32,418 nucleotides of DNA from Patescibacteria group bacterium (GTDB taxonomy: Bacteria; Patescibacteriota; Dojkabacteria; JAKAPS01): NCBI GenBank assembly GCA_025450075.1, contig JANWIC010000010.1:1-32418 (forward strand). The letters are read 5' to 3'. Of this stretch, positions 1 through 32,418 are shown piece after piece. The first letter of the stretch is position 1. Every line of letters starts with the position of its first letter. The translations under genes were made by a program, and so were the position numbers. Below the pieces are notes generated by a model that was not told the origin of the DNA, ran no database searches, and worked only from the letters and a program-made list of their open reading frames with translations.

Positions 1-250
1 ATTGACATGCTCCAGTCATATTGATAGCAACACTACCAGGAGTACATGTCCAGGTCATATTGTTTACAAGAGCTGTGTTCGTGTATCCATGCTGTGTACA
101 ATATTGATACAAATCTAACCCTCCTAGTGTAGCCGGAGTGTTACTTGCATCTACCTGAGATGAAAGTGCATGAAAGGGTAAATATATTGCGGTAACGGTC
201 AAAAGAAGACCTGAGAATATTCGCATACGAGTTTTTGCTATCGATTTCAT
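1..250 (-). CDS. Secreted protein, N-terminal part (runs off left edge)
   Basis: An open frame on the minus strand starts with ATG at 248-250 and continues past base 1, giving 83 complete residues. The product begins MKSIAKTRMRIFSGLLL and has a basic N-terminus followed by a hydrophobic stretch ending near HALS, a typical signal peptide. After cleavage it has a Gly-Leu-Asp-Leu-Tyr-Gln-Tyr-Cys segment, then an Asn-Met-Thr-Trp-Thr-Cys and an Ala-Cys segment. This spacing of Cys and aromatic residues resembles a small extracellular Cys-rich domain seen in secreted actinobacterial and CPR proteins of unknown role. Function cannot be assigned from this fragment. It is divergent from the gene starting at 375. 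Confidence 0.7.
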   Translation of the reverse strand, partial: MKSIAKTRMRIFSGLLLTVTAIYLPFHALSSQVDASNTPATLGGLDLYQYCTQHGYTNTALVNNMTWTCTPGSVAINMTGACQ

Positions 251-316
251 AATAATCCTATAATATTACTGTATTATTGCATAGTTTGAAAAAAAAGCAA
301 GCAATAGCAATATTTA

Positions 317-344
317 TTGATACATAAGCAAAAAAGTCCATAAT
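317..344 (+). promoter_or_regulatory. Candidate promoter for the gene at 375
   Basis: TTGATA at 317-322 and CATAAT at 339-344 are separated by 16 bases, about 30 bases before the ATG at 375. The match is good but the surrounding sequence is very AT-rich, so chance similarity is possible. Confidence 0.4.
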
Positions 345-374
345 ATAGGGAAATTTTGTAATTTATTTAACTTA

Positions 375-1631
375 ATGCTGAATTTAGCATATAATGCTGG
401 AAAAATATCACATATGGAATCTGAACATAATTATATAGGCAGTGATAATACTGTTGTAAAGGTAACCAAACATGATGTCGATTTTAATGCAATCTTGTTA
501 GAACAAGGAAAAATCCAACAAGTAAAAATGACTAGAAAAGAAAGTAGAATAGTTACTCCATTTGGTGATTTAAACCCTGAAATACAAATTGAATGGAATG
601 AAGGGAAATCAGATAAAATAGTTCAATTGAAGGTTGATGAAAACAGTTCAGTTCTTAGCATAATTTATTTGGGTTTTGATATAGCAAACAATAATCAATA
701 TTTACTCCCTACTGTCTCTGCAACATATATAGATGGGAAAATTGTTAAAATAACATATAGTGTATCCGCAGAACTGCTAGCTTCTCTATCCAAATTTAAT
801 ACTGTAGAGGATGCATTACGTGTTGTAATGGAAAAAGTAAGAATGCTTGATAAAATTGGATCTGCACAGTTAGCACTAAGATTCAAAAAAGCTTACAAAA
901 CCGATTCATCCCAACAAGAAGAAAATATGATATTTAAAGATATTACCGATAGAATCATGCTAAGATTGCTCTTTCATACTCCACATATTATGGAAACTGC
1001 ATATGCAGAGTCAATTGCTTTAATTAAATTCTTAAATATGAGGAATATGATTGAATTATATTTAAGAAAAGCCTATCCAAAAATTCATAATGGAGATTAT
1101 ACGATTGACCCGCAATCTAGAAATCTCGGAATACATGCATATTATGTTTTACTAAATGAATCAGATGAAGCGATAGACAATTTTTTATGTGCCATTTTAC
1201 TGCATGATTTCATAATTATGCAAAAAGCACAAGTTGATAATCAACAAGTATTAACTCCTTATCATTGTATTACTTTTACCCCTGTTCGTAGACCATTTAA
1301 AATCGAAGTTGAAACTTCAATTGATACTTTATTAGTTTCACAACGTCCGGGTTTACATGGTTTAAATACTCCTTATATGGTTGGAAGATATAATAGAGTA
1401 TCTCATGGAAAAAAACGTGAATTGGAGCTAAATACAGTAGAGGTTACTGCACAAATAAAAAGAAGGCAGTGTGAAATTGATATAACATACCGTGATTTCG
1501 GAAGAGTAAGATTTATTTTACCGACATCTCCTGATTTACCTAATTTGCTAAAATTAAAATCCTATACTTTTACCGAGCTGTTTAAAATGTTGTCAGGAAT
1601 GAAGCCATTGTTATGGGCTGGAAGTCTGTAG
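375..1631 (+). CDS. Hypothetical protein, 418 aa
   Basis: I do not recognise this protein. It is a long uninterrupted frame with normal composition for the region, no signal peptide and no clear membrane segment, so it is probably cytoplasmic. The N-terminal third is rich in beta-type alternation (around residues 20-130), the middle (about 140-300) is helical, and the C-terminal third returns to beta-rich, basic sequence with HGKKRELELN and QIKRRQCEIDITYRDFG. An internal ATG at 414 (residue 14) is an alternative start. The last 50 bases overlap the convergent PgeF-like gene. The candidate promoter at 317-344 fits this gene. Confidence 0.65.
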   Translation: MLNLAYNAGKISHMESEHNYIGSDNTVVKVTKHDVDFNAILLEQGKIQQVKMTRKESRIVTPFGDLNPEIQIEWNEGKSDKIVQLKVDENSSVLSIIYLGFDIANNNQYLLPTVSATYIDGKIVKITYSVSAELLASLSKFNTVEDALRVVMEKVRMLDKIGSAQLALRFKKAYKTDSSQQEENMIFKDITDRIMLRLLFHTPHIMETAYAESIALIKFLNMRNMIELYLRKAYPKIHNGDYTIDPQSRNLGIHAYYVLLNESDEAIDNFLCAILLHDFIIMQKAQVDNQQVLTPYHCITFTPVRRPFKIEVETSIDTLLVSQRPGLHGLNTPYMVGRYNRVSHGKKRELELNTVEVTAQIKRRQCEIDITYRDFGRVRFILPTSPDLPNLLKLKSYTFTELFKMLSGMKPLLWAGSL

Positions 1632-2415
1632 GTGGAAGTTTTACAGCAAATATGATTCTTCCTTGCATTTCCGGATGATTACCATATGTAGCCAAGCGAT
1701 GTGAAAAACATTCTCCATTTTGTGCAGATTCATATGTATCTACCTTATAGCAGATTATATGATCTTTCAAGATATTTGATTCATCTAGTTGTTCCAAAAG
1801 ACATCCTAAAAGATCGAGATATACTTTTCCATCATTTTTTGATGGAATAGAAAATTTATCCCATAATGGATTTGTGAGAATTTCCTTTTCTACTTCATAA
1901 TGCACTTGAGCAATATTTGGAATAATTCCAATATAAATACTTTCTTCTTTACAGCCATAATTGCTTTTGATGAAGGATATTGCTTTTTTGGCAAGCCCCA
2001 AATCTATTCCTTTTCTTCCAACATGTACTAAAGCTATGACATCTTCTTCTTTCTTATCTTTTCCAACAATTACCATACAGGGGCAATCAGCAGGCAGCAC
2101 GGCTAATGGTCGTTTCGTTTTTGTTATTAGGCAATCACATGGAATATCCTCAGAACATTCATCTTCTTTCGTTACTATGGCAATATTATCCTTATGTTCT
2201 GGAAGCATGTATATTACATTTTGGGGATTGATCTGTAACACACTATAAAACTCATTAATATGCTCCGCAACATGTTCTGATTTTCCATATTGAAATGACA
2301 TGTTTTTTACACCTTTTCCCCATGAAAAGTATGCCACATCACCTAATAGTGGAAAATATCCAATATTATCAGATAGGTATTTAACTTGTGTAAGTGTATG
2401 TATCGAATCAGACAT
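1582..2415 (-). CDS. pgeF: YfiH/PgeF (laccase-domain, DUF152) family protein
   Basis: This 277-residue protein matches the YfiH/LACC1 family, whose characterised members act on purine nucleosides and, in bacteria, edit mis-incorporated amino acids in the peptidoglycan stem peptide (PgeF). The three expected metal or catalytic ligands are visible: His74 in LPEHKDN, Cys111 in LPADCPCM and His131 in LVHVGRKG, which replaces the usual HAGWRG. The closing segment GECFSHRLAT...GRIIFAVKL corresponds to the family FSYRRD...GR motif, but the RR pair is changed. It is the last gene of a leftward run containing recT, and its end overlaps the convergent 375-1631 gene by 50 bases. Family assignment is firm; the substrate is not. 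Confidence 0.85.
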   Translation of the reverse strand: MSDSIHTLTQVKYLSDNIGYFPLLGDVAYFSWGKGVKNMSFQYGKSEHVAEHINEFYSVLQINPQNVIYMLPEHKDNIAIVTKEDECSEDIPCDCLITKTKRPLAVLPADCPCMVIVGKDKKEEDVIALVHVGRKGIDLGLAKKAISFIKSNYGCKEESIYIGIIPNIAQVHYEVEKEILTNPLWDKFSIPSKNDGKVYLDLLGCLLEQLDESNILKDHIICYKVDTYESAQNGECFSHRLATYGNHPEMQGRIIFAVKLPPTDFQPITMASFLTTF

Positions 2416-2467
2416 GCATATACTCTAGCATGGATAAAAAGAGATTACAACGCTATCATAAGTCCAA

Positions 2468-3241
2468 TCAGTCTTCTAATTGCGGTGCTAATTTTCTAAT
2501 TGCTTCTGTTAAAATTTGTAATGCGTTACTATATCCGCTAACATATATACTTCCGGTTTCACTTTGGGATTTTCTCTTAATAAGGTCATAAAGCCTTGAG
2601 ATAGCTAATCTATAATTTTCTTGAAATACATTAGTATTTTTTTCTATCCCTCTTAATATGGCTTGTTTATGCTTCATTATTACTTCGTCAACTAATTCGG
2701 GATTTACTGCAATTGCATCAAGCAATGCTTGTACTTCCTGATTTATTTCGACTCGTGCTTGATTATCAATTTCTTCTCCATCTTTATTTATATATTTTTC
2801 CTCAGCTTTTTGTCTTATAGATTCCATTTCTAAAAGATTAATACGCATATTTCCTCGAACATATTCGCTTACCGCCAAATCACCAGCAATGGACGCCCCT
2901 GCTCTTTTATTCGATTCAGCTTTAGCAAGAATACTATTTTTCTTTGCATTTATCATTATTTCTATTATCCTTAACCGCCCTTCAGGGGTATCTAGCTCAT
3001 TTAATTTTCTTGATTGCTCTTCTATGCTTTGGATAAAAAATAATGCATTTTCATATATTAAAGAACATTGTCCATTAAAAAAAGCTTGATCGGCCCTTTC
3101 AGATTGTTCTATAGTATTAAAATCTCCAAATCCTCCCAACTCAGCATTTATTTTACTTACCACATTTGCCCTATCAGTGCGATTGCCTCTTGGTTCCATA
3201 TTTAAAGTATAATATATAGCGGATGCTATTATATCATACAT
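2468..3241 (-). CDS. Hypothetical helical protein, 257 aa
   Basis: I do not recognise a family. The sequence is almost entirely predicted helix with heptad-like stretches, for example around residues 70-150 (EEQSRKLNELD, AKKNSILAKAESNKRAG, LLEMESIRQKAEEKY). There is no signal peptide or membrane segment. It starts 25 bases after the recT stop codon and ends 52 bases before the PgeF-like gene, so it probably shares a transcript with them. Its position directly after recT makes a recombination or DNA-binding accessory role conceivable, but nothing in the sequence proves it. Confidence 0.6.
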   Translation of the reverse strand: MYDIIASAIYYTLNMEPRGNRTDRANVVSKINAELGGFGDFNTIEQSERADQAFFNGQCSLIYENALFFIQSIEEQSRKLNELDTPEGRLRIIEIMINAKKNSILAKAESNKRAGASIAGDLAVSEYVRGNMRINLLEMESIRQKAEEKYINKDGEEIDNQARVEINQEVQALLDAIAVNPELVDEVIMKHKQAILRGIEKNTNVFQENYRLAISRLYDLIKRKSQSETGSIYVSGYSNALQILTEAIRKLAPQLED

Positions 3242-3266
3242 GAGCCAGTTTTCCTAGTTCTATGGG

Positions 3267-3875
3267 CTATTGGGAGTTTGAGGTTGCATGTTGTGGATGT
3301 ATATCTTCTCTTTCAGAATCTGACTGTTCCATTTCATCAGAAGTATAGATACCTGATAAATCCTGAGGGAAGGCTTTTCTAAGGGCTAAACTTTCTGCTA
3401 CTTTTGCAAGCATCGTATGTGGCATTTTTTGCCACATGAAATCCTGTCCCATTGGTGGTTTATACTCATCCCAATAAGCAATACCTACAGATGCTAAATA
3501 TCTTTCGCCGTTTTTTCCAAACTTATATACTCTAACTGTACATTTCATTGGTTTCCCATCTTTTTCTTCAAATACCGGCTCGTCCTGGCCCGCATAAAGT
3601 CCTGATCTTTCAGCGATTATTCGAAAACCGTCGATAGATGTTTGTATCGTTACATGCGGCCCTGTGCTTGTAATACGCTTTACAAAATATATTTGTCTAG
3701 CTAATGGGTCGAGACCTGTACGTTTTGCCTGGTATAAAAATAGCTTTAATTCATCATCCGTTGCACCTTTTGCTACTGTTTTTCTGATTAGTTCCACCTG
3801 TTGAGGATTTATTGCAAGTTCCTTTCTTCCGTCATTCTTTTTCTCTTTTACTTTTGTTTTTTTTATTTCTTCCAT
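3267..3875 (-). CDS. recT: RecT/Bet-family single-strand annealing protein
   Basis: The 202-residue product matches the phage recombination protein Bet/RecT family, which binds single-stranded DNA and anneals complementary strands. Diagnostic segments are AKRTGLDPLARQIYFVKR, TSIDGFRIIAERSGLYAG, the WQKMPHTMLAKVAE segment and LALRKAFPQDLSGIYTSDE. Length is close to Bet proteins but the C-terminal tail is short. The frame is open to a TTG at 3881, but the ATG at 3873-3875 is the more natural start; no clear ribosome binding site precedes either. No exonuclease (Exo/RecE) or SSB gene is adjacent; instead it lies between two unknown genes. It may be a captured phage gene or a resident CPR gene. 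Confidence 0.88.
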   Translation of the reverse strand: MEEIKKTKVKEKKNDGRKELAINPQQVELIRKTVAKGATDDELKLFLYQAKRTGLDPLARQIYFVKRITSTGPHVTIQTSIDGFRIIAERSGLYAGQDEPVFEEKDGKPMKCTVRVYKFGKNGERYLASVGIAYWDEYKPPMGQDFMWQKMPHTMLAKVAESLALRKAFPQDLSGIYTSDEMEQSDSEREDIHPQHATSNSQ

Positions 3876-3974
3876 CAGCAAATACTAATGATGTGAGTAT
3901 AGCTTAGAAAGATAAATATGGCAGTAAGAATGATTACCGAAGCAAATGTTATTGTGGAAACGGTAAAATTGACT

Positions 3975-4775
3975 TTAATTTCTCAATCCTCTTACTGTAA
4001 ATGCTTTATTTAAATATCTATAATCTCTTCGTAAACTTCTAGTATGGAAACCATCAGGATATTTTCTCATTAACTCTTTTGCTGCATCTGAAAAGTCATA
4101 CTGAGGATATTTTCTTTTAATTTGTAAAAACCATTCTACTGCCATTAGTTCTGCCCTTGTTCTAGAAGTTGAATATGTATCAATTCCAACATCTAATCTT
4201 CCCTCGGTATAATCTCTTACAAAGGATAGAATCCTAACTAATTCAGCAATATACTCTACAGGGTTATGTAATGCTAAAAACATAATATCCATAGATATTA
4301 ATAAAAATCCTCTGTCAAAATCCACTGTAACTGGAACATCTTTAACTTCTATTAAAGACGATCTAGAATCCTCCCTATAGCCGACATTTAATTTAATCTG
4401 ATCAGGAATTAAAAAAAATGTATGAGTTTTTCTTCCTCCTGAATTAAAAAATTGTTTTAAATCATTTGCATCAGTATGTGGAACAAAATGGTTAAAATGC
4501 GCTTCAAGTCTATCTGAGAAAAAAACTTTTAAATTATGCGTTGCAATTACTCCATTTGTTGAATTTGCAACATCTCTTAATTGGTCGCTGTTCCCATATT
4601 CATTTATAAATTTTAATGCTATATTTAGCGCAGAGGTACAAAATTGTCTTTTATCATCAATAGTCATATTCTCAGGACTTCCATAAAGTTGTTCAACACT
4701 TACAACTAAATAATGGAAAGCATTAAATACATCACTATTATATGGAAAATATGGCTCCGTAAATGGTTCACTCAT
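3975..4775 (-). CDS. Hypothetical protein, 266 aa
   Basis: I do not recognise this protein. It lacks a signal peptide and obvious membrane helices. The N-terminal half is helical (LYGSPENMTIDDKRQF and following), the centre has a beta-rich part around VDFDRGFLLISMDIMFLAL, and the C-terminus is basic with an Arg-rich stretch (HTRSLRRDYRYLNKAF). It is the first gene of the leftward run that includes recT; a 99-base gap separates it from the recT start. The start codon lies 73 bases beyond the 3' end of the tRNA-Glu gene, with a short CATCAT-ATAA-ATGATG inverted repeat at 4804-4819 in between. Confidence 0.6.
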   Translation of the reverse strand: MSEPFTEPYFPYNSDVFNAFHYLVVSVEQLYGSPENMTIDDKRQFCTSALNIALKFINEYGNSDQLRDVANSTNGVIATHNLKVFFSDRLEAHFNHFVPHTDANDLKQFFNSGGRKTHTFFLIPDQIKLNVGYREDSRSSLIEVKDVPVTVDFDRGFLLISMDIMFLALHNPVEYIAELVRILSFVRDYTEGRLDVGIDTYSTSRTRAELMAVEWFLQIKRKYPQYDFSDAAKELMRKYPDGFHTRSLRRDYRYLNKAFTVRGLRN

Positions 4776-4848
4776 ATATGTTTTTTAATTGGAAGTTATA
4801 TTACATCATATAAATGATGATTACAAGAATAAGGGGAGGTTTACAATG

Positions 4849-4922
4849 TGACCTCGGCGGGATTCGAACCCGCAGTTGCTGGAATGAAAATCCAGAGTCC
4901 TAAACCATTAGACGACGAGGCC
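4849..4922 (-). tRNA. tRNA-Glu (anticodon TTC)
   Basis: Read on the minus strand the 74 bases fold as a complete cloverleaf: acceptor GGCCTCG pairs with CGAGGTC, the anticodon stem CTGGA/TCCAG holds loop TTTTCAT with anticodon TTC, and the T arm is GCGGG-TTCGAAT-CCCGC. The discriminator base is A and CCA is not encoded. A good promoter lies immediately upstream at 4936-4964. Confidence 0.96.
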
Positions 4923-4935
4923 ATTAGTCTGTAGC

Positions 4936-4964
4936 ATAATAACAAAAACAGAGGGTCTTTTCAA
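4936..4964 (-). promoter_or_regulatory. Promoter of tRNA-Glu
   Basis: On the minus strand TTGAAA (4959-4964) and TATTAT (4936-4941) are spaced by exactly 17 bases. The -10 box ends 13 bases before the first base of the mature tRNA, which would give a very short 5' leader. Confidence 0.65.
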
Positions 4965-5052
4965 TAGATTTAAGGCAATTAACCTGTCTAATGGCTTTTT
5001 TATGACTCATGGGCAATTAATACTATAACTAAAGGAATAGTTAGCATTTATC

Positions 5053-5081
5053 TTGAATTATTAGCATTTTTACAGTAAAAT
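5053..5081 (+). promoter_or_regulatory. Candidate promoter for the 5093/5293 gene pair
   Basis: TTGAAT at 5053-5058 and TAAAAT at 5076-5081 are separated by 17 bases. The -10 box is only 11 bases before the ATG at 5093, so the transcript would have a leader of a few bases at most. Confidence 0.5.
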
Positions 5082-5092
5082 GTACCCGATGT

Positions 5093-5296
5093 ATGAAATT
5101 CATCAAGGCGGTAATGACTAAGAGAGAGATTTTGATAAAAACCCTGGTAATAATAGAAGCCCCAATATTATTATTTATGCTAAATCACCAAACAGGAGAC
5201 TTTCTTGTTATCCTTGCTCTTATCTTCTGGCGCAATTTTTCTGTCCTAATTGCGGCCGATCATCCTCATTTTATTTTTGCAACTTCACAACTATGA
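5093..5296 (+). CDS. Small membrane protein, 67 aa
   Basis: The product has a basic N-terminus (MKFIKAVMTKREILIK) and two hydrophobic stretches at about residues 17-31 and 36-54, so it is probably a small inner-membrane protein with two passes. No family is recognised. Its stop codon overlaps the ATG of the next gene as ATGA at 5293-5296, a translational coupling arrangement that supports it being a real gene. A promoter-like sequence at 5053-5081 precedes it closely. Confidence 0.5.
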   Translation: MKFIKAVMTKREILIKTLVIIEAPILLFMLNHQTGDFLVILALIFWRNFSVLIAADHPHFIFATSQL

Positions 5297-6108
5297 TCGA
5301 CCTAAAGACAACAACTGGACTGGACGTACAATTTAATGGAGATCGACGTAAGATCATTGTTTCAGATAATGTTATTGTCTCGGCTATTGCAAATAAGTCA
5401 TTAAAACAAATGCAAAGCGTTATCATAAATGATAACTTAGTATGCCCTGAAATCTTTTATACCATTTATGCTCATATGTTCAGAAGGAAAGATGAAAATT
5501 ATTGGTTAAAATCTGATTTAATCTATGATTTAACATTTATCCTTCCTAATCTTGCAGGAATAGAATTTATTAAAACATTCGGGCATTATAATGATATTAA
5601 TAAGACAAACAAATACGGTATGGCAGAAATAATTGAGGTAGCATATGGCAGCGGAGTCGTTATTATGCAACGTCCTAAACAGGTAAAAGAATATAAGAAA
5701 GATTTTACTATTGATGATATCTACGATTTCGAACGATTACAAGAAGTACATATTGTAAAAGTTGCAAAAGGAGACAAACTCATTGTTCCACCTGGATTTG
5801 CCTATACGGTAATTAATACAAAAAGCCAGTTGCTAGCAATAGGTACTCTTAGTTCGCAAAAACGCAGACCAATTTGTGAACCGATTTACAGACTTCATGG
5901 TGCAGCATATTACCTTATTAGGAAAAATGCAAAACAGGAAATTGTAAAAAATCCAAATTACAAAGAATTGCCAAAGATAAAAAAATCAAAACCTGCTGAT
6001 TTTAACAAGCTATTCAACTTTAAATCACTGCAGCCTCTATATGTCCAGGCATTAAAAAATCCTGAACGTTTTGACTGGTTGAAAGATACAAATGGATATA
6101 ATATGTAG
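5293..6108 (+). CDS. Cupin phosphoglucose isomerase-like protein with altered metal ligands
   Basis: The 271-residue protein resembles archaeal-type cupin glucose-6-phosphate isomerase, which interconverts glucose-6-P and fructose-6-P with a metal ion. The family core GHYH...EVYxxL...VPPxxxHxxxN appears here as TFGHYND (residues 96-102), AEIIEVAYGSGVVIMQ (111-126) and VPPGFAYTVINT (165-176). Two of the usual metal-binding His residues are changed: the second His of the GHYH motif is Asn100, and the His of the PPxxxH motif is Tyr171; His98 and Glu112 remain. It may therefore be a non-catalytic or differently acting cupin. It is translationally coupled to the small membrane protein upstream. 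Family confidence is moderate. Confidence 0.6.
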   Translation: MIDLKTTTGLDVQFNGDRRKIIVSDNVIVSAIANKSLKQMQSVIINDNLVCPEIFYTIYAHMFRRKDENYWLKSDLIYDLTFILPNLAGIEFIKTFGHYNDINKTNKYGMAEIIEVAYGSGVVIMQRPKQVKEYKKDFTIDDIYDFERLQEVHIVKVAKGDKLIVPPGFAYTVINTKSQLLAIGTLSSQKRRPICEPIYRLHGAAYYLIRKNAKQEIVKNPNYKELPKIKKSKPADFNKLFNFKSLQPLYVQALKNPERFDWLKDTNGYNM

Positions 6109-6416
6109 ATTAAATATTTAATCAATTTTAGTTTTTTGAAGAATTAAATCACTCACGGCTAATGTTTCTAAACCTTATGTTATCTTCTTCAAATAATATC
6201 ATAAGATAACATAAGGCATTATAACAAGATCAAACATTTTCATAATTTCATCATCACTCAATTCATATTCCTGAAAAAATTCGTTTTGTAGCAAAACTCT
6301 TGATCTTACTAATAATTCTTGTTTTAAACCTTTGCTAAGATAGTTCCATAATAATGGTTGCGAATACTGGTTAAGTCGATCTAAAGTCGAGTATATTATA
6401 AAATGTCTTTTATTAA
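6109..6416. other. Intergenic region with two inverted repeats and no convincing gene
   Basis: This 308-base stretch lies between the cupin gene and tRNA-Leu, which converge. It begins with a perfect 16-base AT palindrome (6108-6123) and carries a perfect 14-bp inverted repeat at 6173-6216. A minus-strand open frame continues out of the tRNA-Leu gene to 6199, but it has no start codon of its own. Confidence 0.6.
6173..6216. repeat. Perfect 14-bp inverted repeat, 16-base loop
   Basis: CCTTATGTTATCTT at 6173-6186 is matched exactly by its reverse complement at 6203-6216. The stem would be stable in RNA from either strand. It sits 65 bases after the cupin gene stop and downstream of tRNA-Leu, so it may act as a bidirectional 3'-end or stability element; there is no T-run directly after either arm. 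Confidence 0.75.
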
Positions 6417-6498
6417 TGCCGAGGAGAGGACTCGAACCTCCATGACTTGCGTCGTCAGCTCCTAAGGCTGATGCGTCTGCCAGTTTCGCCACCTCGGC
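6417..6498 (-). tRNA. tRNA-Leu (anticodon TAG)
   Basis: The 82 bases fold as a class II tRNA on the minus strand: acceptor GCCGAGG/CCTCGGC, anticodon stem TCAGC/GCTGA with loop CTTAGGA giving anticodon TAG, a long variable arm GAC-GCAA-GTC, and T arm GGAGG-TTCGAGT-CCTCT. The discriminator is A and CCA is not encoded. Translation of this gene gives the familiar artefact MAKLADA...HGGSSP, which should not be annotated as protein. Confidence 0.96.
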
Positions 6499-6507
6499 GA
6501 CATTGGT

Positions 6508-6536
6508 ATTCTAATATAAATGCGGATAAAAAACAA
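6508..6536 (-). promoter_or_regulatory. Candidate promoter of tRNA-Leu
   Basis: On the minus strand TTGTTT (6531-6536) and TAGAAT (6508-6513) are spaced by 17 bases. The -10 box ends 9 bases before the mature tRNA 5' end, similar to the tRNA-Glu arrangement. The -35 box lies inside the T-run of the hairpin at 6525-6568. Confidence 0.45.
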
Positions 6537-6568
6537 ATTGCCTCCGACCCAGCAATGAATCAGAGGCA
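6525..6568 (-). terminator. Rho-independent-type terminator
   Basis: On the minus strand TGCCTC (6563-6568) pairs with GAGGCA (6539-6544) around an 18-base loop, with extra TGA/TCG-type pairing inside, and is followed by ATTTGTTTTTTAT. It would end transcripts from the lysozyme-like gene at 6626-7393, or a very short RNA started at the promoter at 6582-6610. Confidence 0.6.
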
Positions 6569-6581
6569 TAACTTCCAGCGC

Positions 6582-6610
6582 ATTATACCATACAGCCACT
6601 TTAGATTCAA
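6582..6610 (-). promoter_or_regulatory. Promoter-like sequence upstream of the terminator
   Basis: On the minus strand TTGAAT (6605-6610) and a perfect TATAAT (6582-6587) are spaced by 17 bases. Transcription from here would run about 50 bases and meet the terminator at 6525-6568 before reaching tRNA-Leu. Confidence 0.45.
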
Positions 6611-6625
6611 CTATGGGATTAACTA

Positions 6626-7393
6626 TTACAGTTCACTCATGAACTGATTGACTGATCTTTGCCAGTGATGATCGCCTGCATAACAAGGAGGACAATATGT
6701 TTCTTCCATCACATAAGGTTTAAGATTTTCTACACCATACGCACTTGCTAAATTTTTTCCTACAGTTGCAATTGCTTCATCCCAATTATGGAAGGAAATA
6801 AATGTCCCATCATATACACCATAACCAAATGGGTTATATGATAATGCGCCGCTTGCTTGTATCGGAATTACTCGGCCAAATCCAGATTCAGTTCCTGCAA
6901 TTGAAGGAAGCAACCTCCAATCAATATGGTATTTATCAGCTACCTGTATAAACGTAGCGGCACTCCCTGCCATTGGAGAATTGTAGGATATGAGAAAAGA
7001 ATAGAGTCGAGATACACGATTATCAGCATTACTTATTTTTTGTTCAACCACTTGCGGTTGAACAATAATTTCAGCAAGTTGCTGCTGTGATGCAATTTGA
7101 GGATTTTCGTTATTACCAATAATAGAAGATGCATCTTTACCGCTAATTCTTTTAATGGTATATGCTTCTTTAATTACCGGATCTACTTTATAGATACCAT
7201 AAATCGGTGCTACATAGGGAGCTGTTCGGTTTATAATGCCGGGAAAAGCGATCAGAGCAGTAGCAATAATACAGCATCCAATAACCATATAGGTAATCTT
7301 TTTCCTATACTTCCTAAGCTTTTCTCGATGCTCTATTAACAATTGTTTTTCTTTCGGAAGAAACTGTCGTGAATTTGTTACAAGAAAGTTCAT
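6626..7393 (-). CDS. Membrane-anchored lysozyme/transglycosylase-like protein
   Basis: The 255-residue protein has a cytoplasmic basic N-terminus, one membrane segment at about residues 33-52, a linker (53-140), and a C-terminal domain (141-255) resembling lysozyme-like muramidases or glucosaminidases found in CPR genomes. The core HIDWRLLPSIAGTESGFGR (156-174) carries Glu169 as the probable catalytic acid, followed by YNPFGYGVYDG and FHNWDEAIATVGKNLA. Two Cys in CPPCYAG near residues 234-237 could form a disulfide. It probably trims or remodels peptidoglycan outside the membrane. The start ATG at 7393 has no competing start. A terminator-like hairpin lies downstream. Confidence 0.75.
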   Translation of the reverse strand: MNFLVTNSRQFLPKEKQLLIEHREKLRKYRKKITYMVIGCCIIATALIAFPGIINRTAPYVAPIYGIYKVDPVIKEAYTIKRISGKDASSIIGNNENPQIASQQQLAEIIVQPQVVEQKISNADNRVSRLYSFLISYNSPMAGSAATFIQVADKYHIDWRLLPSIAGTESGFGRVIPIQASGALSYNPFGYGVYDGTFISFHNWDEAIATVGKNLASAYGVENLKPYVMEETYCPPCYAGDHHWQRSVNQFMSEL

Positions 7394-7438
7394 AGATGGG
7401 CAATATATCTATCTATAGTTTACCCTTTTTAACTAAAT

Positions 7439-7969
7439 TTAGTCAACTAAGTGTAACATTTTTAACATCTTTCTGAAGAATTTTGCTATGCCATTTTCGG
7501 ATGAGAAAATTTCAAGCGGAGGTTGTGGAATAGATGTAGCTGGTGCTGTATGTTGTTGTGACTCTTCACGGATCCGTGAGATTTCTTGCGATTTATGAGA
7601 AAGTATCGTATCTAATTCTTTTATTTCCTTTTGTTTATCATCAACTCGCTTTTCAGTCAATTCAATATTTTTCTTTAAATTCTCAATTTCCTTTTTTAAT
7701 GCGGTAATCTTTTTGTATTCTTCTAAAATCTTTTTATGTTCTTCTGATTCTACCATTTGCTTTCTGATGACATTTTCATCAATTTCAGTCTGTGAAATAT
7801 AGTACATGAGAGCATTCGGATCGGGATCCCGTCCTAATACTGTTTTATACAGGTTCGTAATTATCTGGTTCTTGTTCACTTTTGGGGGCAGGCCACCTCC
7901 AATTGGGGGAAGGTTACTATTGTTGAACATATTTCCAGCTGTTTGTGGTTTTTGAAATATGTCGGCCAT
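7439..7969 (-). CDS. DUF4214-like plus coiled-coil protein
   Basis: The 176-residue protein starts with a Pro/Gly/Asn-rich segment, then has LYKTVLGRDPDPNALMYYIS (about residues 40-59), which matches the DUF4214 signature LYxxLLGRxPDxxGLxYW. Residues about 80-137 form a strong Lys/Glu-rich coiled coil (KKEIENLKKNIELTEKRVDD and on), and the C-terminus is a short basic amphipathic helix (IAKFFRKMLKMLHLVD). No signal peptide is visible. DUF4214 is common in surface and glycan-related proteins but its role is unclear. The start codon is only 12 bases after the 3' end of tRNA-Gly on the same strand and has no Shine-Dalgarno, so it is probably co-transcribed with the tRNA. Confidence 0.75.
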   Translation of the reverse strand: MADIFQKPQTAGNMFNNSNLPPIGGGLPPKVNKNQIITNLYKTVLGRDPDPNALMYYISQTEIDENVIRKQMVESEEHKKILEEYKKITALKKEIENLKKNIELTEKRVDDKQKEIKELDTILSHKSQEISRIREESQQHTAPATSIPQPPLEIFSSENGIAKFFRKMLKMLHLVD

Positions 7970-7981
7970 AAATTTTAAAAA

Positions 7982-8054
7982 AGCGAGAGACGGGGTTCGA
8001 ACCCGCGACCACTGGTTTGGAAAACCAGTGCTCTACCAACTGAGCTACTCTCGC
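7982..8054 (-). tRNA. tRNA-Gly (anticodon TCC)
   Basis: The 73 bases fold on the minus strand as acceptor GCGAGAG/CTCTCGC, D arm GCTC-AGTTGGTA-GAGC, anticodon stem CTGGT/ACCAG with loop TTTCCAA (anticodon TCC), and T arm GCGGG-TTCGAAC-CCCGT. The discriminator is T and CCA is not encoded. The next gene on the same strand begins 12 bases downstream. Confidence 0.96.
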
Positions 8055-8286
8055 ACATATCTTCAGCTGTAAATACTAAAATCGCCATCATTGTAATCAA
8101 ATTCTGCCAAGAATGCAACTGATTTCGGGTAAATATCGAAATTCATTCGAAAAAACATTGGAATCCTTATACCCCTGACTAATGATATTAGCCTTCTATA
8201 TCTACCATTCCCTACTATACCATACCCATAACTGAATTTCGAGAATTGCAAAAAAGTAATACTCATCAATACTTCAAAAGCATTCC

Positions 8287-8315
8287 TTGAGAAATTAGAT
8301 TTTAGGGGATATAAT
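8287..8315 (+). promoter_or_regulatory. Promoter of the TlpA-MauE-RadC run
   Basis: TTGAGA (8287-8292) and a perfect TATAAT (8310-8315) are separated by 17 bases, 22 bases before the ATG at 8338. This is one of the best promoter matches in the window. Confidence 0.7.
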
Positions 8316-8337
8316 AACAAAGATTAAAAGATGCATT

Positions 8338-8913
8338 ATGAAAAAAAATCTTCCTGTACTTGCAATCATTGCTTTTACTGCCCTTATCCTTATAGGACTC
8401 TTTATTCTAGCAGCTCAACAACCTTCAACAACTAGTTCTTCAACAAGCACTTCTATTGGTGCTAATGAAATTAATTTTTCTTTACCTGATACGACAGGAA
8501 AAAAATTCACGCTTGCAGATACTAAAGGTAAAAGTGTTGTGTTCTTGGAATTTTTTGCAGTCTGGTGTCCACATTGTCAGAGGGAGGCTCCTTTAGTTGA
8601 TGATCTATATAACAAATATCAAGGCAAAGGGGTAACTTTTGTAGATGTTCAGGCAAGCCAGTATGGAAAAAATTATGAATCGGGAGATAATACACCTGCT
8701 ACAATTGCTGACCTTCAATGGTTTAAATCAAACTTTAATGTACCTTTTCCTATCCTTCTTGACCAATCAACAGCTACAGCAACAAAATACGGTGTACAAG
8801 GGTTCCCAACAATCTTTATCATTGATAAAAAAGGAAAGATCTATTACACATCAAGCGGAGAAGTAGCGGAAAGCCAGCTCGCATCAGAACTTGAGGGTGC
8901 TTTAAAGAAATAA
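8338..8913 (+). CDS. TlpA/ResA-like membrane-anchored thioredoxin
   Basis: The 191-residue protein has an N-terminal membrane anchor (residues 5-26), a Ser/Thr-rich linker, and a thioredoxin fold of the AhpC/TlpA type from about residue 42. The active site is Cys77-Pro-His-Cys80 in FFAVWCPHCQREAP, and the cis-proline loop is YGVQGFPTIFIIDKKGK. It should exchange thiols and disulfides of exported proteins on the outer face of the membrane. The gene is followed after one base by a MauE/DoxX membrane protein, which probably supplies electrons or receives them. A strong promoter lies at 8287-8315. Confidence 0.9.
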   Translation: MKKNLPVLAIIAFTALILIGLFILAAQQPSTTSSSTSTSIGANEINFSLPDTTGKKFTLADTKGKSVVFLEFFAVWCPHCQREAPLVDDLYNKYQGKGVTFVDVQASQYGKNYESGDNTPATIADLQWFKSNFNVPFPILLDQSTATATKYGVQGFPTIFIIDKKGKIYYTSSGEVAESQLASELEGALKK

Positions 8914-8914
8914 C

Positions 8915-9415
8915 ATGAAAATATCATCTTCCATCATGAAATGGAACAAAAAGATAGGAAAATATTATCTGTATGACTATATCTATCTTTTATCCCGAAT
9001 AGGATTGGGAATAGTCTTTTTAGCAGCATCTTATGGAAAGATTCCGCATATTACAGAATTTCAAAAAAATGTTGCCAGTTATCATATTCTTCCCTCTGCA
9101 ATCGTCCCAGCATTTGCGTTTATCCTTCCATGGGTTGAATTATTATGCGGTCTCTATTTGATACTTGGATTGTTTCAAAAATATACTGCAATATCGGTAT
9201 TCTTTCTTCTTATCATTTTTATCATTGCGATTACCTATGCACTTCTAACAAACCAGCCAGTTTCTGGATGTGGTTGTTTTTCTCAAACACCAACCGAACG
9301 GATCGGATGGGTAGATGATATACGAGATATCTTCTTTTTACTTCTTACCATAGTCGTATTAAAAGGCAAACATACATTTCTTTCCATTGACCGAATTTTG
9401 TTCAAAAAATCCTAA
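8915..9415 (+). CDS. MauE/DoxX family membrane protein
   Basis: The 166-residue protein has four hydrophobic segments (about 22-40, 62-86, 91-111, 133-150). The first carries RIGLGIVFLAASYGKI, the family-typical RxxLGxxFLxAGxxKI. Cys119 and Cys121 in SGCGCFSQ match the CGCFG-like element of MauE, a protein required for disulfide formation in methylamine dehydrogenase. Placed directly behind a TlpA-like thioredoxin, it is likely the membrane redox partner of that protein. There is no methylamine dehydrogenase here, so the mau name would be misleading. Confidence 0.82.
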   Translation: MKISSSIMKWNKKIGKYYLYDYIYLLSRIGLGIVFLAASYGKIPHITEFQKNVASYHILPSAIVPAFAFILPWVELLCGLYLILGLFQKYTAISVFFLLIIFIIAITYALLTNQPVSGCGCFSQTPTERIGWVDDIRDIFFLLLTIVVLKGKHTFLSIDRILFKKS

Positions 9416-9424
9416 AGGAGGATA

Positions 9425-10099
9425 ATGCAAAAAATTCGTGACCTTCCTAGAAGTCTTAGGCCAAGAGAAAAGCTCATTACATACGGGAAGGAATCTTTAA
9501 CCAATAGTGAACTACTTTCCATAATATTTGGTGTTGGTACGAAAAACCAAGATGTTGGAGAGTTAGCAGAAAAGGTTTTTCCATCCTATTCCCCACTTAT
9601 GCATGGAATTCATCTTCCTGCAAATGAACTTGCTTCTCAACTCCATATTCCACTTTCACATGCATGCAAAATCTGTGCAATGTTTGAATTGGGAAAAAGG
9701 TATTACAAACAAAAAGAGGAAGGATATATTTTTTCAGGAGATGATGTGTTTAACAGGCTAAAATATATGTACAAATACAAAAAGGAACACTTGATAGGAA
9801 TATATTTAAACTCACGAAATAAGATAATCCATGAAGAAATTATCTCTATCGGCACAGTTGATGCCAGCCTTATCAGCCCTAAAGAGGTTTTTGAGCCGGC
9901 AATCTTGTATCATGCTGTTTCACTTATCCTTTGTCATAATCATCCTTCAGGAGAATCAGATCCTTCAAAAGAAGACATCGTGACTACAAGAGAAATAGCG
10001 TTAGCATGCAGGATCATGCATATTCGTTTCCTGGATCATATCATAATAGGGAAAAAAACTTTTTCTTCCTTAAAAAATGAGATCTCATTTCCTTCTTAA
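9425..10099 (+). CDS. radC: RadC/JAB-domain protein
   Basis: The 224-residue protein has the usual RadC layout: an N-terminal helical part beginning IRDLPRSLRPREKLI with SLTNSELLSIIFGVGT, and a C-terminal JAB/MPN domain. The metal-binding motif HNHPSGESDPSKED supplies His171, His173 and Asp184, so a zinc site is intact. RadC was once named for DNA repair, but its biochemical role is still unclear. A strong AAAGGAGG (9414-9421) precedes the ATG by only three bases. It continues the TlpA-MauE run. Confidence 0.92.
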   Translation: MQKIRDLPRSLRPREKLITYGKESLTNSELLSIIFGVGTKNQDVGELAEKVFPSYSPLMHGIHLPANELASQLHIPLSHACKICAMFELGKRYYKQKEEGYIFSGDDVFNRLKYMYKYKKEHLIGIYLNSRNKIIHEEIISIGTVDASLISPKEVFEPAILYHAVSLILCHNHPSGESDPSKEDIVTTREIALACRIMHIRFLDHIIIGKKTFSSLKNEISFPS

Positions 10100-10122
10100 T
10101 CACTTCTTACTATACTAATTAT

Positions 10123-10659
10123 ATGCAAGAAGAAGGAATCTTTTATAATATATTTTTTCAATTCGGAACAGAATTGGCCTATGAAACCGAAAAAAAATTG
10201 GTTAGTCAGAAAAAGATATCTCATTTAATGAAACGGGAGACAATCATTCAATATGATTCCTATGATAAAAAGATACTGTTGTATCTTCTTGAAGAAATCT
10301 ATTCCCTTCTCAATCCTGATGCAAATAAAATATTGAATAAATATTTTTTGGTGTATAGGGAAGGATTTGAAAAGGTCTTCTTACGAGAAAAACCAAAAGA
10401 CATACTATTAATGGTAAAGGATCTAGGAATACATGCAGCAATGTCAGAAAAAGTATCACATACGATTGCAAATTTTTTTCGGCATGAAGATGTTCCACTC
10501 ATTCCACATCATATTCTGACCTATCGCTATACTGACTATATGCAACTTTATTGGATATTAACAAAACAGAATAAAATACATACAAAAAAGGCAAAAAAAA
10601 TACTCTCAAGTTATGAGAATATATATGTAAACATATATCATACTTATCTTATATCATAG
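10123..10659 (+). CDS. Hypothetical protein, 178 aa
   Basis: I do not recognise this protein. It is helical, rich in Lys, Ile and Tyr, and has no signal peptide or membrane segment. Visible features include KKILLYLLEEIYSLLNPDAN and a His-rich part around FFRHEDVPLIPHHIL. The start lies 23 bases after the RadC stop, so co-transcription with the TlpA-MauE-RadC genes is likely. Its last 16 bases overlap a convergent 48-aa ORF. Confidence 0.6.
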   Translation: MQEEGIFYNIFFQFGTELAYETEKKLVSQKKISHLMKRETIIQYDSYDKKILLYLLEEIYSLLNPDANKILNKYFLVYREGFEKVFLREKPKDILLMVKDLGIHAAMSEKVSHTIANFFRHEDVPLIPHHILTYRYTDYMQLYWILTKQNKIHTKKAKKILSSYENIYVNIYHTYLIS

Positions 10660-10790
10660 ATAAGCTTTATATCATTCAAGATTTTTTGATCTGATGCGAA
10701 TACTGCAATTTCATCTATAGAAAACCCCATCTCCATGAGAAGATTAAATACTTCCGGTTCTATATGTGGTTTTATACCATTTATATTCAT
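10644..10790 (-). CDS. 48-aa protein with UBA-like segment
   Basis: The product begins MNINGIKPHIEPEVF and contains LLMEMGFSIDEIAVFASD, which resembles the three-helix UBA fold signature (LxxMGF...A). It is acidic and soluble. The gene has a near-consensus promoter (10813-10841) whose -10 box ends 22 bases before the ATG, which is the main argument that this small frame is real. It converges with and overlaps the end of the 178-aa gene by 16 bases. Similarity to UBA may be chance in so short a sequence; no function is assigned. Confidence 0.5.
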   Translation of the reverse strand: MNINGIKPHIEPEVFNLLMEMGFSIDEIAVFASDQKILNDIKLIYDIR

Positions 10791-10812
10791 ATATCAACAT
10801 TTTAGCTGAATC

Positions 10813-10841
10813 ATTATACCACAGATACTATAGGTTTTCAA
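10813..10841 (-). promoter_or_regulatory. Promoter of the 48-aa gene
   Basis: On the minus strand TTGAAA (10836-10841) and TATAAT (10813-10818) are spaced by exactly 17 bases. It is divergent from the tpiA promoter about 50 bases away. Confidence 0.65.
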
Positions 10842-10889
10842 TATTTACCCCCTTTGATAGCCTATAGGATCTAGCTGTTTGGTAGCAAA

Positions 10890-10918
10890 TTGACACTTAC
10901 CCTATTCCTGTATATGAT
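10890..10918 (+). promoter_or_regulatory. Promoter of the tpiA-gapN run
   Basis: A perfect TTGACA (10890-10895) and TATGAT (10913-10918) are separated by 17 bases, 24 bases before the ATG at 10943. This is the best match to a housekeeping-sigma promoter in the window. Confidence 0.75.
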
Positions 10919-10942
10919 GATTATATACACTGACCCACAACT

Positions 10943-11590
10943 ATGATTGTTGTTAACTTTAAAGCATATCATGAAAGCACCGGAATGAATGCCGTGCTCC
11001 TCGCAAAGATATGTGAAGAAATTTCCCTTGAAACTGGTGTGCAAGTTATTGTATGCCCTAGTGCCTTTGATTTGAAAGAAGTAAGAAATGCCGTTCATAT
11101 TGATGTTTTTGCACAACATATTGATCCAATTAGTCCCGGCCCACATACAGGTTATCTCTCTGCAAACCTTGCGCGTTCATGTGGTGCTGACGGGACACTG
11201 TTAAACCATGCAGAGCATAAACTTGACTGGAATACATTAGTAGATACCGTATCAAAAGCAAAAGAAGAAGGATTAGGCGTAATCCTATGTGCAGAAAATG
11301 TTTCATTTGCCGTTAAAGAGCTCGAACTCTTTCCTAATGAAATTGCCCTTGAACTTCCAGAATTAATTGCAGGAAAAGTATCTATTGCGAAAGCTAACCC
11401 ACGTGTGATTCGTGAAGCAGTATTAAAAATTGGAGAGGGGAAAGTGTTAGCAGGAGCAGGCATCCATAATGCTGATGATGTGAAAGCATCCCTAGACCTT
11501 GGGGTAAAAGGTATTATTTTTGCATCTGCATTTGACTTAGCTGAAAACGCAAGAAAGATATTGCTTCCAATAGCCAAAGCTTTTATATAA
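10943..11590 (+). CDS. tpiA: Triosephosphate isomerase, archaeal type
   Basis: The enzyme interconverts dihydroxyacetone phosphate and glyceraldehyde-3-phosphate. At 215 residues it is the short archaeal form rather than the bacterial form of about 250. Active-site residues are in place with archaeal spacing: Asn5 and Lys7 in VNFKAY, His89 in LLNHAEHKL and Glu137 in IALELPELIAG. The phosphate-binding loop VLAGAGIHNADDVKASLDLG is recognisable. A strong promoter precedes it, and gapN starts nine bases after its stop, so both enzymes of triose handling are made together. Confidence 0.93.
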   Translation: MIVVNFKAYHESTGMNAVLLAKICEEISLETGVQVIVCPSAFDLKEVRNAVHIDVFAQHIDPISPGPHTGYLSANLARSCGADGTLLNHAEHKLDWNTLVDTVSKAKEEGLGVILCAENVSFAVKELELFPNEIALELPELIAGKVSIAKANPRVIREAVLKIGEGKVLAGAGIHNADDVKASLDLGVKGIIFASAFDLAENARKILLPIAKAFI

Positions 11591-11599
11591 TAAGGAATT

Positions 11600-13087
11600 A
11601 TGCAAGACTCATTACAACAATTTGTTCCGGATGATCAGGTATACAAATACCTTGTAAATAATGTGTGGACATCTTCAACTTCCAATCAGCTTATTGATGT
11701 TCTTTCTCCGATAGATCACAGTTTAGTAGGTAAAGTCCAGGCAATGACAAAGCAAGAAGTTGCAGACCTGGTGCAAAACTCACAGCAGGGATTTTTTGTA
11801 TGGAGCAATATGACTATGGATAAAAGGAGTGAAATCCTTACTCTCTCATCACAAATCCTTGAAAAAAATATTGATATTCTGACGCATATGCTATGCTGGG
11901 AAATCGGCAAAACATATGAAGATTCACGTGATGAAGTATTACGAACAGCCAAATTAATCCAATTTTATGCAGAAGAAGGACGCAGGATTCGAAATGAATC
12001 TCTCTATTCGGAAGTCTTTCCCGGCTTTGGAGATACTAAAATAGCAGTAACGAAGCGAGTACCACTCGGGGTTGTACTAGCAATCTCTCCCTTTAATTAC
12101 CCTGTCAATGAAGGAGCACCTAAACTTGTTGGAGCATTAATTGCTGGCAACAGTGTTATCTTTAAACCATCCCTACAAGGAGCAATTTCTGCCTTATACA
12201 TGACTGAATGTTTTCGACTTGCAGGCCTTCCTGCGGGAGTATTAAATGTTGTTACAGGACGATCATCTGAAATTGGAGATGAGCTTGTTTCCAATTCACA
12301 CATAAAAGCAATCAATTTTACCGGAAGCACACAAACAGCTGATAGAATTCGTGCGAAAATGGGAATAATTCCATTCATAGCAGGACTTAGCGGAAAAGAT
12401 GCATCCATCATTCTTGATGATGCAAATATTGATCTTGCGATTCCTGAAGTAGCAAAAGGTGCTTTCAGCTATTCTGGCCAGCGATGCACTGCAATAAAAC
12501 GAGTGCTTGTCCATGAGAAAATTGCAGACTCGTTTGTAGAAAAATTGAAGGAATATGTCTCAAAACATTTTGTACTTGGGGATCCAAGAGAACGGCAAAC
12601 AACACAAGGACCTGTGATCAGCATGGATACTGTTAATCTTGTAGATGCCCTACGTGAAGATGCGCTGGCAAAAGGCGCAGATCTAGTGCTTGGTGAAAAG
12701 AATGACACATTTACAAATAGGCTATATTATCCTTGTACCATAATTGATCATGTTACTGAAGATATGCGACTTGCATGGGAAGAGCCATTCGGTCCAATTC
12801 TTCCAATTATTCGGATTAAATCAATAGATGAGGCAATTTCAATCGCAAACAAATCAGATTTTGGTCTTCAATCAAGCGTTTTTACCAGATCTCTTGATAG
12901 TGCCTTCTATATTGCAAAAAGACTTGATGTAGGGACGGTACAAATCAATGGAAAAGATGCACGAGGACCTGATCATTTCCCTTTCCTTGGGGTTAAGCAA
13001 TCCGGAATTGGGCAAGTGCAGGGAGCTGCATACCTGATTGAAGCTATGACAAGAATTAAGACTATTGTAATAAATACAAATGAGTAA
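11600..13087 (+). CDS. gapN: GapN-like glyceraldehyde-3-phosphate dehydrogenase, catalytic Glu replaced
   Basis: The 495-residue protein is an aldehyde dehydrogenase closest to GapN, the non-phosphorylating enzyme that oxidises glyceraldehyde-3-P to 3-phosphoglycerate with NADP. GapN-typical segments are YSGQRCTAIKRVLVHEK with the nucleophile Cys296, TEDMRLAWEEPFGPILPI, and FPFLGVKQSGIG. Asn166 (SPFNYP) and Lys189 (FKPS) are kept. The general-base Glu of the usual LELGGKDA motif is Gly262 here (AGLSGKDA). Either another residue takes over deacylation or the reaction differs. It follows tpiA after nine bases with an AAGGA ribosome binding site, and the next gene starts inside its last codons. 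Confidence 0.9.
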   Translation: MQDSLQQFVPDDQVYKYLVNNVWTSSTSNQLIDVLSPIDHSLVGKVQAMTKQEVADLVQNSQQGFFVWSNMTMDKRSEILTLSSQILEKNIDILTHMLCWEIGKTYEDSRDEVLRTAKLIQFYAEEGRRIRNESLYSEVFPGFGDTKIAVTKRVPLGVVLAISPFNYPVNEGAPKLVGALIAGNSVIFKPSLQGAISALYMTECFRLAGLPAGVLNVVTGRSSEIGDELVSNSHIKAINFTGSTQTADRIRAKMGIIPFIAGLSGKDASIILDDANIDLAIPEVAKGAFSYSGQRCTAIKRVLVHEKIADSFVEKLKEYVSKHFVLGDPRERQTTQGPVISMDTVNLVDALREDALAKGADLVLGEKNDTFTNRLYYPCTIIDHVTEDMRLAWEEPFGPILPIIRIKSIDEAISIANKSDFGLQSSVFTRSLDSAFYIAKRLDVGTVQINGKDARGPDHFPFLGVKQSGIGQVQGAAYLIEAMTRIKTIVINTNE

Positions 13088-13292
13088 AACGAACCCTAAA
13101 ATTTTAATAGCACCATTTCAAGAGTTATTAATAAAAAAAGGAATGTGTGGTGGATGCTTTGCAAACTTGAAAGAATGTACTAAAGAAATAATTAATGAAA
13201 AGACAGAAATGATAACATGCAATTGCAGGAGGGTGTATTTCCATTCATTGGAAACTGATACATATCGTCGTGCATTACTTGATGAAATTTGA
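13080..13292 (+). CDS. Small zinc-binding protein, 70 aa
   Basis: The ATG overlaps the final codons and stop of gapN by eight bases. The product has five Cys: Cys23 and Cys26 (MCGGC), Cys33, then Cys47 and Cys49 (TCNCRR), a CxxC...CxC pattern that suggests a zinc ribbon. The C-terminus has SLETDTYRRALLDE. I believe similar small ribbons with a terminal YRRA segment occur in related CPR genomes, but the role is unknown. The next gene begins one base after its stop, so it is embedded in the glycolysis-uvrC run. Confidence 0.65.
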   Translation: MSKTNPKILIAPFQELLIKKGMCGGCFANLKECTKEIINEKTEMITCNCRRVYFHSLETDTYRRALLDEI

Positions 13293-13293
13293 T

Positions 13294-14109
13294 ATGGAAG
13301 GACATACAATCCATACATATTTAAACCATTTTCAAGAATTACTTTCTCATCATAAACTTGTACTCATAACTGCTGCAAGCAGCATGGTCATCATGTGTAT
13401 TGTTGTGCTGTATTTTACTTCACAAAATAACCAAAGTAACCCATTGTATCTTTCATCCCTCGCCACTCCAACTGTTTCTATGACTCCTAGTATTGCATCT
13501 ACAGCATCAATAACAATTCCATCAACGCAAATCACACAATCGGATATTTTGCATAATTTTTATACTATTTCCCTTACTCGAAAACCAAATTCACCGACTC
13601 CTACTCAAGCAACGCTCGGGCAATATTTTGTGCAACTATTTTCCCTTCCGGACTATTTTAAAACGAATCTTGATATCACTGAGCCAGCCATTTTCTATAA
13701 TCTGGCTAATGGAAGTCCGAAAAATATGTACGATTCTTTCACCTATTATGTCTTGCTTTTCACCACAAATGATCAAGCAGCTGTCCAAAGTGGAGACTTA
13801 GATCCGACAAAGCAATATATTACTCCCGGAAAGACATATGAAGACAGCAGCTTTTCGGTTTCAGTCACTGCCGCTGACCCTTCACTTCTCCCGTATTTTA
13901 CAGCAAATGCAGTTGACCAATATTGTGTAAGCGATAATCAATGCAGCATAAGAAGCGATAATGGATGTGACCTGAATAAGTCAGCATATAATGGTTACCA
14001 TTGGATAGGAAGTCATCTAACAAGTTGTACGGCACCATATGCGTATGGAACTATTATACCTTCTTACTCTGGAGCTATTTGCCAGAATAACCTCTGTACA
14101 CCTCAATAA
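13294..14109 (+). CDS. Membrane-anchored protein with Cys-rich C-terminus
   Basis: The frame is open from 13270, but the ATG at 13294, one base after the preceding stop, is preferred and gives 271 residues. There is one membrane segment at about residues 23-43, then a Ser/Thr/Pro-rich extracellular linker (about 45-85), a globular part, and a C-terminal Cys-rich domain (about 205-271) with pairs such as YCVSDNQCS, NGCDLN, LTSCTA and ICQNNLCTP that probably form disulfides. No known family is recognised. The nearby TlpA-MauE pair could help it fold. It lies between a zinc-ribbon gene and uvrC on one strand. Confidence 0.65.
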   Translation: MEGHTIHTYLNHFQELLSHHKLVLITAASSMVIMCIVVLYFTSQNNQSNPLYLSSLATPTVSMTPSIASTASITIPSTQITQSDILHNFYTISLTRKPNSPTPTQATLGQYFVQLFSLPDYFKTNLDITEPAIFYNLANGSPKNMYDSFTYYVLLFTTNDQAAVQSGDLDPTKQYITPGKTYEDSSFSVSVTAADPSLLPYFTANAVDQYCVSDNQCSIRSDNGCDLNKSAYNGYHWIGSHLTSCTAPYAYGTIIPSYSGAICQNNLCTPQ

Positions 14110-14121
14110 ATATGGTAAAAT

Positions 14122-15627
14122 ATGGGTATGAAAGAAACACTTACCCAATTAGAGGATAAAATACAAAACACACCCCAAAACCCTGGTATCTATATATATA
14201 AGGATATTAATGGAAAAGTATTGTATGTGGGAAAGGCAAAAAACCTGCATAAGCGAGTCTTACAATACTTTTCAAGAAGTGTTTCCCATTCTCCCCGCAT
14301 TGAGCAAATGATTACCAAGATTCATGACCTTGAATACCATATAGTGGATACAGAGCTTGAGGCATTAGTTCTTGAAGCGAACCTTATCAAGAAATATAAA
14401 CCGAAGTATAACGTATTGATGAAAGATGATAAAAGCTATACTTGGATTAAAATAACGACCAAAGAAGAATATCCCCGTATTTTGCGAGTACGGGACCAGG
14501 ATAAACGAGATGACGGCAACACATATTTCGGACCATATCCGGATTCTAGAACAGTCTATACTATCTTAAAGCTTTTACGAAAAATTTTTCCATTCAGGAC
14601 TTGCGATTATGAGATAAGTGAAGTTGAAGCAATAAAAAAATCCAGACTATGTCTGTATTATCATCTTGGGCTATGTCCAGGTCCATGTGATCATTTAATC
14701 GAAAGGCTTGCCTATCGGAAAGAAATTTTCCATATCATTTCATTTTTAAAAGGAGAAAATAGGGGAATCATTACTGAATATAGACAACAAATGCAGGATT
14801 ATTCACAAAATATGGAATATGAAAAAGCAGCTGCAGTTCGGGATACTATCTATGCTATTTTATATATCACACAAAAAATATCAATTGGAACCAACATAGA
14901 TGAACATATGCTGGAAAAACAGAGGGGATTCACAATCAAAAAAGGACTGGGTGAACTTTTTGAAGCAGTAAAAGCAAATGGAGATCATCAATTCCGAATG
15001 GAATGTTATGATATCTCAAATATACAGGGGACAAATCCTGTTGGAGCGATGGTTGTTTTCGAGCAGGGCGTTGCTAAAAAATCTGATTATCGGAAATTTA
15101 AAATTCGAAACATGCACACACCAAATGATTTTGCTATGATGAGTGAAATGCTTGAAAGACGTTTTGCTTATTTGAATAAAGATGATGTTAAAGATGAATC
15201 GTTTCGATCAATTCCTGATTTAATTATCATTGATGGAGGTAAAGGGCAATTGTCTACTGCTTATGAGATTTTGAAATCGTTTCATCTTACTATCCCGATT
15301 ATTGGTCTAGCTAAAAGAGAAGAATTGATTTTTTTTCCTGAAAATCCTACTCCTCTTCGATTAAAACGTGATTCTCCTGCTTTATATTTAATTCAGCGTA
15401 TACGAGATGAAGCCCATCGATTCGGTATAACATTCCATCGTAACCTTCGTTCCAAAGCATCCCTTACTTCTCCTCTAGATCTGATTGAAGGGATAGGTCC
15501 AAAGACCAAAGAAAAACTTTTGAAAAAATACAAGACATTCGAAAGAATTCAACAACAAACTGATTCGATTCTTCTTGAAGATTTAAATAAACGGCAGCTT
15601 ATGGAATTAAGAAATTATACTCATTAA
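14122..15627 (+). CDS. uvrC: UvrC excinuclease subunit, shortened
   Basis: UvrC makes the two incisions of nucleotide-excision repair together with UvrA and UvrB. The 501-residue protein has the GIY-YIG nuclease domain (GIYIYKD at 22-28, YVGKAKNLHKR at 35-45), a Cys-rich part with LCLYYHLGLCPGPCDH, the UVR domain (about 215-248), the RNase H-like second nuclease (ECYDISNIQG at 294-303, LIIIDGGKGQ) and a C-terminal helix-hairpin-helix (LIEGIGPKTKEKLLKKY). The first RNase H Asp is at 297, against about 399 in E. coli, so roughly 100 residues between the UVR and RNase H domains are absent. An ATG at 14128 is an alternative start. Confidence 0.95.
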   Translation: MGMKETLTQLEDKIQNTPQNPGIYIYKDINGKVLYVGKAKNLHKRVLQYFSRSVSHSPRIEQMITKIHDLEYHIVDTELEALVLEANLIKKYKPKYNVLMKDDKSYTWIKITTKEEYPRILRVRDQDKRDDGNTYFGPYPDSRTVYTILKLLRKIFPFRTCDYEISEVEAIKKSRLCLYYHLGLCPGPCDHLIERLAYRKEIFHIISFLKGENRGIITEYRQQMQDYSQNMEYEKAAAVRDTIYAILYITQKISIGTNIDEHMLEKQRGFTIKKGLGELFEAVKANGDHQFRMECYDISNIQGTNPVGAMVVFEQGVAKKSDYRKFKIRNMHTPNDFAMMSEMLERRFAYLNKDDVKDESFRSIPDLIIIDGGKGQLSTAYEILKSFHLTIPIIGLAKREELIFFPENPTPLRLKRDSPALYLIQRIRDEAHRFGITFHRNLRSKASLTSPLDLIEGIGPKTKEKLLKKYKTFERIQQQTDSILLEDLNKRQLMELRNYTH

Positions 15628-15646
15628 ATACTTGTTGTTAGAAGAT

Positions 15647-15849
15647 TTATAGGTATAGCTGCATTACATGTTTCCGAATTTCTAAATCGGGATCATTTGA
15701 AAGTTTATTTATATCCTTTCTATTTCTTTCATGCATTCTACCAGATACTATTGTGCCAAAATTACTTTTAATTTTGCATTAAGATGTACAGATAAACTTC
15801 TTGATTGGAGAACTTTAATAGAAGAATATTCTGATGCTTTATCACTCAT
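15647..15849 (-). pseudogene. Small ORF split by a frame change
   Basis: A good ribosome binding site (AAGGAAAGGGG) precedes an ATG at 15849, 28 bases after the Mpl-like stop. This frame gives 33 residues (MSDKASEYSS...KVILAQ) and stops at 15748. An overlapping frame from about 15779 to 15647 encodes SNFGTIVSGRMHERNRKD and LSNDPDLEIRKHVM. Joined by a one-base shift in the A-rich stretch near 15770, they would make one plausible protein of about 67 residues. This could be a true frameshift, a sequencing error in a homopolymer, or a recoding site. No family is recognised. Confidence 0.4.
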
Positions 15850-15877
15850 TTGTACCCCTTTCCTTAAATAATATATA

Positions 15878-17269
15878 TTAGTTTGCCGAACTAAAATAGT
15901 TAATGAGGCCACCAAAATTACCTGATGACATAAAAAGAAGAATATCCCCTTCATTTATTTCACTTTCAATTTCTTGTTTTAAAGCGTCAAATGTATCGAA
16001 ACCGCATGCATCGTGTCCAATTGCTTGAGCAATATCATTGGATGTGACACGAGAATCTTCAGGTACTGCATCAGGATGATACACGGGTGCCACATATATC
16101 TTATCAGCATCATCAAAATATCCAGTATATCCCTCAAGACTATCTTTCAGACGGGATGAGAGTGTATGCGGTTCGAAAACAGCCATAATCTTTTGATGAG
16201 GAAATCTTTCTTTGACAGCAGCAATGCTGGCCGCTGCCTTTATTGGTGAATGGGCAAGATCGTCGATGACAATATATGGTTTTTCTTTTCGAATTTCAAG
16301 ACGACGTCTCACACCTTTAAATTCCTCAACTGTGCTTTGCAAAATTTCCATATCAATATCTAAATACATCCCAACTGCTATTCCCATTACAAGGTTCTGG
16401 ATATTATGTATTCCTATTATTGAAGTGAAAAATTCGTAGTGCTGTTCTCCAACCTGAATACGAAACCGTATACCATGAGCTTCATAAATATAGTCAATTA
16501 ATGAAGCATATACTTCTCGATCTGGATCCTTTATATCGGTATTTACAACGAATATTTTTCTGCTATCTTCAAATCCTCCGGTTACTTTATCTATATTATC
16601 CCCATGTTTATTTACAAAAATACTACCATCTTCATGCATTAATTCAATTCCTTTTCTATATGCATTGATATATTCGTCTTCGCTTTTATATATGTCAATA
16701 TGATCGTATTTTGCGGCATTGATGATAAAGATCGAGGGGTGATAATACAAAAATTTTGCGACAGGGTCAACTCGGGAATTAATATATTCATCTCCTTCAA
16801 TAACCGACCAATCAGAGTCGGTAATCCGAACTCCATCTGAAAAATTTAATGGAATCCCACCAATTGCAAAAGTCGGATGCATACCAGCTTTTTCTAATAA
16901 TAATGAGATAAATGATGATATGGTAGTCTTTCCATAAGTTCCAGCAGCCACGATAGACTGAGGTTTTAAAACATATTCTTCAATAAATCCTGCATATCCT
17001 ACAAAATGTTTAATCCCTAATTCTTTTATTTTAAGATATTCTACATTATTTTGTAATATTGCTGGCCCAACAACAGCAATGTCGATATCACCGGTGATAT
17101 GTTCAGTCTTAAATCCAACTTTTATAGGTATATTATGTTCCTGCAAATAGGTGCTGATAGGAGGATAGAATCCTTTATCTGAACCTTCAACCTCATGGCC
17201 TTTTTCCTGCATACTGACCGCAAGAGGTGCCATCATTACTCCGCAAATGCCAACGAAATATATTTTCAT
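15878..17269 (-). CDS. mpl: Mpl-like Mur ligase (UDP-MurNAc:tripeptide ligase)
   Basis: The 463-residue protein is a complete Mur ligase. Mpl in other bacteria attaches the recycled L-Ala-gamma-D-Glu-mDAP peptide to UDP-MurNAc using ATP. The N-terminal UDP-binding domain has IYFVGICGVMMAPLA and the Mpl-typical EGSDKGFYPPIST (28-40). The P-loop is GTYGKTT (110-116), with Tyr replacing the usual His. GDEYINSRVDPVAKF, KYDHIDIY, FKGVRRRLEIR and VIDDLAHSP match the Mpl rather than the MurC series. Its ATG overlaps the stop of the DUF1611 gene (ATGA). Whether the third residue is DAP cannot be told. Confidence 0.85.
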   Translation of the reverse strand: MKIYFVGICGVMMAPLAVSMQEKGHEVEGSDKGFYPPISTYLQEHNIPIKVGFKTEHITGDIDIAVVGPAILQNNVEYLKIKELGIKHFVGYAGFIEEYVLKPQSIVAAGTYGKTTISSFISLLLEKAGMHPTFAIGGIPLNFSDGVRITDSDWSVIEGDEYINSRVDPVAKFLYYHPSIFIINAAKYDHIDIYKSEDEYINAYRKGIELMHEDGSIFVNKHGDNIDKVTGGFEDSRKIFVVNTDIKDPDREVYASLIDYIYEAHGIRFRIQVGEQHYEFFTSIIGIHNIQNLVMGIAVGMYLDIDMEILQSTVEEFKGVRRRLEIRKEKPYIVIDDLAHSPIKAAASIAAVKERFPHQKIMAVFEPHTLSSRLKDSLEGYTGYFDDADKIYVAPVYHPDAVPEDSRVTSNDIAQAIGHDACGFDTFDALKQEIESEINEGDILLFMSSGNFGGLINYFSSAN

Positions 17270-18366
17270 AAAGTGTTTTCTAATACTATTTTTTCTACTG
17301 CACGGGCAATCTCTCCTGTCGGAAAACGAATCATATCTTCGACAGGAAGTCCTGTTTCATCTGTATATTGTTTCATGATTTCTTTTGCCTCCTGCTCAGG
17401 CATCCCATTTGAATTAACTGCAATCCCTATAAATTCTGGAATTCGAATTGGAAGTGCCATTTCCTTGTATTTTGTTATCATTACTTGAGGAGCAGGTAAT
17501 TTAATTAGTTTTGAACCAATGGAATGTCTTCTTTGCGGACGTTGGATAAGGATTGCATGAGAAGGCATACCACCATGAAGTAACGCTAGTGATACAGGTG
17601 CATATCCCGGATGGAATATTCCTCCCTGTCCTTCTATTACAAGAAAACGGTTATCAGGATCTGCTTCCAATACTAATTGCTCAACTGCTCCAGGCATAAA
17701 ATCACCTATTACCCTATCGATTGATATACCTTTTCCCTTAATCATAATTGCAGTCTGACCGGTTGCTAATAATTCTCCTTTTATTCCCTTTTGAGAAAGA
17801 AGCCTTTCAATTTCAAACCCCACAGTCATTTTTCCTATTGCAGCATCAGCTGCACAGGTCAGGATAATGGGTTTTTTCATTACATATGCTTTGCATGAAG
17901 CAACAGCTAATCCCTCTGGTGGAACCCGTACATCCCACATAGTTACTTGATGCTTGCATGCAAGCTCTTTAAGTTCGCTATCCTGATTTAATTCATAATG
18001 CATTCCGCTCATTATATGCATGCCATGTGAAATTGCTAATTTTATAACATTCTTTAATTCTCCGCTCATTTCACCACCGGATGGGGCAATTCCTATCATA
18101 AAGATATCGGGAATGTGAGATGGATTTCTTTGCAAATAGTGATCTAAGCTTTGATACAACATTACATCTGGACGAATGCCAAGTATCTCTTCTACATTTT
18201 GCTCTGTTGCACTGCTGTCTATTACTCCGACAATGTGCGTTTTCGCATACCGAAGATAACCATCAGCTGTTTTAGCACGCAAAGGGTATTGTTCTCTGCA
18301 TTTTCGTGAAAAAGCCTGGTCAGCATAGATAAGGACTGAATGGGTTTCAATTGTAAAATCAAACAT
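17266..18366 (-). CDS. DUF1611 (DgcN-like) P-loop protein
   Basis: The frame is open further upstream, but the ATG at 18366, overlapping the MurE-like stop by eight bases, is preferred and gives 366 residues. It matches DUF1611: N-terminal Rossmann-like part, then a P-loop CAADAAIGKMT (171-181; usually GTDCAVGKMT), LLATGQTAIMIKGKG (199-213), FLVIEGQGGIFHPGY (241-255) and LALLHGGMPSHAIL. A DUF1611 member (DgcN) has been reported to N-acetylate D-glutamate, and the family is often linked to dipeptide epimerases. Lying between two Mur ligases, it probably handles D-Glu or a D-Glu peptide. The biochemical role here is inference. Confidence 0.82.
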   Translation of the reverse strand: MFDFTIETHSVLIYADQAFSRKCREQYPLRAKTADGYLRYAKTHIVGVIDSSATEQNVEEILGIRPDVMLYQSLDHYLQRNPSHIPDIFMIGIAPSGGEMSGELKNVIKLAISHGMHIMSGMHYELNQDSELKELACKHQVTMWDVRVPPEGLAVASCKAYVMKKPIILTCAADAAIGKMTVGFEIERLLSQKGIKGELLATGQTAIMIKGKGISIDRVIGDFMPGAVEQLVLEADPDNRFLVIEGQGGIFHPGYAPVSLALLHGGMPSHAILIQRPQRRHSIGSKLIKLPAPQVMITKYKEMALPIRIPEFIGIAVNSNGMPEQEAKEIMKQYTDETGLPVEDMIRFPTGEIARAVEKIVLENTL

Positions 18367-19639
18367 GAGATTCTTTCTTATGTAGGTATTGTAAAGCAAT
18401 TTCTTCTTCATTCCAAGGGAGTTCATTCGTTCCGATACACATACTCTTTTCATGCCCTTTACCGAGAAATGCAAGAATTGTATCTGGCTTTGCAAGAGAA
18501 ATACACTTTGCAATTGCCACTTCTCGTGATGGAATCAAAAAAAGATTTTTGTTTAATTGAAACTTAATTTTATCAATTCCTTCTAATATATCATTAGCAA
18601 TACCATCAAATGTTTCATCTCTCGGATCTTCTGATGTAATGACAATAGTATCGCAAAATTGAGATGCATATTCTCCCATTGGTTTCCTTTTATTTTTATC
18701 TCTTTTACCTGCGCATCCAAACAATGCAATAATTTTTTTGTCAGGATAAGATGTTGTTAATGTTGAAAAGAACTGTAGAAATGCATTTGGCGTATGAGCA
18801 AAATCAATAATTACTTTAAAGGGTGTTTCTTGGATAACATTCATTCTTCCTGCAATATTTCGGGTTTTTTCAATACCAGTTACGATGCCGCTTATACTCA
18901 TCCCTAAATTAATAGAAACACTGACTGCACCAAGCGCATTTTGAATATTGTATCTTCCATTAAAATGGAGTGTTAGAGGAAAGGAGATATTCGATAGCTT
19001 CATATGCAGCTGGTATCCATCTTCCATATTTTTAATATCCCGTGCGAAATATATTGGAAAATCTTTATTCTTTTTAGTTTCATCAAGAGAGAAACCTATG
19101 ATTTGCAATTGCTTTCCGATATCTTTTGCCTTTTCTATTAAATATGTGAAATTGAGATCATCAGCATTTAGCACCAGAAAACCTTTTGGTTTAACCATTG
19201 AAATAATACGAGATTTTGCTTCCCGATATGCTTCAAAAGTCTTATGATAATCCAGATGTTCTGGAGTAATATTGGTTATGATTGCAGCATCTAAAAATAT
19301 CCCATGGGCACGAAATTGGTCAAGGCCATGGGATGTCAATTCAAGAACAACATACTCAATACCTTTCCTCTCCATTTTTGCAAGATTTTGGTAAATATCT
19401 TTGCTTGATGGAGTTGAAGTATGAAGCCCCGTATCAAAAATTTCATCGTCAATCTTTCCTCCTATTGTTGAGATAATGCCTGTGCGTTTTCCGCTCGCTT
19501 TTAGAATTTGGAAAAGCATTTCAGATGTGGTTGATTTGCCATCTGTACCAGTTACCCCTATGACATGCATTCCCTTAGTCGGATTTTTATACCAAAGACG
19601 GTATCCTAAAGAGCGAATTTTTCGTAATTGATGTTTCAT
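18359..19639 (-). CDS. murE: MurE-like Mur ligase without the N-terminal UDP-binding domain
   Basis: MurE adds the third stem-peptide residue to UDP-MurNAc-L-Ala-D-Glu. This 426-residue protein has the ATP-binding and C-terminal Mur domains: P-loop GTDGKSTT (31-38), ELTSHGLDQFR, TNITPEHLDYHKTFEAY with the region of the carbamylated Lys, GRYNIQNALGA, and C-terminal SEDPRDETF and GKGHEKS. The EDPR replaces the DAP-specific DNPR, so the amino acid added is uncertain. The P-loop starts at residue 31 instead of about 115, so the domain that grips the UDP-sugar is missing. Its ATG overlaps the sigma-factor stop by four bases (ATGA). Confidence 0.85.
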   Translation of the reverse strand: MKHQLRKIRSLGYRLWYKNPTKGMHVIGVTGTDGKSTTSEMLFQILKASGKRTGIISTIGGKIDDEIFDTGLHTSTPSSKDIYQNLAKMERKGIEYVVLELTSHGLDQFRAHGIFLDAAIITNITPEHLDYHKTFEAYREAKSRIISMVKPKGFLVLNADDLNFTYLIEKAKDIGKQLQIIGFSLDETKKNKDFPIYFARDIKNMEDGYQLHMKLSNISFPLTLHFNGRYNIQNALGAVSVSINLGMSISGIVTGIEKTRNIAGRMNVIQETPFKVIIDFAHTPNAFLQFFSTLTTSYPDKKIIALFGCAGKRDKNKRKPMGEYASQFCDTIVITSEDPRDETFDGIANDILEGIDKIKFQLNKNLFLIPSREVAIAKCISLAKPDTILAFLGKGHEKSMCIGTNELPWNEEEIALQYLHKKESHV

Positions 19640-20217
19640 ACTTGTTGTAATTGTTTTTTAAGTTTTTCACGAAGTCTTTGTAATCTTGTCCCGACATTTG
19701 TTTCACTAAGTCCTACAAGATTTGCTATCTGTTTATTAGACATATCTTCAAAGTACTTATAATATAGCAAGAATTGATCCTGCTCATCAAATTGCCTGAA
19801 GATTTCATATAATTGCTTTTCTTCTTCACTGACAATAATCTGCAGCTCAATTGATAATACATTATCTGCAACACTATCTTCTAACGTTGTACCAGACTCA
19901 TCATCACGTGAGAAAGACTGCTGCAAAGAAATTGCAGGTTCTCTCACATTCTTCTTTCGAAAATAATCATACAATGTATTTCGAGCTATCCGATAAAGCC
20001 AACTTTTCACACTAACACCTTCCCATTGAAATGTATCAATTCCCTTTAATGCTTTTTCAAAAGTTATGGAGGCCATGTCTTCAGCCGTCTCTTTATCCTT
20101 CACAAAACCATGAACATACCGTAAAATATCCTGATAATAGGTACGGTAAAAATAGTCGAAATACTTCTTATCCTTTTGGGCCTTTTTAGCAATTTCTGCC
20201 TCTTCTGATGGTTTCAT
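19636..20217 (-). CDS. ECF-type sigma-70 factor
   Basis: The 193-residue protein has only the sigma-2 and sigma-4 regions, as in ECF sigma factors. Sigma-2 (about 20-87) includes FYRTYYQDILRYVHGFV, ETAEDMASITFEKAL and SWLYRIARNTLYDYFRKK. Sigma-4 (about 125-190) includes FEDMSNKQIANLVGLSETNV and GTRLQRLREKLKKQL, a helix-turn-helix. No anti-sigma gene lies next to it. Both ends overlap their neighbours by four bases (ATGA), so it is locked into the translation of the Mur cluster. It probably directs transcription of envelope genes, perhaps including its own operon. Confidence 0.92.
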   Translation of the reverse strand: MKPSEEAEIAKKAQKDKKYFDYFYRTYYQDILRYVHGFVKDKETAEDMASITFEKALKGIDTFQWEGVSVKSWLYRIARNTLYDYFRKKNVREPAISLQQSFSRDDESGTTLEDSVADNVLSIELQIIVSEEEKQLYEIFRQFDEQDQFLLYYKYFEDMSNKQIANLVGLSETNVGTRLQRLREKLKKQLQQV

Positions 20218-21005
20218 TCTTCTTCGATGAATCTGTGAAAAATGGTCTGTATTTTATCTGAAGGGATTTCAAATGTATTCAATGCATTGCATGCATCATC
20301 AAATGAAATTTCAAAGTGTTTTGCAAGAGATACCGATGCGGTCAATAACGGATAGATAAACTCAGGGAATGATTTTTCAACAACACATACCTGTCCTGCA
20401 TGACCAAGCATAAAACTTTGCTTTTCTTCTACAAAATAGTAATCAGGAACAGGATCTTCTTTAATCCCAAAATATACAACTCCTTCTGTTTTTCCCTGTG
20501 CCAGACTTTTTGTTCGCATATTATCATTGTTCAAAACCAATATACCGTCGGGTTGCATTTTTTCAACTAAAAGCAGTTCCAGGTTTAACGAACCTGGATG
20601 AGAATTTAATACAATTACTGCTGAAGGGGATAAAAAACTCATCCAATATTTCATGATACCAGCATCATGACTGTTAATCTGGAGTACTAATATGCCACTA
20701 TTCGGTTTTAGAAAAAGAAGACGAGCAATTGCATGAGTTAAGGTAGTTATCCAGGCAAATGGGTTTGTTGGAACTTCATTAATTCCTAAAATTGTTAATG
20801 GAATGTCCCAGTCATATTGAGGAGAATGAATGATTCTCCTTACTTTTTTACCACTTCGTTTCAGAATTGTGAATACTGCTTCTCTTGCAATATCTGTTCC
20901 ATACCAGCCTCCGACTGCAATAATTTCTAATTGATGTTTGTTGACTGCAATGAGACAAAGTGATGTCAATATTCGTCTCAATCCTCTTCTAAAAAGTATC
21001 TTCAT
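20214..21005 (-). CDS. MurF-like protein with degenerate P-loop and no C-terminal domain
   Basis: The 263-residue protein aligns by eye with the central domain of MurF-type ligases found in CPR genomes. IIAVGGWYGTDIAREAVFTI corresponds to the MurF Walker A region (normally GSVGKTS), PQYDWDIPLTILGINEVPTN to the NNEIGVPLTIL segment, and AVIVLNSHPGSLNLELLL, PDGILVLNNDN and ACNALNTFEIPSDKIQ to later MurF parts. The P-loop Lys and Thr are replaced by Thr and Asp, and the whole C-terminal domain is missing, so ATP-dependent ligation is very unlikely. Its start lies inside the last codons of murA and its stop overlaps the sigma factor start. It may be a structural or regulatory pseudo-enzyme. Confidence 0.65.
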   Translation of the reverse strand: MKILFRRGLRRILTSLCLIAVNKHQLEIIAVGGWYGTDIAREAVFTILKRSGKKVRRIIHSPQYDWDIPLTILGINEVPTNPFAWITTLTHAIARLLFLKPNSGILVLQINSHDAGIMKYWMSFLSPSAVIVLNSHPGSLNLELLLVEKMQPDGILVLNNDNMRTKSLAQGKTEGVVYFGIKEDPVPDYYFVEEKQSFMLGHAGQVCVVEKSFPEFIYPLLTASVSLAKHFEISFDDACNALNTFEIPSDKIQTIFHRFIEEE

Positions 21006-22299
21006 AGACTGTCACATCTCCTCCAAGTTTTGTTAATATATCAGCTATATGGGGATATCCCCTGTTAATATGTTCAGTCGATCGTAAAATTGATTTGCCG
21101 GTTGCGGCAAGCATCGCTCCTAGAAACATTACTCCCGTCCTGATATCAGGACAAGTTAATTCTGCTCCAGTAAGCGGGGTTTTCCCATGTACAAGTACTC
21201 TGTGATCATCCAATACATTTACATTTGCACCCATGTTCCGTAACGAGTCTGCATGTCGAACACGTCCATTATATAACTTTTCGAAAAAAAGAAATTCCCC
21301 ATCAGCTTGCGTTGCAAGAGGAATAAAGATAGGTAACAAGTCAGTTGGGAATTTCGGCCACGTATCAGAATATATTCCGATATTTGCATAGATATTAAAT
21401 GATTCATTTAATTTCAAATCCTGTTCTGATCGTATATGTATCGTATTACCATCAAATTCCCACATAGTATTAAAATATTTTAACACAACTAATATTGGAC
21501 GAAGGTCTTCAGGAATGACATGATGAATCCGGATATCACCACCGGTAAGCAATGTATAAACAATAAAGGTTGCAATATATACATGGTCTTTTATAATACT
21601 GCCTTCCGCACCATGAAGAGATGCAACCTGGACAACATGCAACCTATTCGAACCTATCCCATGGATTTGTGCACCCATAAGCTGTAGGAACTGGCAAAGG
21701 TTTCGCACATGAGGCTCAGATGCAGCATTTTCGATTATGACTTCTCCGTCTCCTAAAACATTTAAAAGAATTGCATTCTCAGTTGCCGTTACACTTGTTT
21801 CATATAAGAAAATATGACGCTTTTGTCCGGTCATATCTTCCTTTTTTTGAATTAAAACTTCATCAGTACCTTGAATTGTTTCAACATTGTATCCTGACTG
21901 TTCAAACACATCAAAATGGGCTGCCATACTTCTCAATCCTATCCTGTCTCCTCCAGGTCTCGTACATTTGACCTTCCCAAATCGTACAAGAAGCGGAGCT
22001 AAAACTAAATTTCCTCCCCGAATTCTTGCATATTCATCATTATCAATGTTTGAGCTTGTTAAATGGGAAGGATCTATGGTTAAACTCTCCCCATGATTGG
22101 CAAAATTACCAACTGCTCCGGAATGTGAAATAATTTTAACCATTGTTCTCACATCTGAAATGGCAGGACAGCCATGGAGGGTACTGGTTTCATTACTCAA
22201 CAAAGTTGCAGCAATTATAGGAAGAACAGCATTTTTACTTCCTGCTGCTTCTATCTCGCCTTGAAGTGGATTTCCCCCTTGAATGATAAATGTAGCCAT
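20989..22299 (-). CDS. murA: MurA, UDP-GlcNAc enolpyruvyl transferase (Asp variant)
   Basis: MurA transfers enolpyruvate from PEP to UDP-GlcNAc, the first committed step of peptidoglycan synthesis. The 436-residue protein is full length, with AAGSKNAVLPIIAATLL (18-34, Lys22/Asn23), LVLAPLLVRFGKV, and the C-terminal DIRTGVMFLGAMLAATG. In the active-site loop the usual Cys115 of PGGCxIG is replaced by Asp118 (RPGGDRIG). The Cys-to-Asp change is known from mycobacterial and chlamydial MurA and is associated with fosfomycin insensitivity. The ATG is 22 bases from the stop of the upstream secreted protein and its end overlaps the MurF-like gene by 17 bases. Confidence 0.94.
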   Translation of the reverse strand: MATFIIQGGNPLQGEIEAAGSKNAVLPIIAATLLSNETSTLHGCPAISDVRTMVKIISHSGAVGNFANHGESLTIDPSHLTSSNIDNDEYARIRGGNLVLAPLLVRFGKVKCTRPGGDRIGLRSMAAHFDVFEQSGYNVETIQGTDEVLIQKKEDMTGQKRHIFLYETSVTATENAILLNVLGDGEVIIENAASEPHVRNLCQFLQLMGAQIHGIGSNRLHVVQVASLHGAEGSIIKDHVYIATFIVYTLLTGGDIRIHHVIPEDLRPILVVLKYFNTMWEFDGNTIHIRSEQDLKLNESFNIYANIGIYSDTWPKFPTDLLPIFIPLATQADGEFLFFEKLYNGRVRHADSLRNMGANVNVLDDHRVLVHGKTPLTGAELTCPDIRTGVMFLGAMLAATGKSILRSTEHINRGYPHIADILTKLGGDVTVYEDTF

Positions 22300-22321
22300 T
22301 ACCTCATAAGTGAATAAATCA

Positions 22322-23101
22322 TTATCTTATTCCTGAATCAATCGAAATATTATATGTTATCGTTGTTGAAGTTCCCTGTATATTGAGAGTATATGATTTT
22401 TGTCCAAAAACTTGCTGGGTAAAAGTAATTGTGTATGATCCACGATTAAGTGCTATTAAATAGTTTCCGTTTGCATCTGTTTGGGTACTATAGCTATTTC
22501 CAGAAGTATCAGTAAAAATTAAAACGAAATTCGCTTCTAGTTTTGTACAACTAACCCCTGACATACAAACTGGCCTAGTTGGCCCATATACAACTGTACC
22601 GCTTACCCGAACTTGCATACCGGTTTGGACTGTTGGAGTTGTTGCATTTAATGTAGGAGTTGGAGTTGGAGAAAGTGTGATAGTTACAGGTGGTAATGTT
22701 TTAATAATATCGTTAAATATTTGTGTTTGTTCAGTAATTCCAATGATGTTTTCTTGATTTATTACCGATACAACAATATTTTTTTGTACATTTTGTTTTA
22801 CAACTGGATCAGTGATTGAAGGAATAACTGAGATAGCAAGCTTGTCATGTTGGATAATATCGTTTTTTTTCAAACTTTGTTCCCCAGTCTTATTTGCATA
22901 CATAGTCTCTTCATTTGCAAGTACGACAGCTGCATCTGCTTTTTGACTAGGATTTGCCATAAAACTTAATTCAGCATTTTGAAAAGTTTCTTTAATAGGG
23001 AAAAGCGGACTGTTCGCATCAACAAAAAATGATACGTCCAATATTCCAAAAAGGATAATTCCAATAATAGAAATTGCTGTTATTACCAGAGCTTTCTTCA
23101 T
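22322..23101 (-). CDS. Membrane-anchored protein with carboxypeptidase-regulatory-like domain
   Basis: The ATG at 23101 (MKKALVITAISIIGIIL) is preferred because the promoter -10 box lies six bases before it, giving a leaderless message and 259 residues. A signal or anchor helix at 3-21 is followed by a helical extracellular part with AELSFMANPSQKADAAV, a Thr/Pro linker (TLSPTPTPTLNATTPT), and a C-terminal beta domain with GTVVYGP, SYSTQTDANGNYLIALNRGSY and YTLNIQGTS that matches carboxypeptidase regulatory-like/CNA-B folds. Two Cys in PVCMSGVSC may pair. It is the first gene of the leftward Mur chain. Confidence 0.72.
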   Translation of the reverse strand: MKKALVITAISIIGIILFGILDVSFFVDANSPLFPIKETFQNAELSFMANPSQKADAAVVLANEETMYANKTGEQSLKKNDIIQHDKLAISVIPSITDPVVKQNVQKNIVVSVINQENIIGITEQTQIFNDIIKTLPPVTITLSPTPTPTLNATTPTVQTGMQVRVSGTVVYGPTRPVCMSGVSCTKLEANFVLIFTDTSGNSYSTQTDANGNYLIALNRGSYTITFTQQVFGQKSYTLNIQGTSTTITYNISIDSGIR

Positions 23102-23107
23102 ATCCAT

Positions 23108-23136
23108 ATTATGCGGACAAACAGGCACAATGTCAA
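23108..23136 (-). promoter_or_regulatory. Leaderless promoter of the Mur chain
   Basis: On the minus strand a perfect TTGACA (23131-23136) and CATAAT (23108-23113) are spaced by 17 bases. The expected transcription start coincides with the ATG at 23101. Confidence 0.65.
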
Positions 23137-23148
23137 GGTTTTATTTTC

Positions 23149-23177
23149 TTTTCAAAGCTGTCCGTGTAGTATATAAT
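23149..23177 (+). promoter_or_regulatory. Promoter of the DUF4012 gene
   Basis: A perfect TATAAT at 23172-23177 is preceded by TTTTCA at 23149-23154 with 17-base spacing. It lies 25 bases before the ATG at 23203 and is divergent from the Mur-chain promoter. Confidence 0.55.
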
Positions 23178-23202
23178 AGGTACGCTTTGAATCTAAACTG
23201 TT

Positions 23203-25065
23203 ATGCGAAATGTTCGTGTATTTATAAAGAAACATAAAAAAGCAACCAGTATCATTTTAGCTATTCTGGTTTTCATCGTTGCAATTGTAATTTATGCAAT
23301 CATTGGTGTATTTCATATCAAGTCAACAGTAAATGCTATCCAGGCTGACATGACACAAATTAAGGTAGACCAAAATAGCAAATCTCTGCCAAAGCTTGTC
23401 GGGGATTTAAAACAAGTGAATTCACAATTGAATGAATTAGAAAATGAAAAGAATTATTTTTTCCCATTGCAGGTAATTCCATTTTTAAACATATATTATG
23501 CTAATGCAGGGTATGCTATTAATGGAGCTAAACTTCTTGATGGAGCTTTTATTAATATAATCCAATCTTCTGTTCCGCTTGCGGATGCATTAGGATATGG
23601 AGCTCAACAAGAAAACACACAAGGGAAAATCGGTATTATAGTAAATGCATTACCGGCAATTGCGGATTCAGTAAATGGCCAAATGGAAAGTTTGCAGGAA
23701 GCGCAAAAAAACTTCAATGCAATTAATCCTTCATACATTCCAAATGTATCAGTTAAAGGGACAAAACTTCAACCTGCATTTATTCAATATCGAAGCGGAT
23801 ATAATGACTTTATCGCTTTATTACCAAAGCTCACTTCAATTTCATCTACACTTGAATCTGCATTCGGGTCACCTACTCCAAAAAATTACTTGCTTTTATT
23901 GGAAAATGATAAAGAACTGCGACCTGGTGGAGGCTTTATAACTGCTTATGGATACTTAAATTTCAATAAGGGAAACTTAGGGAAAATAGCTACAAACAAT
24001 ATCTATTATTTAGATGGAATAGATCATCCAAATGTAAAACCTCCTGTTCAAATTCAACAATATATCATCCAGGATTCATCTTCTCCCATTTGGTATATGC
24101 GGGATGCAAATTACAGTCCAGACATACCAACTGACGCTAAGGTGATTGAACAAATGTATTCGACAATACCTTCAAGCAAAGTACCTCCAATTGACGGAGT
24201 TGTTTTTATCAATACCCAACTGGTGGCTTCGATATTGAATGTAACTGGACCGATTTATGTATCAGAATACAAACAAACTGTTAGTTCATCAACTGCTTCA
24301 TATCTAATGGAATATTATGCAGAGAAAGTTGATGTAAACAATCCGACAAATAATAAAAAATTTATCAATTATTTTCTGAGCGATATTGAATCAAAAATTT
24401 TTAGTTTAAACAAAGGAGACCTGGTCAATTTCATGCAATTTCTCATTGAACAATCCCAGCAAAGAAATGTTATGGCATATGCAAATGATTCTTCGGTAGA
24501 AAGTGTCATTAATACATATAACTTTGGTGGAGCATTTCCAAAACCAAATTCCAATGATTTTATTGGAATTGCTGATGCAAATGTATTAAGCGGTAAATCC
24601 GATTTCTATATCCATCGTTCCATAACACAATCAGTAAAAGCGACTTCAAAAGGTGTTCTTGAAACGGTTAATATCACCTTTATCAATGACCATGTTGGAG
24701 ATGGATGGCTTAACCATAACTGCAAAACCTGGCTACGAGTTTATGTACCACAAGGTTCAAAACTTCTTTCAATGACAGGTGATGACCAATACTATAACGG
24801 TCCAACAAGAAGAGTATATGATGAATTAGGATACACGGTGTTTGATACTCACTTGACAGTTCCTTTAAAAAACACCCTAACTGGTCAAAATGGCGTTGTT
24901 ACTCTCGCTTTATCATATTATCTTCCCCCATCATTCAAATTAGAAAACCATTACTCACTTTCACTTTTTAAACAATCAGGGATTGCCGATATTTCAGTAG
25001 CTTCTACTTTTAACGGAAATACTCAAAAAGCTGATATGATAAAAGATACAACAATTTCATTTTGA
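23203..25065 (+). CDS. DUF4012 membrane-anchored protein
   Basis: The 620-residue protein has a basic N-terminus, a membrane segment at about residues 15-37, a helical region (40-210), and then the DUF4012 signature YLLLLENDKELRPGGGFITA (about 228-247) followed by YGYLNFNKG and a long extracellular beta-rich part to the C-terminus. DUF4012 proteins are widespread in Actinobacteria and CPR, often near polysaccharide or cell-wall genes, but no activity is established. The C-terminal half (NVTFINDHVGDGWLNHNC, RVYVPQGSKLLSM) resembles a surface domain. It converges with the DUF2079 gene, overlapping by nine bases. Confidence 0.85.
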   Translation: MRNVRVFIKKHKKATSIILAILVFIVAIVIYAIIGVFHIKSTVNAIQADMTQIKVDQNSKSLPKLVGDLKQVNSQLNELENEKNYFFPLQVIPFLNIYYANAGYAINGAKLLDGAFINIIQSSVPLADALGYGAQQENTQGKIGIIVNALPAIADSVNGQMESLQEAQKNFNAINPSYIPNVSVKGTKLQPAFIQYRSGYNDFIALLPKLTSISSTLESAFGSPTPKNYLLLLENDKELRPGGGFITAYGYLNFNKGNLGKIATNNIYYLDGIDHPNVKPPVQIQQYIIQDSSSPIWYMRDANYSPDIPTDAKVIEQMYSTIPSSKVPPIDGVVFINTQLVASILNVTGPIYVSEYKQTVSSSTASYLMEYYAEKVDVNNPTNNKKFINYFLSDIESKIFSLNKGDLVNFMQFLIEQSQQRNVMAYANDSSVESVINTYNFGGAFPKPNSNDFIGIADANVLSGKSDFYIHRSITQSVKATSKGVLETVNITFINDHVGDGWLNHNCKTWLRVYVPQGSKLLSMTGDDQYYNGPTRRVYDELGYTVFDTHLTVPLKNTLTGQNGVVTLALSYYLPPSFKLENHYSLSLFKQSGIADISVASTFNGNTQKADMIKDTTISF

Positions 25066-26448
25066 TTTCATCCGTTTGATTACTTCCCAACCGTCTTTAT
25101 TAAATACATAGACATACCCATGTTGCAGCCTGTCATTAATGATTTCCTGAATTTGCTTAAAACTTCCTAATGGCCAAACATCTAATGAATCTGATACGAT
25201 TATATAATCTGCATCGTAAACTTTCCTGCTGTACCCGATCACATAAATATTATTCCTTTGAGCAAGATGGCTAACCAATGGATTTTGTGCAATGACAGAT
25301 GCAGACGACGGAATATATGAAAGTGCAATATATCCTGTTTGTTGTACCTGGGAAAGCATAAAGCTGGATGGTTCAAACAGCTGCTTAAATGGAAATACTG
25401 CTATGGATGCAATGTTAATACTTAATATACATAACAGGAGATAAATTCGAATTTTTGAAAACAATTTGTATCTTGAAAAAATGACAAGAGCATCTATTGC
25501 CGCAAAAAAAAGTACCGGAGTTATAGTTGCAGTATAATGGCCACGCACAGACCAGTTTAGTGAAACGGAAGATAAGAACCTCTCAAAAAGAAGAGGTATT
25601 TCTAGTATAACAAGAGGAGAAAATAAAGAAAGAAAAAGAAGTGGAAGAAAAATTAAAAAAATCGTGAGCGCCTTTTGTCCAGGTGTAAACAGAGTATGAA
25701 TGAATGTAAATGGATGAAGTATTATAGAAAGTACAGCATGCGGAAGATCCTGCCCTAGGGCAGAATAATTCCAATACGAATAACCCACTCCTCCTGAAAA
25801 TGCAGGAATAACAACTTTAGTTAATAGATAAAATACAATAACTCCTGAAATAAATAATATAATTCCCTGTTTCCATTCTTTTTTCAAAATCAAATAAATA
25901 CCCAAAAAAGCTACTAGTATCGTCATGTCTTCTTTTACAAGCAATAAAAGCAAAATTAAAGGAATATATACCCATTCTTTTTTTTGCCATATCGCATAAA
26001 GTGCAAAACTAATTATTGGAACTGCAAATGCTACTTCATGAAAATCAAATCCCACTGTACTTTGTATTCCCCAATAAATGCTGTAACTGATTGAAATTAA
26101 AATTGCATTTTTGATTCCAAGTTTTTTCTCTGCAAACCAATAAATCGGAAATACTGACAAGCTAAGTAAAGCTGCTTGGGCAATAAGAAGTGAGTATGGG
26201 GATGGAATAATCCAATAAAGAGGTACAAGGAAGATTAGGATTGGAGAAAAATGGTCACCGAGGATATTCCCAACTCCGCGTATAGAACTTGATGGAATTT
26301 GGAAATGAGCATAATGCCAGATAACTTGTTCAAAAAGACCTAGGTCATAACCAAATGTTTTAAAATGGATATGCTGAATAATACTTACTGCACTATATAC
26401 AACAAATGCAGCAAAAACGATATATATGGGTGGAGAAATTCGTTTCAT
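25057..26448 (-). CDS. DUF2079 polytopic membrane protein
   Basis: The 463-residue protein has about ten membrane segments. The N-terminal part FKTFGYDLGLFEQVIWHYA and GDHFSPILIFLVPLYWI matches DUF2079, a family with a GT-C-like glycosyltransferase layout whose acidic DLGLFEQ region would lie in the first extracellular loop. FHEVAFAVPIISFALYA and KEDMTILVAFLG are also typical. The C-terminal 100 residues form a soluble extracellular domain ending VYVFNKDGWEVIKRM. It probably transfers sugars from a lipid carrier. It follows ftsI after 32 bases and is likely part of the division operon. Confidence 0.8.
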   Translation of the reverse strand: MKRISPPIYIVFAAFVVYSAVSIIQHIHFKTFGYDLGLFEQVIWHYAHFQIPSSSIRGVGNILGDHFSPILIFLVPLYWIIPSPYSLLIAQAALLSLSVFPIYWFAEKKLGIKNAILISISYSIYWGIQSTVGFDFHEVAFAVPIISFALYAIWQKKEWVYIPLILLLLLVKEDMTILVAFLGIYLILKKEWKQGIILFISGVIVFYLLTKVVIPAFSGGVGYSYWNYSALGQDLPHAVLSIILHPFTFIHTLFTPGQKALTIFLIFLPLLFLSLFSPLVILEIPLLFERFLSSVSLNWSVRGHYTATITPVLFFAAIDALVIFSRYKLFSKIRIYLLLCILSINIASIAVFPFKQLFEPSSFMLSQVQQTGYIALSYIPSSASVIAQNPLVSHLAQRNNIYVIGYSRKVYDADYIIVSDSLDVWPLGSFKQIQEIINDRLQHGYVYVFNKDGWEVIKRMKSK

Positions 26449-26480
26449 GTCATAATAGTAGCATCTTTATCAAAGAAGAG

Positions 26481-28256
26481 CTATTGAGGTGGAATTTTAT
26501 AATACAAAAACAACTCTTTTGCAATATCTGCCCAGAGCGGGACGGCTGTAGTTGCAGCATATAATCCCGCACGAGGGTATTTTAGCATGACAAGCATGAC
26601 AAATTTTGGATCTTTTGCCGGGGCATATCCAACATATGTGGCATTAATGATACCATCCGCATATCCTGCTTTATTCGAAAGCGGTACTTGTGCCGAACCG
26701 GTTTTGCTTGCAATTTCAGGCATATATTGTTTTAAAAATCGTAGTCCATAAGCCGGTTCTCCAGTTGTTGCGTATGTTAACATATCAGTAAGTTTGCTTG
26801 CTGTATCGGTAGAAATAACCCGGCCGATTGCAACAGGTTTTGTATCTTGCTCCTGACTATCTTTTACAACACTTTTTACAATATATGGTTGCATTCGGAT
26901 CCCTTTATTTGCAATAGTTTGATATATTCCAATTACCTGTAATGATGTTGCTCCATAAAACTGGCCGAATGAAGCGGTTGCAAGATCAATATCAGCCCAT
27001 GTTCCCGGATCAGGCACTAATCCAGTCTGCTCCCCTTGAAGTGTTATACCAGTCAGGGTGCCAATACCAAATGCTTTTGTATATTTTACTAAAAGATCTT
27101 TCCCTACAAGTTGAGCAACCATACTTGCACCGACATTTGAAGATTTTTTTAAAATTTCTGCCATATTCATTTTCCCATCCGGCTGCTTGTTAAAGTTATA
27201 CACATATTTTGTGTTTGCTTCATAATATCCTGAGCTGTCATTAAATATTGTATCGGGTGTTATCTTCTTTTCCTCAAGCGCAGCGGCAGCCGTTATCGCT
27301 TTCATCACAGATCCAGGTTCATAAACATTGGAAATCGCCTGGTTTTCAAATGAAGATTGCAATAAAGATGGATCTAGCTTTTTAGTCGGATCTTTACAAG
27401 CATCTTGTTTTGCAAAGACATAGTTATTGCAATCAAGGATATATCCGTTATAGTAGGTGTTAGGATCAAAGGTAGGATAATTTGCCATTGCAATAATTGC
27501 ACCTGACTTCGGATCCATAACAATAACACTGCCACTGTCTGCTTCCTGGTTATCAACCCAATAGGCAAGTTTTGTTTCAATAATTTTTTGTAAATGAGCA
27601 TCTACGGTAAGTGTAATATCTTCTCCAATGCTAGGCGGAATAAAATTGAAATTTGAATTAACAATTGGATTACCAAATTGATCCTTATTTCCAAATAAAT
27701 TTCCATCTACTCCTTTGAGGTCTCCATCAAAATATTGTTCTATTCCATATTGTCCTTCCCCAGAAGAAGGATATACAAATCCTAATACTTGCGAAAGAAG
27801 TGTGTTATTCGGATAACTTCGTTTTTGTGTAAGTATAAACTGGACAGAATTAGTATTCGTATTTGTTAATTTTGCCTCTATAGCTGATTTCTGATTTGGA
27901 GAAATACCCGTGCCGATTTGAAAATACTGTAATCCCTGGTTTTTTTGTTTTTCAAATAATGCTTTGTCAAAGGAAAATAGTGGTAAGACATTTTGTTCAA
28001 ATGATTGTAAATTTGTAATATTTGGAATATAAACATACGCATCATATTGCGGAATATTGATTGCAAGTTCTATCCCGTCTGATGATTTAATAATGCCACG
28101 AGAGGTCGAAATTGAAGTGGAATATTTTTGTTCACTATTGGCTAGAATTTGAAAACTGATATTATCATTTATCTGTAATTGATAAAGGCGATAAATAATG
28201 CTTACTGCAACAACGGCAATACAAATGCATATTACGAATATCCTGGTATTTCTCAT
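26481..28256 (-). CDS. ftsI: Class B penicillin-binding protein, FtsI/PBP2-like
   Basis: The 591-residue protein is a peptidoglycan transpeptidase of the septal FtsI type. A membrane segment lies at 5-25, followed by the pedestal domain with SRGIIKSSDGIELA (52-65), and the transpeptidase domain. The three active-site motifs are intact: Ser316-Val-Met-Lys319 in PGSVMKAITAA, Ser372-Ser-Asn374 and Lys518-Thr-Gly520 in ASKTGSAQVP. There are no PASTA repeats. It starts nine bases after the FtsL-like gene within the mraZ operon, which supports a septal role. Confidence 0.94.
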   Translation of the reverse strand: MRNTRIFVICICIAVVAVSIIYRLYQLQINDNISFQILANSEQKYSTSISTSRGIIKSSDGIELAINIPQYDAYVYIPNITNLQSFEQNVLPLFSFDKALFEKQKNQGLQYFQIGTGISPNQKSAIEAKLTNTNTNSVQFILTQKRSYPNNTLLSQVLGFVYPSSGEGQYGIEQYFDGDLKGVDGNLFGNKDQFGNPIVNSNFNFIPPSIGEDITLTVDAHLQKIIETKLAYWVDNQEADSGSVIVMDPKSGAIIAMANYPTFDPNTYYNGYILDCNNYVFAKQDACKDPTKKLDPSLLQSSFENQAISNVYEPGSVMKAITAAAALEEKKITPDTIFNDSSGYYEANTKYVYNFNKQPDGKMNMAEILKKSSNVGASMVAQLVGKDLLVKYTKAFGIGTLTGITLQGEQTGLVPDPGTWADIDLATASFGQFYGATSLQVIGIYQTIANKGIRMQPYIVKSVVKDSQEQDTKPVAIGRVISTDTASKLTDMLTYATTGEPAYGLRFLKQYMPEIASKTGSAQVPLSNKAGYADGIINATYVGYAPAKDPKFVMLVMLKYPRAGLYAATTAVPLWADIAKELFLYYKIPPQ

Positions 28257-28265
28257 CCCGTGCAG

Positions 28266-28583
28266 TTAATGTTCCATATTATAGCTGATTGCATTCGAAT
28301 TCGTCACATAGAGAATGTTATCAGCCTCATGCATGCCAAGTGTTTGAGCTTTTTGATAAACTTGATCAATATTTTGTGCATCTGCAATTTTTTCCTGTAA
28401 TACCTGGTTCTTGATACTTAAAGTAGAAATATTATTTGAGTAATCTGTTATATTGGTACTTTGAGTGTCTGAATGAGTCATCAAAACTAATAATGAAAAA
28501 ATGACAGCAAAATTTAAGAGTACGAGCAATGCTGTCAGCTTGTAGGTGGTAAATAAATGATTTTTTTCTATTCTTTTTCTCAT
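28266..28583 (-). CDS. ftsL: FtsL-like division protein
   Basis: The frame is open to a TTG at 28613 inside rsmH, but the ATG at 28583, eleven bases after the rsmH stop, is the better start and gives 105 residues. It is a bitopic protein: short basic cytoplasmic tail (MRKRIEKNH), one membrane helix (about 16-36), then an extracellular coiled coil (ISTLSIKNQVLQEKIADAQN) and a C-terminal part AQTLGMHEADNILYVTNS. This matches FtsL/FtsB-type septum proteins, which bridge FtsQ and FtsW/FtsI. Position between rsmH and ftsI favours FtsL. Confidence 0.78.
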   Translation of the reverse strand: MRKRIEKNHLFTTYKLTALLVLLNFAVIFSLLVLMTHSDTQSTNITDYSNNISTLSIKNQVLQEKIADAQNIDQVYQKAQTLGMHEADNILYVTNSNAISYNMEH

Positions 28584-28593
28584 ATATTGTGGG

Positions 28594-29532
28594 TCAATTA
28601 AGTACTTTTTCAAAACATCGAAGTTTTGCGCTTCTCGCGCGCTTGTTTCTATCTACTTCTTCTTTATCTGCCATTTGCATCTCACCAATCTCTCTATATT
28701 TTCCATTTTGAACAAAATGTCTTTTAATAATCTTATCTTCCAGTGAATGGAATGATAACCATGCTACTCTTCCATTGATTGCAAGAGAAGTATCAACTGC
28801 CTTTACTGCTTGTTCAATCCCTTCCATTTCGCTATTTACTGCAATCCGTAGTGCTTGAAATGTTTTTGCATACGGGTTTTTGTAATAAAAAGGGATACTT
28901 CTTTTAATTGCATCACAAAGTCCTCTGGTTGTCGTAATCGGCTTTTCTTTCCTTGCTGCAATAATTCCTCGCGCAATCCGTTTTGCAAAAACTTCTTCTC
29001 CATATTCGCGTAATATCTGTTCCAGTTCTTTTTCATACATTCCGTTAACTAAATCTGCTGCACTTACACCCAGTCTTTTATCCATTCTCATGTCTAATGG
29101 TCCATTTTGCATATAGCTGAAACCCTTTTCAGGTTCATCTATCTGGTATGAAGAAACTCCTAAATCAAAAAGAATTCCTGAAGCTTTTGTCTTAGTATAA
29201 CCTAGCATTGTTGTTACTTCAGTAAGAATCTGATCAAGATATTTGTAATTATTATGTGCAAGAGCTGCATAACAATCTCCTCTTTTGAAAATGAGGATGT
29301 CATCCATCTCATTAATCCTGATAAATTCTTGTTGTAAAAGAGCATTTGTATTGTGTTCAATCGCATCCTGATCTACATCAATACCAATACATAATCCTTC
29401 ATGCAGTCTTTTAATCATGGAATTAAAATGTCCACCTCCACCAACAGTACAGTCTACATAGATGCCTTCGTCTGTAATTTGTAAAAGATCAATAATTTTT
29501 TCTCTTAAAACCGGTTCATGATAATTCATCAT
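28594..29532 (-). CDS. rsmH: 16S rRNA m4C1402 methyltransferase RsmH
   Basis: RsmH (MraW) N4-methylates C1402 of 16S rRNA using S-adenosylmethionine. The 312-residue protein has the N-terminal YHEPVLREKIIDLL, the SAM-binding VDCTVGGGGHFNSMIK, ILFDLGVSSYQIDEPEKGFS, GPLDMRMDKR, FQALRIAVNSEM and RVAWLSFHSLEDKIIKRHF, all characteristic. The ATG shares one base with the mraZ stop (TAATG), so translation is coupled to mraZ. Confidence 0.97.
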   Translation of the reverse strand: MMNYHEPVLREKIIDLLQITDEGIYVDCTVGGGGHFNSMIKRLHEGLCIGIDVDQDAIEHNTNALLQQEFIRINEMDDILIFKRGDCYAALAHNNYKYLDQILTEVTTMLGYTKTKASGILFDLGVSSYQIDEPEKGFSYMQNGPLDMRMDKRLGVSAADLVNGMYEKELEQILREYGEEVFAKRIARGIIAARKEKPITTTRGLCDAIKRSIPFYYKNPYAKTFQALRIAVNSEMEGIEQAVKAVDTSLAINGRVAWLSFHSLEDKIIKRHFVQNGKYREIGEMQMADKEEVDRNKRARSAKLRCFEKVLN

Positions 29533-29960
29533 TACCCAATCTCATGTAATTTATCTGCAATCTGTGCACTGTTTTCATACAAATAGCTTTTTCTTTCAAC
29601 CCATTTTTCTTTATCCCAGATTTCAACCCATCTACTCAGGCCTAAAAATACTAATTCATCAGATAATTGCGCATATTCTATAAGGTTTTCAGGAAGAACA
29701 AATCTTCCCTGTGAATCCAAATCCGCTTCAACTGCTCCACCAATTAAAAACCTCGCTGTATCTCGCAAAGTATTATTAGTAAAAGGAAGAGTTTCTAAAG
29801 TTGAAGTTAGTCCTTCCCATTGGGATCTCGAAACCATAACAAGACATCTTTCATACCCTTGCGTAACAATACAAGTTCCTCCCAATTCATCACGGAATTT
29901 TTTAGGAACTGCAGTCCGATTCTTTTCTCCTAATTTTGTTCTGTATTCTCCGATGAGCAT
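29532..29960 (-). CDS. mraZ: Transcriptional regulator MraZ
   Basis: MraZ represses its own division operon by binding repeats near the promoter. The ATG at 29960 gives 142 residues beginning MLIGEYRTKLGEKNRTAVP, the standard MraZ start; an upstream GTG at 29984 lies inside the operator and is rejected. The two SpoVT/AbrB-like halves are visible: EKNRTAVPKKFRDEL and DLDSQGRFVLPENLIEYA. The C-terminus WDKEKWVERKSYL is also typical. The operator lies between promoter and start codon at 29981-30004. Confidence 0.95.
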   Translation of the reverse strand: MLIGEYRTKLGEKNRTAVPKKFRDELGGTCIVTQGYERCLVMVSRSQWEGLTSTLETLPFTNNTLRDTARFLIGGAVEADLDSQGRFVLPENLIEYAQLSDELVFLGLSRWVEIWDKEKWVERKSYLYENSAQIADKLHEIG

Positions 29961-29980
29961 AAGTGCAGATAAACTATTCA

Positions 29981-30004
29981 CCACTATTCACCACTTACAT
30001 CCAC
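29981..30004 (-). promoter_or_regulatory. MraZ operator: three GTGG repeats at 10-bp spacing
   Basis: On the minus strand GTGG occurs at 30001-30004, 29991-29994 and 29981-29984, each followed by six bases, so the period is exactly 10. This matches the direct-repeat type of MraZ-binding box in other bacteria. The repeats sit at the expected transcription start and just downstream of it, suited to repression. Confidence 0.75.
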
Positions 30005-30008
30005 CTCT

Positions 30009-30037
30009 ACAATATCATTAATAAATGTCATCGTCAA
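30009..30037 (-). promoter_or_regulatory. Promoter of the mraZ division operon
   Basis: On the minus strand TTGACG (30032-30037) and TATTGT (30009-30014) are separated by 17 bases, directly in front of the MraZ operator. Confidence 0.6.
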
Positions 30038-30062
30038 TAGGTATTTTCACCTTTCCACCCTT

Positions 30063-30091
30063 TTGATTTTTTAGACAAATCGAGATATGAT
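30063..30091 (+). promoter_or_regulatory. Candidate promoter for the gene at 30116
   Basis: TTGATT (30063-30068) and TATGAT (30086-30091) have 17-base spacing and lie 24 bases before the ATG at 30116. It is divergent from the mraZ promoter. Confidence 0.5.
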
Positions 30092-30115
30092 AGGTACATA
30101 TATCGTTTGCTGATA

Positions 30116-32047
30116 ATGCGAAAAAGACTGCTCCTGCCCGCTTTTGCCATTTGTATAGTGGGAGGAATAGTATTCTTCCTGATTTTCCATAAAATTTCAC
30201 CCTCAATATCTCCAGTAAAGCCGAAAGGACCATATGATGCACAAATCTACGATGTGCAAGAATCACTGCTTGAAAGTATGATGAATGCAGGATTGAATAA
30301 AAATAATGGGATAAATAATGGACTTGGGACACTTTGGAAAAACTGGACAATGAATTCACAGCATGCAATACAGGGAAATGTTAATATTACATCAACAAGC
30401 CCCAATAGCCTTTCTGATATTATATATTTAAACATCCTGCTTACTCACCAAAAAAGATATTCTCTTCCCAATCTGCATGATGCTATTGCATCACAAGAGG
30501 CAATAGTAAAGCAGGAAATCTCAGACCATACTGCTATGCAACCGGAAGCGTATCCGTATCTTGAAGATATAGCTGGATTAACAAATGACCAAAGTTATGC
30601 ATATGCATCAACAGCTATTGCAGAAAACATATCTACTTTATTTGATTCCATACGACAAACTGTTTTTGATCAGAGTAGTGATCATCCAAATGGTTTTTAC
30701 CAAACACAAAAAGCATTAGCCCAGGGTTCAGATCTCCTGACAGAGGGATTGAAAGCGAAAAACCCGACTTACATCCAAGAAGGACAGCAAATCATTTCAT
30801 TTGTATATACTCATAGCTTCATCCAACCCTACAATGTGCTTCCAGACACAATGGATTCTGTAATTGCCCCGGATGGGAATCCCAATTCAGATGAGGCACT
30901 ATATCCAGTTCATGCTGCTGATATAACATTTAGCCAAGAGGCAGCTTCAATTCAAATATTATTATCTCTTTTTCAGCTTACACACGAAAGCATGTATCTT
31001 ACTGATGCACAAACACTCCTAACACCATTTTTAGGTACAAAACAAACAACCTGGGATACAATAAACCTTGGATACTATCCAAAAGCAATTCTAGATGGTG
31101 ATAGCCAATCAAATCCCGGGAATATTACCGTTACAACTGATACAAAATCTCCATTGACACAATCTTTATTGCTTCAGGCAATACATCAATATAACCAAAT
31201 AGCTTCATATCCGGATAATCAAGCAGAATCATCTCTTCTTCAAGTAGTTTTACATCACGCATATAGTGAAGCGCTTCTTGGTGTTCCAAACTCAACAACA
31301 GCTGAATGGACAGGCGGGGTGACAATTGATACCCAAAGCATGCTTTATATGCTTGAGGCACTTCTTGCATACAATGTTCCTGTCATACAACTAACACCAG
31401 TTGTAGCAACTGCAACGAGTACACCAACACCTACTGTTCCATCAACTCTAACTCCAACCCAAATTACTATTACTACAACTCCAACTGTAACATCAACTCC
31501 TATACCTATTCCGACTACAATAACTCCAACAAACATTCCAATTGTTACACATCCTATCGTATTGCATACTACTACTCCAACTCCTTCTCCTATTGCAACA
31601 CAATCTGTTCTGATTACAATTCAGCAAGCAGTTATTACCCCGATTACTATCCCTGTTCCAGGATCAAGCCAGGTATCGTTACTTAATGCGAATGGTTTAC
31701 CAATTAATAATGCAATTCTTCATTATTCAAATGCTTCTGGTGATAAACAGGATATTCTTTCAGCAAGCAATGGACTAGCAAAAATTCCGGGAAGTGGATA
31801 TACCTTAAATACAATAGTTATCAATACAATAACTATTCCAATTCAGCAGGATCTCGATGCAACACAAGGGTATAGAATAACAGTAGATGTGGTAAACGGA
31901 AAAGTACTTTCGATTCATGCATATAGCGGTGAAAATTATCTTACACTCATTACAGCAGTTTCTATAGCCATTCTTATAACAATTTTCTTTTTCCTTATGT
32001 ATGAGAAGCTCAGATCATCAAAAGGATTTTATGGAAACAGATTATGA
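30116..32047 (+). CDS. Large surface protein with helical and Thr/Pro-rich regions
   Basis: The ATG at 30116 (MRKRLLLPAFAICIVGG) is preferred over the in-frame TTG at 30107, giving 643 residues. A membrane segment at about 5-26 is followed by a helical domain (about 40-425) with repeated helix pairs such as YLNILLTHQKRYSLPNLHDA, QEGQQIISFVYTHSF and EAASIQILLSLFQLTHESMY, which recall the (alpha/alpha)6 barrel of some glycoside hydrolases, but no catalytic motif is certain. Then comes a Thr/Pro-rich linker (about 430-510), a beta domain (about 520-600) and a C-terminal membrane helix (about 605-627) with a short basic tail. The protein thus appears anchored at both ends. It is divergent from mraZ. 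Confidence 0.65.
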   Translation: MRKRLLLPAFAICIVGGIVFFLIFHKISPSISPVKPKGPYDAQIYDVQESLLESMMNAGLNKNNGINNGLGTLWKNWTMNSQHAIQGNVNITSTSPNSLSDIIYLNILLTHQKRYSLPNLHDAIASQEAIVKQEISDHTAMQPEAYPYLEDIAGLTNDQSYAYASTAIAENISTLFDSIRQTVFDQSSDHPNGFYQTQKALAQGSDLLTEGLKAKNPTYIQEGQQIISFVYTHSFIQPYNVLPDTMDSVIAPDGNPNSDEALYPVHAADITFSQEAASIQILLSLFQLTHESMYLTDAQTLLTPFLGTKQTTWDTINLGYYPKAILDGDSQSNPGNITVTTDTKSPLTQSLLLQAIHQYNQIASYPDNQAESSLLQVVLHHAYSEALLGVPNSTTAEWTGGVTIDTQSMLYMLEALLAYNVPVIQLTPVVATATSTPTPTVPSTLTPTQITITTTPTVTSTPIPIPTTITPTNIPIVTHPIVLHTTTPTPSPIATQSVLITIQQAVITPITIPVPGSSQVSLLNANGLPINNAILHYSNASGDKQDILSASNGLAKIPGSGYTLNTIVINTITIPIQQDLDATQGYRITVDVVNGKVLSIHAYSGENYLTLITAVSIAILITIFFFLMYEKLRSSKGFYGNRL

Positions 32048-32418
32048 GAGAAGTTGGTGAAGATATGAATCCAGTTCTTTAACAGATAAACGCTCTTGCT
32101 TCATACTGTCCCTATCCCGGATAGTAACACTATCATCTTCTTTCGTCTGGTAATCAACAGTAATACAAAGTGGTGTTCCGATTTCATCTTGTCGCCTATA
32201 TCTTTTTCCAATAGAACCAGATTCATCATATTGGATAGAATAATTCCCACGTAGTGACGATGCAATTTGTTTTGCTTTTTCATCTAACCTGTCCCGTTTC
32301 ATTAATGGAAGGATTGCAGCTTTAACAGGCGCAATGCGGGGATGGAGATGTAAAACGATTCGAGTATCGCCCGGTTTTACTTCCTCTTCTTCATATCCAT
32401 TGCATAAAAATGCAAGGA
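32042..32418 (-). CDS. glyS: Glycyl-tRNA synthetase, C-terminal part (runs off right edge)
   Basis: The frame is open to the right edge and encodes the last 124 residues of a dimeric (alpha2) class II glycyl-tRNA synthetase. LHLHPRIAPVKAAILPLM begins the anticodon-binding domain; YDESGSIGKRYRRQDEIGTP is the highly conserved signature, followed by CITVDYQTKEDDSVTIRDRD. The enzyme charges tRNA-Gly. Its catalytic domain lies outside the window. The stop overlaps the convergent surface-protein gene by six bases. Confidence 0.95.
   Translation of the reverse strand, partial: LAFLCNGYEEEEVKPGDTRIVLHLHPRIAPVKAAILPLMKRDRLDEKAKQIASSLRGNYSIQYDESGSIGKRYRRQDEIGTPLCITVDYQTKEDDSVTIRDRDSMKQERLSVKELDSYLHQLLS

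Follow-up and report, generated by a model that had tools for sequence, protein, structure and literature searches.

In the standard pathway of peptidoglycan synthesis, dedicated ligases make the MurNAc–Ala, Ala–Glu, Glu–third residue, third residue–D-Ala and D-Ala–D-Ala bonds, and to our knowledge MurC and MurD are regarded as indispensable for peptidoglycan. The MurT/GatD amidotransferase contains a Mur ligase without an N-terminal sugar-binding domain, and in enterococci a D-Asp ligase and a racemase make up a bridge-type system. The ligase Mpl, marked by the Mpl-only motif (S/T)AFFDKRSK, has its known role in wall recycling; overexpression of E. coli mpl rescues a murC mutant, and the enzyme can also accept L-Ala (PMC3060825). 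The N-terminal domain of Mur ligases binds the wall precursor, and the gene clusters for archaeal pseudomurein biosynthesis combine an ATP-grasp protein with Mur ligases and a MraY-like transferase (PMC11915815). The locus described here resembles the pseudomurein clusters in gene content; unlike it, the pseudomurein route is archaeal and all four of its ligases are three-domain proteins (PMC11915815). No description of the present gene arrangement was found in the open-licence papers searched.

The window, meaning the whole stretch of DNA analysed, comprises 32,418 nt of contig JANWIC010000010.1 from a Patescibacteria group bacterium of the Dojkabacteria (GCA_025450075.1). Its relevant features are given below, the chain proteins being assigned to families by Pfam and NCBIfam profile searches.

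26481..29984, minus strand: ftsI, ftsL-like, rsmH and mraZ, the upstream portion of the same division/cell-wall cluster
23108..23136, minus strand: match to a sigma-70-like promoter (TTGACA-17-CATAAT) where the chain begins
22322-23101, minus strand: secreted or membrane-anchored protein with a weak carboxypeptidase-regulatory-like match
20989-22299, minus strand: murA (UDP-GlcNAc enolpyruvyl transferase), 373 bits against a cut-off of 297 (PRK09369)
20214-21005, minus strand: MurF-like pseudo-ligase, no P-loop, predicted fold similar to MurF
19636-20217, minus strand: ECF sigma factor with sigma-70 regions 2 and 4
18359-19639, minus strand: MurE-like ligase, 361 bits against a cut-off of 257 (TIGR01085)
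17266-18366, minus strand: DUF1611 protein with N-terminal Rossmann and C-terminal P-loop domains
15878-17269, minus strand: Mpl-type ligase with all three Mur domains (PF01225, PF08245 and PF02875)
15748-15849, minus strand: tiny trailing ORF (33 aa), no support
15647-15736, minus strand: tiny trailing ORF (29 aa), no support

All seven minus-strand genes of the chain are present between 15878 and 23101, and the junctions from murA to the Mpl-like gene overlap by 17, 4, 4, 8 and 4 bases, which confirms the leftward overlapping chain of the earlier note in both its genes and its overlap lengths; the trailing small ORF that it appended is in fact two ORFs, with no support in the searches. The chain continues the mraZ-rsmH-ftsL-ftsI cluster, and an RNA family search of it gave no match. 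Across the class, the recurring core consists of murA, a pseudo-Mur ligase without a P-loop, in some genomes the ECF sigma gene, and a MurE without the UDP-sugar domain, while placement of an Mpl-type ligase after MurE is an arrangement kept within the order. Comparison of the gene order around murA among relatives, with G004 (the ninth other genome of the order) masked, reveals that the order is conserved: murA, pseudo-ligase, MurE and Mpl recur in eight further members of the order, complete in six, with a diverged pseudo-ligase in G009 and an interruption at a contig end in G006. Because of this recurrence, the chain is not a product of chance.

With the canonical MurC–F pathway the system shares MurA, MurE, MurF, MraY and a dcw-type cluster, with Ddl, FtsW and MurG present in relatives. 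It differs in having neither MurC nor MurD, in MurE and MurF proteins without the precursor-binding N-domain, and in extra ATP-grasp, PLP and P60 genes. Profile searches of the window genome find no MurC and no MurD, so the full canonical murC–F set, whose presence the earlier note had proposed to check, does not exist there. A PF08245 search of the same genome (E<=10) gives five matches: the pseudo-ligase, MurE, the Mpl-type ligase, a partial MurF where a contig ends, and a stretch inside an ABC transporter ATPase. Assembly gaps are ruled out as the explanation, since relatives assembled in few contigs likewise have no MurD: both enzymes are also missing from G005 (two contigs), G036 and G043 (one contig each) and G380 (three contigs, 100% complete).

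Among the Mur ligases detected in the window genome, the Mpl-type protein alone keeps the UDP-sugar-binding domain. In common with recycling Mpl, it has three Mur domains, belongs to the E. coli Mpl clade and carries a DEY...K(F) region, and its best PDB match is 3hn7 (P. arcticus Mpl). Specifically, a branch (99/95) sets apart 36 loaders from MurD-less genomes, and these join, at 100/98, E. coli Mpl, the single, long-branched Mpl reference in the tree; this phylogeny bears out the assignment of an Mpl-like loader in the earlier note. Relatives in the order keep (S)AFFDKxSK, with G006–G008 coming close to the Mpl motif (SAFFDKxSK), while the window protein has the diverged NSRVDPVAK and a GTYGKTT P-loop in place of the GTHGKTT of Mpl. 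Unlike recycling Mpl, the window protein is the sole loader in a genome without MurC and MurD, and it lies under the curated cut-off (TIGR01081, 226.9 bits against 388.7), which none of the 86 class members passes.

The MurE-like protein has no detectable PF01225 N-terminal UDP-sugar-binding domain in the Pfam search; its TIGR01085 match starts at model position 76, and its P-loop GTDGKST lies at residue 31. A misplaced start hiding the domain is excluded, as the frame allows at most six extra residues and overlaps the sigma gene. Where the sequence covers the coding start, the MurE P-loop lies at residues 124–147 in genomes with MurD and at residues 31–64 in those with an Mpl-type loader. PF01225 is found in both MurE and MurF of all five scanned genomes with MurD and in none of five without it (E<=1); the window MurE likewise gives no match, and the MurF proteins of MurD-less genomes, which have no canonical N-domain, are often membrane-anchored. 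Unlike the Mur ligase of MurT/GatD, the window protein is a MurE by model score, and no GatD-like gene adjoins it.

Beyond the window, the same genome carries on another contig (locus L231) an operon of overlapping genes for a PLP enzyme, an ATP-grasp ligase and an NlpC/P60-like protein, with mraY last; this operon is probably the core of the system. The three genes adjoin in most of the 30 loci examined, with mraY or mpl adjacent in several, and the same operon occurs in G380, from elsewhere in the phylum. The ATP-grasp protein of the window genome exceeds the PF02655 cut-off (31.7 bits against 23.2), and nine of ten homologues match at E<=0.01. Its family has no close kinship to any characterised enzyme; weak relatives include the glutamate-using amino-acid ligases BesA, MfnD and RimK. 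The P60-like protein of that genome scores 19.8 bits against a PF00877 cut-off of 23; the Cys in GIDCSG and a His are invariant in the family, a predicted papain-type peptidase.

Class-wide, the gene content separates into two states. Of the 86 genomes, 17 have a MurD above the curated cut-off, and G078 adds a contig-edge fragment. Genomes with MurD carry MurC-type loaders, identified by motif and tree, and MurE and MurF bearing the N-terminal domain; MurD-less genomes typically have an Mpl-type ligase and the conserved PLP–ATP-grasp–NlpC/P60 operon, together with MurE and MurF proteins that have lost this domain. Among the 54 genomes with MurE over the cut-off (16 with MurD, 38 without), the ATP-grasp gene occurs in 1/16 versus 31/38, P60 in 0/16 versus 30/38 and the Mpl-type ligase in 0/16 versus 33/38. 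Because the genomes are related, the corresponding Fisher p-values (3e-7 to 1e-9) exaggerate how independent the observations are. P60 and MurD never share a genome in the class, and within f8 and f17, the two families holding both kinds, P60 divides MurD-bearing from MurD-less members perfectly. Exceptions are G030 and G031 (MurD and a weaker ATP-grasp match but no P60), G053, G057, G060 and G077 (neither detected MurD nor the new gene set), and G001 and G017 (Mpl-type ligase, ATP-grasp match weak or none).

From the gene content, the lost domains, the phylogeny, the synteny and the patterns of co-occurrence, we infer every reaction of an alternative route, of which the window would hold one half, in which the stem peptide is built off the nucleotide sugar and loaded afterwards; we give this reading an even chance. 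The PLP enzyme would supply or racemise a stem amino acid, probably the second residue, and the ATP-grasp ligase would couple the first two residues, the Ala–Glu bond normally made by MurD. A count of bonds leads to this placement: with Mpl, MurE, MurF and Ddl available in these genomes, Ala–Glu remains for ATP-grasp. The MurE-like ligase would add the third residue onto the free dipeptide, and the Mpl-type ligase would load the free tripeptide (or pentapeptide) onto UDP-MurNAc supplied by MurA and MurB. MurF would add D-Ala-D-Ala, working on the free peptide or else at the membrane, with MraY acting next, and the cytosolic NlpC/P60-like peptidase may trim, edit or salvage peptides. A stronger form, in which the PLP enzyme, ATP-grasp and domain-less Mur ligases build the entire stem up to the pentapeptide before one Mpl-type enzyme loads UDP-MurNAc, is tentative and appreciably short of an even chance. 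The loss of the sugar-binding domain from MurE makes a peptide built apart from the UDP-sugar the best interpretation. The off-sugar stem peptide with Mpl loading suggested earlier is thus backed in part, by the conserved gene order, the absence of MurC and MurD, the Mpl clade and the loss of the MurE domain, with the qualification that key genes lie outside the window.

Against this route stand the sub-cut-off score and diverged motif of the window loader, the exceptional genomes named above and the lack of any MurI-type glutamate racemase hit in the order. A hydrolase such as the predicted P60 would be unneeded for pure synthesis, and the stem peptide might instead be imported from host or neighbour walls, trimmed by P60, repaired by MurE and MurF and loaded by Mpl as in recycling, the known role of that enzyme (PMC3060825). 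The confinement of the putative peptidase to MurD-less genomes and an MFS transporter between DUF1611 and mpl in G380 fit such salvage; nevertheless, an operon that includes both a PLP enzyme and a dedicated ATP-grasp ligase speaks for synthesis, no conserved peptide importer adjoins these genes, and Mpl is normally found alongside MurC and MurD, not in their place. We consider salvage unlikely. Loss of the N-domain need not mean off-sugar assembly, because Mpl can also accept L-Ala (PMC3060825). Synthesis could then stay on the sugar with its parts swapped, the Mpl-type ligase acting as MurC, ATP-grasp as MurD on UDP-MurNAc-L-Ala, and MurE and MurF still using UDP-linked substrates without the N-domain. 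Consistent with this, overexpressed E. coli Mpl can stand in for MurC (PMC3060825), and the window loader scores higher with the murC model TIGR01082 (262 bits) than with TIGR01081 (227), both under cut-off. We nonetheless consider it quite improbable, given that one and the same set of genomes has lost the precursor-binding domain (PMC11915815) in MurE as well as in MurF, and that every loader from a MurD-less genome falls with Mpl in the tree and not with MurC.

A racemase-type enzyme and an ATP-grasp ligase beside mraY would also fit a bridge or modification module of the enterococcal type, adding a side-chain or bridge residue while the second stem residue is absent or otherwise added, and the distance of the ATP-grasp family from characterised enzymes agrees with this. 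Such a module leaves both the consistent replacement of MurD and the loss of the sugar-binding domain unexplained, and we regard it as very improbable. If assembly of the free peptide followed by loading is correct, a stem peptide can be made before its sugar attachment, a new route to the bacterial wall. It would provide a testable account of wall-making in reduced bacteria, probably host-associated, that are consistently without MurC and MurD, and three uncharacterised enzyme families would gain a concrete predicted function. For annotation, absence of murC and murD does not equal absence of a wall.

The DUF1611 gene, which sits with Mpl, is a rare accessory. The core role previously given to it is not supported, as it occurs in 4/86 class members, 4/380 sampled phylum members and 4/10 genomes of the order, and the window protein reaches 209 bits where the DgcN equivalog model (NF041892) requires 480. 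It accompanies Mpl in six genomes, one a Spechtbacterium. It shares a Pfam family with DgcN, a D-glutamate N-acetyltransferase, has the P-loop DAAIGKMT, and counts 7xrj among three solved relatives; unlike in the DgcN setting, no DgcA-type epimerase adjoins it and the gene is placed with Mpl. A role as MurD replacement is ruled out, most MurD-less genomes being without DUF1611. Supply of D-Glu in place of MurI is not supported, as no MurI-type glutamate racemase was found anywhere in the order and DUF1611 is present in 4/10. In the few lineages that have it, DUF1611 may modify a substrate.

The pseudo-ligase follows murA in at least 15 class genomes, and the P-loop is absent from all 15 homologues. 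Its Mur matches are sub-threshold (PF08245, E=0.03; TIGR01143, E=8e-4), hhalign gives MurE at 97.8% and MurF at 97.1%, and its AlphaFold2 model (pLDDT 68) has the Mur central-domain fold, with a Foldseek match to MurF 4qf5 (E=1.4e-7). It may be a conserved non-catalytic partner, perhaps of MurE. The ECF sigma gene keeps its position between pseudo-ligase and MurE in six further class genomes, which rules out a recent insertion peculiar to the window genome. Control of the chain by its own sigma factor, as once proposed, gains from this conserved position and loses from the promoter scan, since the best match ahead of the chain is sigma-70-like; that match is the best of 41, with 34 expected by chance at the scan threshold. 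The gene for the secreted or anchored protein is not conserved at that position in relatives. In the window MurA, an Asp stands where the fosfomycin-target Cys normally sits.

The seven leftward genes at 15878-23101 (secreted protein, murA, MurF-like pseudo-ligase, ECF sigma factor, MurE-like, DUF1611 and Mpl-like) form the chain described in the earlier note. Successive junctions, starting at murA and ending at the Mpl-like gene, overlap by 17, 4, 4, 8 and 4 bases, and Pfam and NCBIfam results match the gene names with two qualifications. The MurE-like protein scores above the MurE cut-off, its match beginning at model position 76 with PF01225, the N-terminal UDP-sugar-binding Mur domain, missing; the MurF-like protein gives sub-threshold sequence matches only and lacks a P-loop. 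The chain is a continuation of the mraZ-rsmH-ftsL-ftsI cluster that lies upstream, and its head carries one good sigma-70-like candidate promoter match. This division and cell-wall cluster is broken between ftsI and murA by two genes, neither seen there in the relatives examined:

23203-25065, plus strand, DUF4012 protein
25057-26448, minus strand, multi-membrane protein

The gene order around murA, which the earlier note had proposed comparing between genomes, is conserved. Among 10 genomes of the taxonomic order (G004 masked), the series murA - pseudo-ligase - MurE - Mpl is intact in six others; in G009 the pseudo-ligase has diverged, and in G006 a contig end terminates the series. The pseudo-ligase P-loop is absent in 15/15 homologues examined, and the predicted structure (pLDDT 68) best matches MurF (Foldseek E=1.4e-7). 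An ECF sigma gene occupies the same place, between pseudo-ligase and MurE, in six more class genomes (G010, G011, G013, G014, G019, G039) and is thus an old component of the cluster, since lost in the sister family. No description of this arrangement was found in a search of open-licence papers. In G007 and G006, MurE and DUF1611 are separated by an inserted antisense ORF of 167-183 aa (L042 8473-9024; L043 8823-9326), and a Cas12-like REC1 domain (PF18501; L041 124-768) lies near the G009 wall cluster.

Neither MurC nor MurD, for which the earlier note had proposed a search, is found in the source genome (93.5% complete) by a Mur-ligase domain search at E<=10, which returns MurE, the Mpl-type ligase, the pseudo-ligase, a contig-end MurF fragment and an unrelated ABC transporter ATPase. 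MurD exceeds the cut-off in 17/86 class genomes, with a contig-edge fragment in G078, and was not found in relatives assembled into few contigs (G005, 2; G036 and G043, 1 each; G380, 3), of which G380 is 100% complete with three Mur ligases. Many family f15 genomes (0.5-0.9 Mb) have zero or one detected Mur-type ligase, which suggests loss of the wall pathway there.

Genomes with MurD carry a MurC-type first ligase (motifs EACEYxxxF and GTHGK), while those MurD-less genomes that have a first ligase carry an Mpl-type one (EGDEY...SKF..Y). In a maximum-likelihood tree, a branch supported at 99/95 sets apart 36/36 proteins from MurD-less genomes, which group with E. coli Mpl (100/98); that this one long-branched sequence is the only Mpl reference is a weakness. 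The MurE P-loop starts at residue 124-147 in MurD-bearing genomes versus 31-64 in Mpl-type genomes. Correspondingly, PF01225 is present in MurE and MurF of 5/5 scanned MurD-bearing genomes versus 0/5 MurD-less ones (E<=1); the N-terminal domain of Mur ligases is the wall-precursor-binding part (PMC11915815). MurD-less MurF occurs either with a short N-terminus (source genome, G006, G007, G009, G085) or with predicted membrane segments replacing the N-terminal domain; G030 and G044 are exceptions, combining MurD with a membrane-type MurF.

Clustering of genes neighbouring Mpl and MurE reveals a recurrent trio, often adjoining mraY or mpl: a PLP enzyme of threonine-synthase/serine-dehydratase fold, an ATP-grasp ligase and an NlpC/P60-like protein (P60). 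The three are adjacent in most of 30 ATP-grasp loci; on contig C16 of the source genome (L231) they overlap in the order PLP - ATP-grasp - P60 - mraY. Across the 54 genomes with MurE above cut-off (16 with MurD, 38 without), ATP-grasp occurs in 1/16 versus 31/38, P60 in 0/16 versus 30/38 and the Mpl-type ligase in 0/16 versus 33/38; because the genomes are related, the Fisher values (3e-7 to 1e-9) should not be read literally. P60 (35 genomes) and MurD (18) never co-occur among the 86, and P60 divides the two kinds without exception within the families containing both, f8 (2 and 7 genomes) and f17 (1 and 1).

Standard stem chemistry comprises five bonds. The candidate bond makers of MurD-less genomes are Mpl, MurE, MurF and, in relatives, Ddl, which leaves the Ala-Glu bond alone without an enzyme and the ATP-grasp protein, whose distant named relatives include glutamate-using BesA, MfnD and RimK, as the spare ligase. 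Since MurE and MurF lack the sugar-binding domain and Mpl alone keeps it, the simplest order we infer is that the ATP-grasp ligase would form a free dipeptide, MurE and perhaps MurF would lengthen it, and Mpl would then load it. The earlier proposal of a peptide built off the UDP-sugar and loaded by Mpl thus gains from the domain pattern, though not in the part given to DUF1611, which is accessory. Synthesis may alternatively proceed on the sugar, as overexpressed E. coli Mpl can accept L-Ala as well; P. arcticus Mpl strongly prefers tripeptide (PMC3060825). The gene set, with its P60 peptidase, may instead serve salvage. The PLP enzyme may be a racemase supplying a D-residue, a guess prompted by the absence of MurI-type racemases from the taxonomic order.

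DUF1611 is the variable part of the chain (4/86 class and 4/380 sampled phylum members), which does not fit a core component, and it was rejected as a MurD substitute. It is placed with Mpl in all six genomes where found: in a Spechtbacterium (L060) DUF1611, Mpl and a PLP enzyme lie side by side, and in G380 an MFS gene stands between DUF1611 and Mpl. That DUF1611 accompanies Mpl in two distinct regions of the phylum suggests that it acts on the same peptide as Mpl, or on the D-residue of that peptide. The protein, with solved relatives 2obn, 7xrj and 2g0t, belongs to the Pfam family but falls outside the DgcN equivalog (209 versus 480 bits).

Two further window proteins bear on the wall:

20989-22299, minus strand, MurA, with Asp replacing the fosfomycin-target Cys (PGGDRIGLR)
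1582-2415, minus strand, YfiH/laccase-type protein (PF02578)

The MurA Asp, common to most members of the taxonomic order (Cys in G010 and G014), predicts fosfomycin insensitivity from sequence. Proteins of the YfiH type reportedly edit precursors of the cell wall, and homologues of the window protein adjoin wall-peptide genes in G047 and G085.

What the first reader, a model, noticed from the sequence alone, without database searches (positions are those of the whole stretch)
17266..18366. DUF1611/DgcN-like protein translationally coupled between two Mur ligases
DUF1611 is reported in D-glutamate metabolism (DgcN) and is often linked with dipeptide epimerases. Here it overlaps a MurE-like gene upstream by eight bases and an Mpl-like gene downstream by four. 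This suggests a role in supplying or capping D-Glu for the stem peptide, a link I do not know to be described.
Basis: partly seen in the sequence, partly recalled or inferred. Interest (0 to 1): 0.6.

Follow-up and report, generated by a model that had tools for sequence, protein, structure and literature searches.

The report
Cell-wall peptide gene beside Mpl ligase
A gene of unsettled function sits next to the enzyme that loads finished peptides onto the cell-wall sugar in a group of tiny bacteria that lack the usual first two peptide-adding enzymes, which suggests that these bacteria build the wall peptide first and attach it afterwards.

Summary
A DUF1611 gene (17266-18366, minus) overlaps a MurE-like gene by 8 bases and an Mpl-like gene by 4. 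The constant partner is Mpl: in all 6 genomes of this kind found with the gene, DUF1611 touches Mpl or lies one gene away, on three branches of the Mpl tree. These proteins form their own clade, apart from DgcN, and fail the DgcN cut-off in 6 of 6.

The surroundings matter more. The window's genome has two recognisable Mur ligases and no MurD. Its MurE lacks the UDP-binding domain. Its "MurC" is Mpl. Elsewhere it carries a PLP, ATP-grasp, NlpC/P60 and MraY operon. In its class, MurD (18 of 85) and this ATP-grasp (38 of 85) overlap in only 2 genomes. MurE lacks domain 1 in 18 of 18 MurD-less proteins checked and keeps it in 7 of 7 MurD-bearing ones.

Best reading: the stem peptide is made free and loaded by Mpl. 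DUF1611 is an optional P-loop enzyme of that route, perhaps acylating D-Glu's amine. Its chemistry is untested.

The parts
17266..18366 (-). DUF1611 protein, 366 aa: Rossmann-like N domain plus SIMIBI-type P-loop C domain (GKMT), Mpl-linked clade
   Evidence: model pLDDT 85; fold matches; tree
15878..17269 (-). Mpl-type murein peptide ligase, 463 aa, all three domains, intact P-loop
   Evidence: EcMpl 181 vs EcMurC 94 bits; tree; PDB profile search led by Mpl 3HN7
18359..19639 (-). MurE-type ligase, 426 aa, without the N-terminal UDP-MurNAc-binding domain (30 residues before the P-loop; 115 in E. coli); EDPR where E. coli has DNPR
19636..20217 (-). ECF-type sigma factor within the chain of overlapping mur genes
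20214..21005 (-). Degenerate Mur-ligase middle-domain protein (263 aa) without a P-loop lysine
   Evidence: (murF 18.5 bits)
20989..22299 (-). MurA-like enolpyruvyl transferase
26481..28256 (-). Class B penicillin-binding protein of the same division/cell-wall gene group
28594..29532 (-). RsmH-like methyltransferase (division/cell-wall cluster); named by eye from the translation
29532..29984 (-). MraZ-like protein (start of the division/cell-wall cluster); named by eye from the translation

Best explanation
The window carries the peptide-loading half of a peptidoglycan route that works without MurC and MurD. Inferred order: (1) amino acids are joined into a free stem peptide by the PLP/ATP-grasp module encoded elsewhere in the genome; (2) a MurE that has lost its UDP-binding domain extends the free peptide with a diamino acid, probably meso-DAP; (3) Mpl joins the peptide to UDP-MurNAc, as a de novo step and not as recycling. 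DUF1611 is an optional enzyme of this route, made together with Mpl. From its fold and from DgcN I propose that it uses its P-loop nucleotide site to acylate the alpha-amine of D-Glu, most simply giving L-Ala-D-Glu, the bond that MurD normally makes on the nucleotide. Shown by computation: gene layout, linkage with Mpl, missing domain and genes, fold. Inferred: order of steps, substrates, DUF1611 chemistry. I give about 0.6 to 'DUF1611 serves an Mpl-loaded stem-peptide route' and about 0.3 to the L-Ala-D-Glu chemistry.
For: Linkage: DUF1611 next to Mpl in 6 of 6 genomes; DUF1611 is one clade (97/98), while its Mpl partners lie on three branches. Own genome: 2 Mur_ligase_M matches at E<=1e-5, no MurD at E<=1e-30. 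Class: ATP-grasp 38 of 85, MurD 18 of 85, both in 2 (Fisher p 0.0012 before any correction for kinship); family f17 has one genome of each kind. MurE: 30-63 residues before the P-loop in 18 of 18 MurD-less proteins, 140-146 in 7 of 7 MurD-bearing ones. Mpl-type: E. coli Mpl outscores E. coli MurC in 23 of 23 proteins of MurD-less genomes, all with an EGDE[YFH] loop; PMC3060825 (passages read) calls the (S/T)AFFDKRSK loop Mpl-specific, and G039 has SAFFDKKSK. The same paper reports that Mpl accepts tri-, tetra- and pentapeptides. PLP and NlpC genes sit with the ATP-grasp in 17 of 20 loci viewed. The ATP-grasp model (pLDDT 93) matches PurK, biotin carboxylase and the amino-acid ligase PylC at Z 24-26. 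The DUF1611 C domain matches CbiA/CobB (Z 14.4) and BioD (Z 13.6), ATP-dependent amide or ureido formers, tied with MinD/ParA-type ATPases.
Against: DUF1611 is rare: 4 of 85 genomes of the class and 4 of 379 of the phylum sample, so most genomes with the ATP-grasp manage without it, and 4 of the 6 carriers are from one order. It co-occurs with the ATP-grasp, so it does not simply replace it. MurI is also missing from MurD-bearing genomes of the class (1 of 85 over the cut-off, G022), so the source of D-Glu is open in both kinds. G021 and G022 carry both systems. G033 has the MurE/Mpl pair without a detected ATP-grasp. No clear MurF was found in G000. The characterised relative DgcN is an acetyltransferase (title of 7XRJ), not an ATP-dependent ligase. 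No biochemistry exists for any protein here.
Confidence: 0.58

Rival explanations
1. Salvage. The cells import wall peptides from a host or neighbour. NlpC/P60 trims them, domain-less MurE re-extends L-Ala-D-Glu, and Mpl re-attaches the tripeptide. DUF1611 removes surplus D-Glu or Glu dipeptides by N-acetylation.
For: Mpl is a recycling enzyme elsewhere (PMC3060825). A cytoplasmic NlpC/P60 cuts the free wall tripeptide in Chlamydia (PMC9928106, passages). The NlpC here keeps invariant Cys and His (23 of 23).
Against: It does not explain the PLP and ATP-grasp genes that travel with NlpC (17 of 20 loci) or why MurD is absent where they occur. Peptide importers were not looked for.
Confidence: 0.25
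2. Classical order kept. The Mpl-like enzyme acts as MurC on L-Ala, and the ATP-grasp replaces MurD on UDP-MurNAc-L-Ala. MurE lost its first domain because it binds the nucleotide differently.
For: The MurC profile scores the window protein above the Mpl profile (261.7 against 226.9 bits). The ATP-grasp and MurD are nearly exclusive.
Against: E. coli Mpl is the nearer single reference in 23 of 23; the tree groups them with Mpl (92/88); the top PDB match is Mpl 3HN7; loss of the UDP domain is hard to reconcile with nucleotide-bound substrates.
Confidence: 0.14
3. DUF1611 is a DgcN-type D-Glu N-acetyltransferase for catabolism that happens to be encoded here.
For: Same fold as DgcN 7XRJ (Z 34.3 over 328 residues), with the P-loop, ATGQT and EGQG motifs shared.
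Against: Below the DgcN cut-off in 6 of 6; separate clade; no clear DgcA-type racemase in the 12 genomes searched; next to Mpl in 6 of 6.
Confidence: 0.12
4. The linkage has no functional meaning: it is common descent plus chance.
For: Four of the six genomes belong to one order; two pairs are close kin.
Against: The pair recurs on three branches of the Mpl tree and in Spechtbacteria and G379, with overlaps of 4 to 20 bases in four genomes.
Confidence: 0.05

Closest known systems
DgcN, D-glutamate N-acetyltransferase (NF041892; PDB 7XRJ)
   Same: Two-domain fold over the whole length (Z 34.3), P-loop GKM and EGQG motifs
   Different: 194.7-235.9 bits against a cut-off of 480; separate clade; Mpl neighbour instead of the DgcA racemase
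DUF1611 structures 2OBN (Anabaena Ava_3511) and 2G0T (Thermotoga TM0796)
   Same: Nearest solved structures (Z 41.0 and 34.7)
   Different: Titled as a DUF1611 family protein and a putative nucleotide-binding protein, no function given
Mpl murein peptide ligase (E. coli b4233; PDB 3HN7)
   Same: Three domains, Mpl-type loop, tree position
   Different: Below the curated Mpl cut-off (226.9 against 388.7); here it is the only MurC/Mpl-type enzyme found in the genome
Canonical MurC-MurD-MurE-MurF pathway
   Same: MurA, MurE-type middle and C domains, MraY, PBP
   Different: No MurD found, Mpl in place of MurC, MurE without domain 1
Pseudomurein peptide synthesis of methanogens (PMC11915815, abstract and passages read)
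   Same: Mur-type ligases together with an ATP-grasp protein and an MraY-like protein
   Different: There the Mur ligases keep three domains; here the module is PLP, ATP-grasp and NlpC with an Mpl

Membership tests
DUF1611 (PF07755 + PF17396) | Both Pfam domains over their gathering scores | tested here: met
   185.9 and 70.1 bits
DgcN equivalog (NF041892) | Score over the curated cut-off of 480 bits | tested here: not met
   210 bits in the window; 194.7-235.9 in the six genomes
DgcN equivalog (NF041892) | Neighbouring DgcA racemase or dipeptide epimerase | tested here: not met
   None beside it in the genomes read; PF13378 over 12 genomes gave 3 partial matches of 18.8-32.1 bits, one over the cut-off (Spechtbacteria), not characterised further
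DgcN equivalog (NF041892) | Acetyl transfer to D-Glu | not testable with these tools
   needs an enzyme assay
Mpl | Closer to Mpl than to MurC | tested here: met
   23 of 23 by E. coli references; tree 92/88; 3HN7 at 266 bits against 240 for the best MurC
Mpl | Curated Mpl score cut-off | tested here: not met
   226.9 against 388.7 bits; so I call it Mpl-type, not a member of the equivalog
MurC | Curated MurC score cut-off | tested here: not met
   261.7 against 335.1 bits; only 1 of 85 class genomes passes it, so the cut-off is a weak test here
MurE | Profile score over the cut-off | tested here: met
   361.2 against 257.3 bits
MurE | N-terminal UDP-MurNAc-binding domain | tested here: not met
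   30 residues before the P-loop column, 115 in E. coli
ATP-dependent amide formers of the CobB/CbiA-BioD kind | P-loop fold of the C domain | tested here: inconclusive
   Z 14.4 and 13.6, tied with MinD/ParA-type ATPases

The most novel reading that the evidence does not exclude
A branch of the candidate phyla radiation makes peptidoglycan peptide-first: free amino acids are joined by an ATP-grasp/PLP module, a MurE without a UDP domain extends the free peptide, and Mpl loads it onto UDP-MurNAc, replacing MurC and MurD. DUF1611 is an Mpl-coupled ligase that forms the L-Ala-D-Glu bond in part of these lineages.
Probability: 0.4. Interest if true: 0.9.

Novelty: new variant of a known kind. Interest (0 to 1): 0.72.

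Why it matters
The order of murein precursor assembly, amino acids added one by one to UDP-MurNAc by MurC to MurF, is treated as universal in bacteria. A lineage that builds the peptide first would break that rule, give Mpl a de novo role, define a function for an unassigned ATP-grasp/PLP/NlpC module whose ATP-grasp is found in 47 of 379 sampled genomes of the phylum, and place DUF1611 in wall synthesis as well as D-Glu breakdown. It turns 'how do these tiny bacteria make a wall with so few mur genes' into a set of simple enzyme assays.

Tried and rejected
MurI as a marker of the route: rejected, because MurD-bearing genomes of the class lack it too. An epimerase partner for DUF1611: 3 partial PF13378 matches in 12 genomes; I did not check whether they are enolases. 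The four weak PF07755 matches in the class (17-22 bits) overlap MurE-type genes and were not counted as DUF1611. The MurC profile as a test of MurC against Mpl: not decisive, replaced by E. coli references and a tree. In MurD-bearing genomes E. coli MurC outscores E. coli Mpl in 5 of 7, with 2 the other way by 4-5 bits. For the MurE length table I used one row per genome and left out G008, G027 and G079 (broken or contig-edge frames), so 53 of the 56 genomes. G042's long MurE frame (512 aa) was checked: its P-loop is at residue 33. G021 and G022 carry both systems; chimeric bins are possible, but G+C did not settle it. G036:C18 gave a 24337-aa open frame that reads as masked N. MurD was not searched at phylum level (cap reached). 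Literature: searches listed no paper on Mpl, a MurD-less stem-peptide route or DUF1611 in CPR; this rests on listings of an open-access library and is no proof of absence. The DgcN paper is not held, so the DgcN pathway beyond names in tool outputs is recalled.

Full report
1. The observation. The DUF1611 gene, its coordinates and both overlaps are as described. It lies in a minus-strand chain of six overlapping genes: MurA-like, a degenerate Mur middle-domain protein, an ECF sigma factor, MurE-type, DUF1611 and Mpl-type (15878-22299). Nearby is a division/cell-wall group with a PBP and, by eye, RsmH- and MraZ-like genes.

2. Linkage. PF07755 passes its cut-off in 4 of 85 genomes of the class (G000, G041, G038, G039). 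A search with the four-protein alignment found 4 of 379 in the phylum sample, adding G379. A scan of genome contigs added a Spechtbacteria contig and a Sumerlaeia contig. In the six genomes of this kind DUF1611 overlaps Mpl by 4 bases (G000, G038, G039) or 20 bases (G041), lies 21 bases before it (Spechtbacteria), or is separated from it by one opposite-strand MFS gene (G379). MurE is directly next to it in only two. A tree of 15 DUF1611 proteins puts the six in one clade (97/98), apart from DgcN and other plasmid-borne members; their Mpl partners fall on three branches. In 9 non-CPR loci viewed (8 plasmid regions and Sumerlaeia), 5 have a DgcA or dipeptide epimerase at or near DUF1611 and 1 an alanine/ornithine racemase.

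3. The pathway around it. The window's genome (1.11 Mb, 93.5% complete) has two Mur_ligase_M matches at E<=1e-5, both in the window. MurD was not found in any of the 10 genomes of the order. In 5 further genomes of the order the MurE and Mpl genes adjoin without DUF1611 (G033, G034, G035, G037, G040). A third ligase of MurF type occurs in several, beside Ddl or MraY. A second operon holds a PLP enzyme (threonine-synthase-like), an ATP-grasp protein, an NlpC/P60-type protein and MraY. In the window's genome these genes overlap by 22, 4 and 8 bases (L080). Of 20 ATP-grasp loci taken out of the 41 places, PLP and NlpC genes are with it in 17 each, MraY in 8, Mpl in 3 and MurE in 2. The catalytic residues expected of PLP (Lys in SFKDR) and NlpC (Cys, His) enzymes are conserved in 23 of 24 and in 23 of 23 proteins (which residues are catalytic is recalled).

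4. Replacement. In the class of 85 genomes the ATP-grasp is found in 38 and MurD in 18; 36 have only the first, 16 only the second, 2 both and 31 neither (Fisher p 0.0012, not corrected for kinship). Family f17 has one of each. The two genomes with both are 78% and 81% complete.

5. MurE and Mpl. MurE-type proteins from MurD-less genomes have 30-63 residues before the P-loop (17 of 17, plus G042); those from MurD-bearing genomes have 140-146 (7 of 7); E. coli has 115. Open frames tell the same: median 452 aa in 31 genomes with only the ATP-grasp against 534 in 15 with only MurD, with exceptions at contig ends (G038, G018) and one insertion (G042). The window protein has EDPR where E. coli MurE has DNPR, which hints at meso-DAP (the meaning of DNPR is recalled). 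The partner ligases are Mpl-type in 23 of 23 by E. coli references, by tree with E. coli Mpl (92/88) and by the top PDB match, Mpl 3HN7. PMC3060825 (passages) gives (S/T)AFFDKRSK as an Mpl-specific loop and reports activity with tri-, tetra- and pentapeptides.

6. DUF1611 itself. The model (pLDDT 85, 7 sequences) matches 2OBN, 2G0T and DgcN 7XRJ over its length. Its C domain next matches cobyrinic acid a,c-diamide synthase (Z 14.4), MinD (13.7), BioD (13.6) and cyclic 2,3-diphosphoglycerate synthetase (13.3), nearly tied. This is the fold of nucleotide-using enzymes, several of which make amide, ureido or anhydride bonds. A shared fold does not show function.

7. Reading. The MurE without a UDP domain, the Mpl in place of MurC, the missing MurD and the ATP-grasp/PLP module are best explained by a stem peptide that is assembled free and then loaded by Mpl. 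DUF1611 is an optional member of that route. MurD N-acylates D-Glu with the L-Ala end of its substrate, and DgcN N-acylates D-Glu with acetyl, so an Mpl-coupled DUF1611 that forms L-Ala-D-Glu is a coherent guess, but only that. Salvage of imported peptides is the strongest rival: a free-tripeptide NlpC/P60 recycler is known in Chlamydia (PMC9928106, passages).

8. Limits. The lineage is not named by any search; candidate phyla radiation is inferred from the genome size and from the kin found. Genomes are drafts, so absences are weak singly and stronger together. MurI absence does not discriminate. No literature on this route appeared in ten searches of an open-access library.

Noticed in passing
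window 20214-21005 (-): A degenerate Mur-ligase middle-domain protein without the P-loop lysine stands between MurA and MurE; counterparts at the same place were aligned from five other genomes of the order, so it may be a non-catalytic partner.
   Followed up: partly
window 19636-20217 (-): An ECF sigma factor gene lies inside the chain of overlapping mur genes; it is not at that place in G041, G039, G033, G035 or G037.
   Followed up: no
window 1585-2415 (-): A PF02578 protein (YfiH/PgeF type, peptidoglycan editing; name recalled) is present although no MurC was found.
   Followed up: no
L080:7158-11239 (own genome, another contig): PLP, ATP-grasp, NlpC/P60 and MraY genes form one overlapping operon; the ATP-grasp family occurs in 47 of 379 genomes of the phylum sample.
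   Followed up: yes
class families f3-f6, f8, f11: MurE profile matches end near position 417 of 472 in many genomes, which suggests a changed C-terminal part.
   Followed up: no
class family f15: Most of these 31 genomes have neither MurD nor the ATP-grasp: 6 have MurD and none has the ATP-grasp.
   Followed up: no
L160:3887-6204: On a Ruegeria plasmid a DUF1611 gene overlaps a gene annotated as an alanine/ornithine racemase-type enzyme, another amino-acid racemase context for the family.
   Followed up: no
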